This document shows positions 1 to 64,000 of a DNA stretch of 64,000 nucleotides, piece by piece (the stretch's first letter is position 1; every line of letters starts with the position of its first letter). The notes beneath the pieces were generated by a model that saw only the letters and a program-made list of their open reading frames with translations, made no database searches and was not told where the DNA came from. Made by a program: the position numbers and the translations under genes. This DNA is from Acidobacteriota bacterium. GTDB lineage: Bacteria > Acidobacteriota > Thermoanaerobaculia > Multivoradales > J023. The DNA lies in NCBI GenBank assembly GCA_029263395.1, contig JAJCXO010000138.1, forward strand, positions 62,001-126,000. The letters run 5' to 3'.

Positions 1-1442
1 ACATCGCTGTAAAAGCCCACCACCCGGTCTCTCGGCGTGGCGTAGGAAAGGTTGGTCTGCAAGGTCAAAATTCGCTCGGTCTCGAAACCAGGATCGACAC
101 GCTGCGCACCGGCCAGGCTCTTGACGATCAAACCGGCTCCGACAGCTACAACCAAAGCCAGGGCCACCTCGCCGACTACGAAAAGGGAGCGCAGACGTCG
201 ACTGTTCTTCAACCCTGCCGAACGCCCAGCCTCTTTGAGGCTGGTCACCAAGTCGACCTTGACGGCCTGAAGTGCCGGCGCCAAACCGAACAGAAGACTT
301 GTCACCACACTGACGGTGAACGCGAACAGAAAAACCTGGAAGTCGATCGCGATCTCTTCTTGTCTCGGTAAATCGATGTTGAGAGCCGCAACGATCCGAA
401 GTAACAACCAGGCCATACCGCAACCGACCACCCCCCCAAAAAGCCCCAGGTATAGACTCTCGGTGAGCAGTTGACGCACCAACCGCAGCGGACTAGCGCC
501 GAGTGCCGTTCGCACCGCCATCTCCCCACCGCGCCGGGTCGAGCGCACTAACAGTAAATTGGCGACGTTGGCGCAGACGATCAGCAAAATAAAGCCTACT
601 GCTCCGAACAGGGTCAGCAAGATAAAGCGGAAGCCGCGCACCATGTCCTGTTGGATTGGAACGAGATAAATCTCCCAACCGACCTTGGAATAAGCCTCGC
701 TGTACTCCTGCTTGCCGCGTTGCTCGAACAATTCGACCTCCGCTTGAGCGGCCTCGAGATCGACACCGCTGCGGAGACGAGCAATCATCGACAGATATCG
801 AAACCGTCGACTACCTGGATTGGCTAAATCCAGGCCCACGGGCACCCAGAGATCGATATCGGGTTCGGGGAATTGGAAGCTCGGCGGCATCACACCCAAA
901 ATCGCGTGGGGTTCATCATCGAGTAAAAGCGTTTGCCCGACCACATCTCTTGAGCCGAACTGACTACGCCACAGTCGATCGCTCAAGACCGCGTAGGTTT
1001 GATTCCCCGGTTGGTCTTCCTCACTATAAAAAACGCGCCCCTCAGCCGCCTCGACTCCCAGCAGACTAAAAAAGCTGGCACTTGCCATCACGACCTTGAC
1101 GCTGTTCGGCTGGCTATCGCCGGTCAGGTTGACAGCGAATCCCTCGGTATACACTGCAGATTCTTCAAACGCAGAGACCTGCTCCCGATAATCGATGTAT
1201 TCTGGGACGGACACACCAATTCGATCGAGATCGGTTTTGATCAGGTTGCACAACACCCGGACGATTCGATCTGAGTTCTCATACGGCAACGGAGACAGCA
1301 AAACCGAGTTCACAACGGTGAACTTTGCTGTGACTGCACCGATCCCCAGTGCCAAGCATAGAATGACGGCCAAGGTAAACCCTGGCTGCCGTCGCAGAGT
1401 ACGAAAAGCGAAGGTCGAGTCTTGGCGGAAGGCTCCAATCAT
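1..1442 (-). CDS. ADOP/MacB-family ABC transporter permease, N-terminal part (runs off the left edge)
   Basis: My translation of this frame is open for 480 codons and has no stop before the window edge. It begins with a MacB-type start (RTLRRQPGF, then the hydrophobic LALGIGA segment at about residues 20-40). A periplasmic MacB_PCD region follows to about residue 270. An FtsX permease block comes next, with membrane segments near residues 275-300, 330-355 and 370-393, and a second-repeat segment near 420-445. This is the acidobacterial duplicated orphan permease (ADOP) layout; full members have about 800 residues, so the C-terminal FtsX copy is missing here. The ATG lies one base after the TGA of the terminal synthetase gene (TGAAATG), with GGAG just upstream, so translation is probably coupled. 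By context it could export the peptide, but no ATPase gene is visible. Confidence 0.88.
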   Translation of the reverse strand, partial: MIGAFRQDSTFAFRTLRRQPGFTLAVILCLALGIGAVTAKFTVVNSVLLSPLPYENSDRIVRVLCNLIKTDLDRIGVSVPEYIDYREQVSAFEESAVYTEGFAVNLTGDSQPNSVKVVMASASFFSLLGVEAAEGRVFYSEEDQPGNQTYAVLSDRLWRSQFGSRDVVGQTLLLDDEPHAILGVMPPSFQFPEPDIDLWVPVGLDLANPGSRRFRYLSMIARLRSGVDLEAAQAEVELFEQRGKQEYSEAYSKVGWEIYLVPIQQDMVRGFRFILLTLFGAVGFILLIVCANVANLLLVRSTRRGGEMAVRTALGASPLRLVRQLLTESLYLGLFGGVVGCGMAWLLLRIVAALNIDLPRQEEIAIDFQVFLFAFTVSVVTSLLFGLAPALQAVKVDLVTSLKEAGRSAGLKNSRRLRSLFVVGEVALALVVAVGAGLIVKSLAGAQRVDPGFETERILTLQTNLSYATPRDRVVGFYSD

Positions 1443-1443
1443 T

Positions 1444-4400
1444 TCAGCTCCAGACTTCGGCTGGCTCGCCGCAAACTATGTTCAAGTTGTCGAGGCTACG
1501 TTCGAGTTCCGTTGCCAATCTGTCGACTCGGGGCGTTTCGATCATCGAATAGTGGTTACCAGGTATCTCGATCACCTTCAGGCCAGGAGCTATACCCTGC
1601 CAACCGGTAATAGCGTCCTTCATTTCCGGCAGAGGCTCTTGCGCCTTGAAGAAAGTGACAGGTCCAGTGTATATCTGAGGACTGTAGTGGTGGCCCGCAG
1701 TCTGGTGTGCGGCAGTGAGCCGCGCAAGTCGCATGGCGTCGTCTTCGCTGAATTCAGGTGGAAGCATATTCTGCTGCTTCGCCTTGGCGACAAGATTCAT
1801 GAGCTCTTGCCCTTCGAGCCGCTCGATCTCGTCTAATACAGTCTGCATAGGACCGGAAGAATTCCCTTGCAGGTGATAACTGTCGGGCATGAAAGTATCC
1901 AGAATACCCAAGAACGCAACCTCTTCTCCTTCGCCCCTGAGACGAAGTGCCATCTCGAACGCTACCAAACCTCCGAAGGACCAGCCAGCAAGATGAAACG
2001 GTCCTTGATTCTGAACGGTTCGGATCTCTTCCAGGTAGAGGGTTGCCATCTCTTCAACACTCGCCGAAGGGTCCTCGCCCAGTTCGTGTCCACGGGCACG
2101 CAACGCCCAAAAAGGACGCTCCCGGCCGAGAGCCCGCGCCAGCTCGTGATAACACAAGACACCGCCACGCCCTGGGTGAATCCAAAAGATCGGTGACTCT
2201 TCACCCTGCGGCTGAATAGGCACCAGCAGAGAGGTGGATCCCAGCGCTTCGCCTTGACCCAACAGAGCCGCCTGAGACTCGACCGTCCCGGCCGTGAACA
2301 GGCTGACCATCGGTAGCTCACGACCCAACTCACTGTGGATCTGGGCGAGCAGCCGGACGCCGAGCAAAGAATGCCCGCCGAGGTCGAAAAAACTCTCGGT
2401 CACACCGATCGGAGACACCTCGAGAACCTGCTCCCAGATGCCGACTAGCCGCATCTCCAAATCGTCTCGCGGCGCAACGACTCGACGCTTGGGTGAGTCC
2501 ACTGTCTGCTCGGGAACCGGTAGCGCCTGACGATCGATTTTGCCGCTAGGTGTCAACTCGAATTTCTCGACAAACTGCCAAATGCCAGGGACCATTGCGG
2601 CCGGCAGGCGCTCCCCCAAGTGACGGCGCAGATCGTCGACTTCCAACTCGACGTCATGACGACGAGCGACGTAGCCAACCAGCGTTCCGTCGAGGCCACC
2701 AACACCGGGTTTGGCGAGCACGAAACACTGCCGAACGCCCTCGTGACGAGCGAGAACCTCACCGATTTCCGCAGGTTCGATCCGAACACCACGAATTTTG
2801 ACCTGATCGTCCAACCGGCCAAGAATCTCGAGCCCGCCATTCAGTTGATAACGGCCAAGATCACCGGTGCGATAGAGCAAGTCCGTTGGATCCTGGCGCC
2901 ATGGATTGGGAATGAACCAGCGCCGTGTCTCGGTCGCCTGGCCAAGGTACCCGAGCGTCCGAAATGGCGTCCGCAGGTAAATCTCTCCAACCTCACCCAG
3001 GCCACAGAGCTGGCCGCCGGGCGCCAATACCAGTGCCTGGCTTTGGGGTAGAGCCCGGCCCGCCATCTGCACTCCTAGTTCGGGCTGCTCCTCGATGACG
3101 TGGAAGCAGCGGATCATGGTCGTCTCGGTCGGGCCATAAAAATTCACCACTTTGCCAGTCGAACCCGCGGTGCGCCGCCAGGCAGCCACGAGGTCGGCTT
3201 CCAGCGGCTCACCGGAAAAGAAAGTCCAGCGAAGACTATCGATCGACGTTTCGCCGGAGGCTGCCTGGGACATCGCCAGCCACGAACGCACTACCGAGGG
3301 TACGCTATGCAAAAGCGTGATGCCCTCGACCCGCATCCACGGTATGACATCGTCTGGAGCGAGAGCACGCACCGGCAGATGCAACTCGCCACCGCTGATC
3401 AGCGGCAGCAGGATGTCCCGAAGCACAGCATCAAACGCGAGGCCGCTCAGCAGAGGTACTCGGTCTCGGTCGGTGACCTCGAAGGTGTCGCGCTGCCAGT
3501 TCAGAAAGTGCGCCAGGGAACGCTGCTGACCGACCACCGCTTTTGGAACTCCGGACGTTCCCGAGGTGAAGAAGATGTACGCTGGAGCGTCGGGCTCCAG
3601 GCTAGGAAGGTCAACTGACGATATCTCGCTCGACGCCTCACCCATGCCGGACAGCTCGAGCGTGTCGACCTCGAGACCGTCGAGCCAAGTTGCTTCGACC
3701 TCACTGCCCGCAATCACCACCCGGTGGCGGGCTCGAGTGTGCTCGAGCATCCAGCGCTTGCGCCGACCAGGCAGTTGAGGATCCATGGTCAGGAGTACGC
3801 CCCCACCAGCCAGAATACCAAGGACCGCTGCGACCAACTCTGCCCGACGCTCACCTTCAACCACAACCGTGTCACCAGGCACGAAACCCTGATCGCGCAG
3901 CCTTGCGACCACCTCCAACGCGTGGGTCGCGAGGGTGCCATAGTTCCAGCTGAGCTCGCCTTGTCGCAAGGCGATGGCGGTGCTGCTGCGGCGCGCCCGA
4001 TCGAGAATCGCGTGGGCCACCGGCGGAAACTTTGGTTCACTGAGCGCGAGTTCAGGATCGGCCACCAGAGCCGATGCCGACGGGGTGAGCAGGGAGTAGG
4101 TAGCTACTTTTTGCTCCGGCCCCTCGACCGCTTGCGTCACCAGACCGACCAGCTGATCGAGCAGCTCCTCAGCACGTTGTTCGGCGAGGCGCTGACGTTG
4201 GAACACCAGCTGCAAATCGATCTCTCCACCACTCCGAATGACCTCCAAGGACAACAGAAGCTTCGCTTCCGGATCTGACGCCGCCAGTGCTTCGGACTCG
4301 AGCCCGAGAAAATTGGCCGGGCGTCCGGCGTCCGCAACCGAGCGATCGACGTTGTCCATCACGTTCAGCAACACCTCGAAAATTGGTGAACGGTGCAGGT

Positions 4401-7400
4401 CTCGCCGCGGCTGGACCCGCTCGACAATCTGCTCGAAGGGTACGTCCTGATGTTCGTAGGCCTCGAGGACGCGTCGACGCACTTGGCCGAGAAGCTCGAG
4501 AAACGTCGGGGCTTGCGACAGGTCACAACGCAACGCCAACGTGTTGAGGAAGCATCCGATCAGGCTTTCCGTACCGGCGTGCTGGCGGCCGGCTATCGGC
4601 ACCCCGACGATGATATCGTCCTGGTTGGATAGGCGACTCAAGAGCAGACTGAACAGGGCCAGGAAAGTCATGAAGAGCGTACTACCTTCTCCCTGCCCTA
4701 GCTCCAAGAGTGCGCTGACTCGCGCCCCGTCGAGCCGCCGACTCACCACTCCGCCACGAGCATCGTCGGTGGTTTCGGGCAAGCCGTCAGTGGCAAGAGA
4801 AAGCACCGGCAGATCACCACCGAGCCGCTCCGTCCAGTAAGCGAGCTGAGATTCCAGCCCCTGTCGTTTGAGCATCTGACGTTGCCAGACAGCGTAGTCG
4901 GCGTATTGGATCGTGAGGGTGGGCAGCTCCGCGGCACGGCCCTCGGTCCAGGCGACATAAAGCTCGGAAAGCTCACGAATGAAAACTGCCATCGACCAAG
5001 CGTCGAAAATAATATGGTGCGCGGTCAACACGATCGCGTGGTCATCCTCGGAGAGTTGCACCAGCCGCATCCGTAGTAGGGGTCCGTGGCTCAGATCAAA
5101 CGGCGCCCGGGTTTCGACAACCGCCAGGTTTCGTGCGGCGGCTGGACGGTCCGCCGACTCGAGACGTCGCAGATCGACTCGACCCCAGAGGCGTGCTCGT
5201 GATGCGATCCGCTGCACCGGAACCCGTTCGGCCGACGCATCGGGAAAGGATGTCCGAAGCACTTCCTGGCGTTCGGTGAGCAGCTCCAAGCAGGATTGTA
5301 AGGCTGTCGGGTCGAGCCCACCGCGCAACCGCACCGCCATCGGTACGTTGTATGCCGACGAGGCAGGATCCAAACGATCGAGGAACCACATCCGCTGCTG
5401 CGCGAAGGACAGAGGGAGCTCGCCGGTGCGGTCGACCGGTATCAGTGGTGTCACCTCGCTCATCCCGTTTGCGACCTGGACTTCAGCTGCTATGGCACGG
5501 GCCGTCGGCGCCTCAAAGAGCGTACGCAACGATACCTTGGTGCCAAACACCCGCCCGAGTTGTGACACTGCCCGCATCGCAAGCAAAGAGTGCCCACCGA
5601 AGGCGAAAAAATCGTCGTCCGGCCCGAGTTCCGGAACTTCGAGCAGCGGCCGGAAGACGGCGAGTACCAGCTCCTCTGCGGGCCCGATCATAGGCGTCGC
5701 CCGCGCTATTGGTTGGCGCCGCTGCTCTGCTGAAAGTCGTGGCAACCGTTGACGATCAACCTTGCCATTGGGGAGCAACGGCAGAGCTTCGAGCAAAACG
5801 ATCCGATCCGGCACCATGTAGTTCGGAAGTTGTTCTGCCAGGACTTGCCGCAGAGTCTGTTCGTCCAGAACACGGGCCACCACGTAGGCAACTAAGCGGG
5901 TTCGGGCGGAACTGTCATCGTGCGCCAGCACCGCTGCTTGGACCACGGCGGGCTGCTCCTGCAGGACCGCTTCGATCTCTGCCAACTCGATCCGGTAGCC
6001 ACGAATCTTGACCTGCTGGTCGAATCGACCGAGGAACTCCAAACCACCATCTTCGCGATACCGTACTCGATCGCCGGTACGGTAAAGTCGCCGACCTCCA
6101 GTGACCGAGCCGTCTGCAGTGGAGCCCTCGACAATCGAGAGACTGTCGGGCACAAAACGGCTTGCGGTCTCGCTGGGGCGTCCGAGGTAACCACGAGCGA
6201 CTCCCTCTCCACCAATGAACAATTCGCCCGCCAACCCCGGTGGCATCAACTGTCCCTGGCCGTCGAGCACAAAGAGGCACCAGTTGGGGACCGCCCGACC
6301 GATCGTAACCGGCCTGCCAGCCATCGACCGAGCTGAAGCCTCCGTAGGCTCTGGATCCGCCGCTACGTCGACCGCCGTGAAACGGTGAAACGAACTCCAA
6401 ACACTCGCCTCGGTGGGACCGTACTCGTTGTAGAGATCGGCCGATGGCAACGCGTCGAGATGCCTCTGCACCAGGTCCCGAGTGCACGCCTCTCCAGCGA
6501 CTACGACCGTTCGCAACGACTCGAGGACGGCTCCACCTCGAGCGTGGTCTTCGGCACCGAAGTCGAGTATCACCGAATACAGTGACGGAACACTCAACCA
6601 GTGAGTGATCTCGTGATCGGCAATGAGATCGATCAGGGCATCGCCGTCCTTCGCCGCCTCTTCGTCAGGCAACACCAAGCAGCCCCCTTCGACGAGGGTC
6701 CAAAACATTGGCGCGATCGAGCTGTCGAACGAGAACGATGGGACAAGCAGGAAGCGCACTGGGCGCCCGGAGTAGACCTGGAGACGCGCAGACAGCGACC
6801 GCACCGCGTTCCGATGGCTCACCGTCACACCTTTGGGGCGACCGGTCGAGCCCGACGTGTAAATCACATAGGCGGCATGATCTATCAAGACCTCGTCTGA
6901 CGGCGGCTGTACCAACGCCTCGCTGAGGCTATCGCTGTCGACGTCACCGTCGCAGAGGATGATCTCGACCTCCACTTCGGGAAGCCGCTCGATCAGGGTT
7001 TCGGCGGTCAAGAGCAGTGGCTTGCGACCACCACCCCAAACGCTGAGGTCCTCGAGTACCTGCAGTAAGCGCTGCCTCGGATACTCAGGATCGAGCGGCA
7101 CATATACGCCCCCTGCTTCGAGCACGGCGAGCATACCGACGATCATGTCCACCGAACGCCCAAGGAACAGTCCGACAGGAGTTTCCGGGCCCGTGCCCGC
7201 GCTGCGCAGGCGTGCAGCCAATCGGCGGGAGCGACTCAGCAGCTCACCATAGGGTAACACCAGATCGCCGAAGATGACTGACGGCGCCTCAGGATCGCGC
7301 TCGGCCGCGCCAGCGATCAACCGATGCAACGGAAGGTCTGGTAAGGAAGGCCGAGACCGAGAGACTGCCGGAGCGTCGGCTGCTCGACTCCAGGCTACCA

Positions 7401-10400
7401 GCTGCGAACGCTCGGCCGCGTTCAGCATCGACAGCCCTTCGAGACGACCCGACGGGTTGTTCACTAGCTCTTCGAAGAGAGAGCCGAGATGGCCGATGAG
7501 GCGGTGCGCCAAGCGCGGCTCGAGACGTGCCGGATCGAAAATCAGGCTACCTTCGAGATCTCTCCCCAACACCAGGCTGACCGCGTAGCTCGAACGCTCA
7601 TCACTGAACATGCTGCGGATCGTCACATCAGGGCCGTCACTTCCGGCGCCCGCACTGCTGGCGTTGGCGGTGGGATAGTTCTCGAACACGAGAATGTTGT
7701 CGAACAGCTCGCTGCCGGGAGGTAACGAGCTCAATTCTTGAACACGAGTCAATGAAAGGAAGGCAAAATCCATCACTTCGGCTTGGTGCTGCTGAACCTC
7801 TAGAAGCCAGGGTACCAGCACGCTTTTCGGATCGACCTCGAGTCGTAGAGGCAAGGTATTGATGAAGAGACCAATCATGGACTCGACACCATCTAGTTCC
7901 GGTGGCCGGCCCGCCACGGTGATGCCAAAGAGCGCCTCACGGCGCCCACTGTAGCGACTCAGAAGTAGCGCCCACACCCCCTGCAACACAACGTTGACGG
8001 TCAGACCTTGGCTACGCGCAAAGGTTGCCACGCCGCTCGAGACTTCGGGGCGCACGGCAAACGGCAAGCGCTCCGACGGGATCGAGCGACTGCCACCGCC
8101 AGCGGAGCTGGTCAAATACCCGGGCTCGGTGACACCCTCGAGATGGCCTTGCCAAAACTTGGACGCCGCCTCGAGATCTCGCTGCTCGAGCCAAGCAATG
8201 TAGTCGACAAAGGGCCGTGGCGCCGGTAGATCGAGTGATCGACCGACCGCCAGTTCGCTGTAGAGCGCCATCGCTTCTCGGATGAGTTGCGCCAGGCTCC
8301 AGCCATCGATCAACAGATGGTGCAGACTGAGCACGAAGCGGTGGCGGTCCGGAGCGACACGCACCAACAGCAAACGCGCCAAGGGGGCTCGCGACAGCTC
8401 GAAACCCTGCTTCAGATCGCTTTCGAGCCGCGCTGCAAATAGCGCCTCGAGCTGAGTTTCGGCTGCAGCACTCCAATCGAGCTGCTCGAACGGAAGCTCA
8501 ACCTGCGGCAAGACCGCCTGCAGGGGGCGGTCCAGACCTTCCCAAAAGAACGCGGTGCGAAGCACTTGATGCCGTGCGAAGAGTAGCGTCCAAGCTCGAC
8601 GGAAAACAGCACCATCGAGAGCCCCATCGAGCTCGCAGCGCAACTGGATGCTGTAGACCCCGGATTCCGGTTCGAAGACACTGTGGAAGAGCAGGCCTTG
8701 TTGAAGTGGTGAGAGTGGATAGAGCGCCTCGAGTTCAGCTGATAGGTCCTCGCCGGCGAGCTTTCGAACCAAGGTGTCGAGACGCGGCTGACTGATCATC
8801 GCCAGGGGAAAGTCCGAAGGACTGTAACGCCTCGACGCGGTGGAGCTGCAATGACGGATCAAATCGTTCAGCGCAGCCACCGTGTGCTCTGCCAATCCCT
8901 CGATCGTGGCTCGATCATGAAGGTGCGGGCAGTAGGTCCAACTCGTTCGAAGGCACCCATCCACAATGTGGGCATCCACTTCGATAAGGTACCGACGACG
9001 CTGTTGAGGAGCCCGGCCGTGCCCTCCGAATTCCGGTGCGGCCTCGAACAACGTCTCTCGACCGAGGGCCAAGTCCACTTGCCCGAGGTAGTTGAAACTC
9101 AACTCCGGTTGCGGCAAGTCACGCAGACTGTCTTGCACGTCGGCATCCGGATGGAGATAGCGTAGCAACCCGTAACCAAAACCATCGCCCGGCATGGCTC
9201 GCAGCTGGTCCTTGACCGCCAGTAGAACCTCGCCTGGGTCTGCAGCTTGCGGCAACTCCAAAAGCACCGGACAGAAAGCGGTGAACCAACCAACAGTGCG
9301 ACTCAGATCGATCCTGTCATCGAGCTCGTTGCGTCCATGCTTCTCGAGCGCAACCAAGCAACGGCGCTGTCCGGTCCACCCGGCTATGGCTTGTCCCAGA
9401 GCCGCCAGCAAGACGTCATCGATTTGCGTCTGGTACGTCGCAGGGACCTCCCGCAGTAGGGCTCGAGTCGCATTTGCCGACAGTGAGCTATCGACATGTT
9501 CGACAGAAACGAAGGTATTCGAATGCTCCGACGACCGATCAGCGGCAGGAGTTCGGTCGCGCGGTAACGCAGGCACACGAGCACGCTCGGGCGCTGTCCA
9601 CATCGCCAACTCAGCAGCGGTTTCCGACGACTGGGCCGTCTCGGCCAGCAGCCGAGTCCAACGATGGAACGACGTCGTTCGGGCCGGCAGATCGATAGTC
9701 TTGCCAGACTCGAGCTGGCTATGGGCCAGCATCAAGTCTTCGAGCAAAATACGCCAGGAAACACCGTCGACAACAAGATGGTGGCAGACTAGCAGCAGTC
9801 GGTCGGCCGCATCGGGCAAGCGGAATAGGACGCCGCGCAGCAGCGGGCCGCGCGCCAGATCGAGACTTCCTTGAACAGCATTCGCTGCAGTCTCGATGTG
9901 AGCCTTGAGTATCGCTGGTGACAATAGACCGAGATCGATGACGGTAAAGCTTGATGCTTCTTGTGGCGCTGCATGAACCTGTTGCCAGCGGCCTGATTGC
10001 CGACGAAAGCGCAGGCGGAGGGCGTGATGGTGATGCGAAAGCTGTTCGAATGCCGCGATTAGGTGCGCCACCGACAATCGTCGTTTCGAGGCCAGAAACA
10101 GCGACTGGTTGAAGTGATGAGGCGCTGTCAAATCCTGTTCGAAAAACCAATGCTGAGCCGGGGTCAATCCCACCGGCTCCGACCCTGGCTCATCGTTCTC
10201 GAGCACGGTCGTCGCGAGCGTCGCCACCGAAGCTAACTCGGCGACTGTCGGATACTCGAAGACTTGGCGTGGATTGAGGCGCAGTCCGGCCTTCTTGGCC
10301 TTGGACACGAGTTGGATACTAAGGATGGAATCGCCCCCGAGCTCGAAGAAATTCTCGTCGACACCCACTTCCTCCAGACGAAGTAGCTGCTGCCAAATAT

Positions 10401-13400
10401 CAACAAGCGCCTCCTCCACATCGGTGCGCGGCCCCAAGATTTCGACAGCTGCCGGCCGGTCCACGTCCGGTGCCGGCAATGCTTTGCGGTCGAGCTTGCC
10501 ATTTACCGTGACCGGAAAAGTCTCCAACATCACGAACGCCGCTGGCACCATGTAGCTCGGCAGTAGCCCGGTCAAGTAGTCGCGAAGCGCGTCGTTGGCC
10601 GGCGGCTCTGAGGCTGACGCAGCTAGATAATAAGCCACGAGCTGTTTGCGGCCCGGCTCGTCTTCTCGCGCCAAGACTACCGACTCTGCTACCCCTGGAT
10701 GCTCGCCCAGCACAGACTCGATCTCACCAAGCTCGATCCGGAAACCGCGGACTTTTACCTGGTGGTCCAGCCGCCCGAGAAACTCGATGTTGCCGTCGGA
10801 CCCAAAACGTGCCCGGTCGCCAGTGCGGTACAAACGTGCCCCGTCGGTTGGAGTGAAGGCATCGGGAAGAAATTTCCAGGCGGTCAACTGAGGCGCGCCA
10901 GCATAACCCGCAGCGAGGCAGTCACCTCCGATGAACAGATCACCCGAGATGCCGATACCACAAGGTTGTAGCGTCGCATCGAGCACGTGGTACCGCGCGT
11001 TGGGAATCGGTCGACCATAGGGAATACTGTTCCACCTGGACTCGACCTCGCTGACCGGAAAGAAATTCGACCAAACAGTCGCTTCGGTGGCCCCGCCGAG
11101 AGCCACAACCCGAGCGTTGGGGAAAACCTGACGCATCTCCTCTGGCAATGTCAACGGCACCCAATCGCCACTCTGAAAAACCAGCCTCAGATGTTGGCGT
11201 CGTTCGAGGGCAGCCCGCCGCGGAAGGAAAGGGATCAGCTGTTGCAACGCAGCGGGTGCCGAGTCCCAAAATGTCACCGGTTCTTCGGCCAAGATCTGAG
11301 CTAGACGCTCCGGGTCGCGAGTCTCACGACCGGAGGCGACACGCACTGTGCCACCTGCGGCCAGTATCCCGAAGATGTCGTAAACCGACAGATCGAAGCA
11401 AAGCGAGGTGACGAAGAGTAGCCGGTCGAGCGGGCCAATCTCGAAGGTAGAGTTGACCCAATGGATGAGGTTGAGCACCGGCTGGTGCCGAACCATCACG
11501 CCTTTCGGAGTGCCGGTCGAGCCTGAAGTGAAGATGTAGTAAGCAAAATCTTCCGGTCCTACTTCAGGCAGATGGACCGGCCCCTCGACCTCCCCCACGG
11601 TCGGCCAAACGACGCGGCCCTGAGCGAAGTTCGGCAGAGTCTGCTCTGGTCGCTCCGAGTCCACGCAGAAGAAGCGATCGATACTTTCAGGCCCTTCGCC
11701 GTCCGCGTCGGCACTCAGATGGTCCAACGCTTGGTGATCGAGCACCATATGGCGAATACCGAGACTCGATAGGATCCAACTGATCCGCTTCGCCGGAAAG
11801 CTGAATTCGAAGGGGACGTACAGCCCCCCCGCCTCGAGGATTCCCAGCAGCACAGGCACCATTTCCCAGCGGCGGCTCAGGAAAACACCCACCAACGTAC
11901 CTCGTCCCACGCCAGCATGACGTAAGCGGCGAGCCCAGCGACCGGCTTCGTCACCGATCTCCTCATAGCTGAGCCGGCCATCTCCAGCAACAACTGCGAT
12001 CGCCTGGGGTGTCTTCTCCGCCTGGGATCGAAACAAACTCTGAAGCGTTCCGCACGCCAAGGGCTGCCTTGTGTCATTCCAAGCGTAGAGCGCTTGATGA
12101 GTCTCAGCTCCAGTCAACCAGGGCAGCGAGCTCAACAGCCGATCGGGCTGATCCGCCATCGCTTCGAGCACGCATCGAAGCTGCTTCAGTAGGCGCTCAA
12201 CCTCAGTGGCGTCCAGGTCAGCAGTATCGTAATTGGCACGCACCACGATCTCATCGTCCGCTTGAACGATCAGAGCGAGCGCATAGTTGATCTGTTCGAG
12301 ACTGTCTTCCGGTTCGACCGTCAGGTCCCGCGAGTCTCCCTGCTCTCGTCCCACCGCATCTTGAATCGGATAGTTCTCGAACACCAGAATATGGTCGAAT
12401 AGTGGAGTCCCTCGCCCGGTACCACTCCACCCCTGGACCTGATGAAGCGGTGTGAACTCGAACTCCAACAATTCGCTGTGGTGCTGCTGAACACGCTGTA
12501 AACGGGGGAGAAGACGAGCCGAGTGGTCGACCCGAACTCTCACCGGCAGCGTATTGATGAACAGCCCGACCATGGATTCGATCCCCGGCAACGCGGCCGA
12601 GCGTCCCGACACCGTGGCACCGAAGACAACATCGGATTCACCGCTGTAGCGACTGAGCAGCAGGGCCCAGGCTGTCTGCACCAGCGAGTTGATCGTCAAC
12701 TGCTGGCGCCGGGCTAAAGTGACCAAGTCGCGGGTCGCCCTCAAGCCGATGGTCTCACGTCGCTGAGAGCGTCCTTCGGACGCCCCCGCCGCTGCTCCCC
12801 GTCGCCCAATCGGCGTCGGCGCAGTGAAATCACCGAAGCGCTTTTCGAAGAAAACCTGTGCAGCGCTCATGTCGGCCTTCTGAAGCCATCCCACGTAGTC
12901 TTTGAACGGTCTGGCGTTGGCGAGGGCCGGCTGCTGGCCGCGAGTGCGGGCGCGATAAATCTGAAAGACTTCCGCCAAAATCACTGCCAACGACCAACCA
13001 TCAATCAAAATGTGGTGACAGATCCACAGAAAGCGGTAATCCTCGTCGGCAACTCGGATCAGTCGAAAGCGTGAGATCGGTGCCTTGGAGAGATCGAACC
13101 CTCGGTGAGTCTCGCTTCTGCACAAGTCTCGCCAAGCGGCGGCTTGCTCCAAGTCCGGCAGATGGCTCCAATCCTCGACTTCGAACGGCAGACTCACCTG
13201 CTTGTGCACCACCTGAACGATCTTGTTGAGATCCTCCCAGTGAAAGCTCGTGCGCAAGATACCGTGCCGGGCAAACACCTCGTCCCACGCTAGATGAAGG
13301 TCCTCGATCGACAGCGGACCACGCAGGCTAGACGCAAATCGAAGGCAGTAGAGGCCGGTCTCTTTTTCATACAAGGTATGAAAAAGAATGCCCTCCTGCA

Positions 13401-13443
13401 TGGGCGAGAGTCGAGTAATCGCCTCGACATTCTGCGGTTTCAT
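1444..13443 (-). CDS. Terminal NRPS: C-A-T-E-C-A-T-C-A-T-TE (three modules, release)
   Basis: This 3999-residue synthetase adds the last three amino acids and releases the chain. C1 (about 10-440; HHILIDGW) has the DCL-type start LSPMQEG, fitting the D-residue supplied by the preceding E domain. A1 is at 470-965, T1 (GGDSI, Ser near 1037) follows, then E (1085-1510; HHLVVDGVSW, Ser-Phe-Asn-Tyr-Leu-Gly motif). C2 (1540-1960; LSPLQQG) is again DCL-type. A2 is at 2010-2540 and T2 near 2617. C3 (2670-3090; LSFAQQR) is LCL-type. A3 is at 3130-3620, T3 near 3689, and the type I TE is at 3745-3990 with GWSFGG and a late GNHY histidine. By my manual alignment the A1 pocket is D-L-Y-D-F-S-L-V-W-K, nearest to cysteine codes (weak). 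A2 and A3 pockets are not recognised. A3 has a deviating core, TSGTSGVPKA. The gene starts 40 nt after the GT-NRPS stop, with an AGAGGA ribosome site. Confidence 0.95.
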   Translation of the reverse strand: MKPQNVEAITRLSPMQEGILFHTLYEKETGLYCLRFASSLRGPLSIEDLHLAWDEVFARHGILRTSFHWEDLNKIVQVVHKQVSLPFEVEDWSHLPDLEQAAAWRDLCRSETHRGFDLSKAPISRFRLIRVADEDYRFLWICHHILIDGWSLAVILAEVFQIYRARTRGQQPALANARPFKDYVGWLQKADMSAAQVFFEKRFGDFTAPTPIGRRGAAAGASEGRSQRRETIGLRATRDLVTLARRQQLTINSLVQTAWALLLSRYSGESDVVFGATVSGRSAALPGIESMVGLFINTLPVRVRVDHSARLLPRLQRVQQHHSELLEFEFTPLHQVQGWSGTGRGTPLFDHILVFENYPIQDAVGREQGDSRDLTVEPEDSLEQINYALALIVQADDEIVVRANYDTADLDATEVERLLKQLRCVLEAMADQPDRLLSSLPWLTGAETHQALYAWNDTRQPLACGTLQSLFRSQAEKTPQAIAVVAGDGRLSYEEIGDEAGRWARRLRHAGVGRGTLVGVFLSRRWEMVPVLLGILEAGGLYVPFEFSFPAKRISWILSSLGIRHMVLDHQALDHLSADADGEGPESIDRFFCVDSERPEQTLPNFAQGRVVWPTVGEVEGPVHLPEVGPEDFAYYIFTSGSTGTPKGVMVRHQPVLNLIHWVNSTFEIGPLDRLLFVTSLCFDLSVYDIFGILAAGGTVRVASGRETRDPERLAQILAEEPVTFWDSAPAALQQLIPFLPRRAALERRQHLRLVFQSGDWVPLTLPEEMRQVFPNARVVALGGATEATVWSNFFPVSEVESRWNSIPYGRPIPNARYHVLDATLQPCGIGISGDLFIGGDCLAAGYAGAPQLTAWKFLPDAFTPTDGARLYRTGDRARFGSDGNIEFLGRLDHQVKVRGFRIELGEIESVLGEHPGVAESVVLAREDEPGRKQLVAYYLAASASEPPANDALRDYLTGLLPSYMVPAAFVMLETFPVTVNGKLDRKALPAPDVDRPAAVEILGPRTDVEEALVDIWQQLLRLEEVGVDENFFELGGDSILSIQLVSKAKKAGLRLNPRQVFEYPTVAELASVATLATTVLENDEPGSEPVGLTPAQHWFFEQDLTAPHHFNQSLFLASKRRLSVAHLIAAFEQLSHHHHALRLRFRRQSGRWQQVHAAPQEASSFTVIDLGLLSPAILKAHIETAANAVQGSLDLARGPLLRGVLFRLPDAADRLLLVCHHLVVDGVSWRILLEDLMLAHSQLESGKTIDLPARTTSFHRWTRLLAETAQSSETAAELAMWTAPERARVPALPRDRTPAADRSSEHSNTFVSVEHVDSSLSANATRALLREVPATYQTQIDDVLLAALGQAIAGWTGQRRCLVALEKHGRNELDDRIDLSRTVGWFTAFCPVLLELPQAADPGEVLLAVKDQLRAMPGDGFGYGLLRYLHPDADVQDSLRDLPQPELSFNYLGQVDLALGRETLFEAAPEFGGHGRAPQQRRRYLIEVDAHIVDGCLRTSWTYCPHLHDRATIEGLAEHTVAALNDLIRHCSSTASRRYSPSDFPLAMISQPRLDTLVRKLAGEDLSAELEALYPLSPLQQGLLFHSVFEPESGVYSIQLRCELDGALDGAVFRRAWTLLFARHQVLRTAFFWEGLDRPLQAVLPQVELPFEQLDWSAAAETQLEALFAARLESDLKQGFELSRAPLARLLLVRVAPDRHRFVLSLHHLLIDGWSLAQLIREAMALYSELAVGRSLDLPAPRPFVDYIAWLEQRDLEAASKFWQGHLEGVTEPGYLTSSAGGGSRSIPSERLPFAVRPEVSSGVATFARSQGLTVNVVLQGVWALLLSRYSGRREALFGITVAGRPPELDGVESMIGLFINTLPLRLEVDPKSVLVPWLLEVQQHQAEVMDFAFLSLTRVQELSSLPPGSELFDNILVFENYPTANASSAGAGSDGPDVTIRSMFSDERSSYAVSLVLGRDLEGSLIFDPARLEPRLAHRLIGHLGSLFEELVNNPSGRLEGLSMLNAAERSQLVAWSRAADAPAVSRSRPSLPDLPLHRLIAGAAERDPEAPSVIFGDLVLPYGELLSRSRRLAARLRSAGTGPETPVGLFLGRSVDMIVGMLAVLEAGGVYVPLDPEYPRQRLLQVLEDLSVWGGGRKPLLLTAETLIERLPEVEVEIILCDGDVDSDSLSEALVQPPSDEVLIDHAAYVIYTSGSTGRPKGVTVSHRNAVRSLSARLQVYSGRPVRFLLVPSFSFDSSIAPMFWTLVEGGCLVLPDEEAAKDGDALIDLIADHEITHWLSVPSLYSVILDFGAEDHARGGAVLESLRTVVVAGEACTRDLVQRHLDALPSADLYNEYGPTEASVWSSFHRFTAVDVAADPEPTEASARSMAGRPVTIGRAVPNWCLFVLDGQGQLMPPGLAGELFIGGEGVARGYLGRPSETASRFVPDSLSIVEGSTADGSVTGGRRLYRTGDRVRYREDGGLEFLGRFDQQVKIRGYRIELAEIEAVLQEQPAVVQAAVLAHDDSSARTRLVAYVVARVLDEQTLRQVLAEQLPNYMVPDRIVLLEALPLLPNGKVDRQRLPRLSAEQRRQPIARATPMIGPAEELVLAVFRPLLEVPELGPDDDFFAFGGHSLLAMRAVSQLGRVFGTKVSLRTLFEAPTARAIAAEVQVANGMSEVTPLIPVDRTGELPLSFAQQRMWFLDRLDPASSAYNVPMAVRLRGGLDPTALQSCLELLTERQEVLRTSFPDASAERVPVQRIASRARLWGRVDLRRLESADRPAAARNLAVVETRAPFDLSHGPLLRMRLVQLSEDDHAIVLTAHHIIFDAWSMAVFIRELSELYVAWTEGRAAELPTLTIQYADYAVWQRQMLKRQGLESQLAYWTERLGGDLPVLSLATDGLPETTDDARGGVVSRRLDGARVSALLELGQGEGSTLFMTFLALFSLLLSRLSNQDDIIVGVPIAGRQHAGTESLIGCFLNTLALRCDLSQAPTFLELLGQVRRRVLEAYEHQDVPFEQIVERVQPRRDLHRSPIFEVLLNVMDNVDRSVADAGRPANFLGLESEALAASDPEAKLLLSLEVIRSGGEIDLQLVFQRQRLAEQRAEELLDQLVGLVTQAVEGPEQKVATYSLLTPSASALVADPELALSEPKFPPVAHAILDRARRSSTAIALRQGELSWNYGTLATHALEVVARLRDQGFVPGDTVVVEGERRAELVAAVLGILAGGGVLLTMDPQLPGRRKRWMLEHTRARHRVVIAGSEVEATWLDGLEVDTLELSGMGEASSEISSVDLPSLEPDAPAYIFFTSGTSGVPKAVVGQQRSLAHFLNWQRDTFEVTDRDRVPLLSGLAFDAVLRDILLPLISGGELHLPVRALAPDDVIPWMRVEGITLLHSVPSVVRSWLAMSQAASGETSIDSLRWTFFSGEPLEADLVAAWRRTAGSTGKVVNFYGPTETTMIRCFHVIEEQPELGVQMAGRALPQSQALVLAPGGQLCGLGEVGEIYLRTPFRTLGYLGQATETRRWFIPNPWRQDPTDLLYRTGDLGRYQLNGGLEILGRLDDQVKIRGVRIEPAEIGEVLARHEGVRQCFVLAKPGVGGLDGTLVGYVARRHDVELEVDDLRRHLGERLPAAMVPGIWQFVEKFELTPSGKIDRQALPVPEQTVDSPKRRVVAPRDDLEMRLVGIWEQVLEVSPIGVTESFFDLGGHSLLGVRLLAQIHSELGRELPMVSLFTAGTVESQAALLGQGEALGSTSLLVPIQPQGEESPIFWIHPGRGGVLCYHELARALGRERPFWALRARGHELGEDPSASVEEMATLYLEEIRTVQNQGPFHLAGWSFGGLVAFEMALRLRGEGEEVAFLGILDTFMPDSYHLQGNSSGPMQTVLDEIERLEGQELMNLVAKAKQQNMLPPEFSEDDAMRLARLTAAHQTAGHHYSPQIYTGPVTFFKAQEPLPEMKDAITGWQGIAPGLKVIEIPGNHYSMIETPRVDRLATELERSLDNLNIVCGEPAEVWS

Positions 13444-13483
13444 TGATTGGATCTTCCTCTTGTCTCGAGCTCGCTGGGTGCTC

Positions 13484-16400
13484 TCATTGGCTATCCGCCA
13501 ACAAACCCATCAAGTTATCGAGGTCCTCTTGATCCAGGTCTGACTCCGGAAAATCCGAAGGAGAATAGGATCCCGCATCGGGATCCAGACAATGGTGGAT
13601 CAGACTCTCGAGCACCTTCAGATAGTCATCGAGCAAGGTTTCGATGGTCGATCGAAGATGATGACTTTCGCTGTAGCTGCATTCGACGATCAATTGGCCG
13701 CCCTGTACAAAGGCGTCGAATTGCAGCAGATGGCGGCGCGGATTGCGGGGATCGATGGTCGGGCCAACCGCTTCGGGAGCTTCTGTATACGTTCCTTCGC
13801 GTTCGTCCTCCTCGCCGCCTCCCTGGCGTCCGAGGTAGTTGAAGGACACCTCAGGACGCAATTGGGTCGCTAAACGACGCCCGATGCTGCTCTCTGGCTG
13901 AAGAAAACGCAGCAACCCGTGGGGTATACCGCCATCAGGAATCGCGCGCAGCGTCTCTTTCACCGTCTTGATTAACTCACCAGGAGTCGCAGCTTCAGAA
14001 ACTTCCAAATAAACAGGATAGAGCGAAGTGAACCAGCCGATCGTACGGGTCACATCGAGGGTTTCGAACAGCTCTTCGCGGCCATGGCCTTCAAGGTCGA
14101 TCGCCAGGCTCCGAGTTCCGGTCCAGCCAGCAAATGCATCGATCAGAGCACTGAGCAAGAGATCGTTGATCTGGGTCTGATAGGCCGCTGGCGCTTGACG
14201 CAGCAACTGCTCGGTCGGCTCCGCGGCCAAAGCTCGGACCACTTGTTTAGCCGAGCCCTCGTGATTCTCGCCATGATCGAAGTCGACTGGCAACGCCGGC
14301 CATGGCCGCTCGTCCGCAAGCCACACAGCGCCCTGTTGTTCGGTCTCGGGGGACTTGGCCAACTCGGTCAATTGCTCGGCCCAGCTGCGGTAAGAGCTCG
14401 TCTTCGCTGGCAACTCGACGCCACCTCGACGATTCAGAGCGGAGTATGCAGAATGAAAATCTTCTAGCAAGATCGGCCAGGAAATCACATCCATCGCCAA
14501 GTGGTGCGTGACAATCAGTAACCGACTCGTGTTGTCACCGAGTTGGCAAGAGATCGCGCGAAAGATCGGTCCGTGGATAAGGTCGAGGCTCATCTGCGCC
14601 GCGAGTGCCAGGTCTTCCAATGCTTTCGTGTGCTCGGCTGCTGACAGCGCCGTCAGATCGAGATGGGTGTGCGGCGCCACCCCCGGCTCGACGAAACGCT
14701 GCCGCCAGCCGCCGGCTCGCGATTCAAAGCGGATGCGCAAGCAGTCGTGATGACGCTCCAGCCGGCCGATCGCCTGATGCACGGCCGCAGGATCGAGTGC
14801 TTCGCGTACGAGCAGAAAAGCTGCCAGGTTCCAATGTCCCGGATAGGGTAACTGCTGATCGAAGAACCAATGTTGAATCGGTGTCAGTGGAGCGTCTCCT
14901 AGCACCAGCCCTTGCTCTGCATCAACCTGACTGCCAAGGTCGACGACCGACGCCAAATCGGCGATCGTCTGATATTGAAACATCTGTCGCGGGGTCAGTC
15001 GGAGGCCGGCCTGGGTCGCGCGTGCGACGACTTGAATGCTCTGAATGGAATCCCCACCAAATTCGAAGAAGTTATCGTGGATACCTACCCTCTGAACCCC
15101 CAGCACCTGCGACCAGATCTCGGCCAAGGTGGTCTCGATCATCGACCGCGGCGCAACCACCTCACGCGGTAAGCTCTCGAGAGCTGCTTCAGACGAGGGC
15201 AATGCCTTGCGGTCGATCTTGCCATTGGGCGTCAAAGGTAACGTCTCGAGTAGGGTAAAGGTTGCCGGAATCATGTAGTCGCCCAGCACCGCGCTGAGCT
15301 GTGTCCGCAGATGAGGCACCAAGCTTTCCGTCATGGCGCCACGCATCGGATGATTGGCAAGGCGTTCGGGCGACCGCGATCGACGCCTCCACTGCTGGGC
15401 CGGCGGCATGGCTGGTCGCCGAGCCGATGCGTCCAATCGGCGGCAGATCAGATCGAAGTCACCGTCTCCGCGGTCCGACCAGGCAAGGTCGATGCGGTAC
15501 GGTAAGGTCGCCTCGAGTGCCCAGAGATCGGCTGGTTCGACGCCAGAAGAAGTGGCGGCTCGTGCCTTCGTGCTGCTTCGCAGCTGGCCTACATCGAACC
15601 GTTCGCTGTCCTCGCCAGACATACACTCACGCAACCCTCGATCGAAGGCGAGTCTGGCGTTAGGAACGCCAGACACTGCTAGCGTTTCGGGTCGCTCGCG
15701 CTGTAACCGCTCCCTCAGAGATTCGAGATCGAGACCTTCGCGAGTCCAATCGTGCCACGATGTTGGCGCATCCGAGTCGGGTACACTCTCGCCGGGCAGC
15801 CCGACATGCAACACCACGTCATAACGATACCGAGTCAACTCGTTGTGTGCACGGCCTCCCTTGAGTGACAACCCCACCGCACGCACCCGCGGCAAGTCCA
15901 ATGGCAAGGAGGTGAAGAACTCAGGTGCCAACAAGAGTTCCTTGTCGCGCCCCATCTGGAGTCGGATCTTCTGGCGCAGCGACTCAATGGTTTCATCCTC
16001 GTCGGCATGTGCTAGCTGGACTGCCGAATGAAAGGCTTCGAGCAGATCCAGATTCCGTATGCCACCGACGAAAACGAAACCGCCATCTCGGGTGCGCCGG
16101 ACTGCCTCCTTCAATGCCTGCCCCAGGTAATGCACCCCAGGAAAGTACTGAACCACCTCGTTCAGGATCACCAGATCATAGAAAGCGAGTCCAAAATCCA
16201 CTGGATCCGCGGCTTGCCCCTGACGTAGTTGTACTCCATCGAAGTCGTCTGCCAGCTCGGCCAGATGAGCTTCCAGGTCATCTAGAACCCGGCGGGAGAT
16301 ATCGGTGCCATGGTAGGCAGAACAATCCGGCGCCAGCCGAGTGAGCAAGAGGCCGGTGCCGCAACCGATTTCGAGTACCGTCTCGGGTTGCAGATCCCGT

Positions 16401-19400
16401 AGTCGGGAAACTGTGTCTTCGACACATTCTAGAATCTCGTCGTTGGGTAACGGCTCGCCAGTATGGCTGTCGACCCACACGCGCAGGTTGACACCTGGTT
16501 CCAGCGTCTTCTCACGATCACCGTAGGCCTCGTCGAAAACGACCTGCCAGTGATCCACACGATTCCGCTCGAGATGGTCCCTTTCTTCGAGATTCTCTTG
16601 ATCAGGTACAACATAGGCCGCGAGGCGTGCTGGCTGGTCATCAGCTTGCCACGCGATGACCGCCGCCTGCTTGACCGATGGGTCGGCCAGCAGTGCGGTC
16701 TCGATCTCTCCCAACTCGATGCGAAAACCGCGAATCTTGACTTGGTGGTCGACTCGGCCAACAAAATCGAGCACGCCAGAGGTCTTCCAGCGTGCCAAAT
16801 CACCCGTCGCATAGAGGCGTTCCCCGGGTTTGCGGGTGAATGGCGAAGGGACGAAGGTCGAAGCGGTCGCGCGGGCCTTGCCGAGGTAGCCGCGGCCCAC
16901 TCCAGGCCCTGCAACCACGAGCTCACCGACCACTCCAAGCGGCTGTGGTCGAAGGCCACGGCTGGCGACGAATAGCTGAAGGTTGTCCACTGGGCGACCG
17001 ATCGGCACACCGTTCACGACATCGGCCCCTCGGCGCAAGATGTGATGCGTGACATCGTCCGAACATTCAGTCGGGCCATAAGCATTGATCAGGGGGATAT
17101 CCGGATAGTGGTTCAGCCAGCGCTGTACCAGATCCAGTGGCAGAGCTTCACCGGTCGGTATTAGATAACGCAAGCGGTCTAGCCGTGGTCCACCCTCTCG
17201 ACTCTCGATCTCATCGAGCACCACACGCATCAAGGAAGGGACCGTCTCGAGAATCGTCACCCCGTCGCTCACCAATCGTGCGAGCATTTGCGGTGGATCC
17301 TGGACAATTTCGGTTGGAAGGATTTCTATCCGGCCGCCAACCAACAACGCGGCCAAGAACTGCCAAACTGAAATGTCAAAGCAGGGCGAGGCCGTCTGCG
17401 CCACCACATCGGCTGCACTCAGTTGCAGATCGCTAATCTTGGCATCGAGATGGTTGAGCATGCCGCGGTGATGCAACATGGCCCCCTTCGGCACCCCGGT
17501 CGAGCCCGAGGTGTAGATTACGTAAGCCAAACCGTTTGGGTCCGGGACCGGCAGGGCTGATAGCGGCCGCATCGGTCTCGACGGTTCGAGTAGATCCTCC
17601 AAGATCAACCAAGGTTTCTTTGGCCTCCCGTCTCCGACCGCAGACACCACATCCTCAGTGGACGTATCGATTAGCGACGCCAGCTCCTCCCCGACCAGGA
17701 CCAAGGCAGCACCACTCTCGTCGAGAATCTGCTCGCGACGGGCTGTTGGATGCTGCGGGTCGAGCGGCAGGTAGGCAGCTCCAGCGCGTAGGACACCGAG
17801 AATCGCGCAGAGCAGGCTCAGTCCGCGATTGGCGAGGAGCGCCACCAAGGGTTCACCGCCGAGCTCTTGCTCGACCAAAGCCGCGGCCACTCGCCGTGAC
17901 GCCTCGTCGAGCTGCCGAAAACTCATCTTATGGCCCTGGCATATCGCCGCGACGTTCCCTGGGGTTCGTTCGACCTGCTCAGCGAAGAGCCCGACAAAGC
18001 CACCTGGTCTACGTACCGATCGACTGCGGTCGTTGAACTCGCTGAGTATCTGATGCCGCTGTCCGCGGCTCGCCAGTGAAGGCTCTGTGAGCTGCTGATT
18101 CGGATGGCTCAAGAAGCCTTCTAGTAGCCGCTGATACTGTCGCATCCAACGATCGACAGTAGTGGCGTCGAAAAGGTCAGTATCGAACTCTACGATGCCA
18201 CCAAGCTGCTCCGCTGCATCGACCAACATCACCACGAGATCAAACTTGGCGGCGCCGGACTCGACTTCGAACGGTGCCAGGCGCAAGCCAGGCAGTTTCA
18301 ACTCACCCTGAGGTGTATTCTGCAAGGCGAACATCGTTTGAAAGAGCGGTGTTCGGTCGAGATCTCGCTCGAGTTCCATCGCTTCAACCACACGGGCAAA
18401 CGGTACGCTCTGATGAGCGAAGGCATCGATCACCCGAGTCCGGACCCGCTGCAGGAGGCTCGCAAAGGTCGGATCGCCCGAAAGATCTGTCCGCACCGCC
18501 AACTGATTGACAAAAAAGCCGATCAGTGGCTCGATCTCGGAACGTGTTCGGTTGGCTACATCGGTGCCGATCACGATGTCTCGTTGGCCGGTAAGCCTGC
18601 CCAACAACGCGTTGAAGGCAGCGAGGAGCACCATGAAACCGGTTGAATCGGTTGCCCGAGCATAGTGTCGAACACGCTGCGTAAGCGAATCCGGCCAGGT
18701 CAACGACCGCCGGGCACCACGGCCACTCGGCATAGCTGGACGTGGCCGATCCGTCGGCAGTGCAAGGCGAGCCGGGGCACCCTGCAGCTGCTGACGCCAA
18801 TGCTCGACCTGGGACTCGAAGTCAGGTCCCGACAATTCTTTGCGCTGCCAAGCAGCGAAGTCGGCATATTGGATTGCCAACGCTGGTAGAGGATTCGGTC
18901 GCCCGTTGCTGTAGGCCGCATATAGCGCCGCCAACTCGCTGACAAAAATACCGAGAGACCAGCCATCGGCAGCGATGTGGTGGACCACGACGCCCAGAAC
19001 ACAGTCTTCTTCGGCCAGCTGCAGTAGGTGAAACCTTACCGGCCGCTCACAACTCAAATCGAAGGGCTGCTGCAAATCCTCGGTCAGGAGGCGACGCACA
19101 GCCTGCAGGCGTGCCTCGCCCACCAGGTTGCCAACTGGCTCCGCTCGTAACGCCAAATCGATCGGCGGCTGAATCTGCTGAACAGCCACTCCGTCCTCGA
19201 CAGAAAAGACGGTACGCAGCACGGCATGCCGTTCGAGAATCGTGGAGAGGCTGCGATTCAAGGCTCCGGTATCCAAGTCACCGAGGAGTCGCACCGCACC
19301 GAACTCATTGTAGGCCGAGCTCTCAGGCTCGAGTTGCGTCAGGAACCAGAGCCGTTCCTGCTCGAACGAAAGTCGGGCCGGCTGCATTTGGTCGCGTCGT

Positions 19401-20737
19401 GGAATATCAACCACCGGTGACGCCAGCTGTCCGTTTGTGTTCTGTTTCCGGGCTTGGAGCGCCCGCAACGCCAGTAGCGTTCGTTGCTGCTTGGTCAGTC
19501 GACTCGCTTTCGACTTGCGCTCTTCGCGGACCTCCTTCTCGCTGGAAAAAAGGTGCTGCCGCGGTTTCAGGTTTCGAAGGAAACTCTCGAATTGATCGAT
19601 CCCCAAGCCACTGACGAAACGCTCGGCGGCGGCGCGCGACCGATCAGATATTTCGGCATACCTTCGGCGATCGCTCAACAGCGAGGTCAAAGCCTCCCGC
19701 CAGGGTCCGATATCTTGATGCGGAACGATGGCGATCGGATTGCTCCGGTCGTCGAACCGATCCTCGTAGGACTGAATCGGGCGAACCGGCAGAATGTAGT
19801 CGACCCCCAGCTTAGCCTCCGCCAGCCCCTCGACGTCGCTGGCGATCACCGGCAAACCCCGCAACATCGCTTCGATCGGTAGCAGCGGGAAAGCTTCCGA
19901 CCACAGCGACGGCATCACCAATATTCGGGTCAGACGGAAAATATCATCGATGTCGTCGGCCGGCGGCAAGAGTGTGACGTTAGGCAATTTCTCGAGTCGC
20001 GCGCGCTCGACATCGGTTGTCCCCCAGGTCGGCACAGCAGCAAAAGCGACGTCCGGGAACTCAGCAGCGAGGCTCTCGAAAATCGGGCCGCCCTTGTAAT
20101 CGCAAGGGTTCACGAGGGTCACATAACCATCGTCGAAATCGCTCAGGCGTTGCCACGGCCCCTCCCCATAGATAGGGAATCCGATTACGACCGACTCACA
20201 GTCCCCCCACTGGCGCAGGTACTTCTCGACGTAGCGACTGACAGTGATGATGCCAGCAGCTTGTTGGACCAGCTTGGTCTTGTTTTGACTAGGCGAGAAA
20301 CTGCGGGGACCGAATGGCAAATGTAATGGCGTGTGCACGATGTAAACGACGCGCGCTGGACAAACCTCCAGAGCCACCTCGAGCATCTCTTGCCCAGGGT
20401 CCTCGGAGGAGACCATGACCCAAGTAGGATCGAATTGCTGCAGCAACTTTTCGAGCCATTCCCTGGTTAGCTTCCGGTCGTGGACAGCATGAACCTCCAC
20501 CTTCTCAGAGGTGAACACATCGACACCCGGATGAGCGACATCGACGCTCAGCGATCGTTCGGCCAAGGCTTGGTAGAATTCTTCTCGGTTCCCGGGGCCG
20601 TGACTACCGGTCGTAGGTACCAGGGCCTTGCATTCGTGACCACAAGCGGCCAATCCCTCGATCAAGGCGCGATTGGCTTTGTTGGCCCCGCCGAGGGTCG
20701 GAACATAGAGCATGTTCTGGATGAGGACGATCTTCAT
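13484..20737 (-). CDS. Glycosyltransferase-NRPS fusion: GT4-C-A-MT-T-E
   Basis: Residues 1-390 form a GT4-type glycosyltransferase: an N-terminal Rossmann start with a GG-N-A-N-R pattern, and a C-terminal donor site with EAMLRGLPVIAS. A helical linker (about 395-450, TKQQRTLLALRALQ) looks like the N-terminal docking helix of an ordinary NRPS. Then come C (455-890; LSFEQER, LCL-type; HHIAADGW), A (920-1840; TSGSTGVPKG near 1077; A10 NGKIDRKAL), a SAM methyltransferase inserted between A8 and A10 (about 1385-1800; LEIGCGTG near 1457), T (GGDSI, Ser near 1896) and E (1950-2370; HHLAMDVISW). It should add one residue, probably N-methylate it (the family's usual role) and epimerise it. The pocket reads D-I-W-E-I-T-A-D-D-K, which I cannot assign. 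The protein ends just after the YSPSDFP linker that normally joins E to the next C domain. A strong AGGAG lies 10 nt before the ATG. Confidence 0.93.
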   Translation of the reverse strand: MKIVLIQNMLYVPTLGGANKANRALIEGLAACGHECKALVPTTGSHGPGNREEFYQALAERSLSVDVAHPGVDVFTSEKVEVHAVHDRKLTREWLEKLLQQFDPTWVMVSSEDPGQEMLEVALEVCPARVVYIVHTPLHLPFGPRSFSPSQNKTKLVQQAAGIITVSRYVEKYLRQWGDCESVVIGFPIYGEGPWQRLSDFDDGYVTLVNPCDYKGGPIFESLAAEFPDVAFAAVPTWGTTDVERARLEKLPNVTLLPPADDIDDIFRLTRILVMPSLWSEAFPLLPIEAMLRGLPVIASDVEGLAEAKLGVDYILPVRPIQSYEDRFDDRSNPIAIVPHQDIGPWREALTSLLSDRRRYAEISDRSRAAAERFVSGLGIDQFESFLRNLKPRQHLFSSEKEVREERKSKASRLTKQQRTLLALRALQARKQNTNGQLASPVVDIPRRDQMQPARLSFEQERLWFLTQLEPESSAYNEFGAVRLLGDLDTGALNRSLSTILERHAVLRTVFSVEDGVAVQQIQPPIDLALRAEPVGNLVGEARLQAVRRLLTEDLQQPFDLSCERPVRFHLLQLAEEDCVLGVVVHHIAADGWSLGIFVSELAALYAAYSNGRPNPLPALAIQYADFAAWQRKELSGPDFESQVEHWRQQLQGAPARLALPTDRPRPAMPSGRGARRSLTWPDSLTQRVRHYARATDSTGFMVLLAAFNALLGRLTGQRDIVIGTDVANRTRSEIEPLIGFFVNQLAVRTDLSGDPTFASLLQRVRTRVIDAFAHQSVPFARVVEAMELERDLDRTPLFQTMFALQNTPQGELKLPGLRLAPFEVESGAAKFDLVVMLVDAAEQLGGIVEFDTDLFDATTVDRWMRQYQRLLEGFLSHPNQQLTEPSLASRGQRHQILSEFNDRSRSVRRPGGFVGLFAEQVERTPGNVAAICQGHKMSFRQLDEASRRVAAALVEQELGGEPLVALLANRGLSLLCAILGVLRAGAAYLPLDPQHPTARREQILDESGAALVLVGEELASLIDTSTEDVVSAVGDGRPKKPWLILEDLLEPSRPMRPLSALPVPDPNGLAYVIYTSGSTGVPKGAMLHHRGMLNHLDAKISDLQLSAADVVAQTASPCFDISVWQFLAALLVGGRIEILPTEIVQDPPQMLARLVSDGVTILETVPSLMRVVLDEIESREGGPRLDRLRYLIPTGEALPLDLVQRWLNHYPDIPLINAYGPTECSDDVTHHILRRGADVVNGVPIGRPVDNLQLFVASRGLRPQPLGVVGELVVAGPGVGRGYLGKARATASTFVPSPFTRKPGERLYATGDLARWKTSGVLDFVGRVDHQVKIRGFRIELGEIETALLADPSVKQAAVIAWQADDQPARLAAYVVPDQENLEERDHLERNRVDHWQVVFDEAYGDREKTLEPGVNLRVWVDSHTGEPLPNDEILECVEDTVSRLRDLQPETVLEIGCGTGLLLTRLAPDCSAYHGTDISRRVLDDLEAHLAELADDFDGVQLRQGQAADPVDFGLAFYDLVILNEVVQYFPGVHYLGQALKEAVRRTRDGGFVFVGGIRNLDLLEAFHSAVQLAHADEDETIESLRQKIRLQMGRDKELLLAPEFFTSLPLDLPRVRAVGLSLKGGRAHNELTRYRYDVVLHVGLPGESVPDSDAPTSWHDWTREGLDLESLRERLQRERPETLAVSGVPNARLAFDRGLRECMSGEDSERFDVGQLRSSTKARAATSSGVEPADLWALEATLPYRIDLAWSDRGDGDFDLICRRLDASARRPAMPPAQQWRRRSRSPERLANHPMRGAMTESLVPHLRTQLSAVLGDYMIPATFTLLETLPLTPNGKIDRKALPSSEAALESLPREVVAPRSMIETTLAEIWSQVLGVQRVGIHDNFFEFGGDSIQSIQVVARATQAGLRLTPRQMFQYQTIADLASVVDLGSQVDAEQGLVLGDAPLTPIQHWFFDQQLPYPGHWNLAAFLLVREALDPAAVHQAIGRLERHHDCLRIRFESRAGGWRQRFVEPGVAPHTHLDLTALSAAEHTKALEDLALAAQMSLDLIHGPIFRAISCQLGDNTSRLLIVTHHLAMDVISWPILLEDFHSAYSALNRRGGVELPAKTSSYRSWAEQLTELAKSPETEQQGAVWLADERPWPALPVDFDHGENHEGSAKQVVRALAAEPTEQLLRQAPAAYQTQINDLLLSALIDAFAGWTGTRSLAIDLEGHGREELFETLDVTRTIGWFTSLYPVYLEVSEAATPGELIKTVKETLRAIPDGGIPHGLLRFLQPESSIGRRLATQLRPEVSFNYLGRQGGGEEDEREGTYTEAPEAVGPTIDPRNPRRHLLQFDAFVQGGQLIVECSYSESHHLRSTIETLLDDYLKVLESLIHHCLDPDAGSYSPSDFPESDLDQEDLDNLMGLLADSQ

Positions 20738-21081
20738 GGCACCCTCACTCCTTTCCTCGCTTGGCGAGTGTCTCTTGACTGGGTTTCAAGCTCTTCAAGG
20801 CCAGCAATGCCCGCAGAGCTCAAGGAAAATCTCAGCCTGTGCCCGGATGGCCGACTACGGCCCGCTGGCCAGAGCGCTTCTTGAGGCCAGGTTTTGTATA
20901 CGCTGTATCGTCGCGACCAAGAGTCTTCGAACACCTGTACCACTTCTGACATCCCCTGCACCAATTCCACGAAGACCGGTAGCCCTTTGTAGGCCAGCCC
21001 TTCAATCAACGTTCGGTTGGCTCTGTTGGAACCGCCGAGGGTCGGCAGATAAACCATTTTTTGCACCAGCAGGAATTTCAC
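20734..21081 (-). pseudogene. Truncated glycosyltransferase remnant (duplicate N-terminus)
   Basis: A 115-codon frame. Its first 30 or so residues (for example YLPTLGGSNRANRTLIEGLA) closely match the first residues of the GT domain that opens the next gene (YVPTLGGANKANRALIEGLA). After that the two diverge completely, and the remaining 80 residues resemble nothing I know. A real GT4 enzyme needs about 350-400 residues, so this cannot be active. It keeps ATGA overlaps of 4 nt with both neighbours, so it still passes ribosomes along. Most likely it is the decayed first copy of a once separate or duplicated glycosyltransferase gene. A small leader or chaperone-like peptide is possible but unsupported. 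Confidence 0.65.
20738..20752 (-). promoter_or_regulatory. Strong ribosome binding site of the GT-NRPS gene
   Basis: On the minus strand an AGGAG at 20748-20752, followed by GAGGG at 20742-20746, precedes the ATG at 20737. This site lies inside the end of the short upstream frame. The start at the glycosyltransferase methionine is therefore well supported, and the GT domain is genuinely translated as part of the synthetase. Confidence 0.7.
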
Positions 21082-24000
21082 GGGACTCCCTCAGCACCAG
21101 AGCCGACGGGTAGTCGGCGCGCCTCCGTCCGTGTTTCTCTTTCGATCATCTCCAAAGCGTCTTGTTCGGAAAGGTGTTCGATACTTTCGAGGTCATCGAG
21201 ATCGGCCTCCCCAATCAGCTCCAACTCGACCCGTTCCGCTAATGTAGCGACCGTCGGCACCTCGAAAATTGCGGACAACGGCAGCTCGATACCAAAGGCG
21301 TCGCGCAACCGGGAGAGCAAAATTGTCCCCATCAATGAATGACCACCCAGTTGAAAGAAATGATCTTGTGATCCGATCCGGTCAACTTCCAAAATTTCCT
21401 GCCAGATCTCAGCCACCATTTCTTCGAACGGGGTTGCGGGCTCAACGTATCGAGCCTCCTTTGGCCGATGCTGGCGGCGGCGCGCTCGAACCTGGGCCAG
21501 GATCAGGTGTGCTGCCCCGAGCTCGGTTGCGATTCTCTGGATTTGCTCGCTGGGGGCAACCGTCGGTGCCGATACCGGCGTAACAACTTCAGAGGATGCG
21601 GACTCGTCGTCGGCAGCACCGACCCTGAGACACACTGCGAGTGCCGCCTCCACCGGAACCGCAAACCGCTCGACGTCGCCGGTAGCGTCGCGCCAGGATT
21701 CAGCAACCGAACTCAAGAAAGCCCTGGCGGGCTGGTTGCGTTCACTCCGTCGATATGGAATCAGCAGACGCTCCAGCCCTCGCTCACGCGCCAGGCTCCC
21801 GAGCTCAACCATCATGCGATGCTCGATTCCTCGACCCAGAACCCGACAACTGAGCAACCAGGTATCGATCGACAGATCACTAGCCTCGACACTGAAGAGC
21901 AACACTCCGACGAGACCATAGTCGCCGAACCGATCGCTCACCTTGACGATCCTCGCTTCACCCCGCCGCAGAAAGGCTTCGACCTCCGACACATCTCGGC
22001 GACGAGTCGTCAGATTGAATTGATTTGTCCGCTGGGTCAGCTGAGCCAGCCGCTCCATATCCTCGGAGAGTGGTACGGCTATCTCTATCTCGAGCTCCAA
22101 ACCATCAATGAACTCGAGGAAGCCCGGTGCCTCTCGCTGAAACTGCTGGCGTTCGACGTTCTGTTGATAAAGTGCCGTCCGGCGCCGATCCTCGTCGGTG
22201 ACGTGGAGACGATCAAAGGCCCATACATTCTCCAGAAAGCCAGGTATATCGTTCGGATCCGACGGCAACCTCAACGTCAGCACCTGCGGACAATGACTGG
22301 TAATCTCGGCACATTCGACCGGGTTGTCATCGATCATGATGAAGCTGTCAAGTCCGAGATCGAGCTCCTCAGCCAACCGTTTCAGCTGGGTCGACTTGGG
22401 ATCCCAGTTGATTTGTCGCGACACCACATGCTTGTCCTTGAGTGGCATGTCACCACGCTCGGCGAAAACCGCCGCAACATCTTCAGGGCTGTTCTTGCTC
22501 GCCAGGCAAATCAGCATCCCAGCATCGTGCTGCCCGACCAAGAACTCTTGCAATCGCCGATATGGCGCGTCGATCGAAATCCCTGATGGGCCATCTTCGG
22601 CACAGACTCCTCGCCACAAGGTCTGGTCGCAGTCGACGGCGATGACTTTGCGTGGCACGTTGCGTAACACCACAAGGCGCCGCGCCACTGCCGTGCCAAG
22701 CGCCGCGAAGAGCTCCGGCGTGTAGGGTACGTGCCCCACTTCATCAGCATGGGGATCGTGGGGTGCTGCGACTGGATAGAGTGCTCGGAATTCGGATTCT
22801 GCCATGAAAACCACACCTGACAGTTCGCGCAGTCGACTAGCCAGTTGCTCTTCGAGCCCAGTCAAGAGCTTGGCATGTCCAGGGCGGCTCACGAACTCCG
22901 GCGAGGCGGGGCAACTGACCACCAGATAGGGTACGGAGCTGGCCGCCGACACTTGCTCGAAACCAGCCACCAGATCATCGAGAGCACGCCACAAGAACCC
23001 CTTCAGGTCCGAATCGCTGCCGCTTTCCGAGCGGTACCGCTGCCAATCTTCAAAACGAAACAGAACGACGTTGACCCCATAGGCATTGGAGCGCATGAGC
23101 CCGGTCGGATCGAGCAACTGTTGAAAGACTTGATTGTATGGAGCAAATTCGATGCGACTCGGCAGATCGAGAAAATCCGTCCAGAATTCCAGCGAGTCTT
23201 CGATCGGCTCGCCAGTAAACGTTGCGGCAACCGCAATCAATTGTTCTCGATCGCGTTGGTGCGCCGCTGCTACACGGTGCGGGAGATCTCCCACGAGCTC
23301 CAACTCATCCAGCCTAACCTGGGGAGCCACACACACCTGCTCGAGCCAAGCAACATAGGTTTCGACGATCCAGCCCGTCGTATCATCGTCGAACAACGCC
23401 GGATCGAAGAAAAACGAGCCTTCGATCGCCGTTTCGGACTCGGTCAGATAAACCAATAACTCGAATTGACCGGCACCTTGCTCGACCTCCAAGATCTCGA
23501 CTTCGATCCCCTTGATGTCGCCATCAGCAGACGGAACGTTTTCAAGCACAAAGAAGACCTGAACCGGAGAGCCAAGAGTTGGATCCCGTTCGACGTCAAA
23601 CGCCTGAAGGATTCTCTCGAACGGCAGCTGGGCATTCTCATAACTTTCGAGGCTATTTTGTCGCACACGGCCCAGAACTTCGCCAAACGTTGGATTCCCC
23701 GAGAGATCGACCCGTAGCAAGACATCGTTGGCAAAATAACCCAGCATATCTTGCAGAACCGCCTTGTCGCGATTGGCGACCGGCGAACCGATCACGACGT
23801 CCAACTGACCCGATAGGCGACTCAGCAAGGTATCGAATATCGCGATCAGTACCATCGAAGTACTCGCTTCGTGTTGGCGCGCCAACCCGCGGACCGACTC
23901 GCGAACACCCTGCGGGAGTCGTATCTTGCACTCTTTCAGCACGCGCCCGGAAACATCACGTCGGGTCGAGCGCGGCCGATCCGACGGCAGATTGAGGCGT

Positions 24001-24752
24001 TTCGGGGCATCTCTCAACGCTTCTTTCCAGAAAGCAAATTGGCGTTCGAGCACGGTGCTCTCCCGCTGGTGTTGCTCCTGCTGCCAAATGGCGAAATCAA
24101 TGAACTGAAGACTCAACTCCGGCAGCGCCTGCTGATATCCCTCGACCCTCGCCTGATAGGTCCCCAGGACCTCATTCAAGAAAAGAGCGACGGACCAGCG
24201 ATCGCTAATAATGTGATGAAGATTCAGACAGACCACATGCTCGACTTCGGAAAGCTTCAAAAGCACGACACGCACGAGTAAATCCGTCGACAAATCGAAC
24301 GAATGCCGGGCCTCGCGCTGGACCCGGCGCGACATCTCCGTTCGGCGTTCCTGCACAGCAATCTGGCTGAGGTCCTCTACCGGCACAGTGAGCTGCACTC
24401 GCGGCCCGATCGCCTGCCGGCCTTCACCGTCGACCTCGGAAAAGCGCACACGCAGGATTTCATGCCGGTTGACCACCTCGGAAAAGCTCTGTTCGAGTAT
24501 CTCGACTCGTAGCGGTCCCCTGAGGCGAACCGCAACCGGTACATTGAAGTCTGGAGTGCCAGGATTCAATCGGTCGAGAAACCAAAAACGTTGCTGAGCA
24601 ACGGTCAATGGGAAGCGCTCAGGATCACGACTCTGAGGGACCAAACCTGAGCTCCGTTTAGAGTCCTTCTGTCGCTTTGCGGCGAGTCGGCGCTGCAATA
24701 GCTCTAGCTGCTCGGGTGAGAGCCCAGCCAGCTCATCGCGCAAACTAGTCAT
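21078..24752 (-). CDS. C-FkbH-T module: condensation plus glyceryl-loading synthetase
   Basis: The 1224-residue protein starts with a helical docking-like segment (LSPEQLELLQRRLAAKR). An LCL-type C domain follows (45-480; LTVAQQR, HHIISDRW). An FkbH domain of the HAD superfamily occupies about 500-1100, with DCDQTLWRG near 708, SKNS, IDDNPVE and the family hallmark LTQRTNQFNLTTRR. A carrier domain has GGHSL with Ser near 1137. FkbH proteins take 1,3-bisphosphoglycerate, dephosphorylate it and load D-glyceryl onto a carrier (known from BryA and OzmB). There is no A domain, so glycerate is the likely unit. A C domain acting on it could form an ester through a glycerate hydroxyl, making a depsipeptide link (inference). 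It overlaps the lipoprotein gene by 8 nt and the next frame by 4 nt. Confidence 0.93.
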   Translation of the reverse strand: MTSLRDELAGLSPEQLELLQRRLAAKRQKDSKRSSGLVPQSRDPERFPLTVAQQRFWFLDRLNPGTPDFNVPVAVRLRGPLRVEILEQSFSEVVNRHEILRVRFSEVDGEGRQAIGPRVQLTVPVEDLSQIAVQERRTEMSRRVQREARHSFDLSTDLLVRVVLLKLSEVEHVVCLNLHHIISDRWSVALFLNEVLGTYQARVEGYQQALPELSLQFIDFAIWQQEQHQRESTVLERQFAFWKEALRDAPKRLNLPSDRPRSTRRDVSGRVLKECKIRLPQGVRESVRGLARQHEASTSMVLIAIFDTLLSRLSGQLDVVIGSPVANRDKAVLQDMLGYFANDVLLRVDLSGNPTFGEVLGRVRQNSLESYENAQLPFERILQAFDVERDPTLGSPVQVFFVLENVPSADGDIKGIEVEILEVEQGAGQFELLVYLTESETAIEGSFFFDPALFDDDTTGWIVETYVAWLEQVCVAPQVRLDELELVGDLPHRVAAAHQRDREQLIAVAATFTGEPIEDSLEFWTDFLDLPSRIEFAPYNQVFQQLLDPTGLMRSNAYGVNVVLFRFEDWQRYRSESGSDSDLKGFLWRALDDLVAGFEQVSAASSVPYLVVSCPASPEFVSRPGHAKLLTGLEEQLASRLRELSGVVFMAESEFRALYPVAAPHDPHADEVGHVPYTPELFAALGTAVARRLVVLRNVPRKVIAVDCDQTLWRGVCAEDGPSGISIDAPYRRLQEFLVGQHDAGMLICLASKNSPEDVAAVFAERGDMPLKDKHVVSRQINWDPKSTQLKRLAEELDLGLDSFIMIDDNPVECAEITSHCPQVLTLRLPSDPNDIPGFLENVWAFDRLHVTDEDRRRTALYQQNVERQQFQREAPGFLEFIDGLELEIEIAVPLSEDMERLAQLTQRTNQFNLTTRRRDVSEVEAFLRRGEARIVKVSDRFGDYGLVGVLLFSVEASDLSIDTWLLSCRVLGRGIEHRMMVELGSLARERGLERLLIPYRRSERNQPARAFLSSVAESWRDATGDVERFAVPVEAALAVCLRVGAADDESASSEVVTPVSAPTVAPSEQIQRIATELGAAHLILAQVRARRRQHRPKEARYVEPATPFEEMVAEIWQEILEVDRIGSQDHFFQLGGHSLMGTILLSRLRDAFGIELPLSAIFEVPTVATLAERVELELIGEADLDDLESIEHLSEQDALEMIERETRTEARRLPVGSGAEGVP

Positions 24753-25731
24753 GGTCGTCCCCTTCCATTGAGGTCGTGAGTTCGCTTAGAAGAGGTTCCA
24801 GAGCTACCCGATAGATCGCGGCTCCGAGTTCCTCATGGTTAGAGCTGTAGTAAAGAAACTGCCCGTCGGGTGCAACGGACGGACAAATCTCGAAACCAGC
24901 TCGATTGACAGTTGGCCCCAAAGTGCGGCCACGGGACCATTGGCCCTCGCGTTGGAACGACACGTAGAGATCGTCCTGACCGTATGAGCCTGGTCCTCCA
25001 TGGGAAGTGAAAATGAGATAACTCTGATCTGGTGCGATCCACGCGTGCCACTCACCCGCGCCAAAATTGACTTCTGCGTCGAGCGGTTCAGGCTCACCCC
25101 AGACGCCATCGGCAACTTCAGGTGCCCGATAGATCGAGCCCCCTTCCTCACCAGACGCCACATCGCGATTCGAGCCGAAATAGAGTGTTCCATCCGCCGC
25201 GATGGTCGGAAATGCTTCGTATCGTGATGAATTCACCGGTTGACCGAGCGAGCGGGGCTCCGACCATTCCGGCCCCTGCCTGAGCTCGACCATCCAAATG
25301 TCCGACCCTCCAGCTTCTCCACCTGGCACGAGAGGTCGGTTGGAGGTAAAGAACAACCGCTGACCGTCTGGCGAAACGAATGGATCATGATCAGCATAAG
25401 AGCCCGAAAAGCCAGCCAATTGGGGAGTTGCCCAGTCTCCGCCTGCTTCGCGACTCGACCAGTAGATTCCCTCGCTGGCCCCATCTTTGTTGGTTTTCAT
25501 GAAATAGGCTGAGTCACCGTCGGGAGTAAAGGTGATACCCACAAGACGGTCTGACGAAAGTCTTGTCGAGAAGACCTCTCGGGACATCGATCCCGCTGTT
25601 GTCGACGATTCCTCCCCTGCGGCCAAGTCCTCCACCGGAGGCTTGGAACAGCCAGCCAGAAACATCAATACCAACGTTCCGAAAGCGAGTTTCGAGATGT
25701 TCTGTGCCAAGACTTTCTCCGCAAATTCCAT
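24745..25731 (-). CDS. PD40 beta-propeller lipoprotein
   Basis: A 328-residue protein with a hydrophobic segment ending in the lipobox LAGC (Cys near residue 28), so it is probably lipidated and faces the periplasm or outer membrane. After a short linker it has about five PD40/TolB-type blades, marked by repeated S-P-D-G or A-P-D-G turns followed by an aromatic strand and T/S-S-N (for example HDPFVSPDGQRLFFTSNRP). Its catalytic role, if any, is unknown; such propellers usually bind partners or carbohydrate. Its place inside a synthetase operon is odd: it starts 28 nt after the PKS stop and overlaps the C-FkbH-T gene by 8 nt. It could bind or help export the product, or be a passenger. Confidence 0.85.
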   Translation of the reverse strand: MEFAEKVLAQNISKLAFGTLVLMFLAGCSKPPVEDLAAGEESSTTAGSMSREVFSTRLSSDRLVGITFTPDGDSAYFMKTNKDGASEGIYWSSREAGGDWATPQLAGFSGSYADHDPFVSPDGQRLFFTSNRPLVPGGEAGGSDIWMVELRQGPEWSEPRSLGQPVNSSRYEAFPTIAADGTLYFGSNRDVASGEEGGSIYRAPEVADGVWGEPEPLDAEVNFGAGEWHAWIAPDQSYLIFTSHGGPGSYGQDDLYVSFQREGQWSRGRTLGPTVNRAGFEICPSVAPDGQFLYYSSNHEELGAAIYRVALEPLLSELTTSMEGDDHD

Positions 25732-25759
25732 GTCTAACTCTCAATTATTAGTGGGAGGA

Positions 25760-28700
25760 TTATTCGTCCAACAGAAGTTGTTTCACCGCCTCCGGCGACA
25801 AGCTCCGAAGCTCCTCGAGAGCCTGACTGAGTTCAACTTCATCCAAGTTGTCACTCTGGAGTTCGACAACAGTCAATGCCAACTCGCTGACCGTGCTGGA
25901 TTCGAAAATGACGCGCAACGACAGCTTCACGTCAAAACGTTCTTCCATGAGTCCAACAAGACGCGTCGCAAGGAGGGAATCACCCCCGAGATCGAAAAAG
26001 CTGTCGTGAATGCCTACCCGATCGAGACTCAATAGATCGCAGAACACGGTTGCGATCCTTTCCTCGGTCGTATTCCGAGGCGCGACAAACTCTGTAGCGA
26101 GCTCTGGTCGAGGGTGGTTCTTGGCCGAAGCCGAAGAGGCCAGGTCGAGCCGCGCGGCGAGGTGATCTTCGGGCACTGCTGCCGACATCGCCCGCCAGCG
26201 CCCAGGGATCGGTAGTGTGGAAACCAGCACCTGGGGAGGCAAGTCAATGGGCCCGAGTAAACGGTGGAAGACCTCGGCTCCCTCGGCTGGGCGAATGCCG
26301 ATGAGCTGCTCTGAGCCCGACGGTGCCTCAACACCGGAACTCTCGGCCAACGCATTCTCGCCGACGGCTGACGGGTCGATCCGGCGCATGGTGAAGGCCT
26401 CGATCTCGGCCACAACCTCGCCAGCATCGTCCAACAACACGATGTCACCCGCCAATGTCTCGGCATCTTCCTCCACACGTTCGAATCTCAGGTAGCTGTG
26501 GACGACTGCCGGTAAAGGCCGCCAGTTGCGCAGGCGCCCATACACGAACGGCAAGAAGTTTCGGCCTCCGGCTAGCCGTTGGAGAACGCCGGTGGCGTTG
26601 TCGAGCAGAGCAGGATGGAGCCCGTAGGCGTCGGAATCGTCCGCGAACTGCGGATCGAGCTCGAGAGTCAGCAACCCTTCTTTCTCACCGCTATGTAGTT
26701 CCATCCGTGGATGTTGCCAGCGGGGTCCAAAGGTGAAGGAAGCCGACTCATCGCTGCTGGCATCGTCAGCAGCCAACTCGGCGCCAATTTCCGAGAATGC
26801 ACCTAGGCGTTCGCGAATCGCCGCCAAGTCAAACCCTTGCGGAGTCGCCTCTTTCGGGGTCGACCGCACTTGTCCTTCGACATGGCCGACCCAACTCCCG
26901 CCGCTCTCCGGCCGACTCTCTAAGACGAAGTCGAAAACTTCTCCGTCCTGTCGTTGCTGGAATTCGAGGTGCACCTCAACGGAAGTCCCTGCAGCGACCA
27001 AGAGCGGCGACTTGAAAACCACTTGTTCGAGGTCGATTGGATCGGAGCCGAAATGGTCTTCCCAAGCAGCACGTACAAACTCGAGATGGCCAGTACCCGG
27101 CATCACCCCGAATTCACCCAAACGATGTTCCTCGACCAACCAATGGCCTTCCGCCGAAAGCTGCGTCCGGTAGGCGATCCGCTCGCCAGAATCATAAACA
27201 CAGGCGTCGAGTAAGGGATGAGCTGGGCGACTCAAGATCTCTTCGTCGTAACCCCTGGTCAGGCCGTAGCCCGCCGCCACCGCAGCCGCCTGCCCCACCT
27301 CGAGCCACGCATCCCAACCGACTGAAATCGTCGGAATGGTCCCCTCGGTTACTAGAGCCTGGGAGAAAGCGTCGAGATAGGCATTGGCGGCAGTATGGTC
27401 GACGAGGCCGAAGGCACCGGTCGCTGCCGTCAGTGACGAGCACAGCATGAGAAAGTCAGGCTGGTCTTTGCCGAAGACCTCATACAGGCAGCGAGTGCCC
27501 TCGGTCTTGGGTGCCAGGACGGTGGCCAACTGCTCGCGGGTCTTGACCTCCATCAAACCCCCTGGGGAGATACCCGCAGCGTGAACCAAGCCATCGATTG
27601 GTCCGAAACGCTCATGGACGAGCTTCCGTACCTGTCGTACAGCGTCGAGATTACTGACGTCGGCCGACACCACCAGGACTTCGGCGCCTAGTTGTTCTAG
27701 CGCCTCAACCTGACGAATCTTACGACTCACCGGGTCGGACGGTGGATGCTCTTCGAGCCAACTCTGCCGACTTCTCTCAACAGGGAATTCCGAGCGCCCC
27801 ACTAAAACCAGTCGAGCGCCAACGTTTCTCGCCAGGTCCTCGGCGATCACCAGCCCCAAGCCACCCAGGCCACCGGTGATCAAGTAGACCCCATGCTCCC
27901 GAATTCGACTCGTGTCGGCCTCGGTGGCCGGCAATTCGACCGGCTCATAGTCCCGGGTCCAACAGGTCGCTCCGCGAAATGCGATCGGAGACTCCTGATC
28001 GCCTTCGGCTGACAATTCCAGGTAGAGCCGATCGACCAGCCGCTTCTCCAACGCGCTGTCTGACGATGGCAAAGCGATCTCGATGCTACGACAAGAGAGG
28101 TCGGGATACTCGAATGGGGCGACCGAGCAAGGACCCGAGATCAGTGCTCGCTCAGGATCGACCTCGTCATTACCGGTAATCTGATGTAAGTGGCTGGAGA
28201 GCACCACCAAGCCTCGAGTTTCTGGCCAGGTGTTGAGTGCCTGAACCAAGAAGACCAAGCTGTGTAGACCGCGGTCGAGCATCATGCCTGGTTCAGAACA
28301 TTCACCGACCGTCCAGCCGTGGACGATTCGCTTCACATTCAGGCCATCTGCCCGCAAGTCCTGCAGCAGCTCGACATAGCCTTCCCGCGTAGCAGGGTCG
28401 AGTATGTAGGCGCCTCGATAAACTTTCTCGAACCGGTCCCCGGCAGCGACCAGCACCACCGAATGCCCCGCTTCTTCGAGGCGCTTTGCGAGTTGCAGCC
28501 CTATACCTTGAGGGTCGATGAACAGCAGCCAAGGTTCCTTATCCCGCGGCTCCTCGTCACTGAGTGACTTCTCGACCGCCAGTTCTCGACGCGTCTGCAT
28601 ACCGAGTTCGGGCTTCCAGGAAGGCAAATAGAACCAACGACCGATGTCGTCGACCTTGCGCGGGTTTTCTCCTTCACCAGCAACCGGTGTGCTGGTTGCC

Positions 28701-31432
28701 GAAACCTCGGCTCGACCATCCAACTGGCGCCGCCCCGCTTCGACCCAAAAACGCTGACGCTGAAAGGGGTAGGTCGGCAGGGCAACCCGGTGACGCTGTT
28801 CGCCTGCCGCGAACGCATCCCATTGGATGTCTGCTCCCGCAAGCCAGAGACGCCCGACCGCACAGAGCAAGATTTTTTGATCATCTTCCGGCTCGTAGAC
28901 GTGACGTAGACAGGAAAACGCCGTCCGCGCACTATCGCCTTCGCTCATCTGAAGCGCCCAGGAAGCCATCGTTCCGCCCGGACCAACCTCGAGCAGAATC
29001 CGGTGGTCCTCCTGCCACAGCACCTCCACTGCGTCGGCATAACGCACCGGCTGTTGCAGGTGCTCGGCCCAATACGACGGATCGGTAGCCTGCTCGGCAG
29101 TGATCCAGTCACCGGAAACATTCGAAACGAACGGCACTCGTGGTGCCCGCAACTCGAGTTGCGCCACTCGAGCCCGAAAGGACTCGACGATCGACGCCAT
29201 CATGTGCGAGTGGAAGGCGTGGGTGGTGGCGAGCCGACGGCAGGTTTCGCCCTGTTTCTCGAGACGGTCGACCAAGGCGTCGACTGCTTGGGGCGCCCCA
29301 CCGACCACCGTCACCCGTGGTCCATTGATCGCGGTGATCGAAAGATCGTCCCCGAGCAACGGCTGGATCTCGTCCTCGGCGAGGGAAACCGCGACCATCG
29401 CTCCGGTGGGTAGAAGGTCGATCATGCGGGCTCGTTCCGCCACTAGAGCCAAGCCATCCTCGAGCTCGAAAACCCCGGCCAAGCAAGCTGCGACGTATTC
29501 ACCGACGCTGTAGCCGCACATCGCTTCGGGCTCGATACCCCACGCCATCAACTGGCGAGCTAAGGCGTACTCGACGGCGAACAGCACAGGTTGTGCTAGG
29601 CGAGTGTGGACCAACTCTCCGGCAGGGTCTTCGTCTCCAGCGCGGCCGAGCATTGCCGCCATGCCCCCTCCCTGCTCGGTTGCGGAGATTTCGGCCGGAT
29701 AAAGCAACGTTCGGATGTCGACATCGAGATGAGCTTCAAGCCCAACGGCACAAAGGTCCAACTCACGCCGAAAGACAGCCTCCTCGCGATAGAGGTGGCG
29801 CGCCATACCAATGTAATGGTTGCCAAGGCCGGGAAAAAGAAAAACCACGGGACGCCCTGCCTCACGGACCACCCCTCCGGTCAGACGACGCGGGTCTCGG
29901 GCTTCGAGAACTGTCACGGCATCTGACAGGTTTCTGCAAACCGCGAGCCGACGATGCTCGCAGGCGCGGCGCCCGACCTGCAGAGTGTAGGCCACATCCG
30001 GCAAATCGTCGACTGGGCGATCTTTCAGACAATCGACGAGCCGCTCTGTTGCCTGCTCGAGAGCGTCCTCGTCACGGGCGGAGATCGGCACCAGTTGCCA
30101 CGCTCGGCTCGGTCCTGATGGGCGCGCCGTCGGCGCCTGTTCGAGCACCAGGTGGGCGTTGACCCCACCGACAGCAAACGCGCTGATCCCGGCTCGGCGT
30201 GGTCCGTCCACGGCCCATTCTTCACCGCGAGCTTGAACGTAGAACGGGCTCGACTCGAAATCGATCTGCGGATTTGCGGTCTCGTAATGCAAGCTCGGCG
30301 GCAGAAAACCGTGCTCGATCGCCAGGGTAGTCTTGATCAACCCGGCAACACCACCGGCCGCGTCGAGATGACCAATATTGGTCTTCACCGAGCCGAGAGC
30401 ACAGAAGCCACGGCGATCGGTGGTTTCGCGGAAAACATCGGTCAGGGCGGCTACTTCGACCTGATCGCCAAGGGGCGTCCCAGTACCATGCGTTTCAATG
30501 TAAGTGATGGTCTCGGCCTCGACACCTGCCATCGCTTGAGCCATGGCGATCGCTTCGGCCTGACCATCGACGTTCGGGGCGGTGTATCCCACCTTCATGG
30601 CCCCGTCATTGTTGAATGCCCAACCACGAATCACCGCGTGAATGGTGTCTCCGTCTTCGAGCGCTTGCTCGAGACGTTTGAGGGCGACGACGCCCACGCC
30701 CGAACCCGCCACTGTGCCTTCGGCGCGAGCATCGAAAGCCCGACAATGGCCATCGGGACTGAACACTCCTTCGTGAGCGAAGTAGCCCGGCGGCGAGAGC
30801 GCAACACCACCGGAAAGAGCAATATCGCACTGATAAGACAGTAGGCTCTGGCAGGCCAAGCAGGTGGAAACGAGCGACGTCGCGCAAGCCGTCTGCACGG
30901 TGGCGGACGGTCCCTGAAGATTGAGCTTGAAGGCGGTCAGCGAAGCGAGGAAATCTTTGTCATTGTAGATCCTCAGCTGCAACGGACTGGCCGTGCGCAA
31001 CACTTCTGGATCGGGTAGTAGGTGATCCATGAGGTAGAACAGTCCACCCATTCCACCGTAGGCGCCAATCACTCCCGGGTAGGAGAAGGAGTCGTAGCCA
31101 GCGTTCTCCAGAGCCTGCCAGGCATGTTCGAGAAAGAGACGATGGTGAGGATCGAGAATACGGGCCTCGCCCGGATTGAAGTCGAAAAACTTCGCGTCGA
31201 AGTTCTCGAAGCCGCCGACATGCCCCGAGCGGCGAACGTAGTCTGGATGGTCAGCCACGCGCGGATCCACTCCCGCTGCCTCGAGCTCCTCGCGACTGAA
31301 GTGTCGAATACCTTCGACACCCTGGCGTAAGTTCTGCCAGTACTCGTCGAGATCCGAGGAACCGGGGAAACGTCCCGACATACCGATGATCGCGATACCC
31401 TGAAGGCCAGTGGTTGTGCTCCCGTCGCTCAT
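25760..31432 (-). CDS. Type I polyketide synthase: KS-AT-KR-DH-ACP
   Basis: A single PKS module of 1890 residues. KS has the active Cys in TACATS (near 182), HGTGT (near 318) and NIGHLD. AT has Ser in GYSVGEY (near 641) and HAFH (near 739), which fits malonyl-CoA. KR has GGLGGLG (near 1189), the Lys in LAPK and the Ser in LCSSLT, but the position that is normally catalytic Tyr appears as His in DHTAANAYLDAF (near 1345). A DH-like double hotdog follows (HRLGEFGVMPG near 1436, HPALLDNATG near 1610). ACP has GGDSL (Ser near 1817) and a C-terminal acidic docking-like helix. The KR-before-DH order is not the usual DH-KR order. It overlaps the FkbM gene by 4 nt. It should extend the glycine-ending chain by C2; the beta-carbon state is uncertain. 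Confidence 0.94.
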   Translation of the reverse strand: MSDGSTTTGLQGIAIIGMSGRFPGSSDLDEYWQNLRQGVEGIRHFSREELEAAGVDPRVADHPDYVRRSGHVGGFENFDAKFFDFNPGEARILDPHHRLFLEHAWQALENAGYDSFSYPGVIGAYGGMGGLFYLMDHLLPDPEVLRTASPLQLRIYNDKDFLASLTAFKLNLQGPSATVQTACATSLVSTCLACQSLLSYQCDIALSGGVALSPPGYFAHEGVFSPDGHCRAFDARAEGTVAGSGVGVVALKRLEQALEDGDTIHAVIRGWAFNNDGAMKVGYTAPNVDGQAEAIAMAQAMAGVEAETITYIETHGTGTPLGDQVEVAALTDVFRETTDRRGFCALGSVKTNIGHLDAAGGVAGLIKTTLAIEHGFLPPSLHYETANPQIDFESSPFYVQARGEEWAVDGPRRAGISAFAVGGVNAHLVLEQAPTARPSGPSRAWQLVPISARDEDALEQATERLVDCLKDRPVDDLPDVAYTLQVGRRACEHRRLAVCRNLSDAVTVLEARDPRRLTGGVVREAGRPVVFLFPGLGNHYIGMARHLYREEAVFRRELDLCAVGLEAHLDVDIRTLLYPAEISATEQGGGMAAMLGRAGDEDPAGELVHTRLAQPVLFAVEYALARQLMAWGIEPEAMCGYSVGEYVAACLAGVFELEDGLALVAERARMIDLLPTGAMVAVSLAEDEIQPLLGDDLSITAINGPRVTVVGGAPQAVDALVDRLEKQGETCRRLATTHAFHSHMMASIVESFRARVAQLELRAPRVPFVSNVSGDWITAEQATDPSYWAEHLQQPVRYADAVEVLWQEDHRILLEVGPGGTMASWALQMSEGDSARTAFSCLRHVYEPEDDQKILLCAVGRLWLAGADIQWDAFAAGEQRHRVALPTYPFQRQRFWVEAGRRQLDGRAEVSATSTPVAGEGENPRKVDDIGRWFYLPSWKPELGMQTRRELAVEKSLSDEEPRDKEPWLLFIDPQGIGLQLAKRLEEAGHSVVLVAAGDRFEKVYRGAYILDPATREGYVELLQDLRADGLNVKRIVHGWTVGECSEPGMMLDRGLHSLVFLVQALNTWPETRGLVVLSSHLHQITGNDEVDPERALISGPCSVAPFEYPDLSCRSIEIALPSSDSALEKRLVDRLYLELSAEGDQESPIAFRGATCWTRDYEPVELPATEADTSRIREHGVYLITGGLGGLGLVIAEDLARNVGARLVLVGRSEFPVERSRQSWLEEHPPSDPVSRKIRQVEALEQLGAEVLVVSADVSNLDAVRQVRKLVHERFGPIDGLVHAAGISPGGLMEVKTREQLATVLAPKTEGTRCLYEVFGKDQPDFLMLCSSLTAATGAFGLVDHTAANAYLDAFSQALVTEGTIPTISVGWDAWLEVGQAAAVAAGYGLTRGYDEEILSRPAHPLLDACVYDSGERIAYRTQLSAEGHWLVEEHRLGEFGVMPGTGHLEFVRAAWEDHFGSDPIDLEQVVFKSPLLVAAGTSVEVHLEFQQRQDGEVFDFVLESRPESGGSWVGHVEGQVRSTPKEATPQGFDLAAIRERLGAFSEIGAELAADDASSDESASFTFGPRWQHPRMELHSGEKEGLLTLELDPQFADDSDAYGLHPALLDNATGVLQRLAGGRNFLPFVYGRLRNWRPLPAVVHSYLRFERVEEDAETLAGDIVLLDDAGEVVAEIEAFTMRRIDPSAVGENALAESSGVEAPSGSEQLIGIRPAEGAEVFHRLLGPIDLPPQVLVSTLPIPGRWRAMSAAVPEDHLAARLDLASSASAKNHPRPELATEFVAPRNTTEERIATVFCDLLSLDRVGIHDSFFDLGGDSLLATRLVGLMEERFDVKLSLRVIFESSTVSELALTVVELQSDNLDEVELSQALEELRSLSPEAVKQLLLDE

Positions 31433-32424
31433 CGCACGTGCCCCGTTGCGCTGGGCGTGACCCGTCCTTGGCCCAGAGCCGTCCGCAGACGGTTGGCACG
31501 GTCGTGGACTGAAGGCATCGTTGCACTCGACGTCTCGAACACTCCCGGCCTGACGGCGAAGAGGTTGTAGGTCTCGGAGTCGTCGTAATGTGTGTCCTGC
31601 TCGACCTCGACCGAGAAACCTTGGTTTTCCAGATCGGTCTGCACTTGACCGAGCCGGCCATCGATGTCGTGAACTTCGATTACGATCTGCTGGATCTTCG
31701 GCCAGTCCGCGGCATCGATGCCGTCGAGGACCGCCGCTTCAGCCTTCTGCACATCAATCTTGAGGAGATCGATACGCTCGACATGCTCGTCGCGAATGAC
31801 CTTGGACAACGGCGCGACGGACACCTCGTAGCTCTTCGAACGTAGGCGCTCCTCGAGCAAATCTTCGCGATGGTGCATCACCTCGCTCATCCCAGCAACT
31901 CCCTGGCGCTGCTGGCTCTCGAAGAGACCTTCGAGTGCTCGGCGCTCTTCGTCGGCATCGGCATGTAGAGAAGACATCCCCGAACTCGTCAGGTAGTGCG
32001 TCAACTCCGCCACCCCTTCATGGTCGGAAATACCGAGCTCGAAGGGCTTCACATTCTGTGCGTGAGTTCGGATGTTGTGACTCAGGACCTCGAATGTCGG
32101 CGGTGAAGGCTCGAAGGAGAAGATCCTGGCCTGAGGGCAATAGCGATGCGCGAACAGAGTGAAGAGTCCGATATTGGCACCCACGTCGAAAACGCACTGG
32201 ACAGGGTCGAGAACGATCCCGTTCCGGTGATAAATCCGCTTGACGAAGATGTCATCGTAGAAAAATTCTGCTTCAGTCTTAGTATGGCAAGCGACATCCA
32301 AACCGTTGGGCAGAGTGATCATTCGCAACCTGCTGACCCCGGCGATGACCGCCGGCTCAGCGGCTGGTTGTGTTTCGATTTCGTGGTTCTCGAGCACGGC
32401 TGTGCCTCCATGTTCACGGTTCAC
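31429..32424 (-). CDS. Stand-alone FkbM-family methyltransferase
   Basis: This 331-residue protein has the FkbM SAM-binding start VFDVGANIGLFTLF (near 81), followed by FSFEPSP, and the family's late segment IDLLKIDVQKAE with a downstream IVIEVHDIDG. FkbM enzymes usually O-methylate hydroxyls of natural products. A second FkbM domain lies inside the A domain of the preceding synthetase, so two O-methylations are possible. Candidate targets are the glycerate hydroxyl, the PKS beta-hydroxyl if it forms, or a sugar (all inference). It overlaps both neighbouring genes by 4 nt (ATGA), so its production is tied to the synthetases. Confidence 0.92.
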   Translation of the reverse strand: MNREHGGTAVLENHEIETQPAAEPAVIAGVSRLRMITLPNGLDVACHTKTEAEFFYDDIFVKRIYHRNGIVLDPVQCVFDVGANIGLFTLFAHRYCPQARIFSFEPSPPTFEVLSHNIRTHAQNVKPFELGISDHEGVAELTHYLTSSGMSSLHADADEERRALEGLFESQQRQGVAGMSEVMHHREDLLEERLRSKSYEVSVAPLSKVIRDEHVERIDLLKIDVQKAEAAVLDGIDAADWPKIQQIVIEVHDIDGRLGQVQTDLENQGFSVEVEQDTHYDDSETYNLFAVRPGVFETSSATMPSVHDRANRLRTALGQGRVTPSATGHVR

Positions 32425-35400
32425 GATGGCCTCCTTCGCCGCCGGTTGGCCAGAAACTGGCGTTGGCGATCCAGAGCATCCGAGGATTGCATCGCCTTGT
32501 TGTATTGCTCCACTCGTTGAGTACTTTCCGCAACATTCTGGGACTTTTTCTCAGCGTTACCGAGGTATTTGGCGAGTGATCCAACCGTCGGATGGCGGAA
32601 CATATCGACCAAAGAAAAGCTGCGATCGAAGGCACGCTGCATCTCCTCGTGCACCCGCACCAGCAACAGTGAGGTGCCTCCGATTTCGAAGAAATTGTCG
32701 TTGCGTCCGACGCCATCGATCCCGAGCAGTTTTTGCCAGATCGCCGAAATGCGAGTTTCCAGCTCGGTCTTGGGTGCCACGTACTCGGTGCGAGAACTGC
32801 GCTGGAAACCCTCGGGATCGGGTAAGGCAGCACGGTTGATCTTGCCGTTCGGAGTCAGCGGCACCGATGCCAAAGGCATATAAATCGAAGGCACCATGTA
32901 CTCCGGCAAACGCTCTGCGAGGAAACCCCGAAGGTCGGAGAAAGACAGAGCAAGGCCTTCGTCGAGCACTCGGCTGACATCAGCCAACGCACGATGGTCG
33001 GCGTCTTCTCGACGCGCGTAGACCATGAATACCCGGAGCTCTTCGTCCTCGCTGGTGGTCGCCGCAACTTCCACCAGGCTTTCGGTCGATACTTTGAACC
33101 CCTGAGCTTCGAGCAACGAAGTCGTCTCGTCGAGAAGCTCGATGCTGTGCACCTCCAGCAGGACCTGGCGCACCTTCTGCCACTGATCATCACGGACACC
33201 ACGCAACACCAACACTTCGCTCTTCTCGACATCAATCTTCAGCACATCGATGCGCTCGACTTCGAATTCGTCGATCACGTCCGCCAAGGGACGCAGCTGG
33301 CACCTGAAGCGCTCACCCCGCAGATGCTCCCGCAAGGCCGCTTCGATCTCCGCCTCCGACAGCGACGACGAGCCCGCTTGGCCGAGGATGCCCTGGCGAG
33401 CGTAAGTCTTGAGCTCGCTCAAATCCCCCTCGTGGAAGGAAGCACGGCTCGACAGCCCAGCGGCATGGGGATAGAAGATGAATTCGGCCTCACCCGGCTG
33501 ATCCGCGACACCGCAGTTGAAGATCTCGGCCTCGACCTGGTTCAACGCCAGATTGGTCCGCAGCAGGTCGCAATTCGACGGAATCGGTTCGAAAACAAAA
33601 AGCTTCGACGGTCGGCATACTTGGCTGGCAAATAGGCTGAAGAATCCGACGTTTCCACCGACATCGAACACCACGTCGCCATCACTGAATGTGATGCCAT
33701 GACGCAAGTAACTGCGGTCCGTGAATACCTCACGGTAGAGCCCCAATGCCTGTTGCTGATCGTAGTGCGTAACCCACATGCCGTTCGGCATGGCGAAACC
33801 TTGACGATCCGCCAGCAACTCACGCCGCCGCGCCTCGTCGACCTGCGCTCCAGAAAGGGCATCCCGTCGGTTGGAAACCACATAGGCCACCAAGCGACCA
33901 GCGCCAGCGCCATCGTCCCGGGGAACCACCAAGGCTTCGTGCACGGACGGATGCTGGCGCAGGGTGGCTTCGATCTCGCCAGGCTCGATGCGATGTCCAT
34001 GAAACTTAACCTGGTTGTCGGCCCGCCCGATAAAGTCGAGTCGACCGCCACTCCGCCGTCGTGCAAGATCACCGGTGGCATAGATCCGCGTCCCCGGATG
34101 AGAGCCGAAGGGGTCAGGTAGGAAGCGCTCAGCGGTCAGAGCCGCACGTCCAAAGTAGCCACGCGCCACCCCCTCACCGCCGATGTAGAGTTGCCCTGGT
34201 AAGCCGACAGGCTGCGGAGAGAACCGCGGATCGAGCACATAGATCGAAGTGTTCGCAATTTCGCTACCGATCGAGATCTCGGCATCCCGCTGATCAAGAT
34301 GCTGAGTCGCCGACCAGATCGTAGTCTCCGTCGGCCCGTACATATTGTGAATTTCGGCCGAAGTCACTCCCCTGATTTTCTCGAGTAACGCCGCGGGCAA
34401 GGCCTCGCCGCCCAGCATCCACCGACTGAGCTTCCGCAGACCTGGCTCGGCGGAAGCATCAGCGATCAACAAGCGAGCCAGGGACGGCGTACTCTGCAAA
34501 TGGGTAATACGCTCTCGCTCGAGCTGGAGTCCCAAAGGGGTGGCATCGTGCTGAGTCGAGTCGTCCTCGGGATCTTCCTTTTGTAGCTCCGCCAACCGTT
34601 CGAGCCCTGCCAACACACGCTCGTGCCCGACGCCGAAATCGATCAGACAGGCCGCCTCGTCGACGCCGATCTCCTCCAATTGCGCGGTCATCCGCCCGCA
34701 AGTCTCAGGGGTTCCCATCAGACCGCTAGTCACAAAGAAACGCTCGAATGCATGCCCGAGGACCACATCAATCTCCTCCTCGCTCAGCTCCTCGAACTCC
34801 TCGGTGCGCCCTAGACTACGCATCAAATTGCGGATCAGCCCAGTGGCACTCCGTAGGTAGTCGGTGAAGGGCTGACGCACCAGCTCACGAACTTCATCGA
34901 GATCGTCACCAACGAAGGTGTGCAGCATGACCGCTACGTGGCCCTTACCCTCGTGCCCTGCTGCTTGTCGAGCTTGGCGATAGATCTGAATTTTCTCGGC
35001 GAGCTCAGCGAGGCTCTGGCCGAGTAGATGGGTTAGGACTCCACCACCCAAATCACCGGCCATCCGAAAGGTATCGGGACTGCCACCCGCAGTTACCCAG
35101 AACGGCAATTCTTTTTGGACTGGCTTGGGAAAGAGCTCAACTTGGACTTCACCAGCGCCACCCTCGAAGGCGACGGACTCACCTCGCCACAACTTGCGTA
35201 CCGTTCCAATCTCACGAGCCATGATCGCCTGGCGGTTTTTGTATCGGTCGGGCGCAAAAACAAAATCATCGGCATGCCAGCCCGAAGCGAACGACAGTCC
35301 AGCCCGGCCACCAGAAATATTGTCGACCACCGACCATTCTTCAGCCACCCGCACCGGGTGATGCAATGGTAAAACGACACTGCCAGCTCGAATCTGCAGG

Positions 35401-37775
35401 TTCTCGGTCACTGCCGCCAGCGCCGCGCCAGTGGTCGCCGGATTGGGGTACAGGCCACCAAAATCATGAAAATGGCGCTCGGGAGTCCAGACTCCACAAA
35501 AACCCAGTCGGTCGGCAATCTTCGCCCCTTCGAGCAAGAGGCGATATTTGTCCTGCTCCGCGGAAGCCTGGGCGCTGGCGAAGTAGAACAGACTGAAATC
35601 GAGCTGACGGGCACGCGGCGACGCGGCTGCACTGATCGCTCCTGCTGTGGTCTGCCGAGGTGACGCTCCTTGGATCACGACCCTAGCTCCACGGCACAGG
35701 GTGTAGAGCAGCTCCAGAATCGAAATATCGAACGAAATGCTGGTGGTCGCCAACCACGTTCCCGGCCCGTCGCCACCGATCCGCTCGTCCATCCCTAGAA
35801 AGAAGTTGGCGGCCTGCCGATGTTCGACGACAACTCCCTTGGGATGCCCGGTCGAGCCCGAAGTGTAGATCATGTAGGCGGCATGCCTCAGGTCGGATGC
35901 CGCTTGCGGCGGCCGCTCCAAACCTGTCGCCCAATCGGCACGGTTCGGAACCAAAACCTGAAGACCATCCACGGAATCGGCCGCATGATCCGTGCTCAGC
36001 AGTAGAGTCACGCTGGCGTCCTCGAGCACAAAGCGGCGCCGTTGCGCCGGGTACTCCGGATCGACGGGAAGGTAGGCGGCGCCAGCCTTCAGAACACCCA
36101 AGATCGAGACCACCAGATCCAGCCCACGATCGAGGACCACACCAACGACTGTCTCTGGCCCGGCACCGGCAGCACTCAAACGACGGGCCAAAGCGTTTGC
36201 CGACCGATCGAGCGCAGCGTAAGTCAGGCACTCCCCCTCGAAAATCAGAGCTACCGAGTCGGGATGCCGCATCGTCTGCCGCTCGAAGGATCGATGGATC
36301 GGCGTTTCTTGGTCGAGATCCCGTTGACGGTCGGTCCACTCACTGAGCAGCTGATGACGGTGGGCGGCGGTGAACAGCGGCAGCTCTCCGAGAGGCCGGC
36401 CAGGAGCTTCGAGAAGCTCACCCAGCAAAGTCTCGAACTGACCGGCGAAACGGTGTACGGTGGTTCGGTCGAAAAGCGTTGTGCTGTATTCGAAGGCGGC
36501 CTTCAGCCCCTGCGAATCGCGAGCCAGAGCCAGGGTCAGATCGTAACGCGCAATCGACGTTTCGAAACCCGCAGGCTCGAGATGCCAATCCCCGAAGTCG
36601 ACGCGCTCGACAGCATCACTCTGCAGCATCAACAACACTTGAAAGAGCGGTGCATGGGCGAGGTTGCGCTGCGGCTGGAGCTCTTCTACCAGCCTTTCGA
36701 AGGGTACGTCTTGATCGGCATAGGCATCGAGAGTTGTCTTGCGCACCTGCGCAAGCAAGTCATTGAAAGTAGCTTGCCCTTCGACGCGATTTCGCAGCAC
36801 CAGCAAGTTGACAAAAAAGCCGATCAGATCTTGCGTCTGCGCCCGGTTGCGGTTGGCAACTGGCGAGCCGGTCACCATGTCGCTCTCGCCACTGAGGCGA
36901 TACAGGAAGGTCTGAAAAGCCGCCAGTATCGTCATGAATCGAGTTGTCCCAGCATGCTGTGACACCGTGTCGACGGCGGCAGCAAGTTCTTCCCCCAAGC
37001 GGAACGGGACCGTCTGGCCTTGGTAGTCGAAAACCGCCGGGCGTGGCCGGTCAGCAGGCAGGTCGAGGACCGGCGGCATCCTGGCAAGACGTTCTTTCGC
37101 CGAAGCTAGATGCTCGTCGAGCTTCTCAGACTCCAGCCACTCGCGTTGCCAACGCGTGTAGTCCACATACTGAACCTGAAGCGGCGGCAGAGGGGACGGT
37201 TTCCCCGCTGCAAAGGCTTCGTAGAGCACCTTCACCTCCCGCAACAGCACATCCATCGACCAGCCGTCGGTCACGATGTGATGAAACGCGAGCAGGAGAA
37301 CGTACTCTTCGTCCTTCAATTGAATCAGCAACACCCGCAACAAGCCGACCTTGGTCAGATCGAACGGCCTGGCGGCCTCGACTCGCAAAACACGGTCGAG
37401 CTCGAGCGCCCTCTCGGGGCTGGGTAGCGGGCGCAGGTCTGTCCGTGCCAGCTCGAAACCAGCCTCAGTTTCGACGCTCGCGAGCGGCGCACCGCCAACG
37501 GACACGAAGCGGGTACGCAACACTTCATGGCGACGCACGATCTCGCCAAAAGCACTCTGCAAAACAGCAGCATCGAGTGCACCAACCACTCTGAACGTGG
37601 CGCTGATGTTGTAGGCCGAGCTATCAGGCTGCAATTGGTCGAGAAACCAAAGCCGCTCCTGTGCGAACGACAAGGGAAAGGTATTGAACGCTTCGCCCTT
37701 TTCCTGAAGAAGTCGCTCAACAAGCTCACGCTTACGCGAGGAGAGGTTCCCGAGACGGGTTGCGAGTTCGGTCAT
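32421..37775 (-). CDS. NRPS C-A-T with A domain split by an FMN monooxygenase and an FkbM methyltransferase
   Basis: One module in 1784 residues. C (about 20-450; LSFAQER, HHIVTDGW) is LCL-type. The A domain runs from about 480 to 1670 because of two insertions. After TSGSTGHPKG (near 641) and A4 (FDISIL), a MupA/Atu3671-type luciferase-like FMN monooxygenase is inserted (about 728-1065; for example WTPERHFHDFGG and FVTAGGSPDTF-like core). A5 (NMYGPTETTIW, near 1148) resumes. After A8 an FkbM methyltransferase is inserted (about 1320-1605; VFDVGGNVGFFSLF near 1373). A10 (NGKINRAAL) and T (GGTSL, Ser near 1700) close the module. My pocket reading D-I-L-Q-M-G-M-I-W-K is close to the known glycine code DILQLGLIWK. 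MtaG/MelG of myxothiazol and melithiazol also carry a monooxygenase in a glycine A domain. The predicted unit is alpha-methoxyglycine (inference). Confidence 0.94.
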   Translation of the reverse strand: MTELATRLGNLSSRKRELVERLLQEKGEAFNTFPLSFAQERLWFLDQLQPDSSAYNISATFRVVGALDAAVLQSAFGEIVRRHEVLRTRFVSVGGAPLASVETEAGFELARTDLRPLPSPERALELDRVLRVEAARPFDLTKVGLLRVLLIQLKDEEYVLLLAFHHIVTDGWSMDVLLREVKVLYEAFAAGKPSPLPPLQVQYVDYTRWQREWLESEKLDEHLASAKERLARMPPVLDLPADRPRPAVFDYQGQTVPFRLGEELAAAVDTVSQHAGTTRFMTILAAFQTFLYRLSGESDMVTGSPVANRNRAQTQDLIGFFVNLLVLRNRVEGQATFNDLLAQVRKTTLDAYADQDVPFERLVEELQPQRNLAHAPLFQVLLMLQSDAVERVDFGDWHLEPAGFETSIARYDLTLALARDSQGLKAAFEYSTTLFDRTTVHRFAGQFETLLGELLEAPGRPLGELPLFTAAHRHQLLSEWTDRQRDLDQETPIHRSFERQTMRHPDSVALIFEGECLTYAALDRSANALARRLSAAGAGPETVVGVVLDRGLDLVVSILGVLKAGAAYLPVDPEYPAQRRRFVLEDASVTLLLSTDHAADSVDGLQVLVPNRADWATGLERPPQAASDLRHAAYMIYTSGSTGHPKGVVVEHRQAANFFLGMDERIGGDGPGTWLATTSISFDISILELLYTLCRGARVVIQGASPRQTTAGAISAAASPRARQLDFSLFYFASAQASAEQDKYRLLLEGAKIADRLGFCGVWTPERHFHDFGGLYPNPATTGAALAAVTENLQIRAGSVVLPLHHPVRVAEEWSVVDNISGGRAGLSFASGWHADDFVFAPDRYKNRQAIMAREIGTVRKLWRGESVAFEGGAGEVQVELFPKPVQKELPFWVTAGGSPDTFRMAGDLGGGVLTHLLGQSLAELAEKIQIYRQARQAAGHEGKGHVAVMLHTFVGDDLDEVRELVRQPFTDYLRSATGLIRNLMRSLGRTEEFEELSEEEIDVVLGHAFERFFVTSGLMGTPETCGRMTAQLEEIGVDEAACLIDFGVGHERVLAGLERLAELQKEDPEDDSTQHDATPLGLQLERERITHLQSTPSLARLLIADASAEPGLRKLSRWMLGGEALPAALLEKIRGVTSAEIHNMYGPTETTIWSATQHLDQRDAEISIGSEIANTSIYVLDPRFSPQPVGLPGQLYIGGEGVARGYFGRAALTAERFLPDPFGSHPGTRIYATGDLARRRSGGRLDFIGRADNQVKFHGHRIEPGEIEATLRQHPSVHEALVVPRDDGAGAGRLVAYVVSNRRDALSGAQVDEARRRELLADRQGFAMPNGMWVTHYDQQQALGLYREVFTDRSYLRHGITFSDGDVVFDVGGNVGFFSLFASQVCRPSKLFVFEPIPSNCDLLRTNLALNQVEAEIFNCGVADQPGEAEFIFYPHAAGLSSRASFHEGDLSELKTYARQGILGQAGSSSLSEAEIEAALREHLRGERFRCQLRPLADVIDEFEVERIDVLKIDVEKSEVLVLRGVRDDQWQKVRQVLLEVHSIELLDETTSLLEAQGFKVSTESLVEVAATTSEDEELRVFMVYARREDADHRALADVSRVLDEGLALSFSDLRGFLAERLPEYMVPSIYMPLASVPLTPNGKINRAALPDPEGFQRSSRTEYVAPKTELETRISAIWQKLLGIDGVGRNDNFFEIGGTSLLLVRVHEEMQRAFDRSFSLVDMFRHPTVGSLAKYLGNAEKKSQNVAESTQRVEQYNKAMQSSDALDRQRQFLANRRRRRPS

Positions 37776-40700
37776 GGATCATCTCCCTCGAGGCTCTCAG
37801 GACTCCCGAAAGCCACCGAAGCTGGCTCGCGGGCTGTATCTTCCAGCAGCGCGAGCATTTCTTCTTCTGACAAATCATCAATCGATGCCAACAGTTCGTC
37901 GAGGGTCTGCTCGCTGCGGCGAGTCGCAGTCAGGTCCTTACCCGGATCCTCCTCTACCGTCCCAGCAGATCCTTCGACGAATCCGGCAAGGGTTGCAACG
38001 GTGTCGTTGCGGAAAAGCTCGGCGAGCGGTACATCGCGAGAGAGCTCCTCTTGAACCCGGAACTGGACCCGAGTCGCGAGCAATGAATGCCCGCCGAGTT
38101 CGAAGAACGAGTCGTTGACTCCAACGTCCTCTATCTCCAACACCTCGGAGAAAATACCCGCGAGGACGCTTTCCGTTGCGGTTCTCGGGGCAACAAAGGT
38201 AGTTTCTTGGCGGTTCTCTTCGACCTCGGGTAAACGATGTCGATCAACCTTGCCGCTGACGGTCAACGGCAAGGTTGGCACCGCTACAAAAACGGACGGC
38301 ACCATGTAGCTCGGTAGACGCTGTTGCAGATCCTGCCGCAGCTCGACGCCTACCAACTCCTCCGTGTCTTGGCCTTCTTCGACTTCGACGAAAGCCACCA
38401 GCTGTTGCCGGTCGCTGTTTTCGCCCCGCGCAACGACGACTGCATCACGCAACCCGGGATGCCGCTTCAGGTTGGTTTCGATATCGCCGAGCTCAATGCG
38501 GAAACCTCGGATCTTCACCTGGTGGTCAACGCGCCCGAGATACTCGACCACACCACCGCCAACCCATCGGCAAAGATCACCGGTCCGGTAGAGACGAGCT
38601 CCGTCGCAATCCCACGGGTCCGGCAGGAAGCGCTCCGCCGTCAAGCCAGGCTGCCCCCAATACCCTCTCGCCAGTCCAGAGCCTCCAATCAGAAGCTCTC
38701 CTGCAACCCCTACCGGCTGCGGTCGCAGCTCGCGATCGACCACAAACAGCCGAACATGAGCTAACGGGCGGCCGATATTGGGTGCGGTTCCTGGCTCCAC
38801 CCATGCCGAAGCCGAATCGACCGTACATTCCGTGAGCCCATAAGCATTGCGAGACACAATAGCCTCGTTGGCGGCCAGCGTTGCCCACAGGGACTCCGGT
38901 AGCGCTTCACCACCGATCACCAATCGCTGCAGGGACGAGCTCCGGAAGAGTCCTTCGTCGATCAAATAGCGTAGATGGGTTGGGGTCATGTCGAGGATCT
39001 CTACGCGCCGCTCGATCAACCAGTCAACCAGCAGACCAACTCCACGCCCGACACTTTCATCGGGCAGGCACAAACAACAGCCGAACAGCAGATGGACCCA
39101 TTGCTCAACCGAAGCGTCGAAGATCAGTGGCGCGGTAAACGCGATGCGATGAGGCCCATGCACTGCCGCGACCGCCCCTAAATCTGCAACCGCCCGATGC
39201 TCGATCTGAACCCCTTTGGGGACACCCGTCGAGCCCGAGGTATAGAGGATGTAGGCCAGATTCTCTGGCCCCGGCGACCTGCCAACGCGCCCACCATGCT
39301 CTTCCGCAACCTCTGGCCATTCGCGGTCCAGACAAACCACCGGCGCGCCATCACCCGGTAGTAGATCGGCCAACCACGACTGGGTCAGAATCACCGACGT
39401 CGCCGTTTCGTCCAGCACAAAACAAAGTCGCTCCGCAGGGAATGACGGGTCGAGCGGAACATAGGCCCCGCCCTGCCGGAGAATCCCCAAAATGGCCACC
39501 ATCGTTTCCGGCGATCGCTCCATCAACAACGCAACCGAGGTTTCTGGACCGACCCCATGACGCCCCAAATAGCGGGCGAGTTCCTCGGAGCGCTCATCGA
39601 GGGCACCAAAGCTCAGGTTCTGCTCACGGAAGGACACCGCCAGGGAATCTGGCGATCGCTCAACCTGAGCCTCGAACAGCTCAACGAGCGTGCGCTGATT
39701 CGCGGCTACGCCCGGTGCAACGGGTAGACTACCCGGCCACTCCATGACTAGTTGGTGTCGCTCGGCTCGAGCCAGCACATCGAACGTCTCGAACTGCTGG
39801 TCGGGGTTCGAAGACACAGCTTGCGCGAGAAGCTGAAAACTGCGTTTCAGCCGGATGATGGTCGTCGCGTCGAAGAGATCGGTGCGATAGCCCAGTGTCA
39901 GCGACACGCCTTCACCATCGCGTGCCGCCGCAACATCGAGATCAAACTTCACACCATCTTGCTGCTGGGGCCACAAAGTGGCCTCGATACCTGGCAGATC
40001 GAGGGGCGGCACCTCTTCGTCGAGTGAGAACATCGTCTGAAAGAGTGGAGAACGGCTCGGATCTTGGTGTTGGACAAGGGCGCTCACCAATTGTTCGAAG
40101 GGCACATCGGAATGATCGTGGGCCGAAAGCACCGTCCGTCTGGTGCGCGACAGCAGTTCGACGAAGTTCATCGGACCCGAGATCGCCACCGGCAAAACCA
40201 ACGTGTTGACGAAAAAACCGATTAGCTCCTCTATCTCGCTATGGGTACGTCCCGCGGTTGGTGTCCCTACCGCAAACTCTCGCTGCCTGGTAAGACGTGC
40301 CATCAGCAGACTGAAGACCGCCAGCAGCGTCATAAACAGGGTTGCCCCATGGACACGACCGAGAGACGTCAGTTCCTGGACTAGCGGCGCAGGGAAATGC
40401 GCCTCAACGACTGCACCGCGATGATTCGGTACCGGTGGATAGGGCCGATCGGTGGGTAACTCGAGCGGCGCGATATCCGCCAACACCTGGCGCCAATAGG
40501 CGAGTTGCCCCTTGAGCACCTCACCCTCGAGCCAGCGTCTCTGCCAGAGAGCAAAGTCCCCATATTGGAAGCTGATTTCCTCCAGCTGGATGCCCCGATA
40601 CAGGGCCGCGATCTCGCGCAGCATCACCCCGATCGACCAACCATCACTGACAATGTGATGCAGCGTCAATAGCAGTAGATGATCGTCGGCAGCCAGCCTC

Positions 40701-43700
40701 GAGACTTGGACGCGCAGCAGCGGACCGCGTTCGAGATCGAAAGCAAGCTTCGCTTCGGCGTCGACCAAACGCCGGAGGTCGAACGCATCGCCGCTCGAGT
40801 CGATGACCGGCAACCGGCGTGGCGCCCACGGATGAATGACCTGGCGCGCCACCCCCCTCTCGGTCGAAAAGGTTGTCCGAAGGACTTCGTGACGCCGGAT
40901 CAATTCGTCGAAGGCCTGCTCGAGCCGGGCGATATCGAGCACACCTTTGAGACGCACCGCTATCGGAAGGTTGTACAACGCACTGGCAGGCTCGAGACGA
41001 TCAAGGAACCACAGTCGTTGCTGTGAAAACGACAGCTCGAGTGAGTCCCCGCGAGACTGGGCTACCAAAGGAGGCGCCGGGTGTCGATCACCTGCTCGCC
41101 GAGCTTGCTCGATGCGCTGGCTGAGGTCCGTAACTCGCGGCGCCTCGAACAGAGTTTGAATAGGTAGCTCGACGCCTAGCATGTCGCGGATTCGAGCCAC
41201 CACTCTCACCGCAAGCAGAGAATGGCCACCGAGTTCAAAAAAGGAGTCGTGAATGCCAACTTGTTCCCGGCCGAGTAATACTGCGAAGATTCCCGCTACG
41301 ATTTCTTCGTTTGGCGTCCCCGCAGTAACGTCGCTCAGACTTCCCGATGGATCGGGCAAGGCCACGCGCTCAAGTGCCTTGCGGTCTACCTTCTTGTTGG
41401 GCAACAGCGGCAAGGCGTCGAGTTGGACGATCGACGTCGGCACCATGTGCCCGGGAAGCCGGCCGCGCAGAAACTCACCGAGCTCTGTTGGTGAGACGCC
41501 GTTGGCCACAACAAAGGCCACCAGCACCTGATCACGAACCGTCAACGTGGCCTCACATACGGCGGGATGATTCACCAACGACGCTTCGATCTCACCCAAC
41601 TCGATCCGGAACCCGCGCAGCTTGACTTGGTGATCGAGACGTCCGAAAAATTGTAATTCACCGGTGGCCCGCCAACGAACCCGATCTCCGGTGTGGTACG
41701 AGCGCTCTCCTGATGCAGTGCTCCAAGGGCTGGGCACGAACGCAGCTGCGGTCTGTCGAGGCCGGTCCAGGTAGCAACGCGCCAAACACGCCCCACCCAG
41801 GACCAACTCACCGATCGCACCAAACGGCAGCGAGGTGAATCGCGAATCGACGACGAAGGCCTGGGTGGCGTCGACCGGGCATCCGATCGACGGCTCACCC
41901 TGTGCCCCAGACGGAATTGTGGTGAAGGTCGAATAGGTGGTGTCTTCGGAAGGACCATAGAGATTCAGAACACGTTCAACCCAAGGAGCACACCGATAGA
42001 TCCGCGCCACGAGGTCTCCGGACAGAGCTTCGCCTGCTAGGTTTATCGTCCGAGCCGAGGCAGGGATGGCCTGCTGAGAGACCAACGCAGAAATCGCGGA
42101 AGGAACCGTGTTGATCAGAGTTACCTGCCAGGCCGCCGGCAGATTTTGCAATGCCAGGGCGTTACGCGCCAACACGATTGTGCCTCCCCAGCTCAAGGGC
42201 ACAAAGATCTCGAAAACCGACAGATCGAAGCAGACCGACGTAGCTGCCAAGACTCCACTGAGTTGCTCGTTGTCGAAGTGGCGCCGGGCCCACTGCATCA
42301 ACTCGACCGCGTTACGGTGGGCGATCGCCACCCCTTTCGGGCGACCTGTTGAGCCCGAGGTGTAAATCAGATAAGCCAGATGTCCAGGCGACCCACTTCG
42401 AGTACGGTCCCGTTCGGGCTGGTATCCCAAGTCACCGTCCGCCGACGCCCGGAGCGGCAGCCGCACCACAAGTGCCTCGGTTGGCGGCAGCAAGTCGATT
42501 GCTTCCGTGGTGAGCAAGAGGGCGGCTTTGCTGTCGCGCAGCAAGAACTCCAGGCGCTCGGCCGGATAGTCCGGATCAAGGCCGACATAGGCCGCTCCTG
42601 CCTCGAGAATCCCGAGCAACGCAATCACTAGATCTGGACCACGCTGGGCCAAAACAGCAACGCGCATCTCGGGTTTGACCCCCTGAACGCAGAGGTAGCG
42701 AGCCAGGCGAGCGGCTCGTTCGGCAAGCTCTCGGTAGCTCGTATGGACTTCACCGCTAACCAACGCCACCGCGTCCGGCTGCTCCAGGGCGCGTAGCTGA
42801 AACAGCTCGTGCAAGAGCCTCGGTGCCTCGGTATCCGTGTCACGATCCGCAGACACCGCGGTATCGTTCCATTCGAGTAGCTGCTGCTGACGCTCGGCCG
42901 GCGAGAGCAACTCAAACGACGCCACTGGAAGCCCAGGATCCGCAACAGCGTGCTCGAGCAGGCGTTCGAAGTGCATCAGCCAACGTTCGACCGTAGTCGG
43001 ATCGAAAAGATCGGTCGAGTACTCGACCTCGGCGGCCAAGCCGTCGGAAGTGCTCTTGATCAGCAGAGCAAAGTCGAAGGTCGCGGCGCCGCGCTCTAGC
43101 TCGACCAATTCGGCCTCGACGCTCCCCAAACGAAAGCTCCTCGGATCGATTCCGATACCACCTTCGAGAGCAAACAGAACCTGCACTAAAGGCGTCTGGC
43201 TGAGATTGCGTCGTGGTTGTAGCTCTTCCACCAACCGTTCGAAGGGCAAGTCCTGGTGGCTGAAAGCCCCTGATGCAACCTTGGAGAGCCGGTTCATCAA
43301 TTCGACAAAGCTAGGCTCGGCGCCGAGGTGAGCCCGGAGAATCAGCGTGTTAACGAAAAAGCCGATTAGATCGCTGGTTTCGCGACGATCCCGGCCCGCG
43401 AAGGGAGTTCCCAAGACTAGATCGGTTTGCCCCGTAAGGCGGTGCAGAAGCAGCTCGAAGACCGCCAACAAGGCGAGAAAGAGGGTGCAATTTTGTTGCC
43501 GCGCCAGCTGCTCTAGCTGGACGCACTGCGCTAGCGGCAGGGAACGGCCCAACCGAGCACCCAAGGCACGACGAACCGGACGCCGAGGGCGGTCGACCGG
43601 CAGTTCGAGAACCTCCGGCACTCCCGTCAAGGCCTCTCGCCACCAAGCGAGCTGACTCTCTAGGTAGTCACCCGACAGGCGTTGCTGTTGCCAGGCCGCA

Positions 43701-44344
43701 AAGTCCGCGTATTGGATCGGCAGCTGAGGTAGAGGTGACGTCACACTCGACTGCCCCTCGCAAGTCCCATAAAGCGCGCATAGCTCGCCTACGAATCGCT
43801 TCACGGAAACCCCGTCCGTGATGATGTGATGGAGATTGATGAAGAGCAAGTGCTCCTGAACGTTGAATCGCACAAGCATCCAGCGCACAAGCGCATCTGC
43901 GGTCAGATCGAACGGTCGGGTCGCCTCACTGCGAATCCAACGCCAAGCCTCGCGCCCGCGCTGCTCTGGGTTCAGGAATTCCAGATCTAGCATGGGAATT
44001 GCGGACCTTTCGGGCGCCGTAATCTCCTGCGTTGGCTCGCCGTCGACCTCTGGGAACCGAGCACGGAGGACCTCGTGACGGCGCGTTATCTCGCTCAAAC
44101 TCGACGCCAGAGCAGCTAGCTCCAACGGACCACGCAGGCGTATCGATGCGGGCATCAAGTAGGTTGCACCCGGTTCGAGCTGCTCGAGAAACCACAGACG
44201 CTTCTGACCAAAAGACATCGGAGCCACCGAAAGGTTCTTTCGCCGTTCGATCACCTCGAACCCTACGTCCCGACCTTGCTTGGCCAGCTCCTCGCGAAGC
44301 CGTGCCCGCTTTTGGCCCGAGAATTTGAAGGATCGACGCTTCAT
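37772..44344 (-). CDS. NRPS C-A-T-C-A-T (alanine plus one polar residue)
   Basis: Two standard modules in 2190 residues. C1 (HHIITDGV near 176), A1 (TSGSTGRPKG near 666), T1 (GGHSL near 1039), C2 (LSFSQQR start; HHIVSDGW near 1231), A2 (TSGSTGVPKG near 1705), T2 (GGHSL near 2084), then an acidic C-terminal docking-like tail (LDELLASIDDLSEEEMLALL). Both C domains are LCL-type, in line with no E domain upstream. The A1 pocket reads D-L-F-N-N-A-L-T-Y-K, the classical alanine code. A2 reads D-A-E-D-V-G-A-V-D-K, which is of the polar or basic type (Gln/Glu/Arg/Lys-like); I would not choose among them. The gene overlaps both neighbours by 4 nt (ATGA). Confidence 0.95.
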   Translation of the reverse strand: MKRRSFKFSGQKRARLREELAKQGRDVGFEVIERRKNLSVAPMSFGQKRLWFLEQLEPGATYLMPASIRLRGPLELAALASSLSEITRRHEVLRARFPEVDGEPTQEITAPERSAIPMLDLEFLNPEQRGREAWRWIRSEATRPFDLTADALVRWMLVRFNVQEHLLFINLHHIITDGVSVKRFVGELCALYGTCEGQSSVTSPLPQLPIQYADFAAWQQQRLSGDYLESQLAWWREALTGVPEVLELPVDRPRRPVRRALGARLGRSLPLAQCVQLEQLARQQNCTLFLALLAVFELLLHRLTGQTDLVLGTPFAGRDRRETSDLIGFFVNTLILRAHLGAEPSFVELMNRLSKVASGAFSHQDLPFERLVEELQPRRNLSQTPLVQVLFALEGGIGIDPRSFRLGSVEAELVELERGAATFDFALLIKSTSDGLAAEVEYSTDLFDPTTVERWLMHFERLLEHAVADPGLPVASFELLSPAERQQQLLEWNDTAVSADRDTDTEAPRLLHELFQLRALEQPDAVALVSGEVHTSYRELAERAARLARYLCVQGVKPEMRVAVLAQRGPDLVIALLGILEAGAAYVGLDPDYPAERLEFLLRDSKAALLLTTEAIDLLPPTEALVVRLPLRASADGDLGYQPERDRTRSGSPGHLAYLIYTSGSTGRPKGVAIAHRNAVELMQWARRHFDNEQLSGVLAATSVCFDLSVFEIFVPLSWGGTIVLARNALALQNLPAAWQVTLINTVPSAISALVSQQAIPASARTINLAGEALSGDLVARIYRCAPWVERVLNLYGPSEDTTYSTFTTIPSGAQGEPSIGCPVDATQAFVVDSRFTSLPFGAIGELVLGGACLARCYLDRPRQTAAAFVPSPWSTASGERSYHTGDRVRWRATGELQFFGRLDHQVKLRGFRIELGEIEASLVNHPAVCEATLTVRDQVLVAFVVANGVSPTELGEFLRGRLPGHMVPTSIVQLDALPLLPNKKVDRKALERVALPDPSGSLSDVTAGTPNEEIVAGIFAVLLGREQVGIHDSFFELGGHSLLAVRVVARIRDMLGVELPIQTLFEAPRVTDLSQRIEQARRAGDRHPAPPLVAQSRGDSLELSFSQQRLWFLDRLEPASALYNLPIAVRLKGVLDIARLEQAFDELIRRHEVLRTTFSTERGVARQVIHPWAPRRLPVIDSSGDAFDLRRLVDAEAKLAFDLERGPLLRVQVSRLAADDHLLLLTLHHIVSDGWSIGVMLREIAALYRGIQLEEISFQYGDFALWQRRWLEGEVLKGQLAYWRQVLADIAPLELPTDRPYPPVPNHRGAVVEAHFPAPLVQELTSLGRVHGATLFMTLLAVFSLLMARLTRQREFAVGTPTAGRTHSEIEELIGFFVNTLVLPVAISGPMNFVELLSRTRRTVLSAHDHSDVPFEQLVSALVQHQDPSRSPLFQTMFSLDEEVPPLDLPGIEATLWPQQQDGVKFDLDVAAARDGEGVSLTLGYRTDLFDATTIIRLKRSFQLLAQAVSSNPDQQFETFDVLARAERHQLVMEWPGSLPVAPGVAANQRTLVELFEAQVERSPDSLAVSFREQNLSFGALDERSEELARYLGRHGVGPETSVALLMERSPETMVAILGILRQGGAYVPLDPSFPAERLCFVLDETATSVILTQSWLADLLPGDGAPVVCLDREWPEVAEEHGGRVGRSPGPENLAYILYTSGSTGVPKGVQIEHRAVADLGAVAAVHGPHRIAFTAPLIFDASVEQWVHLLFGCCLCLPDESVGRGVGLLVDWLIERRVEILDMTPTHLRYLIDEGLFRSSSLQRLVIGGEALPESLWATLAANEAIVSRNAYGLTECTVDSASAWVEPGTAPNIGRPLAHVRLFVVDRELRPQPVGVAGELLIGGSGLARGYWGQPGLTAERFLPDPWDCDGARLYRTGDLCRWVGGGVVEYLGRVDHQVKIRGFRIELGDIETNLKRHPGLRDAVVVARGENSDRQQLVAFVEVEEGQDTEELVGVELRQDLQQRLPSYMVPSVFVAVPTLPLTVSGKVDRHRLPEVEENRQETTFVAPRTATESVLAGIFSEVLEIEDVGVNDSFFELGGHSLLATRVQFRVQEELSRDVPLAELFRNDTVATLAGFVEGSAGTVEEDPGKDLTATRRSEQTLDELLASIDDLSEEEMLALLEDTAREPASVAFGSPESLEGDDP

Positions 44345-47300
44345 GCCTCGCTCCCCGATGATTCCCGACTTCGACTGCCGACTGCCACCAACTCGTCCCC
44401 AAGGCTGCTGTCTCCGTCGTCGTCTGCTTCCGGCTCATCGGCGAGCTCGAGCAGGATTGGAGCCATGGCCTCCAGCTTGCGACGCCGCTCGGGATCCTCG
44501 AGCAGGAACGTGGCCATCGTCTCGACGGTCGGTGAGTCGAACAACACCTGGAATAACGGGACTTCGATCTCGAAAGCGTCCTGAACCATCGCGTTGAGCT
44601 CGGTGGCATACATCGAATGGCCACCCAACTCGAAGAAATTGTCACGGACCCCAACTTCCTCCAGCCCCAAAACCTCTGCCATCATGCCTGCCAACACTTC
44701 CTCGACCGGAGTACTCGCGCCGACTTCGGGGGCCAAGTCTTCGAACAGCAGCAGTTCCTCCTCTTCGACGGTGGCGGCCAGAGCCGCTCGATCGAGCTTG
44801 CCGGTCGAAGTACGCGGCAACTCGAGGTGAACAATGATCTGCCGCGGCAACATGTAGCTTGGCAACCGTTGCCTCAAGAAAGCGCCCAACTCGGTTTCGA
44901 GGGCGGCTTCACCCCGTGTCATCACATGCGCGACGAGGCTCGGTTCACCGGTGGCAGCCTCGCTGAGGACCACCGCAGCTTCACGCACTTGGGTGTGGGA
45001 CGAAAGCGTGGCCTCGATCTCGTCGAGCTCGATACGAAAACCGCGAACTTTGACCTGCCGATCGAGACGGCCGAGAAACTCGAGGTCACCATCTGAACGC
45101 CAACGCCCGCGATCACCGGTGCGATAGAGACGCTCCCCCGCTTTCTCAGAGCCCGTCTTGGGCACGAAGGCAAGAGCGGTGGTCGCCGCCTGCCCCAGAT
45201 ATCCCCTAGCAAGACCCGCTCCGCTGATACAGATCTCGCCCACGGTCTGAGTAGGGACCGGGCGCTGGGACGGATCGCAGACACGAATTTCAAGACCGCT
45301 GAGCGGCCGACCGAGGCTCGATGAAGACTCTCGATCGACGATGGCCCAGCTCGCATTGGACGTCGCTTCGGTCGGTCCGTAAAGGTTGATCAGGACCAAC
45401 TCCGGCAACACCGCCCGAGTACGCTCAATCAACGCTGGTGTCAGTTCCTCACCTCCGACCATCAGGTACCGCAACGAGGTCGGAACCGCCTTGCTATCGG
45501 ACTCCATGACCGCAACCAGCGCCTCCCACAGGGAAGGCACACAATTGAGCCCGGCCTCGCCATCGAGCTGTGCGAGTAAATCGACCGCGCTGGCCACTGC
45601 TGCTTCGGGCACGGCACGAACCGCCGCTCCGTGGAGGAGCGGCGCCAGCAACTGTTTGAGGGAAGCATCAAAGGTGATGCGGGTGACCAAGGGGAGCGAC
45701 TGCAGCCGATCGGCGAACAGCTCATGCTCGACCCAGCTCAGATAACTCGCCAGGCTGTCACGGCTGACCATGACTCCCTTCGGGCGGCCCGTCGAGCCCG
45801 AGGTGTAAATTACATAGGCGAGATTCCCTGGGTGGACGTTCGGCGCGAGCCGCGTGACAGGGCACAGTGCGAGGGCTGCAGCCTCACGATCGAGCTCCAG
45901 GATGCTGTCCTCGGGACCGTCTCCAGCCCATCGGACTTCGGCCAAACGAGCAACCCACTGCGAGTGGGTCAGAACGAAACGCGGCGCCGAGTCCTCGACG
46001 ATCAGAGCGATACGTTGCGGCGGATCTCCTGGATCGAGCGGTACGTAAGCGCCGCCGGTCTTCAGCACCGCCATCACGGCAACCACTAACTCGATGGACC
46101 GTTCGAGCATCAGTGCGACTCGAACATCAGCCCCAGCTCCCCGCCGCCGCAGCTCGTGTGCCAACTGATTCGACTGTGCGTCGAGATCGGCATAGGTCAA
46201 CGTTTCGTTGAGGAAACGGACAGCGACGCGCGACGGATGGAGATCAGCCTGCGCCGCGAAGCGCTCGACGATCAAAGAGCGCTTTGCCTCTTGCGAAGAC
46301 TGCCCCCACTCGACCAGCAGTTGATGGCGTTCAGCGGCAGCAATGACCGGTAATTCATCGAGCCGGCTGCTTGGCGAACTCGTGGCCGCGCCCAGCAAGG
46401 TCTCGAACTGCGAGACAAATCTCTGCAGTGTCGCTGCATCAAAAAGATCTTGCCGCCCACTCAGGTAGCCGGTGATCCCGGCCCCGCTCTCTTCCAGTCC
46501 CAAGACTAGATCGAACTTCGCCGTACCTGTGTCGAGAGCTCGTGGCTTCAGCTGGAAACCGTCAAGTTCGAGCGTTTCCAAAGGCTTGTTCTGCAACACG
46601 AACATCGTCTGGAACAAGGGTGACTGACCGGTCGCTCGTACCGGTTGAAGAGCTTCCACCACCAGCTCGAAAGGCGCGTCTCGATGGGCGTGGGCCTCGA
46701 GGATCGTTTCTCGAACCCGTGCCAGCAATTCGGCGAACGTCGGACGGCCGCCCAGATCGACCCGTATCACCAGAGTGTCCACAAAACAGCCGATTGTCGA
46801 TTCGGACTCGAGCCAACGGCGCCCGGCATGCGGTGTCCCCACCACGAGATCACTCATGCCGGTCGAACGATGGAGAAAGAGATCATAGGCCGCCAACAAG
46901 ACCATGAAGAGGGTGGCGTCATGGGTACGTCCGGTCGTCCGCAGCACACCTGGGATGTCGGGGCCCAGCCTCAAACTCCGGGTTACTCCACTCCCGGATG
47001 GGACAACCGGGTGCGGTCGGTCGGTCGGTAGCCGAAGGGGCGGCGCCGCCGAAGAAGCCTCGCCCAACTGCCCTCGCCAGTAAGCCAGATCGCCGGAAAT
47101 TGCAGCCGCGTCGAGATGCTCCCGCTGCCAGCGTGCAAAGTCGGCATATTGCAAAACCGGTTCGACGAGTGGGCTTGGGCGACCGCTGGCAAAAGCGCTG
47201 TAGAGCTCACCCAACTCTCGGATCAACACGCCGGTCGACCAGCCGTCCGCAACCGTGTGATGCAACACCAAGACCAGCTGGTGCAGCTGCTCACCAAGGC

Positions 47301-50300
47301 TCAACAGTACCATCCGAACCAGCGGTCCTGTCGCAAGATTGAAGGGCTGACGTGCCAACTCGTTCGACCAACGGACCGCTTGAGACTGCCGCACCGCGGC
47401 CGGCAATCGGCTCAGATCAATCCGCGGCCAGATTTGGCGCTGCTCCGGAGCGCTCTCGATCCGCTGGATCAACGTATCGCGTCGACGTTCCAAGCGGCAG
47501 CGCAAGACATCGTGACGGCGCACGATCTCATCCAGGCTCGAGAACAGGACTGCTAGCTCGAGGTGACCTCGAGCTTCGACGATAGCCGGTATGTTGTAGG
47601 CTGGGCTGGCGGGATCCAGCTGATGCAGGATCCACATCCCCTCCTGCGGGAACGAGGCCGGCGCTTCTGCCTGACGCGGGCCGGGACGCAACGCGGTGAT
47701 ACTTGGAGCTGCCCGACGACCTTCGAGTCGGGCAGCCAACAAACGCACCGTCGGTGCCTCGAAGATTTCACGCAACTCGAGATCGACACCAAACACACGC
47801 TGTATTCGAACCTGCAGACGTGTGGCCAGCAAGGAATGACCGCCGAGGGCGAAAAAGTTGTCATCCAGATGCACTCGATCGAGATCGAACAGCTCGCAGA
47901 ATATCTCCGCCAACAGTTCTTCGGACGCGTTGCGAGGCCCGCTTCCTGCTTCGCGTTGCGGCAACTCCAGCTGTGTGATTGCGGCGCGATCCACCTTGCC
48001 GTTCGCGGTGAGTGGCATCGTCTCGAGCCTGATCAAGCGCGACGGCACCATTGCGCTAGGTACCCGCTGGCGCAAGTACCCGACGAGCGTCTCATCGCTC
48101 GCAGCGGCCCCAGTCATCAGCACCATGTGAGCAATCAGCATGGCCTCACCCGACCGATCTTCGCGCATTGATGCAACGACCGCTTCCACCTCTGGATGGG
48201 AGACCAGCATCGCCTCGATTTCACCGAGCTCGATACGCTGGCCTCGCAGCTGAACCTGGTGGTCGACTCGCCCGAGAAAGTCGATGTCTCCGCTGCGAAG
48301 CCAACGGGCCAAATCACCGCTACGGTACAGCCGCTGTCCAGCCTGTTCGGCAAAGGGATCAGGAACAAAACGCGAGGCGGTCGACGCCGGTCGATCGAGA
48401 TAACCGCGAGCCAAGGACGCACCGGCCAGGCAAAGCTCCCCCGGCGCCTCCGCGGGCACCAACCGACCTCGGCGATCAAGAAGGCGAACCTGAACGTTAC
48501 TGATCGGGCTGCCGATCGACGGCAGGCCAGTACCCTGCGCAGCGATGGTACCGGCGGTCGCTACCACAGAATTTTCTGCTGGCCCGTAGTGGTTGATCAC
48601 CTGCCACCTGAGATCTGCCGACGGGCGCAGATGCAGACGGTCACCGCCGGTGAGCACAGCTCGCAACGCCAGATCATGCCGCCCAGCCGCATCACCCTCG
48701 ACCAAAATCGCTTCCGCCAGCGGCGTCGGCAAGAAGGTCACAGTGATTCGGCGTTCGGCCAACCAGCTGCAGAGTTTTGCCACTGAAGTCCGTGCCTCTG
48801 CTGGTGGCAGATGCAGGCTCGCACCAGCAGCGAGGCTGGGCCACACCTCCCAGACGACGGCATCAAAGCCCAAGCCAGCCACCTGGGTGGCCCGGTCGGC
48901 CGAGCTCAGGCCATAGGTCTGTAAGTGCCAGTCGACCAGGTTGCTCAGGCCACGCTGCTCGACCGCTACCCCTTTTGGGCGTCCCGTCGAGCCGGAGGTG
49001 TAGACTACGTAGGCGAGATGGTTCGGCGATAGTCGCAAAGCCGAAGACTCCAGGCTCTCCCCAGTCAGGGCTCCCGCGAGGCGGTCGAGCTCCAACAGAT
49101 CAGCCTCGCTTCCGGGCAAGCTGGAGCTGAACTCGCTCGATGTCAGGACCACCGAAACCCCGGCGTCGGCGAGCATGAATTCAACCCGCTCACGCGGATA
49201 CTCTGGGTCGAGCGGCACATAGGCAGCGCCTGTTTTCATGATGCCGAGGTACGCCACCAACAACGTGCAGGAACGACCTAGCAGCACACCGATTCGCGAT
49301 TCCGGCCCCAATCCGCGAGTGACCAGTAGGCTCGCCAAGCGAGCCGCCTGTGCATCGAGTTCGGCGTAGGTCAACCGTGTCGCCTGGTCTTCGACCGCCA
49401 ACGCTCCAGGAGTTGCCCGCGCCCAGCCAGCGATCCGTTCGTGGACGAGCAGCGCGGTTTCGGGCTGCCGAGAGGTGTCGTTCCACTCACCGAGCAGCTG
49501 GAGCCGCTCGTTATCGTCCAACATCGGCAACTCGCCAAGGTGACGATCAGGATCTTTTGTTGCCGCCACCAACAAACGCCGGTAGTGCTCCAACCAGCGA
49601 ATGACCGTGGATTCGTCGAACAGCTCGCGGTCGAATTGCAATGACAGGATCAATTCCTCGCCGACCTCGGCACAGCGCAATACCAGGTCGAAGGGCGAGT
49701 ACGGCTCGGTCCACGGCAGGGTCTCGAGCTCGACATTGCCAAAGCGGAGTCGGCCTCCGCCTTGTCCTACCGCAAGGGCAGCAAGATCCATTGACGCCCC
49801 CGGCGGGGCCTGCTGGAGCGCAAACATATGCCGAAACAACGACTCTTGCCCCGAATGCCGCTGAGGCTGAAGTCGTTCGACGAGCAATGGCAAGGGAACA
49901 ACATGATGCTCGAAAGCATTGAGCGCATGATCCCGTACGCGCTCGATCAAGTCTCCGAAAGTCGGCTCCCCTGTCAAGTCTGCCCGCAGGGCCAAGGGCT
50001 CTACGAAATAACCCAGGATGCCACTCAGCTCGGGCCGATCACGGCCGAGGGTCGGAGTTCCGACCAAGAAGTCTTCTTGGCCCCCATGGCGCCCCAGGAA
50101 CACTTGGAAAGCCGACAAGAGACCGGCAAAGAGGGTTGTCTGGCGATCCCGAACGAGTCCTCTGAACCGGTCCAGGCAGGCGGGGCCCAGCTTCGATATG
50201 ACAAGCCCCCCTTCACCGCTAGGCCGGGCGGGCCTCGGCCGATCCGTCCACAATTCGGGCGCGGTTGGCAGTGGGGTCAACGTCTCGAGCCAGAAACGCC

Positions 50301-53043
50301 ACGAACGCTCGCCAACCACAGAGTCCAGCTCGGTACGCCGCCAGCGAACGGCATCGTCAAAGCTCCAAGGTAATGGCCCCAAACTCGCTCGTTCGCCACC
50401 GACCGCTTCGGCATAAAGCGCAGCGAGTTCGCGGAGCAAGATCGCGAGCGACCAGAAATCAGCGATGATGTGATGCACCGCCAACATCAAGACGGCCGAG
50501 CCGGCCGGAGGTTCGAACAGCCTCAGGCGCAGCAGTGGCCCCTGCGCGAGATCGAAGGGGCGATAGGCTTCATCAGCCAAGCGGGTCTGGAGCTCATCCG
50601 CGTTCGCCAACCCGATCACAGCGAAGTCGACCGTTGGCTGCTCCATCTCGACTCGCTTGGGCTCTCCACCAACCTCGGGAAAAACCGTCCGCAACATCGG
50701 ATGGCGCTCGCTGAGTGCCAGCAAAGCACGCATGAGTGCTTCCGCATCCGGCGCCGGATGCGCCCGGGCTGCTCCGGCAATGTGGTAGGCACCACTCTCG
50801 GGTGCCAGACGATTCAGAAACCACATCGCCTTCTGGCCGTCCGAGAGGCTTTCACGATCGACGAGTGTCAACGGTTCGGTAGCCCAGGCCATCGGCGCTG
50901 CACTCTCTTGAACCTTCTCCTGAAGGCTCGCGGAATCCTCCCCCAACCGCAACAAGACTCGGTCGGCAAGCTCACGCGGCGACAGGCCCGTGAGTAGATC
51001 CTTCACCGAGACTGGTAAGTCGAACTCGAATCGCAGACGTTGTTCGAGCTCCACCGCAACCAGAGAATCGAGCCCCTGCGAAGTCAGTGAATCGTCGGCG
51101 GCAAGGTCCGGAAGACGCAACGCGCGAGCACACTCGTGGCATAACCCATCAACCAGAACTCGGACGCGCTCGTGAGGGTCAACTCCCAGCAAATGCTCAC
51201 GATGAAGCTCCGGCGATTCGCTGCCATCGAGCTCTGGTGCCGCGTTGCCATCATCCGACAGAGCGGGCATGGCAAAGGATCCCACACGGTGTACTTCGGT
51301 GAGCTCGCCCGCGAGGTACCGTTGGCGCACTCGATGGCGCTGCACTTTACCGCTGGAGGTTTTAGGCAACGTGGTGGTCTTGATCAAGACCACCATATGA
51401 ACTCGCAACTCGTGGGATTCAGCCACCGCCTCGCGAATCGCCTCGCCGCAAGCCGTCGCCTCGCCAGCCGCATGACGGTCGAGCTCTGCGACCACCACCA
51501 ACCGCTCTTCACCTTCGACTTCGATCGAAAACGCCGCCGAGCCTCCCTCCCGTAGGCTGCGATGAGACCCCTCGGCGGTCAACTCGATGTCCTGCGGGTA
51601 GTGGTTGCGCCCACGGATGATCACCAAATCCTTGATACGCCCGGCGATAAATAGTTCGCCATCGTGGACGAAGCCGAGATCGCCAGTGCGCAGATAGGGG
51701 CCAGCGGCGGGATCTTCGACGAGGCGGGCTGCAAAATCCCGTTCGCTGGCCTCCGGCTGCTGCCAGTAGCCTCCCGCAACGCTGTCCCCGGCGATCCAGA
51801 TTTCGCCGACCTCGCCAGCTACACTCCGGCGACCACTCTCCGGTTCAGCGATGACAATCTCCAGATCCATCCAGGAACTGCCGCAGCTGACAAGGGAGTG
51901 GGCTCCTTGGGGGTTTTTGGCGACCTGAACGCGATGCTGCTCCAGTTCCCGGGCATCGAAAGACTCGAACTGATGAGGACGAGCGGGCGCCGAGCCACTG
52001 ACGAACAGAGTTGCTTCCGCCAAGCCATAACAGGGATAGAAGCCCTCCTGGCGAAAACCGCAGTCGGCAAAAGCCGCCGCGAAGGTCTCGAGAGTCGAGG
52101 CACGAACTGGCTCGGCGCCATTGAAAGCAACCCGCCAAGAACTCAGGTCGAGACCTTGCCGTTGTTGAGGACTGACTTTTCGGCAGCAGAGCTCGTAGGC
52201 GAAGTTAGGGCCGCCGCTGATCGTCGCCCGATAACGCTCGATCGCCTCCAGCCAACGTCTCGGCCGACGCAGAAAGGCCATGGGTGACATCAACACGCAG
52301 CGGGCACCGACATAGAGGGGCTGCAGAACGTTACCAATCAAGCCCATGTCGTGGAACAAGGGCAGCCATCCGAGGATGACCGACTCCTCATCGGTCTCGA
52401 AGGCGCGCTGAATCATCTCCTCGTTGTGCATCAAGTTACGATGCGAAACCATGACGCCTTTGGGCTCGGAGGTAGATCCAGATGTGTACTGTAAGAAGGC
52501 CAAATCATCGCCCTGGAGTTCTTGCGGGTTCCAGGCAGCGGGACTCTGCTCGATAGCATCGCTAGCCAACCAACGTAGCTCGGCGAGTTCCGCGACCTGA
52601 GCAGCCGCAGAGCGCAGCCAGCCCTGGGGGCTCGAGGCGGTTAGAACGGCAGCAGGAGTCGCGTCCCGAACAATCGACTGCAAGCGCGGCAATACACGCC
52701 GAGAGGTCGGCAAATGGGCGGGCACGGCAACGACCCGAGCATAAAGGCATCCCAGGAACGCCTCGATGAATTCGAGACCGGGAGGAAACAACAACAGAAC
52801 CCGTCCCCCCCCGAGCCCGGCCGCTTGCAGTTCGGCAGCAATCGTACGAGCCGACGCATCGAGTTCGACCCAACTCAGCCGACGGCCTTCGGTTTCTCCA
52901 TCCTCCAAAAAGGTGAAGACGTTGTCAGTACCCTTTTCGACCGCACGGGACCGAAGCAGCTCGACCAAGTTAGGGGCGACTGCAGTGGACCCACTCACAG
53001 TAGAACTCTGCCTACGACTCGTCGACGATAACTCACGATCCAT
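44341..53043 (-). CDS. Starter synthetase FAAL-ACP-C-A-T-C-A-T
   Basis: The N-terminus is a fatty acyl-AMP ligase (about 20-580; TSGSTSEPKG near 191, WLPLFHDMGLIG, FYPCYGLAEATLF), which activates a free fatty acid and passes it to the adjoining ACP (GLDSL, Ser near 658). C1 (starter-position condensation, HHIIADFW near 860) joins the acyl group to residue 1. A1 (TSGSTGRPKG near 1352) has pocket D-A-W-F-L-G-H-V-V-K, close to the leucine code DAWFLGNVVK. T1 is near 1736. C2 (HHTVADGW near 1931), A2 (near 2417; pocket D-A-K-N-M-G-L-S-N-K, unassigned) and T2 (near 2809) follow. I prefer the ATG at 53043: GAGGG lies 8 nt upstream, whereas the in-frame GTG at 53058 would add five residues without a better site. 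It overlaps the LanB-like gene by 11 nt. Confidence 0.94.
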   Translation of the reverse strand: MDRELSSTSRRQSSTVSGSTAVAPNLVELLRSRAVEKGTDNVFTFLEDGETEGRRLSWVELDASARTIAAELQAAGLGGGRVLLLFPPGLEFIEAFLGCLYARVVAVPAHLPTSRRVLPRLQSIVRDATPAAVLTASSPQGWLRSAAAQVAELAELRWLASDAIEQSPAAWNPQELQGDDLAFLQYTSGSTSEPKGVMVSHRNLMHNEEMIQRAFETDEESVILGWLPLFHDMGLIGNVLQPLYVGARCVLMSPMAFLRRPRRWLEAIERYRATISGGPNFAYELCCRKVSPQQRQGLDLSSWRVAFNGAEPVRASTLETFAAAFADCGFRQEGFYPCYGLAEATLFVSGSAPARPHQFESFDARELEQHRVQVAKNPQGAHSLVSCGSSWMDLEIVIAEPESGRRSVAGEVGEIWIAGDSVAGGYWQQPEASERDFAARLVEDPAAGPYLRTGDLGFVHDGELFIAGRIKDLVIIRGRNHYPQDIELTAEGSHRSLREGGSAAFSIEVEGEERLVVVAELDRHAAGEATACGEAIREAVAESHELRVHMVVLIKTTTLPKTSSGKVQRHRVRQRYLAGELTEVHRVGSFAMPALSDDGNAAPELDGSESPELHREHLLGVDPHERVRVLVDGLCHECARALRLPDLAADDSLTSQGLDSLVAVELEQRLRFEFDLPVSVKDLLTGLSPRELADRVLLRLGEDSASLQEKVQESAAPMAWATEPLTLVDRESLSDGQKAMWFLNRLAPESGAYHIAGAARAHPAPDAEALMRALLALSERHPMLRTVFPEVGGEPKRVEMEQPTVDFAVIGLANADELQTRLADEAYRPFDLAQGPLLRLRLFEPPAGSAVLMLAVHHIIADFWSLAILLRELAALYAEAVGGERASLGPLPWSFDDAVRWRRTELDSVVGERSWRFWLETLTPLPTAPELWTDRPRPARPSGEGGLVISKLGPACLDRFRGLVRDRQTTLFAGLLSAFQVFLGRHGGQEDFLVGTPTLGRDRPELSGILGYFVEPLALRADLTGEPTFGDLIERVRDHALNAFEHHVVPLPLLVERLQPQRHSGQESLFRHMFALQQAPPGASMDLAALAVGQGGGRLRFGNVELETLPWTEPYSPFDLVLRCAEVGEELILSLQFDRELFDESTVIRWLEHYRRLLVAATKDPDRHLGELPMLDDNERLQLLGEWNDTSRQPETALLVHERIAGWARATPGALAVEDQATRLTYAELDAQAARLASLLVTRGLGPESRIGVLLGRSCTLLVAYLGIMKTGAAYVPLDPEYPRERVEFMLADAGVSVVLTSSEFSSSLPGSEADLLELDRLAGALTGESLESSALRLSPNHLAYVVYTSGSTGRPKGVAVEQRGLSNLVDWHLQTYGLSSADRATQVAGLGFDAVVWEVWPSLAAGASLHLPPAEARTSVAKLCSWLAERRITVTFLPTPLAEAILVEGDAAGRHDLALRAVLTGGDRLHLRPSADLRWQVINHYGPAENSVVATAGTIAAQGTGLPSIGSPISNVQVRLLDRRGRLVPAEAPGELCLAGASLARGYLDRPASTASRFVPDPFAEQAGQRLYRSGDLARWLRSGDIDFLGRVDHQVQLRGQRIELGEIEAMLVSHPEVEAVVASMREDRSGEAMLIAHMVLMTGAAASDETLVGYLRQRVPSAMVPSRLIRLETMPLTANGKVDRAAITQLELPQREAGSGPRNASEELLAEIFCELFDLDRVHLDDNFFALGGHSLLATRLQVRIQRVFGVDLELREIFEAPTVRLLAARLEGRRAAPSITALRPGPRQAEAPASFPQEGMWILHQLDPASPAYNIPAIVEARGHLELAVLFSSLDEIVRRHDVLRCRLERRRDTLIQRIESAPEQRQIWPRIDLSRLPAAVRQSQAVRWSNELARQPFNLATGPLVRMVLLSLGEQLHQLVLVLHHTVADGWSTGVLIRELGELYSAFASGRPSPLVEPVLQYADFARWQREHLDAAAISGDLAYWRGQLGEASSAAPPLRLPTDRPHPVVPSGSGVTRSLRLGPDIPGVLRTTGRTHDATLFMVLLAAYDLFLHRSTGMSDLVVGTPHAGRRWLESESTIGCFVDTLVIRVDLGGRPTFAELLARVRETILEAHAHRDAPFELVVEALQPVRATGQSPLFQTMFVLQNKPLETLELDGFQLKPRALDTGTAKFDLVLGLEESGAGITGYLSGRQDLFDAATLQRFVSQFETLLGAATSSPSSRLDELPVIAAAERHQLLVEWGQSSQEAKRSLIVERFAAQADLHPSRVAVRFLNETLTYADLDAQSNQLAHELRRRGAGADVRVALMLERSIELVVAVMAVLKTGGAYVPLDPGDPPQRIALIVEDSAPRFVLTHSQWVARLAEVRWAGDGPEDSILELDREAAALALCPVTRLAPNVHPGNLAYVIYTSGSTGRPKGVMVSRDSLASYLSWVEHELFADRLQSLPLVTRITFDASLKQLLAPLLHGAAVRAVPEAAVASAVDLLAQLDGEAGLNCVPSLWEALVAVMESDSKAVPTSLRYLMVGGEELTPALIERTRAVLPELVLINLYGPTEATSNASWAIVDRESSSSLGRPLSGLEIRVCDPSQRPVPTQTVGEICISGAGLARGYLGQAATTALAFVPKTGSEKAGERLYRTGDRGRWRSDGDLEFLGRLDRQVKVRGFRIELDEIEATLSSHTQVREAAVVLSEAATGEPSLVAHVMTRGEAALETELGAFLRQRLPSYMLPRQIIVHLELPRTSTGKLDRAALAATVEEEELLLFEDLAPEVGASTPVEEVLAGMMAEVLGLEEVGVRDNFFELGGHSMYATELNAMVQDAFEIEVPLFQVLFDSPTVETMATFLLEDPERRRKLEAMAPILLELADEPEADDDGDSSLGDELVAVGSRSRESSGSEA

Positions 53044-55609
53044 ACCGAAAGCCCTCACCCTGGTTGATCGCTACCATGCGGAGCTCTGAGGTGTAATGCC
53101 TACCCTCGGCATCCTCGAGCCACGACTGGTCTCCCCGTGGCAACATCTCGCTGATCGAGACCACACTGTTGTCCTCGCTCGTCATCGTCTTGCGCAGTAA
53201 TTTGGCGAAGATGTCGACGAAGATCGGACTGGCGAGGTCGAGATAACAAGGCTTCGGCTCCGTAGTCACCTTGTAGAAACAGAATCGAGGCAGACGATTT
53301 TCATGAGCCCAACGCCTGGTTGCCATGAATCGATCCATCGGATCTTTCATACGGGCAAATTCCAGCTCCTGCGCAGAGAATCGCCAACGCTCCCGCGAGA
53401 TCACTACATGGTCGATCGAAATCCGTGGCCAGTGACGCGCGGGCGGCAGGAAGTGAGAAATCATGTCGGTACATTCCCCGTTGAGGTGGCGACCGAATAG
53501 CTCGATCGCTGGGAAACGCAGCGCACCGTCTCGTGTCCTGGCTTCGAGGCCGACCTCGGTCATTTCCACGACGACATTTGCAGCCGGTAGAGAGCAACAA
53601 TCGACGGCGCTTCCGGGAGGGGTATCCGCCAAGTCGTAGCGATAAAAACTCGACACCGAAAGCACCGGGTTGACGCGTTGATTCCAGCCCTCACGGATCA
53701 CCTGAGGGACGACGATCGGCTCTTCGGTAACATCCCGTTCCAGGTTGGAAAAAACCTCTTCCGGAGCGGGATGCTGGGATACGAAACACGACGACAGGAT
53801 GGTGTTGCTGAGGTGGATTTCGCCCAGCACGAAGTCCATTTCACCGCGCCCAATATCCTCCGCCGAACCCGCTGCGATCATCATGTCGGGACTCACGTGC
53901 CGCGCGAGCGACCATGTTGGACCAGGGTCGCCGAATTCCTCGGAAATCTTCTGGCACAGATCAGCAGTCGTAAGACGCAAACGAGAGGTTTCGCAGACCT
54001 CTTCGGTCAGCCCCAGCACCTTGCTCCATCGGCGTTGATAGGCTTCTTCTGAGCGCACCAACAAAGTGCTCCGCTCACGGGTGAGAAAAACCCTGGACAA
54101 CACGCGGGAGTACAGCGTGGAGCTTTCGATCACTCGCCCCTCGCGTCCCTCGGCAAGCTGAAGGTACTCCTTTTCAAGGCAGGCGGCGAATTGCTCGTAC
54201 ATCTCGCCGATAAGCCAGCGAGCGCCATCGAGCACCTGACCGAGCGGTGGCCCCATGTACTGCAGGAAATCGGTGCCGAAGCTGACTTCCGCCTGACGAC
54301 GACAGTCTTCATAAACCAGCCCACGACCCGCGTAGGTCTGCCCGTGGTGCCTTCGGGCAGGTTCTCCGGTCAGGCGGGCGAACGTCTCCTCCAACGCTGC
54401 CAGGCTAGCGTCCAGGACCGACGGATCACCGGCAGCCGCGGCGACGCTGCGACGCGCCTCTTCGATCTCGCGGAGAGGCGCAACTGCCTCGGAGTGAAGT
54501 CTTTCGGGCTCGATCTTTGAGAGCAGGCGATCGAGAGTTTGTTCGGGATGCAACTCCAGAGGAATTTCAAGCCCCCAGGTGAGCAAACGCTTCTCGACGA
54601 GGATATCGAGCTGTTTGTAGATCTGCTGCAGTGAGCTGGAGGGAAACGCCGGATCCGCGATCAGCTTGTCGGCCACTGCACGAGCACACCGCTCACCATC
54701 CAGTGCCGTCAGCAGGCGAACAGCTGCCCCGGTCAACTTCATAGGAGGACCAAAGGGGCGATGGAGCGTGTTGTCTATCCTTTGATGGCACGACTTCAGC
54801 CTAGGAACCAACCATGGACGCAACTCCGTTTGTGCCGCCGCCTGCTTGGCCAGCGTGTTGATACACCAGTTCTCGAAGTAGACCTCGCGGCGCTCCAAAA
54901 GCTCACGACCGGGGCGCATCCTCACGGCTTCGTCATCATCGGTGAATCTGGCCCAACCGACCGGACCAAAGAAGCCGATCGTGTCGTTCTTCGAGCAGTA
55001 GCGCTGCAAATAGTTCGCGACTAACTCCTCATGCTGGCGCTGTTTGGAGCGTCGCTCGTTGGCGGGATCCGCCAAGCCGGCAAGTTCATCGAGCGCCGTA
55101 TGAACGGCATTCCTGTTCTGCCAGGTCACAGCCTCTCGAAAGTGCTTGTCCCTGGCGACAGTCTGTAACTCCCGGGAGACCTCGCCCTGCCCAACGACAT
55201 AGAGCTGCTTCAGATCCCGCTGCGCTAGTTCTAGGTCTGCGTGCAAACGAGCCAGCGTTTCGAGGAGACCAGGCTCACCACTCCAGTCGACAGCCTTCGG
55301 CAGCTTGCCTTTGGTCAACACCCGCAGGGCCTTCATCAACGGACGACGTTGCTCCTTGTCGTCCCACTGACCACGATTTCTCAACTCGTCCAGAGCTGTA
55401 TTGACGCTAGTCACGAGCTCTCGTCGCAACGCGGCTTTCTCGTCCTCCAAATCGAGTAATCTCGAGACCAAGGCATCAACTTCGGGCGCCGCTAGGTCGA
55501 GCAAACGCCGCGCCTCGAAACCAGTCCCCCTCAACACCATTGAACGCCATAAGGCCCATTCGCCCCCAGGCATATCTATGAGGTGGACCGAAGAGCTGCC
55601 CGCTACCAT
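53033..55609 (-). CDS. LanB-type protein (lantibiotic dehydratase N-terminal/glutamylation-like), no elimination domain seen
   Basis: An 858-residue protein resembling the N-terminal glutamylation domain of class I lantibiotic dehydratases (PF04738-like). The clearest sign is the block RYCSKNDTIGFFGP near residue 210, typical of LanB proteins in GC-rich bacteria, with Arg/Glu-rich helices before and after. Full LanB enzymes have about 1000 residues and end in an SpaB_C elimination domain; I see no such domain. LanB domains use aminoacyl-tRNA, and short forms (PEARLs) add amino acids to peptide C-termini. Here it is the first gene of an NRPS operon and overlaps the starter synthetase, so it probably acts on the NRPS product or an unknown small peptide (inference). 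The ATG at 55609 has GGAG 9 nt upstream; the GTG at 55624 has no usable site. Confidence 0.75.
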   Translation of the reverse strand: MVAGSSSVHLIDMPGGEWALWRSMVLRGTGFEARRLLDLAAPEVDALVSRLLDLEDEKAALRRELVTSVNTALDELRNRGQWDDKEQRRPLMKALRVLTKGKLPKAVDWSGEPGLLETLARLHADLELAQRDLKQLYVVGQGEVSRELQTVARDKHFREAVTWQNRNAVHTALDELAGLADPANERRSKQRQHEELVANYLQRYCSKNDTIGFFGPVGWARFTDDDEAVRMRPGRELLERREVYFENWCINTLAKQAAAQTELRPWLVPRLKSCHQRIDNTLHRPFGPPMKLTGAAVRLLTALDGERCARAVADKLIADPAFPSSSLQQIYKQLDILVEKRLLTWGLEIPLELHPEQTLDRLLSKIEPERLHSEAVAPLREIEEARRSVAAAAGDPSVLDASLAALEETFARLTGEPARRHHGQTYAGRGLVYEDCRRQAEVSFGTDFLQYMGPPLGQVLDGARWLIGEMYEQFAACLEKEYLQLAEGREGRVIESSTLYSRVLSRVFLTRERSTLLVRSEEAYQRRWSKVLGLTEEVCETSRLRLTTADLCQKISEEFGDPGPTWSLARHVSPDMMIAAGSAEDIGRGEMDFVLGEIHLSNTILSSCFVSQHPAPEEVFSNLERDVTEEPIVVPQVIREGWNQRVNPVLSVSSFYRYDLADTPPGSAVDCCSLPAANVVVEMTEVGLEARTRDGALRFPAIELFGRHLNGECTDMISHFLPPARHWPRISIDHVVISRERWRFSAQELEFARMKDPMDRFMATRRWAHENRLPRFCFYKVTTEPKPCYLDLASPIFVDIFAKLLRKTMTSEDNSVVSISEMLPRGDQSWLEDAEGRHYTSELRMVAINQGEGFRYGS
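53052..53056 (-). promoter_or_regulatory. Ribosome binding site deciding the FAAL-NRPS start
   Basis: GAGGG on the minus strand, 8 nt before the ATG at 53043, inside the last codons of the LanB-like gene. It favours that ATG over the GTG at 53058, which overlaps the site itself. Confidence 0.55.
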
Positions 55610-55618
55610 GTGTGGAGT

Positions 55619-55622
55619 CTCC
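55619..55622 (-). promoter_or_regulatory. Ribosome binding site deciding the LanB-like start
   Basis: GGAG on the minus strand, 9 nt before the ATG at 55609. The alternative GTG at 55624 directly abuts an AGAGG, which leaves no spacer, so the ATG is preferred. Confidence 0.5.
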
Positions 55623-55721
55623 ACCCTCTAAGTTCTGAGAGTTCAGTAATTACAGCTCTGTCAAGCCCCTGAAAACGAGTTCCAAAGGACATACAGCTAT
55701 CGCTAGACAGAAGCCTGCCGA

Positions 55722-55740
55722 CAAGACCTCCCGAGTCTTG
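55722..55740. repeat. Short inverted repeat upstream of the operon
   Basis: CAAGAC, a 7-nt spacer, then GTCTTG: a perfect 6-bp dyad about 110-130 nt before the LanB-like start. It could be an operator half-site pair or a small hairpin in the leader; chance is not excluded. Confidence 0.3.
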
Positions 55741-56068
55741 ACCTTCCCCATTTGCGGTCTTTGTGGCGTCAAAGGCCGAGATTGATCGCCCTACCAGATC
55801 GTAAAATAAAAGAGTGGGCATTGATAGTCCAGTAAGCGCATCATCACATGTAACTTAGAGCAAGAATCTGAACTATTCGCCACCGTAGTCCTTGCCCACT
55901 AATAATCGAACGAAATACTTCGTCTAAATATCTTCTGAGGGTATTCGGGCGTTCCTAGATCAAACGCAATCTCACTGGGCTCAACTACTCTCCCCAAGCT
56001 ATTGGCCGTAACCACTGTTCTATTTTGCCTCCTCTCAATCCCGCTCAGATCACAAGACTGGGAGCACA

Positions 56069-56094
56069 GATTTCGCCCGACACGAAGCGAAATC
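56069..56094. repeat. Inverted repeat downstream of the peptidase gene
   Basis: GATTTCGC, a 10-nt spacer, then GCGAAATC: a perfect 8-bp stem 70-95 nt after the prolyl oligopeptidase stop codon. There is no T-run after it on the minus strand, so it is not a classical intrinsic terminator. It may stabilise an mRNA end or serve as an operator for the operon. Confidence 0.35.
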
Positions 56095-56163
56095 ACGGCT
56101 GCAGCGAAGAGCCTCCCAATGACAGGGGGGCTCGATAGGCCAGGCGTGCGCAACGCTTCAACC

Positions 56164-58374
56164 TCACAGGTCCAGCACCTGACTCAAGAAGGCGATCTCC
56201 TGAGCAAAGGTTCGACGAGAGTCGACCGGGTTGGTACCGAAGGCATGGCCGGCACCGCGGACAATCCTCACGAAGGCGGGCTGAGGACAGCCCGCCTTGT
56301 GCTGCAGGGCGGCGGTGAACTTGTAGCCATGCATCGGCGGAGTTGTCTCGTCGTGCTCGCCAACCGTGACCAGGAACGGTGGATAACAGCGGTCCTCGCG
56401 CAGGTTGTGGTACGGCGAGATGGCACGCAGGACTTGGAATTCCTCGGGATGGTCGGAGGAGCCAAAGCCACGCGTCCAGCCTCTAAAGGCGGTGAAGTGT
56501 TGATATCGCAGCAGGTCGAGAGACGGAATACCAATCAGCCCCGCGCCGAACAAATCCGGCCGCTGCAAGACCGCCGTGGCAGCCAGTGAGCCCGAAGCGC
56601 TCCAACCATTGGCAACCACCTTGCCCGGCGCGGTATATCGCTCGGCCACCAACCATTCGACAGCAGCGATGTAGTCGTCAATCGCAGTCTGACGATTCAA
56701 CCGGATGCCGGCATCGCGCCAGCTGTCACCGTACTCACCGCCGCCGCGCACCCCGGGTAGGACGTAAACGCCGCCCATCTCGAGCCACGCGAGCATCTGA
56801 GGCTGGTACCAAGGCGACGCTGTCCAGCCGCCGAAGCCGTAGGCATACATGAAGGCCGGTCGGGTTCCGTCACGCTCCAGGCCACGCTTGTGAGCTATGA
56901 ACAACGGCACTTGAGTGCCGTCTTTGCTACGGTAATGGACGTTGGCAAGCACATAATCGTCGGGGTCTATCGGCAACTGGCGTTGGATGAACGGCCGCGA
57001 TTCGCCGCTCTCGAGATCGAGTCGAAAGACGGTTGAAGGCGTCACGAAGCCGTTGAAGGTGTACCAGGCCTCACCGGGTGCACGATCGTCTCCCACCAGC
57101 CCGGAGCCGATCCAGCCAGCGTTCAAGGTCAGCTCGTGCTGCTGTTGACCATCCAGGCCAAAAACCCGGACCACACCGACGGTGACCCGTCGATAAAGCA
57201 ACACCAGACGATCGCCGATCAGGTTCATCGCATTGCCACCAGCGGTGCTGCCGCCGGCCAGGATGTCTTTTTGCTCGGGCACCACCTCGACGAACCGCTG
57301 ATCCGAACGATGGCGATCGATAGCGACGATCCGGCCGTTGGGAGCCTGATGGTTGGTGTAAAAGTAGAACCGATCGCCACGACTGCCGAGAAATTGGAAC
57401 GTATGTTTGCCATCGCCGAGCAACTCGACGAACTTCAAACCTGCGGTCGGTGAGCCCGGGGTCGACAAGTCAGCAATCAACACCCGGTTGTGGCTCGCGG
57501 TTCCTTCGTAGACCGCCAGAATCAACGTCTTGTGGTCTCTCGAGATCGCTGGTGTGTAGAGCCAGTTGGGCTGATCCGGACGTTCGAAGACCACCGCATC
57601 AGCCGTTCTGTCCTCCGCTGGACTTGCCGACGCCATCGCGTGATAACGCAACCGAGGCAACGGTTCGGCTGTCCCTTTTCTCAGGTGATCGCTGCTACCG
57701 TAGCTGAAGTAGAAGAAGCCACGGTCGTCCTGTATCCAGACTGTAGCCGCCCCGCGCACCCCGTCGAGGGTGTCGGCCATTGTCCTACCAGTCTCGACAT
57801 CGAGGATCGAACCCCGCCCCCAACGCGATCCAGACTCGGTCACGGCATACACCAGATAACGACCCGTCGAGCTCATCGTGAAGCCACCGAAACTCTGGCT
57901 ATCGCTCAACAACACATTGGGGTCGAGCACCGTTGATGCCTCGTTTTGTTGGAGACCGTGTCGAGAATAAATCACGGCATGTTTCTGTTCGGGCTCCCGT
58001 GCCGTGTAGAGGTAACGACCACCCGCGTGGATTGGTGCCGAGTAGCGAGCACCGGTTTTACCGAGGGCTTCGATCTGGCGTTGGATCCGCTCGACCCGCT
58101 CGGCGTCTAGAAACGACGCTAGTACCTGTTCCTGGGAGGCCATCCAGGCATGAGTTTCGGCGGAGTCGAGGTCCTCAAGCCAGCGGTAAGGATCTGGAAT
58201 GTCGACGCCGTGGTATCGATCAACTACCGAGTCGCGACGAGTCTCGGGATAATCTAGCCGGTCGTCGCGAGATGTGGCCCACAGTAGGCCGGCACCAAGG
58301 CTGGTAAAGAGCAAAACAAAGGCGAGCCAGAAAGCGGGGCGGCGAGACAATCGTGTGTTGCCTGTCGTGTCCAT
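56164..58374 (-). CDS. Membrane-anchored prolyl oligopeptidase-family serine peptidase (S9A)
   Basis: A 736-residue protein. A hydrophobic segment at about 12-34, preceded by Arg residues, should anchor it in the membrane with the bulk outside the cytoplasm. Residues 45-450 form the seven-bladed propeller that filters substrates, opening with YHGVDIPDPYRWLED, typical of S9A. The alpha/beta-hydrolase domain carries the nucleophile in GWSASGS (Ser near 590), an Asp in EHDETTPP (near 675) and a His in GAGHAFG (near 710). The usual GGSxGG is slightly altered. It cleaves short peptides, classically after proline. It lies on the same strand 540 nt upstream of the NRPS operon and so probably has its own promoter. 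A role in trimming or detoxifying the product is possible but not shown. Confidence 0.92.
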   Translation of the reverse strand: MDTTGNTRLSRRPAFWLAFVLLFTSLGAGLLWATSRDDRLDYPETRRDSVVDRYHGVDIPDPYRWLEDLDSAETHAWMASQEQVLASFLDAERVERIQRQIEALGKTGARYSAPIHAGGRYLYTAREPEQKHAVIYSRHGLQQNEASTVLDPNVLLSDSQSFGGFTMSSTGRYLVYAVTESGSRWGRGSILDVETGRTMADTLDGVRGAATVWIQDDRGFFYFSYGSSDHLRKGTAEPLPRLRYHAMASASPAEDRTADAVVFERPDQPNWLYTPAISRDHKTLILAVYEGTASHNRVLIADLSTPGSPTAGLKFVELLGDGKHTFQFLGSRGDRFYFYTNHQAPNGRIVAIDRHRSDQRFVEVVPEQKDILAGGSTAGGNAMNLIGDRLVLLYRRVTVGVVRVFGLDGQQQHELTLNAGWIGSGLVGDDRAPGEAWYTFNGFVTPSTVFRLDLESGESRPFIQRQLPIDPDDYVLANVHYRSKDGTQVPLFIAHKRGLERDGTRPAFMYAYGFGGWTASPWYQPQMLAWLEMGGVYVLPGVRGGGEYGDSWRDAGIRLNRQTAIDDYIAAVEWLVAERYTAPGKVVANGWSASGSLAATAVLQRPDLFGAGLIGIPSLDLLRYQHFTAFRGWTRGFGSSDHPEEFQVLRAISPYHNLREDRCYPPFLVTVGEHDETTPPMHGYKFTAALQHKAGCPQPAFVRIVRGAGHAFGTNPVDSRRTFAQEIAFLSQVLDL

Positions 58375-58582
58375 CGGTCGAATCTCCTTGTGAGGCCTTC
58401 GCCAGCCTTGGTGGCTGGCAAGCGTGAATTGGATGAAGCGGGGCGACCCACAGCCCAGTTCTGACCTACCGCAGCGGCGAACACCATGATCCGTGGATGA
58501 ATTCCACCTGCTTTGCGCATGATCTGCCGGGTCAGCGGGCAGCCATCCCGCACACTCGGTGCGGCGGTGTTAGGCTGTTACC
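58375..58582. promoter_or_regulatory. Divergent promoter region between the peptidase and the winged-helix/TPR gene
   Basis: 208 nt between two divergently read genes, so both promoters should lie here, although I cannot assign their boxes. It contains a perfect 6-bp dyad CCGCAC-N5-GTGCGG at 58548-58564, only 18 nt before the plus-strand ATG, and a weaker GTGGA-N5-TCCAC at 58493-58507. The first is placed to act on expression of the regulator gene. Confidence 0.4.
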
Positions 58583-60382
58583 ATGTGGAGGTTTGGAGCC
58601 TTCGAGGCCAACCCCGAAGCTGGGGAATTGCGTCATCATGGCCAGCGCGTCACGCTGCAAGAGAAACCGTTCCAGCTGTTGCTGGCGCTCCTCGAACAGC
58701 CCGGACAGGTGGTGACACGGGACGCTCTGCGCCAACGGCTGTGGCCGGACGTTGTCGTCGACTTCGACGGCAACCTCAACGCTGCAGCCCGCAAGCTGCG
58801 CGATGCCCTGGGGGACTCAGCAACCGAGCCGCGTTTTGTCGAAACCGTACCCCGTCGCGGCTACCGCTTCATCGCCCCGATCACTCCGTCAGCTGCAACC
58901 GAGCCCCGCTCAAACTCTCGGGTGCCGATCGCAGTCGCCGCTGCCTTGGTAACAACGCTCGGTTTAGCCGTTGTGCTCAGCGGCTGGCTGCGCCCTAGCC
59001 CTCACCAGCCCAGCGAGCGTGAGCGGGTCATGTTGGCGGTGTTACCGTTCGACAACCTCAGCGGCGATGCCCTGCCCGAGTACATCAATGATGGCTTTAC
59101 CGAGGAGTTGCTCACCGCCCTCGGGCGTTTACAGCCGGAGCGCTTGGGGGTGATTGCTCGCATCACCGCCATGACCTACAAGGGTACGACCCAACCGATC
59201 GGCGAGATCGGTCGCGAGCTCGGCGTCGACTATGTGCTGGAAGGCAGCGTCCGCGGTACTGCCGACAAGTCGCGGATCACCGCGCAGCTGATCGCGGTCG
59301 ACGATCAGACCCATCTGTGGGCTGAAACCTACGACAGCACTGACCGTGATCTACTCACTACCCAGGCCGAGATCGCGGGCCGTATCGCCCGTTCCCTGGC
59401 CCTCGAGTTGTTGGCGGATGATCCGGTCGCCACGGCGCGCACCGCGACTCACGTACCGCAGGCCTATGATCATTACCTGCGCGGCCGCCATCAATGGCAT
59501 CGTTTCACCGACGAAGGCAATCGTTTTGCCATCGCCGAGCTGGCACGCGCCATTGCGCTCGATCCGGATTACGCCGAAGCCCATGCCGCCCTCGCCGATG
59601 CCTACAACTTGAAGGCCTTCGACGATGGCGCCTCACCGGTCGCCAGTTTCGACCGCGCCAAGTCGGCCGCAGAACGAGCCTTGGAGATCAATCCGGACCT
59701 CGCCGCAGCACACCACGCGTTGGCCTTCGCCACGCTCTACGGCAACTATGACGCCATCACCGCCGACCCGCTCTTCCGACGCGCCTCGAACCTCGATCCC
59801 AACCATGCGATGACCCACCATTGGCACGCTGGTGCCCTCGCCGCCCTCGGACGCCACGACGAAGCCATCACCTCGGTGCGGCGCGCCCTGCAGCTCGACC
59901 CGCTGTCGTCGAGTGTCAAGTCCGACCTTGGCTGGTACCTGCTGTTCGCTGGCCGTTGGCAGGAGGCGATCGAGGAGTGCTCCGCTATTCTCGATCTCCA
60001 TCCCGACCTCAGTTGGGCAACCGCCTGCCTGATCGAAGGACAGATCCATGCTGGCGACGAAGAGACCGCCGTCCGTCTTGCCGTCGAACAGCAACAACGC
60101 CAAGGCAAAAGCCTCGGCCAAAGGCCGCCGACCGACCTATCGAGCTTGTTCCGGTTCCTGCTCGAACAGGAGCTAGATAAACACGACAAGGATGCCGACC
60201 CATTGTATCGGGCCATGCTCAACGCCCGTCTCGGCGACCTCGAAGCCGCGGCCGATTGGCTCGAGACCGCCTTCGATCAGCACGCACCCTGGTTGGTGTT
60301 TCTGCATGCTGATCCGCGCCTTGCGGCCTTGCGCGGCCATCCTCGTTTCGAAGCGATTGCGGCACAGTTGAGGATTCGGTAG
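58583..60382 (+). CDS. Winged-helix (CadC/ToxR-like) membrane regulator with TolB-like and TPR domains
   Basis: A 599-residue protein. Residues 1-100 are an OmpR/PhoB-type winged helix (FGAFEANPEAGELRHHG start, LRQRLWPD, RFVETVPRRGYRF end), the usual DNA-binding part of CadC-like proteins. One membrane segment at about 113-133 separates it from the outer part. Residues 145-290 are a TolB-N/FlgO-like domain (LAVLPFDNLSGD, VDYVLEGSVR, HLWAETYD). Residues 320-560 are TPR repeats (for example ALDPDYAEAHAALADAY). There is no receiver domain, so it senses directly across the membrane. It faces away from the peptidase gene and converges on the kinase gene with 42 nt between stops. Proteins of this layout are common in Acidobacteriota. 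Whether it controls the NRPS operon is unknown. Confidence 0.92.
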   Translation: MWRFGAFEANPEAGELRHHGQRVTLQEKPFQLLLALLEQPGQVVTRDALRQRLWPDVVVDFDGNLNAAARKLRDALGDSATEPRFVETVPRRGYRFIAPITPSAATEPRSNSRVPIAVAAALVTTLGLAVVLSGWLRPSPHQPSERERVMLAVLPFDNLSGDALPEYINDGFTEELLTALGRLQPERLGVIARITAMTYKGTTQPIGEIGRELGVDYVLEGSVRGTADKSRITAQLIAVDDQTHLWAETYDSTDRDLLTTQAEIAGRIARSLALELLADDPVATARTATHVPQAYDHYLRGRHQWHRFTDEGNRFAIAELARAIALDPDYAEAHAALADAYNLKAFDDGASPVASFDRAKSAAERALEINPDLAAAHHALAFATLYGNYDAITADPLFRRASNLDPNHAMTHHWHAGALAALGRHDEAITSVRRALQLDPLSSSVKSDLGWYLLFAGRWQEAIEECSAILDLHPDLSWATACLIEGQIHAGDEETAVRLAVEQQQRQGKSLGQRPPTDLSSLFRFLLEQELDKHDKDADPLYRAMLNARLGDLEAAADWLETAFDQHAPWLVFLHADPRLAALRGHPRFEAIAAQLRIR

Positions 60383-60424
60383 CCCGTCCACAACACCCGA
60401 TGCCACCGAGCTCTGCCACCGAGC
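60383..60424. repeat. Convergent intergenic gap with a 12-bp direct repeat
   Basis: GCCACCGAGCTC occurs twice in tandem with one base between the copies (60402-60413 and 60415-60426); the second copy enters the kinase stop codon. No hairpin with a T-run is visible in this gap, so I see no clear bidirectional terminator. The duplication looks like a small slippage event. Confidence 0.45.
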
Positions 60425-63364
60425 TCAGCGTTCGCGAATCTCGACCCACAGCTTCCGAGCCACCGCCACCCAGGGATGGTCATCGGGAAACACCTCGGCG
60501 TAGATCTCCAAAGATTCACCAACGGCTATCTCCGCCTCCTCAAGACGCCCTTGATCTCTCAAAACCGTGGCCAGATTCTTGAGGGTGACAGCCACAAAGT
60601 AGTGGCTGTTGCCATGGATCGCACGGTAGCCCTCCAACGCCTGACGGAACTCCACTTCGGCCTCCACCGGGCGGCCAGCGTCACGCAGCACCACCCCCAA
60701 GTTCTGGTGCAGAGTTGCCACCCGGGAATGTTGCCGACCCAAGGCCGTCTCCAACACCGGGAGCGCCTCGCGGTATAACATCTCGGCCCCGGCCAGGTCA
60801 CCTTGCCGTTTGCGCGCCATGCCCACCGTGGTCGACAAGATGGCAGCCTCGACGTGACCGGCGCCGTAAGCCTGACGGCTGACCCGCAGAGCCTCTTCCA
60901 GAAGTTGCGCGCCTTCCTCGATCTGGCCCTCCGCCACCAAGTGCTCTCCCAGATTGGCAAGCCCCACCGTGATCTCATGATGGTCCGGCCCGTGTAAGTT
61001 TCGCCACATCGCCACCGCTTGACGAAGCAGCGTTTCCGCCTCCTCAGCGCGCCCCTCCAACGACCGCATCAAGCCCAGCAAGTTGACCGAGCGCGCCACC
61101 TTCGAGTGGATTTCGCCGTACAACTGACGGCGCATGTCCAGAGCCTCCAACGCCAAGGGCTCAGCCTCGGCATACCGTCCTCGATCGACCAACGACGTCG
61201 CCAAACCATCGAGGGTTGTCGCAAGGCTTGGCGAGGCACCCTCGTAGAGCTGCCGCTGCATCGCCAGGGTTGCCTGAAACAGGGCATCGGACTCCTCGAA
61301 CAACTCACGGTCGACCGACACCAAAGCAATATTCTGCAGGGCCCCCGCCACTTCGGGATGAAGCTCACCGTAGTTCAGCCGGTAGATGGCAAGAGCTTGC
61401 TCAAAACTCTTCTGCGCTGCCTCGAGCTGCCCTTGCTGCTGTTCGAGAGCAGCTCGCCCCTGCAGGATCTGGGCAACTTCCGGGTCGTCCGGATCGAGGG
61501 CCTCCTCGGCCACCCTCAGCGCACGCTGGTACGTTTTCGAGGCAACCTCGAGCTCACCTTCAGCGCGCTGAGTCAGCGCCAGGCCCCGCAAGGTCTGAGC
61601 TAGCGCCTTATTGGAACGGTTGCCGATTATGGCCAAGGCTTCGGTGTAACGTTCCTTGGCGCGACCGTAGTCACCGGCCAGGTAGTCCCGATAGCCGAGC
61701 TCGCGGAGCGTTTCCGCGACCGTCACATGGCGAGGGCCCAAGATCTGTCGACGCAGTTTCAGCGTCTCTTCGAGCAGTGGTTCCGCCTCGGCCAGCAACC
61801 CCAACTTGCGGTGAATCTGACCGAGCGTCGAGAGCAGGGTCGCACGGGTTTCCGGCTGACTATCCAAGCGACCGTGGATGCCGCGTGCCCCACGCTCCAA
61901 AAGATCTCGAGCCGTGAGCCTTTCCCCCAGAGCGCGATCCGGGTCAGCATTGTCAAAGAGGTCAACCATCATTCGAACGACCTCCTGGGAGATTCGACTC
62001 CTTTGCTGAATCTGCTCGCGTTGCACCAGCAACGTGACGATGAAACCAACTGTCAACACCATGATCAGCCCAACCGCCGCTACCCCCTGACGGTGCCGAC
62101 GCAGGAACTTGCCAGCCCGGTAACGCAACGCATCCCCTTGAGCCAGAACCGGCAGTCCCTTCAAATAGTCGACGACATCGCTGGCAAGCTGCTCGGCCGA
62201 GGCATAACGACTTTCCGCCTCTTTACGCAGCGCCTTGAGGACAATCATGTCCAAGTCGCCCTGCAGCTGCCGACACCAGCGCGAGTCTCGGATTGCCACA
62301 GCTGACGGTCGCGGTGGCTCCAGATCGCAGATCTCAGCCGCAATCTCGCGCAGATCACTCCCTCCGGCGGATCCATAGGGCAACTTGCCAGCCAACAATT
62401 GGAACAACACAACCCCCAGCGAGTAGACGTCGCTGGCGGTTGTAACGGGCCTTCCCCGCAACTGTTCAGGGCTAGCGTAGGACAGAGTCATCGGGCTCAT
62501 ACCCGGCACAGTGGCCACCATGGTGTGCGCAAAGCCATCGGCCTGTAGCAGCTTGGCGATGCCAAAATCCAACAACTTGGGTTCGCCGTCGTCTCCCACC
62601 AGGATGTTGGCGGGCTTCAAGTCTCGGTGGACGATGAGGTTCTGGTGCGCCACGTGCACCGCGGCGCAGATCTTGCGAAAGAGCTCCAGGCGCCCGGCAA
62701 GCGAAACGTCCTCGTCGTCACAGTAGCGGTCGACCGGGCGTCCTTCGACGTACTCCATCACCAGATAGGGTCGCCCGTCCTCGGTGGTTCCACCGTCTAG
62801 CAACCGGGCGACGTTGGGATGTTCGAGCCGCGCCAAAATCTGGCGCTCGCTCTGGAAGCGGTACACCAGATCGCCGTCGGAGAGGTCAGCGCGCAGGATC
62901 TTGACGGCCACCTGCTTGTCGAACGCACGATCTGCCCGGACGGCGCGGTACACCGTGCCCATGCCGCCCTCCCCCAGGCGTTGCTCCACCCGGTAAGGGC
63001 CTACGAGCTCCGGATCCACTGAACGGGGTTCCACAAGGTCGAGGGCCTGCGACGCCAAGTGCTCCAGAGCCACAACACGGTCTCCACCGAAAGGCCCCGG
63101 CACAAAGGAGCCGGCCTGCTGGTGGGAGTCGAGCAAAGATTCGACCTCAGCCAGTAGCTCGGTGTCGTTGCCGCAGGCTGTGGCGAGGAAGTCGGAACGG
63201 CGCTCGACGGGCTGCTCGAGAGCGTCGTTGAGGAGGTTGCTGATCTGCTCCCAACGCTCAGGAGAGACAGTACTTTCCGGGGAGACGGTACCTTCTGAGG
63301 AGACAGTATCTTCTGAGGAGACAGTATCTTCCGAGGAGACAGTACCTTCCGGGGAGACGGTCAT
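60425..63364 (-). CDS. Ser/Thr protein kinase with transmembrane segment and TPR domain
   Basis: From the preferred ATG at 63364 the protein has 979 residues. The N-terminus carries a low-complexity TVSSED/TVSPES repeat (residues 1-35). The kinase domain (about 125-400) has GEGGMGTVY (near 134), VAVKIL, HRDLKPAN (near 248) and DFG (near 266), so it should be active. One membrane segment lies near 430 (GVAAVGLIMVLTVGFIVTLL). The rest (about 500-960) is a long TPR array of roughly 42-residue units. It starts inside the sigma factor stop codon (TGATG), which is why I reject the ATG 48 nt upstream. Kinase and sigma factor are thus made together; in Acidobacteriota and Planctomycetes such pairs usually form one signalling unit. 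The kinase target is unknown. Confidence 0.93.
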   Translation of the reverse strand: MTVSPEGTVSSEDTVSSEDTVSSEGTVSPESTVSPERWEQISNLLNDALEQPVERRSDFLATACGNDTELLAEVESLLDSHQQAGSFVPGPFGGDRVVALEHLASQALDLVEPRSVDPELVGPYRVEQRLGEGGMGTVYRAVRADRAFDKQVAVKILRADLSDGDLVYRFQSERQILARLEHPNVARLLDGGTTEDGRPYLVMEYVEGRPVDRYCDDEDVSLAGRLELFRKICAAVHVAHQNLIVHRDLKPANILVGDDGEPKLLDFGIAKLLQADGFAHTMVATVPGMSPMTLSYASPEQLRGRPVTTASDVYSLGVVLFQLLAGKLPYGSAGGSDLREIAAEICDLEPPRPSAVAIRDSRWCRQLQGDLDMIVLKALRKEAESRYASAEQLASDVVDYLKGLPVLAQGDALRYRAGKFLRRHRQGVAAVGLIMVLTVGFIVTLLVQREQIQQRSRISQEVVRMMVDLFDNADPDRALGERLTARDLLERGARGIHGRLDSQPETRATLLSTLGQIHRKLGLLAEAEPLLEETLKLRRQILGPRHVTVAETLRELGYRDYLAGDYGRAKERYTEALAIIGNRSNKALAQTLRGLALTQRAEGELEVASKTYQRALRVAEEALDPDDPEVAQILQGRAALEQQQGQLEAAQKSFEQALAIYRLNYGELHPEVAGALQNIALVSVDRELFEESDALFQATLAMQRQLYEGASPSLATTLDGLATSLVDRGRYAEAEPLALEALDMRRQLYGEIHSKVARSVNLLGLMRSLEGRAEEAETLLRQAVAMWRNLHGPDHHEITVGLANLGEHLVAEGQIEEGAQLLEEALRVSRQAYGAGHVEAAILSTTVGMARKRQGDLAGAEMLYREALPVLETALGRQHSRVATLHQNLGVVLRDAGRPVEAEVEFRQALEGYRAIHGNSHYFVAVTLKNLATVLRDQGRLEEAEIAVGESLEIYAEVFPDDHPWVAVARKLWVEIRER
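63264..63360. repeat. 18-bp tandem repeat in the kinase N-terminus
   Basis: Five consecutive 18-bp units of the type GAGACAGTATCTTCTGAG (plus strand), from 63264 to 63353, followed by a partial sixth. Each unit codes for six residues of the kinase, T-V-S-S-E-D or T-V-S-P-E-S, so length changes stay in frame. Units differ at only a few bases, which suggests recent slippage. Confidence 0.85.
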
Positions 63365-63933
63365 CAGCCGCCCCCGAGCTCTCGGAAAAGCCACGCTCGG
63401 GCTGCGGTCCAACTCCGACTGACGCTGCGCTCACCAATACCTAATACGCTCGCCGTCTCCTCCAGCGACAAACCGCCAAAACAGCGTAGCTCGATAATCC
63501 GACTCTGGATTGGACTCCGTTCAGCAAGACTCTTCAGCGCGTCGTCGAGCGCAATAAGATTCACCTCCTGTTGCCTAGAAGTGCCGATCGCTTCATCCAA
63601 CGAGACTTTGGGAGCGCCGCTGCCACGCTTCGATGCGTGATGAGCCCGCGCATGGTCCACCAGGATCCGACGCATACTTTCAGCGGCGAAGGCAAAAAAT
63701 TGCGCGCGGCTCTCCCAACGCACTTTGCGACGGTCCACCAACCGCAGATATAGCTCGTTGACCAAGGCGGTGGGTTGGAGCGTGTGGTCGGACCGTTCCT
63801 TGGCCAGGAAGGCCCCTGCAACCTGCCGCAGTTCTCGGGTCACCAGCGGCATCAACTTGGCGAGAGCCTCGTTATCGCCGGCACTCCAAGCCAACAGGTT
63901 CGCCGTCACCTCTTTGCGATCCACCTCAGACAT
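63364..63933 (-). CDS. ECF-type RNA polymerase sigma factor (Sig-70_X6-like)
   Basis: A 189-residue sigma factor. Region 2 contains LQPTALVNELYLRLVD and FFAFAAESMRRILVDHAR, hallmarks of the Sig-70_X6 ECF group found mainly in Acidobacteriota and Planctomycetes. Region 4 is a C-terminal helix-turn-helix (FGGLSLEETASVLGIGERSVSRSW). There is no anti-sigma gene next to it; instead its TGA overlaps the ATG of the Ser/Thr kinase by one base, so the kinase probably controls it. Its promoter lies in the last 67 nt of the window or beyond. Regulon unknown. Confidence 0.93.
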   Translation of the reverse strand: MSEVDRKEVTANLLAWSAGDNEALAKLMPLVTRELRQVAGAFLAKERSDHTLQPTALVNELYLRLVDRRKVRWESRAQFFAFAAESMRRILVDHARAHHASKRGSGAPKVSLDEAIGTSRQQEVNLIALDDALKSLAERSPIQSRIIELRCFGGLSLEETASVLGIGERSVSRSWTAARAWLFRELGGG

Positions 63934-64000
63934 CCCTGGATACTATCGCGTTGCTCCCGTCACCTTTCAACCGGTTGGTACGTTCCAGATAGGCGGCCAA
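63934..64000. other. Upstream region of the sigma factor, cut by the window edge
   Basis: 67 nt before the sigma factor ATG. No coding sequence or clear promoter motif is visible in this short piece. Confidence 0.4.

Follow-up and report, generated by a model that had tools for sequence, protein, structure and literature searches.

The window analysed here, a 64,000-nucleotide stretch of a draft genome of an Acidobacteriota bacterium (contig JAJCXO010000138.1), holds an assembly line (Table 1) in which one ORF, lying directly after that of a C-FkbH-T protein, encodes a glycosyltransferase (GT) in frame with an NRPS module. Pfam and the translation give the domain order GT4(1-392)-helix-C-A-MT-T-E in a single reading frame. 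The initial annotation had described about 390 residues of GT4 sequence ahead of a docking-like helix and C-A-MT-T-E, together with a ribosome site at the GT methionine; the ORF, Pfam and TIGR01720 agree on the former, and direct inspection of the sequence places GGAG ten bases 5' of the GT ATG. Within the GT region, Pfam identifies Glyco_transf_4 at residues 16-178 (33.4 bits against a cut-off of 28.5) and Glyco_trans_1_4 at 243-308 (44 bits). The code of the A domain, read by alignment, is DIWEITADD(K). Elsewhere in the window, 32421-37775 carries a split A domain.

Table 1. Features of the assembly line and of the fused protein in the window
Feature	Coordinates	Strand	Details
Start of line: fatty acyl-AMP ligase-like domain, T, two C-A-T modules	44341..53058	(-)	3 AMP-binding, DIP2-like AMP domain, 2 C, 3 T
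PKS module KS-AT-KR-DH-ACP	25760..31432	(-)	Pfam; upstream, same direction
Upstream protein C-FkbH-T, glycerate-loading module	21078..24752	(-)	Condensation 47-489, FkbH 701-1017, PP-binding 1113-1175
Second GT gene remnant (VKFLLVQKMVYLPTLGGSNRANRTLIEGLA...)	20968..21081	(-)	GTG start overlaps FkbH-gene stop (GTGA)
Fused ORF	20737..13484	(-)	2417 aa, open throughout, one frame
GT4 (GT-B fold) glycosyltransferase domain	19562..20737	(-)	residues 1-392; Pfam GT4 models, AlphaFold, structural matches, EX7E pair
Docking-like helix LTKQQRTLLALRALQARKQ	19442..19498	(-)	residues 414-432; equivalent motif in relatives
Condensation domain (C)	18044..19375	(-)	Pfam PF00668, residues 455-898
Adenylation domain (A)	16568..17986	(-)	Pfam AMP-binding 918-1285 / TIGR01733
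Methyltransferase domain core (MT)	16070..16375	(-)	Pfam Methyltransf_12 + Methyltransf_11, residues 1455-1556
Thiolation (carrier) domain (T)	14948..15130	(-)	Pfam PF00550, PP-binding residues 1870-1930
Epimerization domain (E), up to stop codon	13484..14935	(-)	second Condensation-family stretch + TIGR01720 at 2253-2409
Downstream NRPS: 4 C, 3 A, 3 T, thioesterase	1444..13443	(-)	Pfam

Against TIGR01686, the upstream protein's FkbH domain scores 282.8 bits (cut-off 146.65), and it adjoins a T domain, which qualifies the pair as an FkbH module. The translation contains the HAD-type motif (DXDXT) as DCDQT, and the domain content predicts glyceryl transfer from 1,3-bisphosphoglycerate to T. No other FkbH in this genome exceeds the cut-off. 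Between the FkbH gene and the fusion lies the remnant of a first GT, shrunk to about 37 residues, which matches the family profile at positions 2-38 only (28 bits, E 5.7e-10) and is 66% identical to the intact GT across 32 residues. Judging from this remnant, the window would formerly have held a free first GT that is now scrap.

The fusion itself is confirmed as genuine. The initial annotation had proposed a database search for other GT4-C-A fusions, and GT4-C fusion proteins were found, in 8 copies from 7 genomes in three phyla. Because the GT-helix-C order recurs in these other genomes, the fusion cannot be ascribed to a sequencing frameshift, one of the outcomes that had been named as refuting it. 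Of 52 fused GT linkers, 48 carry a motif equivalent to the docking-like helix ahead of C or TE. The GT thus lies in a single open frame together with core NRPS domains and is conserved in relatives, as would be expected of a cis-acting tailoring domain; action on a carrier-bound substrate is inferred from gene order alone.

AlphaFold models GT residues 1-392 as one complete GT-B fold (pLDDT 96.4, pTM 0.93), and the structural matches found with VIA-align, with Z up to 31.6, include 6kih (Z 31.6), MshA 3c4q (Z 30.7) and BshA 3mbo (Z 29.9), so that the domain has the two-Rossmann fold akin to GT4 enzymes. EX7E is the donor-domain motif of retaining GT4 enzymes, and both of its glutamates, E281 and E289, are kept in the window GT, in further agreement with GT4 membership. 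E281 is found in all 91 aligned copies and E289 in 84 (6 D, 1 Q in the others). Besides E289, the window GT retains every one of the 13 residues whose columns do not vary among the 91 relatives, and it carries family invariants such as F142-G143, Y173, N210, W238 and W346; loss of donor-site residues, the other refuting outcome that had been foreseen, is accordingly not observed. BshA, MshA and sucrose-phosphate synthase share with the window GT the GT-B fold and a sequence-profile and structure match, but the window GT differs from them in its sub-cut-off scores and its own family invariants. It reaches only 31.4 bits against the BshA model TIGR03999 (cut-off 273.7) and 27.4 bits against the MshA model TIGR03449 (cut-off 462.5), and the six family members scanned miss all NCBIfam cut-offs; on these scores a BshA or MshA identity was rejected. 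To go by the titles of PDB entries alone, BshA also handles malate, a small hydroxy acid. A defence-type GT4 was dropped as a candidate when PADLOC gave no match at E 0.01. The model and the conserved residues suggest a retaining GT4-type transferase, and such an enzyme would be expected to use an NDP-sugar as donor and to transfer the sugar with retention.

The first survey set comprised 126 GT copies in 81 loci, and many members of the GT family are free proteins. A T domain lies directly before the GT in 47 copies, 43 of them after FkbH-T and 4 after the T of a module with a Ser (3) or Thr-type (1) upstream A code; in 46 of the 47, the GT gene, fused or free, comes after that T and before whichever of GT, C or TE follows. 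The order FkbH-T; GT; GT-TE is found in 37 of the 81 loci, and 33 of the 81 have this order with no detectable C or A domain in the operon, so that glycerate is the only acyl unit predicted there. These counts support the suggestion of the initial annotation that the acceptor could be glycerate still bound to the carrier of the module before the GT. Pfam supports GT-TE in the one such protein scanned (locus L023), and a recurrent gene family, whose one scanned member (locus L049) is a PPTase by Pfam, adjoins 11 of 50 loci of the FkbH-T; GT; GT-TE type.

In a sample of 200 genomes from one acidobacterial order, the GT is present in 84 and operon-type FkbH in 83, of which 79 also have the GT; among the 83 GT genomes with listed places, 69 have FkbH at most 5 kb upstream, one of them through a 215-bit fragment. 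This co-occurrence was not corrected for shared descent, and the FkbH query was taken from the operon itself. A phylum-wide search gave matches in only 3 of 396 genomes, although among the genomes listed it scored 4 candidates per genome. Four further loci, from Paenibacillaceae and not part of the first set, have the order FkbH-T; GT; C-A-T-TE, and GHMP kinase and nucleotidyltransferase genes follow in the one examined. Likewise not part of that set, plasmid NZ_CP108122.1 of Streptomyces sp. NBC_00209 carries an unfused ACP, two GTs and TE, plus an FkbH protein and sugar-nucleotide genes. The gene-order reading of the out-of-sample matches leaves out Chloroflexota G983 and G1015 and a second Streptomyces plasmid (H2). 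A match to the family is also present on a Niveispirillum plasmid.

A Ser/Thr code was read in 4 of 4 A domains just upstream of a GT, as opposed to 2 of 20 other A domains (Fisher p 0.0014). The 24 A domains, from the same loci and the window, were counted by hand, with the split A domain of the window counted once and with 7 FAAL-like and 1 shortened A domain excluded. A rule limiting acceptors to Ser, Thr or glycerate, derived from the 47 T-preceded GTs, failed out of sample: among 15 T-preceded loci of Paenibacillaceae and Chloroflexota, 4 GTs follow FkbH-T and 11 follow a module with the code DAST(I/V)AAVC, which we take to be Tyr-type. That string was not found in the one publication compared, and if it means Phe, those 11 loci would lack a side-chain hydroxyl. 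The wider rule, a hydroxyl-bearing acceptor unit, therefore holds out of sample only if the assumed Tyr code does. Besides glycerate, a hydroxy-amino acid can probably serve as acceptor.

Several observations count against on-carrier glycosylation of glycerate, among them the 11 loci just described. In a clade of 19 solo relatives (SH-aLRT 99), the flanks, 1.3 to 10 kb long, gave no match to a C, T or FkbH domain; a link to carriers is therefore not a property of the whole family. Moreover, no T domain was detected upstream of two GT-C proteins, within about 19 kb (L097) and 10 kb (L163), or ahead of the GT in 6 of 22 out-of-sample loci. One solo relative, L034, has an acyl-AMP-ligase-like gene on the opposite strand.

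Starting from what is observed, namely the fused gene, an adjacent FkbH, the same order in other loci and the donor-site residues, along with the predicted GT-B fold, we consider it probable that the GT4 is an in-line tailoring domain that O-glycosylates glycerate on the carrier before the next condensation. Under this model, FkbH in the upstream protein would load glycerate on the T domain of that protein, and the C domain there would probably form an ester between one hydroxyl of the glycerate and the growing lipopeptide-polyketide. The GT, which opens the following protein and sits beside the docking-like helix, would then use an NDP-sugar to glycosylate the remaining hydroxyl, with the glyceryl unit still bound to T as a thioester, and the next C domain would take the glycosylated unit. 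That transfer takes place on the carrier, that glycerate is the acceptor, which hydroxyl and which sugar are involved, and that an ester bond is formed are all inferred; the glycosylation of glycerate, although supported, is deduced from gene order and fold, and no reaction has been shown. Because the free first GT is now scrap, one sugar is predicted in the window, and two may be added in relatives that have two GTs.

Alternatively, the GT could work on the released peptide, with the fusion setting only the level and place of the enzyme. The many free members of the family are compatible with such a role, as is AerI of the aeruginosin clusters, likewise a glycosyltransferase of an NRPS cluster, which, so far as the available part of the source goes, is postulated to glycosylate the Choi residue; AerI, however, is its own gene product, whereas the window GT is a domain of a module. 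Post-release action appears unlikely given the position of the GT after T and before the next GT, C or TE in nearly all T-preceded copies, and given that the GT is followed by the same helix whether C or TE comes next, as expected if the intermediate is acted on before either. We give still less credence to glycosylation of the amino acid of the GT's own module. The GT, C, A, MT and T do share one chain in the window, and DIWEITADD, for which no substrate is assigned, could mean a hydroxylated residue. Nevertheless, the FkbH-T; GT; GT-TE operons without detectable C or A offer no such residue, and the downstream A codes vary among GT-C loci, whereas the T just upstream, where found and readable, is part of FkbH-T or of a module of Ser, Thr or (by our assumed code) Tyr type. 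That the window GT merely binds without transfer, being structural or vestigial at a locus already losing GT genes, is brought to mind by the decayed neighbouring copy but is very improbable for a domain with every invariant column, E289 and a complete predicted fold (pLDDT 96). Finally, the joining of two genes by frameshift or misassembly, conceivable in a draft of 291 contigs, can be dismissed because the same fusion occurs in six other genomes, including Paenibacillus curdlanolyticus YK9, where it lies on a 496 kb contig.

PtmJ of the pactamycin pathway is a separate protein. It resembles the proposed system in being a glycosyltransferase that acts on a carrier-bound intermediate, an ACP-bound polyketide glycosylated in trans (Eida et al. 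2019, cited in PMC7435583). It differs in the polyketide acceptor and in being termed, in the available part of PMC7435583, an N-glycosyltransferase, whereas the window has a cis GT4 domain in an NRPS with a predicted O-acceptor. In the suomilide/dysinosin and vioprolide systems, likewise according to partial sources, FkbH loads glycerate on T and adjoining domains are assigned to tailoring or esterification; the glycerate carries methyl and sulfo groups in the former and a fatty acyl ester in the latter. The enzymes named there are methyl- and sulfotransferases or ester-forming C domains, and no glycosyltransferase is named in the portions available. Full-text searches of the open-access literature, without preprints, found no GT-NRPS fusion among the matches listed, which, given this scope, is weak evidence, and no glycosylated glycerates made on a carrier protein; nor is a GT domain mentioned in the accessible part of a review of odd NRPS domains (PMC8949500). 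As far as their available text indicates, cyclic glucan synthetase (PMC6679464) and lincosamide LmbT (PMC4351081), considered as precedents, are not GT-NRPS fusions.

More broadly, we lean, with some reserve, towards a dedicated GT4 subfamily for programmed on-carrier glycosylation. It would act in cis (GT-C-A...) and in minimal FkbH-T; GT; GT-TE lines that use no amino acid and would yield glycosylated glycerates or, where FAAL-C stands in front, acylated glycosyl-glycerate glycolipids. In the one acidobacterial order sampled, about two fifths of the genomes have the GT. The placement of a GT4 between FkbH-T and C or TE is a genome-mining signature that is usable now. If the proposal is true, glycosylation would be a module-level NRPS step, like methylation, rather than being left to free post-release enzymes, and glycopeptide and glycolipid engineering would gain a new part, a GT domain that recognises a hydroxy acid bound to T. 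It would also predict a class of acidobacterial compounds, the carrier-made glycosylated glycerates.

The GT4 domain (GT, residues 1-392) shares a single open frame of 2417 residues with a helix and then C, A, MT, T and E domains, bearing out the initial annotation, which had placed a GT4 glycosyltransferase in frame ahead of C-A-MT-T-E; GGAG is seen directly in the sequence 10 bases 5' of the GT ATG. Directly upstream on the same strand lies C-FkbH-T, whose FkbH domain, predicted to load glycerate, reaches 282.8 bits (cut-off 146.65). In the window genome, PF00534 (Pfam) has 47 matches, only one full-length member of the GT4 subfamily is present, and the only FkbH over cut-off is the window's own. 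A search for other GT4-C fusions found, with the window and the relatives' loci L121 and L163 added, 8 copies in 7 genomes: the window genome, Blastocatellia AA13, a Thermoanaerobaculum MAG, P. curdlanolyticus, a Chloroflexota MAG with two copies (L019 and L163), G051 from the window's phylum, and G577, sampled from the same order as a Solibacteraceae MAG (lineages from record titles). Pfam placed GT and C in a single scanned protein for L016, L017 and L019, and it detected C in the sequence that follows the GT in L018 and L097 and a thioesterase after the GT in L023. The fusion finding is real, and larger than first stated.

Coordinates of features in the window and in loci of relatives
Locus	Position	Strand	Feature
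Window	20737..13484	minus	GT-C-A-MT-T-E fusion
Window	24752..21078	minus	C-FkbH-T
Window	24745-25731	minus	PD40 beta-propeller gene within the line, between the PKS and C-FkbH-T genes
Window	31429-32424		Second FkbM gene
Window	32421-37775	minus	A domain interrupted by a luciferase-like monooxygenase, then an FkbM methyltransferase domain; the halves of the split A domain give Gly-like partial codes, DIL- and -QMGMIW
Window	37772-44344		Protein whose first A domain has the unusual code DLFNNALTY, the same as in the L019 A domain
Window	53033-55624	minus	Lantibiotic-dehydratase-like protein, 863 aa, front of the NRPS-PKS line; no match in NCBIfam
L122	G587:C217:5001-17000, ORF 3529-6357		943-aa protein with the family GT as its C-terminal part; first ~500 residues without match to the NRPS-type profiles used
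L151	ORF 10890-16448		C-A-T-TE with C-terminal MFS transporter fused, adjoining the GT
L155	ORF 10656-16229		C-A-T-TE with C-terminal MFS transporter fused, adjoining the GT

We analysed 81 loci (80 kept of 86 places confirmed by contig profile scan, plus G051) using HMMs derived from domains of the window, and a TE model (TEb) derived from L023. Among their 126 GT copies, 47 lie directly after a T domain (same strand, at most 1.5 kb), 45 directly after another GT, 11 where a contig or locus ends, and 23 in none of these positions. Downstream, the GT is fused to TEb in 46 copies, to the TE model in one and to C in five, with a TE in another frame in one. The preceding T belongs to FkbH-T in 43 of the 47 cases and to A-T modules in the remaining four, with the codes DVWHISLID (L016), DVWHISLVD (L017, L022) and DFWSIGMVH (L079). 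Codes in print include DVWHLSLVDK and DVWHLSLIDK for Ser and DFWNIGMVHK and DFWSVGMVHK for the Thr type. Because 43 carriers are FkbH-T and the other four modules are near these printed codes, the T before the GT in this set is predicted from sequence to hold a glycerate, serine or threonine-type residue.

Of the 81 loci, 37 contain the small operon FkbH-T; GT; GT-TE. For 33 of these the available stretch showed neither a C nor an A domain; in the other four (L023, L033, L036, L045) a C precedes FkbH, and three of them also have an A. L033 reads FAAL-T-C-FkbH-T (FAAL, fatty acyl-AMP ligase-like), and L023 and L045 are similar by codes and profiles. In a sample of 200 genomes from the order to which the Solibacteraceae MAG G402 belongs, the GT occurs in 84 (threshold E 1e-40), and an FkbH query drawn from the operon itself matches 120 at E 1e-30 and exceeds 290 bits in 83. 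The GT is present in 79 of those 83; among the 116 genomes that lack a GT match, 4 have FkbH above 290 bits (Fisher p 4e-44, ignoring shared descent). Of the 83 GT genomes with a best place listed, 69 carry FkbH no more than 5 kb upstream of the GT, on the same contig and strand (G581 via a 215-bit fragment), 10 carry it on another contig and four have none above 290 bits. A comparison of the genes around 50 loci with paired GTs or a GT-TE shows one family shared by 11 of them; its scanned member, in L049, is a PPTase (Pfam).

Matches were also found in 15 of 295 genomes of the P. curdlanolyticus family sample and 6 of 251 of the phylum sample of the Chloroflexota MAG. Twenty regions from these samples (excluding Chloroflexota G983 and G1015, and without repeating L018 and L019) and two of three matching plasmid records gave 22 out-of-sample loci. 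A T directly precedes the GT in 15, four reading FkbH-T; GT; C-A-T-TE and eleven A-T; GT; C-A-T-TE with the code DAST(I/V)AAVC, which we take to be Tyr-type; that string was absent from the one paper checked. No T was detected before the GT in six of the 22 (L144, L145, L146, L159, L163, L165), one of which, L163, has GT and C fused. The remaining locus, the Streptomyces sp. NBC_00209 plasmid, carries a separate ACP, another GT (matching macrolide-type models, all below cut-off), the GT4, an FkbH protein (268.7 bits, over cut-off) and a TE on the opposite strand. Furthermore, its annotation lists thymidylyltransferase, nucleotide-sugar dehydrogenase and epimerase genes, and GHMP kinase and nucleotidyltransferase genes follow in L155, the one FkbH Paenibacillaceae locus with neighbours scanned; these are plausibly NDP-sugar donor genes.

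Between the FkbH-protein and fusion genes we detected the start of a second GT, VKFLLVQKMVYLPTLGGSNRANRTLIEGLA, which matches the family profile at positions 2-38 only (28 bits, E 5.7e-10) and whose GTG overlaps the FkbH-gene stop as GTGA. Because this start and its overlap persist, the ancestral locus was probably C-FkbH-T; GT; GT-C-A-MT-T-E. The two-GT order is intact in Paenibacillus curdlanolyticus YK9 (A-C-FkbH-T; GT; GT-C-A-T-C-A-T-E). A GT tree of 126 rows, built by a quick method, puts the acidobacterial operon's first GTs and its second GTs in separate clades. In Paenibacillus (support 95) and Caldilineales (99), by contrast, the two members of a pair are closest to one another, so that GT pairs probably have more than one origin. 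L019 is the closest copy to the window GT (54% over 321 columns), a placement without strong support. Given DLFNNALTY in the genome of this nearest relative, the two clusters may share more than the GT and that code.

Nineteen solo GTs form a single clade (support 99), with no C, T or FkbH domain detected in the 1.3 to 10 kb of flanking sequence around them; L034 has an acyl-AMP-ligase-like gene on the opposite strand. According to gene clustering and ten Pfam scans, ATP-grasp, WD40 and methyltransferase genes recur beside many. ATP-grasp, WD40 or NHL propellers, methyltransferase and two further families, for which the scanned member had no Pfam match, are neighbours common to solo GTs of Planctomycetota (L041, L046, L047, L054, L072, L095) and Alphaproteobacteria (L080, L082, L086, L089, L093, L094). 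Possibly, these solo GTs serve another, carrier-free pathway. In an RpoB tree, the window genome belongs to Acidobacteriota, and its neighbour is a MAG with the title Thermoanaerobaculum (90% over 238 residues). L090 (VFZH01000013.1), from a MAG titled Acidimicrobiia, also groups with Acidobacteriota, and its title looks wrong.

The AlphaFold model of the window GT (91 sequences; pLDDT 96.4, pTM 0.93) is closest to sucrose-phosphate synthase (Z 31.6), MshA (30.7) and BshA (29.9); the alignments cover 328-337 residues at rmsd 2.5-2.8. All 91 copies agree at thirteen columns (G17, F142, G143, Y173, N210, K215, G216, F232, W238, E281, P296, G304, W346), and at the E289 position 84 of them have E, 6 have D and 1 has Q. 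Since none of six members scanned reached the cut-off of any NCBIfam model, the window GT and its relatives are an unnamed GT4 subfamily. In 48 of 52 fused copies, a fixed motif detects a helix-like stretch of the form LSPEKRALLALRLRKK that links the GT to the domain after it; by eye, comparable stretches can be made out in L018, L033 and L078, and none appears in the part of the L079 linker shown. This helix precedes TE as well as C and resembles the N-terminus of the window's C-FkbH-T and split-A-domain proteins, and we infer that it docks the upstream T protein.

The window line reads FAAL-T-C-A-T-C-A-T; C-A-T-C-A-T; C-A(MOX)-FkbM-T; FkbM; KS-AT-KR-DH-ACP; C-FkbH-T; GT-C-A-MT-T-E; and a last protein containing 4 C, 3 A, 3 T and one TE. 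Gly domains with MOX are reported in PMC12283262 with the code DILQLGMIWK, and an alpha-hydroxylated, O-methylated glycine is possible for the module with the split A domain. A lantibiotic-dehydratase-like protein (PEARL) of another NRPS-PKS cluster makes a peptide bond, according to PMC11212132. The predicted product is a lipopeptide-polyketide with one internal glycosylated glycerate. Inferred from gene order and predicted fold alone, on-carrier O-glycosylation is the mechanism that we consider most likely, with reasonable though not high confidence; the fusion represents one version of a pairing, seen repeatedly, between carrier-bound hydroxy acids and this GT4 subfamily.
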